This document shows positions 1-15,521 of a stretch of 15,521 nucleotides of DNA, in pieces. Position numbers and translations under genes: made by a program. The notes under the pieces were generated by a model. That model was not told where the DNA came from. It saw only the letters and a program-made list of their open reading frames with translations, and ran no database searches. The DNA is from Gammaproteobacteria bacterium (lineage in GTDB: Bacteria > Pseudomonadota > Gammaproteobacteria > Pseudomonadales > UBA3067), in assembly GCA_002402085.1 (NCBI GenBank), contig NVVB01000042.1:1-15521 (forward strand), given 5' to 3'. The number at the start of each line of letters is the position of its first letter. Positions within the stretch are counted from its first letter, which is position 1.

Positions 1-144
1 GCCCGCTGCCCGCATGCGATGAAGTTATGTCAGCAGCAACCGCCGCCTGCTTTTGCCCATAACACAGGCACCACGGCGCGCTGTTGGTTACAGCACCCCG
101 ATGCGCCGCGAGTGAGTGAGGACATTATTCAAGGGGCGTCGTGA
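1..144 (+). CDS. C-terminal end of an oligopeptide/dipeptide ABC transporter ATP-binding protein (5' end outside window)
   Basis: Only the last 47 codons are present, open from base 1 to TGA at 142-144. The fragment begins ARCPHAMKLC and later has a second cysteine pattern (ARCWLQHP). This is the cysteine-containing tail (oligo_HPY type, RCP...C...C..) found at the C-terminus of DppD/OppD and DppF/OppF ATPases. The next gene is a complete member of the same family, so this is most likely the DppD/OppD-like partner. The two ATPases normally form a heterodimer on the cytoplasmic face of a peptide-importing permease. The substrate cannot be told from the tail alone. The nucleotide-binding motifs lie outside the window, so the family call rests on the tail and the neighbour. 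Confidence 0.8.
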   Translation, partial: ARCPHAMKLCQQQPPPAFAHNTGTTARCWLQHPDAPRVSEDIIQGAS

Positions 145-221
145 TGCTGGGCCAAAAGATTAAATGCTTCAATCACGCGTCCCTTATTGCCTACTAGAGA
201 GAATTCGAGTTTTTATATCAC

Positions 222-1169
222 ATGATTAAAGTAGCGTCGTTAAAGAAACACTTTGCCATTAACCGCAAGCAAACCGTTCATGCCTTGGATGGCGTGAGCT
301 TTGAGATACAAGACAATGAAGTCTTGGGTTTGGTGGGGGAGAGTGGCTCGGGCAAGTCGACCTTGGGCAAGGTGTTAATCGGTTTGCACGATAAAACCGA
401 AGGCCAAGTGTTTTATAAAGACCAAGCCTTGCCTCAGCAATACCAACAGCACGACTTTAAAAAATACGCCTCCGAAATGCAGATGATCTTCCAAGATCCC
501 TATTCCTCGCTGAACCCGCGCATGACGGTGCAGGAGATCATTGCCGAAGGGCTTAAATTAAAAGGCGGCTTTAGTGCCCAAGAGATTCATGAAAAATCCA
601 TTTATTGGCTAGAAAAAGTCGGCCTTAATGCCTCTCATTTAGCGCGTTATCCCCACGAATTCTCCGGGGGGCAACGGCAACGCATAGGCATCGCGCGGGC
701 GTTGATTATTGAGCCTAAGTTTATTGTCTGTGATGAACCGATCTCTGCCTTGGATGTGTCAGTGCAAGCGCAAGTGGTGAATTTACTGGCTGAGCTGAAA
801 GAAGAAATGGGCTTGACCTTGTTGTTTATCGCCCATGATTTATCCATGGTACGCTATGTGTCGGACCGCATGGCCGTGATGTACTTGGGCGTGATTGTTG
901 AGATCGGCGAGGTCAATGACGTGTTCTTCCGGCCTAAGCATCCTTATACCAAGTTTTTAATCGCGGCCAATCCTGAGCCCGATCCTAAAAAAGAACGTGC
1001 CAAGGATAAATTTACCATTCAAGGTGAAATCCCGTCGCCGATTAACCTGCCGAAGGGCTGCCGGTTTGCAGGGCGTTGTCCTGATAAAATGCCACGGTGT
1101 GAGCAGGAAGAGCCGGTGCTCCAGTCGGTGGATGGGGGTGAGGCTAAGGTGGCTTGCTTTTTGTTTTAG
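222..1169 (+). CDS. Oligopeptide/dipeptide ABC transporter ATP-binding protein (DppF/OppF type)
   Basis: 315-residue cytoplasmic ATPase powering peptide (or related solute) import. All ABC motifs are visible: Walker A GESGSGKST at 39-47, Q-loop Q91 (IFQDPYSSLNP), signature FSGGQRQR at 147-154, Walker B FIVCDEP at 167-173, D-loop SALD at 175-178 and H-loop H205. The C-terminal extension carries the oligo_HPY cysteine pattern (C280, C286, C293, C312) typical of DppD/DppF/OppD/OppF. Length fits the family. The start at ATG 222 gives the usual N-terminus (MIKVASLKKHF). Its Shine-Dalgarno site is weak, only a GAG 12 bases upstream, so translation may depend on coupling to the upstream ATPase gene, which ends 77 bases earlier. 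The permease genes must lie upstream of the window. Dipeptide, oligopeptide and microcin-type importers cannot be told apart from this gene. Confidence 0.93.
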   Translation: MIKVASLKKHFAINRKQTVHALDGVSFEIQDNEVLGLVGESGSGKSTLGKVLIGLHDKTEGQVFYKDQALPQQYQQHDFKKYASEMQMIFQDPYSSLNPRMTVQEIIAEGLKLKGGFSAQEIHEKSIYWLEKVGLNASHLARYPHEFSGGQRQRIGIARALIIEPKFIVCDEPISALDVSVQAQVVNLLAELKEEMGLTLLFIAHDLSMVRYVSDRMAVMYLGVIVEIGEVNDVFFRPKHPYTKFLIAANPEPDPKKERAKDKFTIQGEIPSPINLPKGCRFAGRCPDKMPRCEQEEPVLQSVDGGEAKVACFLF

Positions 1170-1289
1170 GCACGGTTTGTTTTAGACACGGTTTGATTTG
1201 GACGGCTGTTTTTCTTATGGCTGGGTTTTAATTTATAAATGGGGCTTGATTTATAAATGGAGTTTGATTGGTAGACGGGTTTTAATTTA
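1164..1289. repeat. Cluster of short imperfect tandem repeats
   Basis: Three repeat families are visible. TTTTAGGCACGGTTTG (1164-1179) is followed at once by TTTTAGACACGGTTTG (1180-1195), one difference; the first copy contains the stop codon of the ABC gene. ATTTATAAATGGGGCTTG (1231-1248) is followed by ATTTATAAATGGAGTTTG (1249-1266), two differences. GGGTTTTAATTTA occurs at 1223-1235 and 1277-1289. This looks like replication slippage in relaxed non-coding sequence rather than a named element. Confidence 0.7.
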
Positions 1290-1596
1290 AGCGTGAATTA
1301 AAGCGATAGTTATTTGTTGCTATGGTTTATTTGTTTCTAATTTTATTATTCGCTAGACTCGCCGTTTTAAAGCACGCCGCTTGATTGTCCTGCGCCGTGG
1401 AGCGTTAATGATAATCAGCTACACTGGTATTGATACTGCTACTGAGTTCCGGTAATCGCTTATTAAATCCTGTTTACTATGTGTTTACTATGCGTTATTT
1501 ACCGATACGATTTACGTATTCAGCCGAACTAATTGCGACGTAGAAATAAATACTGCACATCCCCTTAAATTAACTTCCTCCTTGGAGAATCGTATT
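1170..1596. other. Non-coding spacer with degenerate short tandem repeats
   Basis: About 430 bases without a credible gene. The first 120 bases are a patchwork of short, nearly perfect direct repeats, listed separately. The last 130 bases lead into the PA2779-family gene and hold a perfect 11-base tandem repeat. I see no strong intrinsic terminator after the ABC gene and no convincing -35/-10 pair. Confidence 0.6.
1471..1492. repeat. Perfect 11-bp tandem repeat upstream of the PA2779-family gene
   Basis: TGTTTACTATG occurs twice back to back (1471-1481 and 1482-1492), 105-126 bases before the ATG of the next gene. An 11-base period is about one helical turn, so a protein could meet both copies on the same DNA face. 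An activator site is possible but unproven; slippage is the alternative. Confidence 0.6.
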
Positions 1597-1995
1597 ATGA
1601 ACAGCGCCTCGTTCACGCGTAAATTAATTCAAACCCTGATCACTGTCATGTTGCTGACTGGTTCTTTGGGCAACATCGCTCAAGCCGGTATGGTGTCCAC
1701 TCAAGCGATGATTGTGACTCAAGGCGAGTCTTACACGAAGTCAGATCTGCAAACCGCCTTAGCGTCTGAAGAACTAAAAGGTCAATTGCAATCAATGGGG
1801 GTGGATCTTGATCAACTTAATGACCGTATTGCTAGCCTAACCCCAGATGAAATTCAGCAACTCAATGCTGAGCTAGAGAAGCAGCCTGCGGGCGGTATTG
1901 TAGGCGCATTAGTGACAGTATTTGTGGTCTTAGTAGTGACTGACTTATTGTGTGCGACTGATATCTTTAGCTTTGTAAATTGCATTAATAAGTAG
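1597..1995 (+). CDS. PA2779-family small exported protein with C-terminal membrane segment
   Basis: 132 residues. The N-terminus is a Sec-type signal peptide: a short basic stretch (R8, K9), a hydrophobic core around 10-26 and a likely AQA cleavage site at 28-30. A helical, glutamine-rich middle (about 45-96) leads to a Gly-Gly at 99-100, immediately followed by a hydrophobic segment at 101-118 and a short tail with two cysteines (C119, C129). This layout and the adjacent C39-like peptidase gene match the conserved pair known as PA2779 and PA2778 in Pseudomonas. The function of the family is not established. ATG 1597 is chosen because GGAG at 1584-1587 sits 9 bases upstream; an in-frame TTG at 1582 would overlap that site. 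The peptidase gene begins 4 bases after this stop, so the two are surely co-transcribed. Confidence 0.85.
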   Translation: MNSASFTRKLIQTLITVMLLTGSLGNIAQAGMVSTQAMIVTQGESYTKSDLQTALASEELKGQLQSMGVDLDQLNDRIASLTPDEIQQLNAELEKQPAGGIVGALVTVFVVLVVTDLLCATDIFSFVNCINK

Positions 1996-1999
1996 TGAA

Positions 2000-3112
2000 A
2001 TGCCCGTAAGCCCTTCAAGATACAGCGACGCAAGACCCAGGCACGCAAGACACAGATCTGCGCGAGGTTTTTTAATCGTAGCGCTTGCGTGCTTACTGAT
2101 AACGGGGTGCGCAAGTGGTCTTACAGGGTATTCGGATGACCCTACCTCTTGGACCGTTGCTGCGGGCGATGAGGTTCGGCTTGCGCCATCTTTTACGATT
2201 GAAAACCTACCTTACTTCCCTCAAGAAGACGATCAGTGCGGTCCCGCGTCCTTGGCTACTATGCTGGGTGCGCGTGGGATTGAGGTAAGCACGCAAGCAC
2301 TGCGCAATAAAGTCTATATTCCCGCTAAAGAAGGCGCGTTGACCACTGAAATGGTGGCGCGAGCAAGGCGCTATGGATTACTGGTTTATCCTTTGGCCCC
2401 TAAAGTAGTGGATGTGACTCGGGAGATCGGTGCGGGTAATCCTGTTTTGGTGTTGCAAAACCTAGGGCTTGATTGGTTTCCGCTTTGGCATTTCAGTGTT
2501 GTGATTGGTTATGACCTTAATCGACAAACCCTCACGCTGCGCTCCGGTAAGCAGCGAGCGTATGAAGTGGACTTGGCGTTATTTCAAAAGACTTGGCAGC
2601 GCGGTGGTAGTTGGGCGGTGGTGATGCTTCCGCCTGATACATTACCGGCGACTGCACAAATTGCGAATTTGATTCAGTCGGCGAATGAGCTGGAGCAAGT
2701 CGGGCAGTTAGCCCCAGCGTTAGATACCTATGAGGCGATGATAAGCCGTTGGCCTGAAAGTCCGATGGCATACTTTGGTGCCGGCAATGCCGCTTACGCA
2801 CTCGGGCAATATAAATTGGCCAGTGATCAATTTAAACACCATCTCCAACGAAGCCCTTCCTCGTCGGCGGGTTGGAATAACCTGGCCTACAGTTTGACGG
2901 CGCTGCAATGCCCGCACGCTGCAACGGTTGCGATCAGTTGTGCGTTGAAATACTCCCCAGACAATACTGAAGTGCAAGCGAGCTTTGCTGAGATCTCATC
3001 GATTCAACGCACGAATAATGCCAGCGAGACCTGCACCACTTTAAGCGCGTCTATGATGCAGGGCCATGCGTTGGTGCAAACTGAACAGACAGGCAAGGCT
3101 GCTTGTCTGTAG
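2000..3112 (+). CDS. PA2778-family C39-like cysteine peptidase, lipoprotein with TPR region
   Basis: 370 residues. A long basic N-terminus (about 22 residues, arginine-rich) precedes a hydrophobic core and the lipobox LITGC with C37, so the protein is expected to be a lipid-anchored envelope protein. The peptidase domain covers about 65-210. Q74 in YFPQEDDQCGPAS is the likely oxyanion glutamine, C80 the nucleophile, and H164 in LWHFSVVIGYD the general base. The third residue is less certain: D172 lies just after the histidine, while the usual later DP position reads LRSG. TPR-like helices follow from about 220 to 335. C39 peptidases cleave after double glycines, and the gene 4 bases upstream encodes a protein with a GG motif, which suggests an enzyme-substrate pair (inference). 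No strong Shine-Dalgarno precedes ATG 2000; translational coupling is likely. Confidence 0.88.
   Translation: MPVSPSRYSDARPRHARHRSARGFLIVALACLLITGCASGLTGYSDDPTSWTVAAGDEVRLAPSFTIENLPYFPQEDDQCGPASLATMLGARGIEVSTQALRNKVYIPAKEGALTTEMVARARRYGLLVYPLAPKVVDVTREIGAGNPVLVLQNLGLDWFPLWHFSVVIGYDLNRQTLTLRSGKQRAYEVDLALFQKTWQRGGSWAVVMLPPDTLPATAQIANLIQSANELEQVGQLAPALDTYEAMISRWPESPMAYFGAGNAAYALGQYKLASDQFKHHLQRSPSSSAGWNNLAYSLTALQCPHAATVAISCALKYSPDNTEVQASFAEISSIQRTNNASETCTTLSASMMQGHALVQTEQTGKAACL
3089..3110 (+). terminator. Possible hairpin terminator overlapping the end of the peptidase gene
   Basis: ACAGGCAAG (3089-3097) pairs with CTTGTCTGT (3102-3110) over 9 positions with one G-U pair and a 4-base loop. The following sequence AGGGTTTGATTTT is only weakly T-rich. 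It lies between convergent genes, where termination would be expected, but the tract is poor. Confidence 0.4.
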
Positions 3113-3127
3113 GGTTTGATTTTCTAT

Positions 3128-4144
3128 CTAGGCGGATTTTTGCTCTGTGGCGGTAAAGTCAAAGGGAGTCTTTGTTAAAGACTCGGATAAGTCCCAGAGT
3201 TTGCTGGCCACCTCTAAATCATGAGCACGTTGGATGGCGCTTACTTTTTCGGGCCGGCCTCTGAGTTCCAGTATCCCTTTCGGACCGTAATAATCGCCCC
3301 CGCAGACTTCTGCGCCTGTCGCGGCTAAGGTGCTCGGTAATGCGCCGGCTGTTGCAGGTTGTGCGGTTAATCGCGTGCCGACTCGACTTAACCAAACACC
3401 CATGCTGGAATTTTGCATGGCGGGAGCGTGTAAGGCGAGCTGGGTGGCGGCGTAGCCTGGGTGTGCGGCAACAGAGAGTGCATCGATGTTATGGCGTTCA
3501 AAGCGGCGCTGTAACTCGTAGGTGAAGAGTAAGTTGGCCAATTTGCTTTGGCTATAAGCGAGCCATTTGGAATATCGCTTGTGCCAATTTAAATCGTCAA
3601 GCCGGATATGCCCGATGGTATGAAAGCCACTGCTGACATTCATAACTCTGGCGTTGGGGGTTGCAATAATAAGCGGCAATAAATGACTGGTGAGTGCAAA
3701 ATGTCCCAGATGGTTGGTGCCTATTTGCATTTCAAAACCTTCGGCCGTGCGACATAAAGGCAGTGCCATGACGCCGGCGTTGTTACATAAAATATCCAAG
3801 GCCGTGTGTTTTTGCTTAAAGCTTTCTGCAAAACGTTTAATTGAGCTAAGGCTGGCTAAATCCAATTCCTCAATGTGAATTTCACCGCGATCTTTCGCAG
3901 CAATTGTATTGGCGAGTGTGTCGGAGCCATGCCGGGTGAGTTGTTCTGAGAGTGCTTCGGCAATTTTGTTTTTTGCTTGCTCGGCTTTGTCCGTATCGCG
4001 ACAGGCCATGATGACCGACGCCCCCCATGACACGAGATTTTTAGTGGTTTCATAGCCCAGGCCACTGTTTGCTCCGGTGACGATGACGGTTTTGCCGGTT
4101 AAGTTGACTGCGTTATTGGCAAGCCATTGTTGGTTCTTATCCAT
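3128..4144 (-). CDS. Short-chain dehydrogenase/reductase (retinol dehydrogenase/WWOX-like)
   Basis: 338-residue NAD(P)-dependent oxidoreductase with a Rossmann fold. The cofactor glycine motif TGANSGLG is at 23-30, NNAG at 121-124, the structural asparagine in NHLGH at N144, the catalytic serine at 171/172 and the YxxxK pair at Y197 and K201. R49 after the second strand (ACRD) suggests a preference for NADP. The protein is longer than a classical 250-residue SDR because of an insertion at about 62-90 and a C-terminal extension, as in retinol-dehydrogenase/WWOX-type relatives. The substrate is unknown. On the minus strand, AAGGA sits about 7 bases before the ATG. It starts 29 bases after the acyl-CoA synthetase stop, so the two form an operon, which suggests lipid, sterol or aliphatic alcohol/ketone metabolism (inference). 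Confidence 0.9.
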   Translation of the reverse strand: MDKNQQWLANNAVNLTGKTVIVTGANSGLGYETTKNLVSWGASVIMACRDTDKAEQAKNKIAEALSEQLTRHGSDTLANTIAAKDRGEIHIEELDLASLSSIKRFAESFKQKHTALDILCNNAGVMALPLCRTAEGFEMQIGTNHLGHFALTSHLLPLIIATPNARVMNVSSGFHTIGHIRLDDLNWHKRYSKWLAYSQSKLANLLFTYELQRRFERHNIDALSVAAHPGYAATQLALHAPAMQNSSMGVWLSRVGTRLTAQPATAGALPSTLAATGAEVCGGDYYGPKGILELRGRPEKVSAIQRAHDLEVASKLWDLSESLTKTPFDFTATEQKSA

Positions 4145-4173
4145 GATCTGTCCTTACGTATTGATAAAGTCGT

Positions 4174-5865
4174 CTAGCTTTCTTCGGTCGCAGGTTCTGG
4201 TGAGGCTGTGTTTTCTGAGCGAGTGCTTGATGTATCGGGCTCTGGCGGAAAGGCGTCGAGTGCGATTTGTTTTGCCCATTTATAATTGGCTTTACCGTTG
4301 GGCGCACGTTTAACCTGTGGGACGATGACGACATGTTTGGGTAATTTATACCCGGCAACGTGTTTGCGGGCTTCGAGTATGAGTTCTTTTTGGATTAAGG
4401 TTTGCCCCTCTAGAGGTGAGGCCACGGCAATGACTTTTTGTCCAAAGCGTTCATCCGGGACGCCGACCACCAAGCAGTCGTAAACGTTGGGGTGACGTTT
4501 AACGGCTTCCTCGACTTCTTCAGGAAATATTTTTTCGCCGCCGCTATTAATACACGCTGATCCTCGGCCTAATAATTTAATGCTGCCGTCTGCTTCTACC
4601 GTAGCGAAATCGCCTGGGAAACTATAACGCACGCCGTCGATGGTGCGGAATGTTTTAGCTGATTTCTCAGGGTCTTTATAATACCCCAAGGGCACCATTC
4701 CGCCTGCGGCAATGATGCCTATTTCGCCAGACCCGGGGGTTACTTCTTGGTCTTGCTCATTGAATACTTTGGCGTGTTGGCTCTTTTCAAATTTGGCAGT
4801 TTTGCTGATTGATTTACGACTGGTAAAGGAGCGGCCCATGGAGCCTTCGGTGGAGCCCATGGCATCCACGAGCATCATGTCATGGTGTTTGAGCATGCGT
4901 TGTTTGATTTCGGTCGTCCACATCACCCCGGAAGAGATCACCATGCTGAGGGAGGAGATATCGTGGGGCTCACCGGCGGCGAGTGCTTCATCGAGGGCTT
5001 TGGTGATGGGCTTGGCGAAGGCGTCACCGACAATGATTAAGTCGGTGACTTTATGTCGGGTGACTTCTTTCAATAAGCCGTGTGCGTCAAAATGGATGTT
5101 CGGTAAAGTGACGGCACAACCGCCGGCCATTAGCGGGCAAAATCCGCCTAACCAAATGCCTGTTCCGTGCATTAAAGGGCACGCGGCGAGATTAACCGGA
5201 AGCGCCTCTTTGGCCTCTAGGGCGAGAATGGCTTGTTTTAATTCTTCTTTGGAACGTGGTTTTTTGAGACCGCGAAAGTCATAACTAAGACTCATGCCTT
5301 TGGTGTGATCTCCGTGGCGATACATGACGCCTTTGGGCATGCCGGTGGTGCCGCCGGTATAGAGCATATACACGTCGTCTTCTGAGTATTCAATGCGCGG
5401 CAGGGGTTGGGCGCCGGCAAGGAATGCTTCAAACTCCACTGCGCCATTAATTAACGGTGCTTCGGTGTCATCTTGTACTTGGATTAATAGCTTTAGCTTG
5501 GGCAGTTTGTCTTTCACCGAGTTAATACGTTCGGCTAACCGACCATGGAATATCACGGCTTCACAATCGCTATTATCCAGCAGATAGATGAGTTCTTCTT
5601 CTAGATAACGGTAATTGACATTGATCGGGGACGCCCGCATTTTAAAGGCCGCGAAATGGGTTTCGATGTATTCATTGCAATTATAAAGATAGTGACCAAT
5701 TTTAGAATCGGCCTTAAGTCCGGCGGTCACGAAGGCATTGGCGAGTCGGCTGGCGCGGTGCTCAAACTCGCGCCAAGTCCGTGTCGTGTCACCATGAATG
5801 ATGGCGGGTCGATCGGGCACGATTTCTGAAACGGTTTCCCAAACTGATGCGTAGCTATTGATCAT
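4174..5865 (-). CDS. Acyl-CoA synthetase (AMP-binding, FadD-like)
   Basis: 563 residues, ANL superfamily. It would activate a carboxylic acid with ATP to an acyl-adenylate and then transfer it to CoA in the cytoplasm. Visible motifs are the phosphate-binding loop YTGGTTGMPKG at 169-179, GSTE at 337-340, PGDF with D419 contacting the ribose, the hinge GRGSACINSGGEK at 433-445 and the catalytic C-terminal lysine K524 in PNGK. The sequence resembles fatty-acid or steroid-side-chain CoA ligases rather than acetyl-CoA synthetase; chain length cannot be read from it. A Pro/Ser/Thr/Glu-rich tail (about 540-563) extends past the usual end and looks disordered. ATG 5865 has AAGGAG about 11 bases upstream on its strand. 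It is first in an operon with the dehydrogenase downstream. Confidence 0.92.
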   Translation of the reverse strand: MINSYASVWETVSEIVPDRPAIIHGDTTRTWREFEHRASRLANAFVTAGLKADSKIGHYLYNCNEYIETHFAAFKMRASPINVNYRYLEEELIYLLDNSDCEAVIFHGRLAERINSVKDKLPKLKLLIQVQDDTEAPLINGAVEFEAFLAGAQPLPRIEYSEDDVYMLYTGGTTGMPKGVMYRHGDHTKGMSLSYDFRGLKKPRSKEELKQAILALEAKEALPVNLAACPLMHGTGIWLGGFCPLMAGGCAVTLPNIHFDAHGLLKEVTRHKVTDLIIVGDAFAKPITKALDEALAAGEPHDISSLSMVISSGVMWTTEIKQRMLKHHDMMLVDAMGSTEGSMGRSFTSRKSISKTAKFEKSQHAKVFNEQDQEVTPGSGEIGIIAAGGMVPLGYYKDPEKSAKTFRTIDGVRYSFPGDFATVEADGSIKLLGRGSACINSGGEKIFPEEVEEAVKRHPNVYDCLVVGVPDERFGQKVIAVASPLEGQTLIQKELILEARKHVAGYKLPKHVVIVPQVKRAPNGKANYKWAKQIALDAFPPEPDTSSTRSENTASPEPATEES

Positions 5866-5930
5866 CTTTAAAACCTCTCCTTGTAACGGTTTCCCTGACA
5901 GCGAGTTTTTAGTTTTATTTTGATACCCGG

Positions 5931-5958
5931 ATTACACACTCTATTAAAGTGACATCAA
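5931..5958 (-). promoter_or_regulatory. Candidate sigma-70 promoter for the acyl-CoA synthetase operon
   Basis: On the minus strand, TTGATG (5958-5953) and TGTAAT (5936-5931) are separated by 16 bases. Both are close to the -35 and -10 consensus. Transcription would start near 5924, giving a leader of about 58 bases with the Shine-Dalgarno close to the ATG. No obvious operator dyad is seen nearby. Confidence 0.45.
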
Positions 5959-5988
5959 TCTAATTTAAAATTTAATTTGAGTTCTATT

Positions 5989-6023
5989 TTGAAATCTAAA
6001 TTGAAATCTAAATCTAAATCTAA
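5989..6023. repeat. Degenerate AAATCT repeat tract
   Basis: GAAATCTAAATT is followed by GAAATCTAAATCTAAATC and TAATTTG, built on a six-base TCTAAA unit. This is simple AT-rich repeat sequence, probably from slippage. It lies 30-60 bases upstream of the minus-strand promoter and could act as an UP-like AT tract, but that is speculative. Confidence 0.5.
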
Positions 6024-6572
6024 TTTGATCGTGCAATGGGGCTGAGTAATGGCGCTACGTAAACGAAACACGGGTGTTGATTAACGATGATTTTTATTTT
6101 TGGCTTGCGAGGTAATATTGAGCGCAGGTAGAGCACGCGATTGTCGTTCGCCATGGGATTCAAAAGACGTCCTTTGTCCTAGTATCACCGCAAGCCTTAC
6201 TGCATTGATTAGGCTTAAGGCAATGTACGACCTTTTGAAACTCAAATCAAAGTATTCTCGATTTTTTGGGGGGGACCGATCTTAGGCGCAAGGACTTGTG
6301 GCTTGGACGCATAGCATTGCCGCGGCGTGTGTGAGGTGGTCCATAATCTATCTTAGGGGTAATCCTAATGCAGTGGGTTTCATAGGCTTAGCGCTGGGTT
6401 TTGATGCGCACAGAGGCCCTTGTGGAGCTATACGAGAGGCGTATGTTTTGCTGTTGTGTGTTATCTATCTGATTGATTTTTAGTCATTTAGTGATGTTTG
6501 TGGGCTCGGGCGCAGGAGGCCAAGGGGGCCCTTAGGACACAAAATTAATTATCCTGTACCGCGCTTAGCGTA

Positions 6573-6578
6573 TATAAT
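6573..6578 (+). promoter_or_regulatory. Candidate -10 box for trhO
   Basis: A perfect TATAAT lies 58 bases upstream of the trhO ATG. The position 17 bases further upstream (TATCCT) is a poor -35, so either spacing differs or an activator is needed. Confidence 0.4.
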
Positions 6579-6597
6579 CGCGCGCTCATTAATTGTA

Positions 6598-6614
6598 CTG
6601 GATTTACGATCCAG
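6598..6614 (+). promoter_or_regulatory. Small hairpin in the trhO leader
   Basis: CTGGAT and ATCCAG form a perfect 6-base stem around a 5-base loop, ending 22 bases before the start codon. It leaves the AGGAAAA Shine-Dalgarno free, so it probably does not block translation; it may stabilise the 5' end. Confidence 0.35.
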
Positions 6615-6635
6615 CAAGCACAATAGGAAAATCGA

Positions 6636-7622
6636 ATGTCAGCTGTTGTTGTATCCGCCTTATACCGGTTTGTAGCCCTCGAAAATTTCAGTGACTTACG
6701 TGAGCCTCTACTTGAGGTCATGTTAGAGAATCAAGTGACGGGCACCTTACTGCTGGCGAAAGAAGGCATTAATGGCACCATCGCTGGGACTGAGCAAGGG
6801 GTTAATGCCGTATTAGCCTGGCTTAAAAGCGACCCCCGTTTAGCCTCTCTTTCTCACAAAGAGTCCTACTGCGACGTAATGCCTTTTTACCGCACGAAAG
6901 TGAAGCTTAAAAAAGAAATCGTGACGATGGGGGTGGAGGACATTGATCCTCGCGAAGTGGTTGGCACCTACGTGAAGCCGAAAGATTGGAATAACCTTAT
7001 TTCCGACCCCGAAGTATTAGTGGTGGATACCCGTAATCACTATGAAGTGAAAATCGGCACCTTTAAAGACGCACTGAATCCTGAAACGGAAACATTTCGT
7101 GAGTTCCCCCAGTATGTTTCCGAGAACCTTGACCCTACGAAACACAAGAAAGTTGCTATGTATTGCACGGGGGGGATTCGTTGTGAAAAATCCACGGCCT
7201 ACCTTAAGCAACAAGGCTTTGATGAAGTGTATCATTTGGAAGGCGGTATTCTTAAATACCTAGAAGAAGTGCCTGAGCAAGAGTCTTTGTGGGAAGGGGA
7301 GTGTTTTGTCTTTGATAACCGTGTTGCTGTGGACCACAGTTTAGAGAAAGGCCAGTACGATCAATGCCACGCTTGCCGGATGCCTATTACCGAGCAAGAG
7401 AAAACCAGTGAGCATTATGTGCAAGGGGTAAGCTGTGGCTATTGTGTTGACCAATACAGTGACGAGCAACGCAAACGCTTTGCTGATCGTGAAAAACAAA
7501 TGCAGTTGGCTAACCAGCGCGGCGAACAGCACTTGGGGGGTAACGCCAGTCAAGGCAACAGTCAGCGCCGCGAAGAAAAGGTCCGCCTTAAAGCGCAGCA
7601 ACGCCAAAGTAAATCGTCATAA
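6636..7622 (+). CDS. trhO: tRNA uridine(34) hydroxylase (rhodanese-domain, YceA family)
   Basis: 328 residues. TrhO hydroxylates U34 in the anticodon of certain tRNAs to 5-hydroxyuridine in an oxygen-dependent reaction; ho5U is the precursor of the cmo5U-type wobble modifications. Family features are clear: the N-terminal domain starting at ALYRFVAL with [11 protein letters not shown] at 41-51, a linker with [15 protein letters not shown], then the rhodanese domain (about 125-215) with VVDTRNHYE at 129-137 and the active loop [10 protein letters not shown] with C177 and C183. A cysteine-rich C-terminal part follows (C244, C247, C267, C270), then a basic glutamine-rich tail. Length is normal for the longer members. 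ATG 6636 has AGGAAAA upstream. A second tRNA-modification gene lies 75 bases downstream, and the two may be co-transcribed. Confidence 0.95.
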
Positions 7623-7697
7623 ACGTTCTAAAGCGGACTTGGTTTATTTTTAAGCGTTAGTGAAACGTTAATGGCTAGCGGACAATATTAACCTGCG

Positions 7698-8153
7698 ATG
7701 AAAATCTATTTACTCACCCATGAGCGTGAGTTGCAGCGAAAAACCAATACCGGGCAGTTGGCACTTGATGTGCTAGGCCCGATGGTTGAGCGAGTGACCT
7801 GGGCGCGGCGCGAGCCATCACCGGTGTTGCTGGATTTAATTAATGCCCATCCACCCGCCTTGATGTACCCCGAGGCGGGCGCTCAATACAGTGCTCTTGA
7901 ACAATTCGATGATATCGTTTTGATCGACTCCACCTGGCAAGAAGCGAATAAAATTTATAATAGAAGCGCGTATTTACACGCCTTACCGAAAGTGACGATT
8001 GAGAATACGTCCCCTTCAATATATCGGTTACGCCGTAATCAACCTGAGGGCGGACTGTGCACGGCAGAGTGCATCGTCGAATTGTTGCGCCTAAAAGGCC
8101 TCTTCTCAGAGGCTGATGCGCTATTGCAGGCGTTTGGAACATTTAATCAGTAG
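7698..8153 (+). CDS. Short DTW-domain protein, probable tRNA-uridine aminocarboxypropyltransferase
   Basis: 151 residues. The DTW family (YfiP/TapT) transfers an aminocarboxypropyl group from S-adenosylmethionine to a tRNA uridine, making acp3U. The defining motif is here as DSTW at 77-80 in VLIDSTWQEANKIY, followed by the family's YRLRRNQPEGGLCTAEC block at 109-125, whose glycines and cysteines sit near the SAM/tRNA site. It is shorter than YfiP (about 230 residues) and lacks the N-terminal zinc-type cysteine pattern, beginning directly at MKIYLLTHERE. Short versions of this kind appear to be a separate marine subgroup (recalled, not checked). The Shine-Dalgarno is weak (AGCGGAC region). It follows trhO by 75 bases, giving two uridine-modifying genes side by side. 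The exact tRNA position is unknown. Confidence 0.85.
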   Translation: MKIYLLTHERELQRKTNTGQLALDVLGPMVERVTWARREPSPVLLDLINAHPPALMYPEAGAQYSALEQFDDIVLIDSTWQEANKIYNRSAYLHALPKVTIENTSPSIYRLRRNQPEGGLCTAECIVELLRLKGLFSEADALLQAFGTFNQ

Positions 8154-8157
8154 GCCG

Positions 8158-8191
8158 ATGCGTGAGGTGGTTATTTATAAACTACCCGCAT
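8158..8191 (+). terminator. Stem-loop after the DTW gene
   Basis: ATGCG and CGCAT form the base, GGTGGTT and AACTACC the upper stem (one G-U pair), with a 3-base bulge and a 7-base loop, starting 5 bases after the stop codon. No T-tract follows, so it may be an RNA-stabilising 3' hairpin or a weak terminator. Confidence 0.35.
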
Positions 8192-8477
8192 TGCTGTGCA
8201 TGGAATAAATGTGATTGGCCGTGCGGTGCTTGCGTATTACTAATCGTAGGGTTGTCCTTGCATTGTGGCGAATAAAAACTAACTTGCTTAGGGCGTTAGT
8301 TTCCTGTCTTTTTGTTTTTTTTATATTGGCTTTGCAGTTCCTTCGCTTTGGGTGGTTAGTCTATGCTCGGTTGGTCAAGGGTGCCATCACCGTGGCATTG
8401 TAATGATGCCAATTACCGTGCGAAGGCGGGTAAGTTTTTTCGTTTGGATGGTAGCGTTTAAGCCTGCAATGAATTGT

Positions 8478-8575
8478 TGTAATAGCTCGTAATGGACATG
8501 AGTTGTTTAACTATTAATAGTGCGTAAGCTTATGTGAAGGTTTTATCTGTTTTAACAGGCTTTAAGCGATTTAAA
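8478..8575 (+). promoter_or_regulatory. Conserved upstream block, copy 1
   Basis: In order: TGTAATA (8478-8484), four bases, GTAATGGACAT (8489-8499), the perfect 12-base palindrome ACTATTAATAGT (8510-8521), GCGTAAG and GCGATTTAAA (8566-8575). The same elements in the same order lie upstream of the second paralogue at 10211-10294. The dyad looks like an operator for a dimeric regulator. Which protein binds is unknown; one of the two winged-helix proteins is an obvious candidate. Confidence 0.6.
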
Positions 8576-8577
8576 TA

Positions 8578-8583
8578 TATAAT
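8578..8583 (+). promoter_or_regulatory. Candidate -10 box for the first FHA-type paralogue
   Basis: A perfect TATAAT directly follows the conserved GCGATTTAAA. No good -35 lies at normal spacing, which fits a promoter needing an activator bound at the conserved block. The hexamer is not present at the same place upstream of the second paralogue. Confidence 0.35.
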
Positions 8584-8838
8584 TGTCGGGCGTCACAGGG
8601 TCGTTAATTATTTTGCTGGGTGTTTCGAGGTTTAGATAGATTTCATAAGTATAAAAATGTATAAATTAAAAGTGTGTAGATGAGGTGCGAGTTCTGAATA
8701 TTAATCGTGGTTGTGTAGAATTAAATAAAGGTTGATCTCGGACTTATTTGTATTCGTTCAATGGACTGAATTGAGTACGTACCAGTTGCTTTGAGAGCGG
8801 TTCGTAGGTGTTCTCTAGGATTGAATGGAGGTGATGAA

Positions 8839-9717
8839 TTGATAAAAAAAATGGCAATACTACAAAACGAAGTAAATAATAGAAAGATGGTGTTATTGGT
8901 GGAACCCTTGTTTGGTATGTTGCCGGAACAGCTTAACGATTCGATGATCGAGGGAGATGCTGTTTTAGTCAGGGATGTGGTTGACGGTGGTTTTAGCGTA
9001 GTGGATGCCCAAGCACGTGACTTAGAGGGTTTGGGGCGTAATAGTGATTGCTGGGCGCTTATCAATGTTGAAAATCCGAAAACCTTACTATTATCAATGA
9101 CAGATGAAGTGGACGATATAGTACTGGGCGAGATCACTCAGTTGCCTTCCAAGTTAGACCCTGAGCTTATTGTTTATACAACGCCTGGGGGGCGATGGGT
9201 ATGTGAAAATGAATCTGGTATTACGCTACTAAAGACGGGTGATAAAATCGAGGTAAGAGGGAGCGCTTGGTATTTTGTGGAGTGCCCGTCTCAGTTGGAG
9301 TCTGCTAAGGTGAGTGAATTACGCGGCCTAGGAGGCAATGTGCTGGCCGTTTTCGATGTAAGCAAAGACGAAGCCTATGTCTCCTTAAAGTTGATTGCCG
9401 ATAAAACAACCTATAATTTATCTCACAGAAAGCACCACGGACTAATGCTGTTGTTAGCGCGTAAACGGTTGGACGATGTGGCGAAAGGCGTTCTTAGTGA
9501 GGAGCAAGGTTGGATACGAAAAGACGCGTTAGGCGGGGCTTTAGGATTAAAAGAAACCCACATCAATATCCAGCTGTATCGGTTTCGACAGCAATTGATG
9601 GCTACAATGCCCTCAGGTTTTGAAAGTTTTCAGTTGGTGGAGACTCGCCGTGGTGAGGTTCGTTTTGCTTCAAAATTAATCGAAATAAGAGGAGGAGTAA
9701 GCCGTCAGTACGCGTAG
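8839..9717 (+). CDS. FHA-less paralogue of the FHA/winged-helix protein
   Basis: 292 residues if translated from TTG 8839, where GGAGG (8827-8831) is 7 bases upstream. ATG 8851 is the next option but is 19 bases from that site. The protein aligns along its length with the neighbour at 10617-11558: an N-terminal strand (MVLLVEPLFG), a middle region ending in WVCENESGITLLKTGDKIEV (about 120-139), and a C-terminal winged-helix-like DNA-binding domain (about 197-287) with EEQGWIRKD, ETHINIQLYRFR and VETRRGEVRFAS. The first 75 residues lack the FHA phosphopeptide residues kept in the neighbour: the GR is GM, and the SRKHA and STNGT loops are gone or shortened. It should therefore bind DNA but not phosphothreonine. 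It probably arose by duplication and acts as a regulator. No FHA-less family name is known to me. Confidence 0.8.
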   Translation: MIKKMAILQNEVNNRKMVLLVEPLFGMLPEQLNDSMIEGDAVLVRDVVDGGFSVVDAQARDLEGLGRNSDCWALINVENPKTLLLSMTDEVDDIVLGEITQLPSKLDPELIVYTTPGGRWVCENESGITLLKTGDKIEVRGSAWYFVECPSQLESAKVSELRGLGGNVLAVFDVSKDEAYVSLKLIADKTTYNLSHRKHHGLMLLLARKRLDDVAKGVLSEEQGWIRKDALGGALGLKETHINIQLYRFRQQLMATMPSGFESFQLVETRRGEVRFASKLIEIRGGVSRQYA

Positions 9718-9856
9718 CGGGTGATTTTTTGAGCGATGTAGACGCGCACCCAAACGGTTTTTATTATTTTGCTGTGGTTGAGGGAAGTCATGTGGCGGTC
9801 AATTGCAGTAAACGAATTTTATTGAAAAATAAATACCATATTAGTTAGAACCTGCC

Positions 9857-9934
9857 TGGGCATTAACCAAGAGAGTTTTTTTCGCAAATATTTTACTCAC
9901 TCTTCACTCTTCTCTCTTTTTATTTTAATGCCCA
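9857..9934. repeat. Long inverted repeat
   Basis: TGGGCATTAA (9857-9866) is perfectly complementary to TTAATGCCCA (9925-9934). Inside it, AAGAGAG (9869-9875) pairs with CTCTCTT (9912-9918). The 36-base loop is pyrimidine-rich. The right arm runs directly into the CCCATCA array. It begins 140 bases after the upstream gene, so it could be a late transcript end or a structural DNA site. Confidence 0.65.
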
Positions 9935-9967
9935 TCACCCATCACCCATCACCCATCACCCATCACC
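9931..9967. repeat. CCCATCA tandem array (5.3 copies)
   Basis: Five perfect 7-base units plus two bases, overlapping the right arm of the inverted repeat. Perfect short arrays of this kind slip during replication, so copy number may vary between strains. The array lies about 650 bases before the second paralogue. Confidence 0.85.
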
Positions 9968-10210
9968 TAGCTCTGTAACTGTCCCGATCGACGCTTTGGC
10001 TTGTATGAGCGTTATGCCGCGTGAATTAGAATAACGCGTTGCATTATCCAGATTTCGATTAAATAATATACTGCTTTGATTTGTTTTTAACCCGCGTTTA
10101 ATTAATACGTGCAAATTAATTCGTTTGTGAGCCAAGTTACTTTGTCGATTCTAAAAGCATTGGCATGCTTCGGCTCAGTGTGAGCAAAGTCGTAAGTGGG
10201 AATGGGTCAG

Positions 10211-10294
10211 TGTAATAATGTGTAATGGACATAATTATTATCTGATTTATAACTAGAGACTAGTTGCTGCGTGAGTTTTGCTAGGCGATTTAAA
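10211..10294 (+). promoter_or_regulatory. Conserved upstream block, copy 2
   Basis: In order: TGTAATA (10211-10217), four bases, GTAATGGACAT (10222-10232), the dyad AACTAG-AGA-CTAGTT (10251-10265), GCGTGAG and GCGATTTAAA (10285-10294). Element order and approximate spacing match copy 1 upstream of the first paralogue, and each copy lies 340-390 bases before its start codon. Flanking sequence is otherwise diverged, which suggests the shared elements are under selection. Confidence 0.6.
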
Positions 10295-10616
10295 GAGCGT
10301 TATTCGGGTGGCTACTGTAAATTCTTTATTTATTATTATTCTTAATGTATAACGTAGCCATATCAATAGCTGTTACAAAGCGAAAATATATTAATAATAT
10401 TAGATGTCTACGACCCGCGTTTGTTTTGCTTAAAATATGTTCATATCAAAATGAGATCACTTAACAATAACCAATGCATAATTCATTAGCACTCGATTGA
10501 GGTTAATGTTTGGCCTAAATGAACTTTGCGATGAGTTTAACCTGTGTAATATAGGGTAATGGGTTGATTAAGGCGTTCGCATTATTTAAAAAGAGCTAAT
10601 TAACTGGAGGTTAGAT

Positions 10617-11558
10617 TTGGCGCTTTTGATAAATCAAAGAACGAAGGAAAGGGTGGTGCTTCTAGGGGAACACTTATTTGGTCGACAAGTAGGCGAATCA
10701 AATACCGTCTTATCCAACCCCAATATTTCACGCAAGCATGCATGGATTGTATGGGGGCTCGAAGGGTGGTTTTTGCAGGACTCCAGCACTAACGGCACAT
10801 TTGTTAATGAGGCGCGGGTATATCCGGGCACCAAAGTGAAACTTAAAAGCAATGACCTGATTCGATTTGGTGGGGGCGATAGTGACGGCTGGGTCCTTAT
10901 GGACGTACAGCCGCCTCAAACAATGTTAATAGCGATTACTGATGGGTTGCCAGATATTGTTTTGGAAGACATCGTAGCGCTGCCTTCAGAGGTTAATCCA
11001 GAAGTAACGATTTACGTGACACCTGATGGAAAATGGGTTTGTGAAAGTCAATCTGGGGTCTCCTATCTGAAAAACGGAGACCGGGTCGGTATTAAAGACG
11101 CGGTGTGGCGTTTTGTTGAATCCACCCCTGAAGTGGAAACTTTAACCGTGGCTGACGGGCCGCGTATTTTAGTTTCTAGTATTCAGACCATCTTCCACGT
11201 CAGCCAGAATGAAGAACATGTATCGCTTAAGCTGGTCGTTAATGACCAAGAAATCGATTTAAAGCAGCGAACACACCATTACTTAATGTTGATTTTGGCC
11301 AGAAAGAGAATGGAAGATCAGGACGAAGGTTTTCAAGTCGAGGAGCAAGGCTGGATCGGTAAAAGCGATTTAGGGCGTCTATTAGGTTTAAATGAAACTC
11401 ATATTAATATCCAGATCTATCGGTTTCGAAAACAAATGATTAAGGCGCTACCGTCCAACATCGATTTGCCTAAGATTATTGAAACCCGGCGAGGTGAGAT
11501 GCGTTTTGCTGCTGAATTTATCAAGATTAGTGGCGGGCACCCTGTGATGGCTCCCTAG
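10617..11558 (+). CDS. FHA-domain protein with C-terminal winged-helix-like DNA-binding domain
   Basis: 313 residues from TTG 10617, with GGAGG (10606-10610) 6 bases upstream. An intact FHA domain occupies about 10-95: GR at 22-23, SRKHA at 38-42 and DSSTNGTFVN at 55-64, the residues that hold phosphothreonine peptides. A beta-rich middle part (about 100-168) contains GKWVCESQSGVSYLKNGD. A winged-helix-like domain follows (about 218-307) with EEQGWIGKSDL, the probable recognition region ETHINIQIYRFRKQ and the wing ETRRGEMRFA, similar in outline to OmpR-type effector domains. The protein should couple binding of a phosphorylated partner to DNA binding. The Ser/Thr kinase gene 128 bases downstream is the obvious source of the phosphothreonine. 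No signal peptide, so cytoplasmic. The target genes are unknown. Confidence 0.85.
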   Translation: MALLINQRTKERVVLLGEHLFGRQVGESNTVLSNPNISRKHAWIVWGLEGWFLQDSSTNGTFVNEARVYPGTKVKLKSNDLIRFGGGDSDGWVLMDVQPPQTMLIAITDGLPDIVLEDIVALPSEVNPEVTIYVTPDGKWVCESQSGVSYLKNGDRVGIKDAVWRFVESTPEVETLTVADGPRILVSSIQTIFHVSQNEEHVSLKLVVNDQEIDLKQRTHHYLMLILARKRMEDQDEGFQVEEQGWIGKSDLGRLLGLNETHINIQIYRFRKQMIKALPSNIDLPKIIETRRGEMRFAAEFIKISGGHPVMAP

Positions 11559-11583
11559 TAATAATTTGAAGCCGCTAGTTACA

Positions 11584-11609
11584 ACGCGTCGCTTCTACGC
11601 GTCACTACT
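11584..11609. repeat. 13-bp imperfect tandem repeat before the kinase gene
   Basis: ACGCGTCGCTTCT (11584-11596) is followed by ACGCGTCACTACT (11597-11609), two differences. It lies in the short spacer between the FHA gene and the kinase gene and could be a regulator site or simple slippage. Confidence 0.5.
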
Positions 11610-11647
11610 TCGACAACTTTTGCGTACATGCGGTGTTAATTTTGATA

Positions 11648-11668
11648 GTCCCCCTCTTTTAAGGGGAC
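11648..11668 (+). promoter_or_regulatory. GC-rich hairpin just before the kinase ribosome site
   Basis: GTCCCC (11648-11653) pairs with GGGGAC (11663-11668) around a 9-base loop, ending 7 bases before the AGGAA Shine-Dalgarno. No T-tract follows, so it is not a standard terminator. It could influence read-through or mRNA processing between the FHA gene and the kinase. Confidence 0.45.
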
Positions 11669-11686
11669 CCTTGTTAGGAAATGTTA

Positions 11687-14600
11687 ATGGAAATGCAAGT
11701 TTCAGACGTACCTACCTCTTTGAGCGTCGAAGGCTATGAGATTCAAGAAAAAATCGGTCAGGGAGGGTTTGGCCGTATTTACAAGGCGGTACACTCCGCG
11801 ACCGGTCAATATGTTGCGATCAAATACCTAACCTTGAATGTTGATTTTGATGATGCGAAACGAAAGCGTTATGTAGATCGGTTTGAGCGAGAGACTGTAT
11901 TGGTTAGCCGATTACAGCACCCCAATATTGTTCGCCTTTTAGATAAAGGTGAGTGCGGTGATAATCAGTTCTACGCGGTGTTTGAATACGTTGATGGTGT
12001 AACGCTGAAAGATATGTTGTCACAAGCAGGGCCTTTTTCGGCACCGGAGGCAGCGGATGTGATGTCGCAAGTGCTCGATGCCTTAGTGCATGCCCATGAG
12101 CAAGGCGTAATTCACCGTGACATTAAACCCTCCAATATAATGCTCACCAAAGTGGGTGCGAAAACCCACGTTAAGATATTAGACTTTGGCATTGGCTCGC
12201 TTACTAAAGAAGCAAGACAGCTCGAATATCAAACCCTTACGTTAACCCAGGAAACATTAGGTACGCCATCGTACAGTGCGCCCGAGCAGCTGCGCGGCGA
12301 ACCGCCAACACCTAAAACGGATCTCTATGTGTGGGGGTTGGTGTTTCTAGAATGTCTGACTGGGCAGCCGGCTATTTCTGGATCTAGTTTGGCTTCTATA
12401 TTCCATAAGCAGCTTAGTCCTTCAAATGTTCCGTTGCCTGCTTCCGTGGCTGGGCATCCTGTTGCTGATTTGTTGCGACGTGTATTGAATAAAAAGGCTA
12501 GTGATCGGGTATCGAGTGCTTCTGAAATATACCAAGGTATGCGGTTAATCAATTTTTCTACGCTTGTGGGAGATTTGCAGACTGGATACGGGGCGGGGAG
12601 CGATCTGTCTAGTAGTGCTCAATGTAATCCAAAAGATCTTACAGTCACCCTAGCGATAGATAACCAAGCCCATTTATACACCGGATTGACTGAGAAAAAG
12701 AAGATATCAGTACTTGCCGTGCTTATTGACATTCATTCTAATGCGCAAGCCAACATTGACGGCGGCATCGATGATGAGGTCGGTGATGCACTGCTTCGAG
12801 ATCAAAAAAGTCAATGTATTGATATTGCGATTCGTTACGGCGCATTCCACGTTGGTACATTGGCCAGCAGTTTGCTTTTCTACTTCGGGTATCCAGTGGT
12901 CAGTGATAGCGATAGTCGTTTATGTGCTCGAACTGCCCTTGAAATATCAAGTAATATGAGGAGAAAGAATGCTTTGCTTAAAAATTCCCAAGGATATGAA
13001 TTTGACTATCGCATGGGTATCAATACAGGGTTAGTAATCACTTATGCCGATGCCATTCCTGATGGTCGGATAGTCAGCTTAGCGATGAATATTGCATACG
13101 AGGCAGCTCCACAACAGGTGCTGTGCTCCAATGCAAGTAAGGCCGAGTTGGACGGTTATATAAGTTTTAAGCCAGAAAATAATAGACGTATAAACAGCAC
13201 TTTGGAATCCGCCAGATTTTTTCAGTTAACCGGTGAGCGAACGGTTGAAGCTTTTGGGTTTTTACGGGGGACTAGAGCGAATTATGATTTTGTCGGGCGG
13301 GAGCGGGAGCTGGTTAAGCTTACTTCGCTTTTAACGGGTGCTCAACGCGGCACCGCCGTACATGTTTACGGTGAGGCTGGTATAGGGAAGTCTCGTTTAG
13401 TTAATGAATTCCGCAATCGAGCGAATAATTTCCAGCACATTATCGCGCAGTGTTTACCTGAATATAGTTTCAATGCGCTATATCCTATTCTGGAAGCACT
13501 TAAATATCAATATTCACTGAACGCTATGGAACCAGAGCGAGCTGTTTCGGTATTAAGCGAGGTGCTTTTTGCTGATAGCTGTATTGATTCGGTATTAGCG
13601 TTACCATTGCTTTGTAGTTGGTTGTGTTTACCGTTTAGCGAAGAAGCGAAAGTTATGAAGCTAACCGCTGATGTTCAGAAAGAATTGATATTCGGAGCAT
13701 TGATCAGTTTGTTCCTAAAAGGAAATCAAGAAAGAGGCCTTCAAGTGAAATGTTTGTTCATTTTTGAGGATATGCATTGGGCCGACCCCACTAGTATAGA
13801 GTTTATAAACTATTTTTTAAATCATTCATCCTATGAAAAAAGTAGAACTGTGTGCGTTACTACTTCGCGAGAGGTTGTTCCTGATGAATTAGAAAATGCC
13901 GTGCTGACGCCTATCGAGGTGGTGAAATTTTCGCTGGATAAGATTAATGATTTTCTTGTTAGTTTATTTGATGGTAGACCGATTTCAAAACGTGTGTTGG
14001 ACGTCGTGGCTTCTCGGGCCGATGGTATTCCATTGTTCGTTGAAGAGCTTGCGATTATGTTGCGGCGTAAAAATCTGGTGGAGTATCTGAATGGTGTCTT
14101 TGACTTTGTGACTTCCGAGAAAGTACTTGAAGTTCCTTATACCTTGTTGGGGTCCTTGCAGCAAAAGCTGGATACCTTAGGCAGTTCAAAAGAAACTGCC
14201 CAGTTGGCAGCAACCATTGGTCGGGAGTTTGATTATGGGTTGCTAGTGGCGTCGTCAGTACGGTCAGAAGAGCAGGTTCAAATTGATTTGAATGAGTTGG
14301 TTGCTAACGAACTGATTTATCTTCAGCGTCAGGTGGCAGGTGATCGCTATATTTTTAAACATGCTTTGGTTCGCGATGCTGCTTATGAGGGCATGGCTAA
14401 TCGAATGTTAATAAATTGCCATAAAAATATTGCAGACTCCTTGGTGGATGATTTTCCAGAGCGCGCGGGAGGCATCCCTGCAATTATTGCACGCCATTAT
14501 TTTTATGCTGGTCTTGTTGATAAAGCGTCTGTGCATGGTGTTGCCGCAGTAGAGCAGCAAGTTGAGAAGTCGGCGAATGATGAGGCAGCAGCCTTTGGTG

Positions 14601-15521
14601 AGCAAGTGCTGCAATGGATTCCGACCATTAATGATCAGGTTTTACGGTGTAACAACGAATTAAAAATACTGGCGGCAATGTTGCCTGCTGTTTTAACTGT
14701 TTCGGGCTATGGCGGTGAGAAAGTCATGGTGATGAGCCGTAGGATTAAGGAGTTGGTTGAACAATTAAATCAATCCGATGGGAAATCAGGCGATGAATTT
14801 AGGAAGAATCTGTCAGATAAAAGCGATTGGATTTTGTTTTTAAGTTTACATTATACCTCTAAGCGTGACGCAGCTAGAGTGTTGGGCGAAGAAATATTAG
14901 CTCGTGCAAAGTTGGAAAATGATCGACAAAAAACAATGCTGGTATTAGCTCACTTGGCGCAGGCGTTTCAGCTTGATGATGAGTGGTCTGTAGCCGCGAG
15001 TCAGTTGGAAGAGGCGTTGGGAATGTACGACGAGGCAATAGATCGACAGCTTGCGAATGAGTTTGGAGTCGATGTGAAAGCGCAAGGCCTAGCGATGTTG
15101 TCGTTTAGCTATTTGTACGGTGGAGATCCGAATAAAGCCCTGAAAACAATCGGGCAGGCGATTAGGTTTTCAGAGGAAATTGGGCATGATTCATCGATAG
15201 CATTTGCTTATCTTTATATGGGGTTATATGGGTTTTATATCGGCGATATTTCGTTAGTAAAAAGAGAAATGGCGAATTATAAACGCAAGCATAATAAAAG
15301 CCGAGAAGAAGTTTGGCATACTATTTTTATCGATACACTTGAAGCGTGCGCAAATAAAGAGGTCGTAACAGCTAGGGAATGCGTGGATGAGATGATTGCT
15401 TCCGGACAAGATTTTGTTATCGGTTGGTATACGCCATTTTTGGCGAAGGTATATATAGAAGTTGGGGAGCCTGATTCGGCGATCCAGTTAATGGAGCTGG
15501 TTAAAAATATTGTGTTTGAAA
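11687..15521 (+). CDS. Ser/Thr kinase - cyclase-like domain - STAND ATPase - TPR protein (3' end outside window)
   Basis: Open for 1278 codons to the window edge. Hanks-type kinase at about 17-285 with all key residues: GQGGFG 24-29, K46 in VAIK, HRDIKPSN 143-150 with D145, DFG 166-168, APE 198-200, DLY 212-214. A class III nucleotide cyclase-like domain follows at about 337-520. It keeps a first metal-type aspartate (D348) and GINTG (444-448), but the second metal aspartate aligns with S394, and the NxAAR arginine position is E472, so it is probably inactive. A STAND/AAA ATPase follows: VGRERE at 536-541, Walker A GEAGIGKS at 562-569, Walker B LFIFED at 690-695, then HALVRDAAYE. TPR-like helices fill the end. 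ATG 11687 is chosen because AGGAA (11676-11680) is 6 bases upstream; ATG 11681 and 11693 fit less well. It resembles the kinase/cyclase fusions annotated near TOMM clusters (recalled, not checked). Confidence 0.88.
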   Translation, partial: MEMQVSDVPTSLSVEGYEIQEKIGQGGFGRIYKAVHSATGQYVAIKYLTLNVDFDDAKRKRYVDRFERETVLVSRLQHPNIVRLLDKGECGDNQFYAVFEYVDGVTLKDMLSQAGPFSAPEAADVMSQVLDALVHAHEQGVIHRDIKPSNIMLTKVGAKTHVKILDFGIGSLTKEARQLEYQTLTLTQETLGTPSYSAPEQLRGEPPTPKTDLYVWGLVFLECLTGQPAISGSSLASIFHKQLSPSNVPLPASVAGHPVADLLRRVLNKKASDRVSSASEIYQGMRLINFSTLVGDLQTGYGAGSDLSSSAQCNPKDLTVTLAIDNQAHLYTGLTEKKKISVLAVLIDIHSNAQANIDGGIDDEVGDALLRDQKSQCIDIAIRYGAFHVGTLASSLLFYFGYPVVSDSDSRLCARTALEISSNMRRKNALLKNSQGYEFDYRMGINTGLVITYADAIPDGRIVSLAMNIAYEAAPQQVLCSNASKAELDGYISFKPENNRRINSTLESARFFQLTGERTVEAFGFLRGTRANYDFVGRERELVKLTSLLTGAQRGTAVHVYGEAGIGKSRLVNEFRNRANNFQHIIAQCLPEYSFNALYPILEALKYQYSLNAMEPERAVSVLSEVLFADSCIDSVLALPLLCSWLCLPFSEEAKVMKLTADVQKELIFGALISLFLKGNQERGLQVKCLFIFEDMHWADPTSIEFINYFLNHSSYEKSRTVCVTTSREVVPDELENAVLTPIEVVKFSLDKINDFLVSLFDGRPISKRVLDVVASRADGIPLFVEELAIMLRRKNLVEYLNGVFDFVTSEKVLEVPYTLLGSLQQKLDTLGSSKETAQLAATIGREFDYGLLVASSVRSEEQVQIDLNELVANELIYLQRQVAGDRYIFKHALVRDAAYEGMANRMLINCHKNIADSLVDDFPERAGGIPAIIARHYFYAGLVDKASVHGVAAVEQQVEKSANDEAAAFGEQVLQWIPTINDQVLRCNNELKILAAMLPAVLTVSGYGGEKVMVMSRRIKELVEQLNQSDGKSGDEFRKNLSDKSDWILFLSLHYTSKRDAARVLGEEILARAKLENDRQKTMLVLAHLAQAFQLDDEWSVAASQLEEALGMYDEAIDRQLANEFGVDVKAQGLAMLSFSYLYGGDPNKALKTIGQAIRFSEEIGHDSSIAFAYLYMGLYGFYIGDISLVKREMANYKRKHNKSREEVWHTIFIDTLEACANKEVVTARECVDEMIASGQDFVIGWYTPFLAKVYIEVGEPDSAIQLMELVKNIVFE

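Follow-up and report, generated by a model that had tools for sequence, protein, structure and literature searches.

A candidate phosphothreonine relay at the control end of a YcaO peptide-modification cluster in a marine bacterium

An FHA-domain protein is a conserved partner of a giant Ser/Thr kinase fusion, and in a marine bacterium both are encoded next to a set of peptide-modification genes. We consider it somewhat probable that this locus forms the regulatory end of a YcaO-based cluster of the TOMM-type RiPP kind, akin to NHLP-Burk, and that the cluster is run by a phosphothreonine relay. The observed basis of the relay is the gene content, the conserved co-occurrence of the two proteins, the intact kinase and FHA motifs, and the degenerate state of both a cyclase-like domain and an FHA paralogue.

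Gene content and domains of the locus

The window, as the whole stretch of DNA analysed is called here, comprises bases 1-15521 of a 39975-base contig (C56) from a 4.68-Mb draft genome with a completeness of 89%. The three open reading frames on which the original prediction was built were all found in place and are co-directional (Table 1).

Table 1. Features of the locus and of CxxCH payloads at other loci. Positions are window positions, except in the last row, where they are given as locus:position; downstream of the window, contig and window coordinates are the same.
Feature	Position	Strand	Basis or remark
FHA paralogue with degenerate FHA part, C-terminal domain as in the intact copy	8839-9717	+	start TTG 8839 or ATG 8851
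FHA regulator, 313 aa: FHA, middle beta domain, C-terminal domain (probable OmpR-type winged-helix fold)	10617-11558	+	
FHA domain, residues 20-85, phosphothreonine site intact (G-R, S-R-x-H, N-G)	10674-10871	+	Pfam, alignment
Probable winged-helix domain, residues 189-306	11181-11534	+	predicted secondary structure; profile match with shuffled controls
Kinase/pseudocyclase/STAND/TPR giant, TIGR03903	11681-15521 in the window; stop at contig base 15841	+	1386 aa
Ser/Thr kinase domain, residues 17-281 counted from ATG 11687, Thr-rich activation loop	11735-12529	+	Pfam, alignment
Class III cyclase-like domain without full catalytic residues	12689-13261, limits approximate	+	alignment; weak matches to solved cyclases
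STAND/AAA_16 ATPase domain, Walker A GEAGIGKSR, Walker B-like FEDMHWAD	13289-13834	+	Pfam, alignment
Precursor-type protein, 397 aa	15884-17077	same as giant	
PhyH-type dioxygenase	17136-17945	same as giant	
Amidohydrolase, PF04909	18028-19248	same as giant	
YcaO protein, 712 aa	19305-21443	same as giant	
CxxCH payload at other loci	L043:1248-3131, L045:6486, L049:6476, L050:6435, L051:6616, L053:7564, L067:7012	- strand frame in L043	

The part of the giant inside the window scores 869.3 bits against NCBIfam TIGR03903, "TOMM system kinase/cyclase fusion" (cut-off 705.75), and the giant scored in the genome reaches 875.6 bits, which places it in this family. According to Pfam it contains Pkinase (177 bits) and AAA_16 (60.6 bits) domains, while TPR was found only with a score below the family cut-off. 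The kinase motifs GxGxxG, VAIK, HRD, DFG and APE are all intact, the activation loop is rich in Thr, and in an alignment of 31 proteins from fetched loci, two of them (L051 and L095) with the kinase wholly or partly missing, the window giant keeps the kinase motifs and both ATPase motifs. An active cyclase was rejected on account of the incomplete set of catalytic residues in this alignment, and since no row carries the full set, the domain is read as a pseudocyclase. The gene has one ambiguous base (contig 15522) and is the only full kinase/cyclase/STAND gene of the host genome. A relative of its cyclase/STAND/TPR part lies elsewhere in the genome (G000:C7:40473-43586), in a match that excludes the kinase part.

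The FHA regulator scores 63.1 bits against PF00498 at residues 20-85 (cut-off 20.7) and has the site residues G-R, S-x-x-H and N-G of a phosphothreonine reader. These residues are kept in the 28 members of alignment A1 other than the degenerate paralogue, and in one of them (P0092) C replaces the R of SRxH. The kinase motifs and the phosphothreonine site of the FHA domain proved intact in the alignments.

The C-terminal domain of the regulator had been called a winged helix, a description that holds for its predicted layout and a weak Trans_reg_C profile match and finds no counterpart in Pfam or in PDB sequences. The layout consists of three strands, three helices and terminal strands. Comparison by hhalign with five, eight and fifteen Trans_reg_C domains of the same genome gave probabilities of 1.1, 7.5 and 27%, with E-values of 0.05, 0.0047 and 6.6e-4, respectively, and the profile score of 27.35 compares with 19.9 or less in 40 column shuffles. 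None of the 29 members of A1 has a Pfam family in this domain, and a PDB sequence search with it gave no match; structure-search matches for the regulator were taken up by the FHA part, so that the C-terminal part was barely probed. We therefore regard an OmpR-type winged-helix fold as probable, with moderate support from profile and layout prediction. No BTAD match appears among the families listed for the 29 A1 members at E 1, which leaves the regulator outside the EmbR type (SARP with FHA). The middle beta domain (window 10908-11126, residues 98-170) bears a weak resemblance to the FHA half (hhalign probability 31%, E-value 5.3e-4) and is perhaps a second, decayed FHA.

The protein encoded at the start of the locus is paralogous to the FHA regulator, the two being 43% identical across 283 aa. 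It has no Pfam match at E 0.1, and its site residues are lost (GR to GM, SRxH to V plus a gap, and N to G), so it does not qualify as a phosphothreonine reader. No second, degenerate copy of this kind was found in the fetched stretches of 58 loci or of G033. In the three intergenic stretches of the locus no shared regulatory DNA site was found, and the repeats present there are short or of low quality. Between the two paralogues, the intergenic positions 9931-9974 hold a CCCATCA unit in tandem copies.

TOMM genes had been suspected nearby, and the contig past base 15521 does contain an NHLP-Burk-type precursor, a PhyH protein, an amidohydrolase and a YcaO protein on the same strand, with gaps of 42, 58, 82 and 56 bases from the giant through to YcaO. 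This YcaO gene is the only one found in the host genome. The 397-aa precursor-type protein shows no NCBIfam match at E 0.1 and no Pfam family and does not reach the cut-off of the TIGR03795 precursor model, so the cluster is a relative rather than a strict member of NHLP-Burk. Together with six relatives (alignment A2) it ends in R-[AS]-N-[EQ]-P-F-T-[SC]-x. In profile comparisons its last 117 residues match a set of NHLP-Burk precursors (A4) with 96.6% probability and an E-value of 6.6e-10, and the protein matches fused double precursors with 81% and 1.2e-5. Set A4 has nine rows, four of which were scanned against TIGR03795, three scoring above the cut-off and L057 below it. Among ten neighbouring proteins scanned, six were above, one (again L057) was below and three had no score, the L087 entry of these three being probably a wrong-frame open reading frame. 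Except for the first members of tandem pairs, the NHLP-Burk proteins listed from these loci end in PFTCC, PFSCC, PFTC, LFTCC and similar tails, and divergent tails are seen in the window (PFTSV), L057 (PFTAS) and L095 (PFTST). By these sequence comparisons the protein appears to be a divergent precursor of the NHLP-Burk type that is fused and carries Ser instead of Cys. Its predicted structure, with a mean pLDDT of 39.8, was too poor for use.

The YcaO protein scores 259.2 bits against PF02624 (cut-off 25.7), as expected of the YcaO member of an NHLP-Burk cluster, and stays below the cut-offs of the SagD model TIGR03604 (191.5 against 219.25) and of TIGR03882 (13.6 against 36.9). A PxPxP motif, which we take to mark azoline-forming YcaO proteins, is absent from the last 15 residues of all 31 YcaO proteins analysed (28 loci, e.g., L011:11305-13443), so azole chemistry is not assured; 25 of the 31 end in N-[PQ]-x-x-L-[YF]-[IVL].

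The FHA protein, the kinase and their payloads in other genomes

Using the FHA protein alone, we fetched 58 loci from named genomes, with flanks of up to 10 kb and often shorter. The flanks show a kinase in 45 loci, YcaO in 23, the cyclase/STAND part together with YcaO in 20 (17 of these with a visible kinase) and an amidohydrolase in seven. At the kinase density of the window genome, about 7% per locus, the chance of at least 45 kinase neighbours among 58 is 7e-40, a rough yardstick only that ignores relatedness and differing kinase densities. Three of the 13 loci without a kinase in the fetched flank (L048, L055 and L056) show cyclase/STAND with the flank ending before the kinase, and in these and L047 the kinase lies probably just beyond the flank, judging by coordinates given without contig names. 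The other nine are L046, L054, L059, L070, L090, L096, L099, L100 and L101, of which L099-L101 are partial matches to the FHA protein, while L059 and L090 are situated where a contig ends. When the whole genome was searched for eight of the 13, each of the eight genomes proved to encode a kinase/cyclase/STAND protein.

In a sample of 398 genomes the FHA-protein profile has matches in 139. Among the matches listed, best first, only five genomes, including that of the window, have a whole-length match, and the next-best listed are below 40 bits and cover the FHA part alone; the other four whole-length genomes all have a kinase nearby. Five genomes pass the TIGR03903 cut-off; the samples overlapped, and with the two best candidates per genome scored they gave 2 of 274, 2 of 398 and 3 of 300. 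In all five the cluster also encodes the FHA protein, and in four of them YcaO. Among 18 near relatives the FHA protein occurs in three genomes, the window's own included, and the other two carry a kinase/cyclase protein in the cluster, split into two frames in G945 (genome of L067). The FHA protein is missing from the one congeneric genome, but that genome has a completeness of 74%. The expectation that all three genes co-occur thus holds for two of them: the intact-FHA protein and the kinase are widely found together, whereas the degenerate paralogue was seen in the window genome only.

Gene order varies among these clusters. The layouts most similar to that of the window, those of an Oceanospirillaceae MAG (L095) and of Marinomonas sp. 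MED121 (L058), begin with the giant and the precursor-type protein, continue with PhyH and the amidohydrolase, and close with YcaO and then the FHA protein. The FHA gene is upstream of the giant in the window, L071-L073, L083, L084, G033 and G702, and it follows YcaO in L057, L058, L061, L063, L064, L094 and L095, as well as in the Delftia and Paracidovorax loci L085, L087 and L088. Psychromonas and Thalassomonas clusters (L047:7018-8907, L048:7068, L055:5083 and L056:8027) have an asparagine-synthase-type gene with one or two YcaO genes; this identity was obtained by scanning in L047 and by clustering in the other three. In Colwellia (L065:8217-9779 and L066:8286) an FHA-GAF-GGDEF protein adjoins a divergent kinase-TPR gene and the FHA regulator. 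This protein was scanned in L065; its cluster c3 occurs in 16 loci, and the other scanned member (L049) also has GGDEF. Psychromonas ossibalaenae (G949:C25:22518-40427, genome of L048) has three kinase/cyclase/STAND paralogues in tandem on a single contig.

At the seven loci with a CxxCH payload in Table 1, YcaO is not what follows the giant; the next protein instead carries a single CxxCH motif close to the C-terminus, and after it comes a small protein whose last residue is Trp in all seven. A further protein of about 300 aa is next in line in L043, L045 and L067. A profile made from the seven loci found no additional locus among 68, except L183, which is the same contig as L067. Databases contain twelve relatives, one of them named "Cytochrome c family protein" by its source, and scanned representatives showed no Pfam match at E 0.01 and NCBIfam noise far below cut-off.

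A tree was built from 63 FHA proteins of the 68 loci with a match, leaving out one duplicate and short or weak matches; TOMM labels on it stand for YcaO within the fetched stretch, and some payload labels are uncertain owing to short flanks. Five payload labels require 16 changes on this tree (minimum 4), and they are clustered, as the shuffled mean is 29.5 and none of 200 shuffles had as few changes. Well-supported branches force at least seven gains or losses of the TOMM label and at least three changes of the CxxCH label, on a tree in which several long branches meet. Kinase only, with no recognised payload, is found in 21 of the 63 rows, and three rows have none. The few flanking genes scanned at kinase-only loci are mixed (GST, AraC-type and LysE), and four of ten proteins scanned from kinase-only and other loci belong to no family; kinase-only rows and mixed neighbours indicate that the link between the pair and peptide genes is not universal. 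Our reading of these sequence data is that payloads come and go while kinase and FHA protein stay together, and the pair looks like a portable switch. A more tentative and rather doubtful extension is that a portable phosphothreonine switch has been coupled repeatedly to chemically different peptide pathways, one of them an undescribed class in which a secreted CxxCH (haem-type) protein would act on a small protein ending in an invariant Trp.

Proposed relay and alternative explanations

In the relay we propose, the STAND ATPase/TPR half of the giant would sense a cue and switch on its own kinase, which would autophosphorylate and/or phosphorylate a partner on threonine. The FHA regulator would dock on that phosphothreonine, and its winged-helix-like domain would then alter transcription of the giant, precursor, dioxygenase, amidohydrolase and YcaO genes. 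The pseudocyclase may serve as a structural relay without cyclase activity, and the paralogue with the dead FHA probably has a tuning role, acting as partner or as competitor while unable to read phosphate. All of these are inferred: the phosphorylation and docking steps, the binding to DNA, the promoters targeted and the cue itself. As the pair adjoins peptide-modifying genes in many bacteria, it probably turns those genes on.

Co-occurrence alone cannot tell a transcription factor from a scaffold, and the same pair could act after translation: the kinase would phosphorylate the precursor or the modifying enzymes, and these would be gathered by the FHA protein, an adaptor whose C-terminal domain is no DNA binder. 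FHA adaptors are common, this domain falls in no recognised family, and the kinase gene is close to precursor and YcaO genes at TOMM-type loci; the predicted winged-helix layout, the profile score above all 40 shuffles and the presence of the pair with an unrelated payload, which is easier to reconcile with a regulator than with part of a single enzyme complex, make this alternative unlikely. A far smaller chance attaches to an anti-phage STAND system in which the giant senses infection and the locus triggers defence. Such a role had been hinted at by the STAND, TPR and kinase architecture, and PADLOC kinase models do match (PD-T4-6 with 235 bits), but when the three window proteins were scanned, the matches to the giant that were listed (25 of 37) all fell within its kinase part. 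The whole-length family match is TIGR03903 and the neighbours are RiPP-type genes, not effectors, so the hint gained nothing from the neighbourhood.

Least probable of all, and very nearly negligible, is a cyclase-like domain that produces a cyclic nucleotide as signal carrier. It is weakly similar to solved cyclases (best E 0.32), and the window giant has Asp in the first metal-site column, where none of the other 30 aligned rows does. The second metal-site Asp, presumably part of the G-D that class III cyclases read there, is kept in about 20 of the 31 rows, but the window giant reads A-S; Lys occupies the substrate-binding column in L068 only. With the active-cyclase positions as we placed them on the alignment, the full catalytic set is found in none of the 31 rows. 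The transcriptional relay is the reading that we favour.

Relation to known systems and significance

In AfsK/AfsR of Streptomyces, kinase, STAND ATPase and TPR parts govern a regulator of secondary metabolites. There the STAND/TPR parts are on the DNA-binding protein, whereas here they are on the kinase and FHA is the proposed reader of the phosphate; the AfsK model matches the giant weakly (61 bits against a cut-off of 1300).

The nearest tested parallel to the proposed switch is EmbR/PknH of Mycobacterium tuberculosis, in which PknH phosphorylates EmbR and truncation or mutation of the FHA domain nullifies phosphorylation, while the paralogue EmbR2 competes and cannot accept phosphate (PMC4601284). 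EmbR resembles the regulator studied here in joining an OmpR-type DNA-binding domain (probable here) and FHA in one protein, and it is controlled by its kinase via FHA. The present system differs in that FHA comes first, in reversed order, no BTAD match is found, and the kinase is fused to STAND/TPR parts and encoded within a peptide cluster. EmbR2 and the FHA-dead copy are alike in principle, and by analogy the latter may act like EmbR2, which is a guess from its sequence.

NHLP-Burk TOMM clusters are known in Burkholderia, Delftia and Acidovorax, with a large Ser/Thr kinase adjoining the precursors and a cyclodehydratase gene, some fused double precursors, an NHase-like leader and a short tail, as described by Haft, Basu and Mitchell (2010, PMC2887384). 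On that description, the present locus shares the large kinase next to precursor and cyclodehydratase genes, the apparently fused precursor, the NHase-like leader and the short tail, and it differs in a precursor without an NCBIfam score that ends in PFTSV rather than PFTCC, in the extra PhyH and amidohydrolase genes and in the degenerate FHA paralogue. The FHA protein is also present in Burkholderia, Paraburkholderia, Delftia and Paracidovorax loci (L071, L072, L083-L085, L087, L088 and L090). The word FHA is absent from the main text of PMC2887384, and we found no paper in the open-access literature that names an FHA protein in such clusters. Nor was a description of a kinase-FHA control step for a peptide-modification cluster found there.

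Clusters of the NHLP-Burk type with a large kinase have been on record since 2010 (PMC2887384), and an explanation of the role of this kinase was not found in the open-access literature. The conserved FHA partner is an obvious reader for the kinase and opens the regulation to direct tests. Should the pair prove to be a portable switch, it would be a tool for finding silent peptide clusters, among them kinds that escape present models, and such clusters might possibly be turned on with it.
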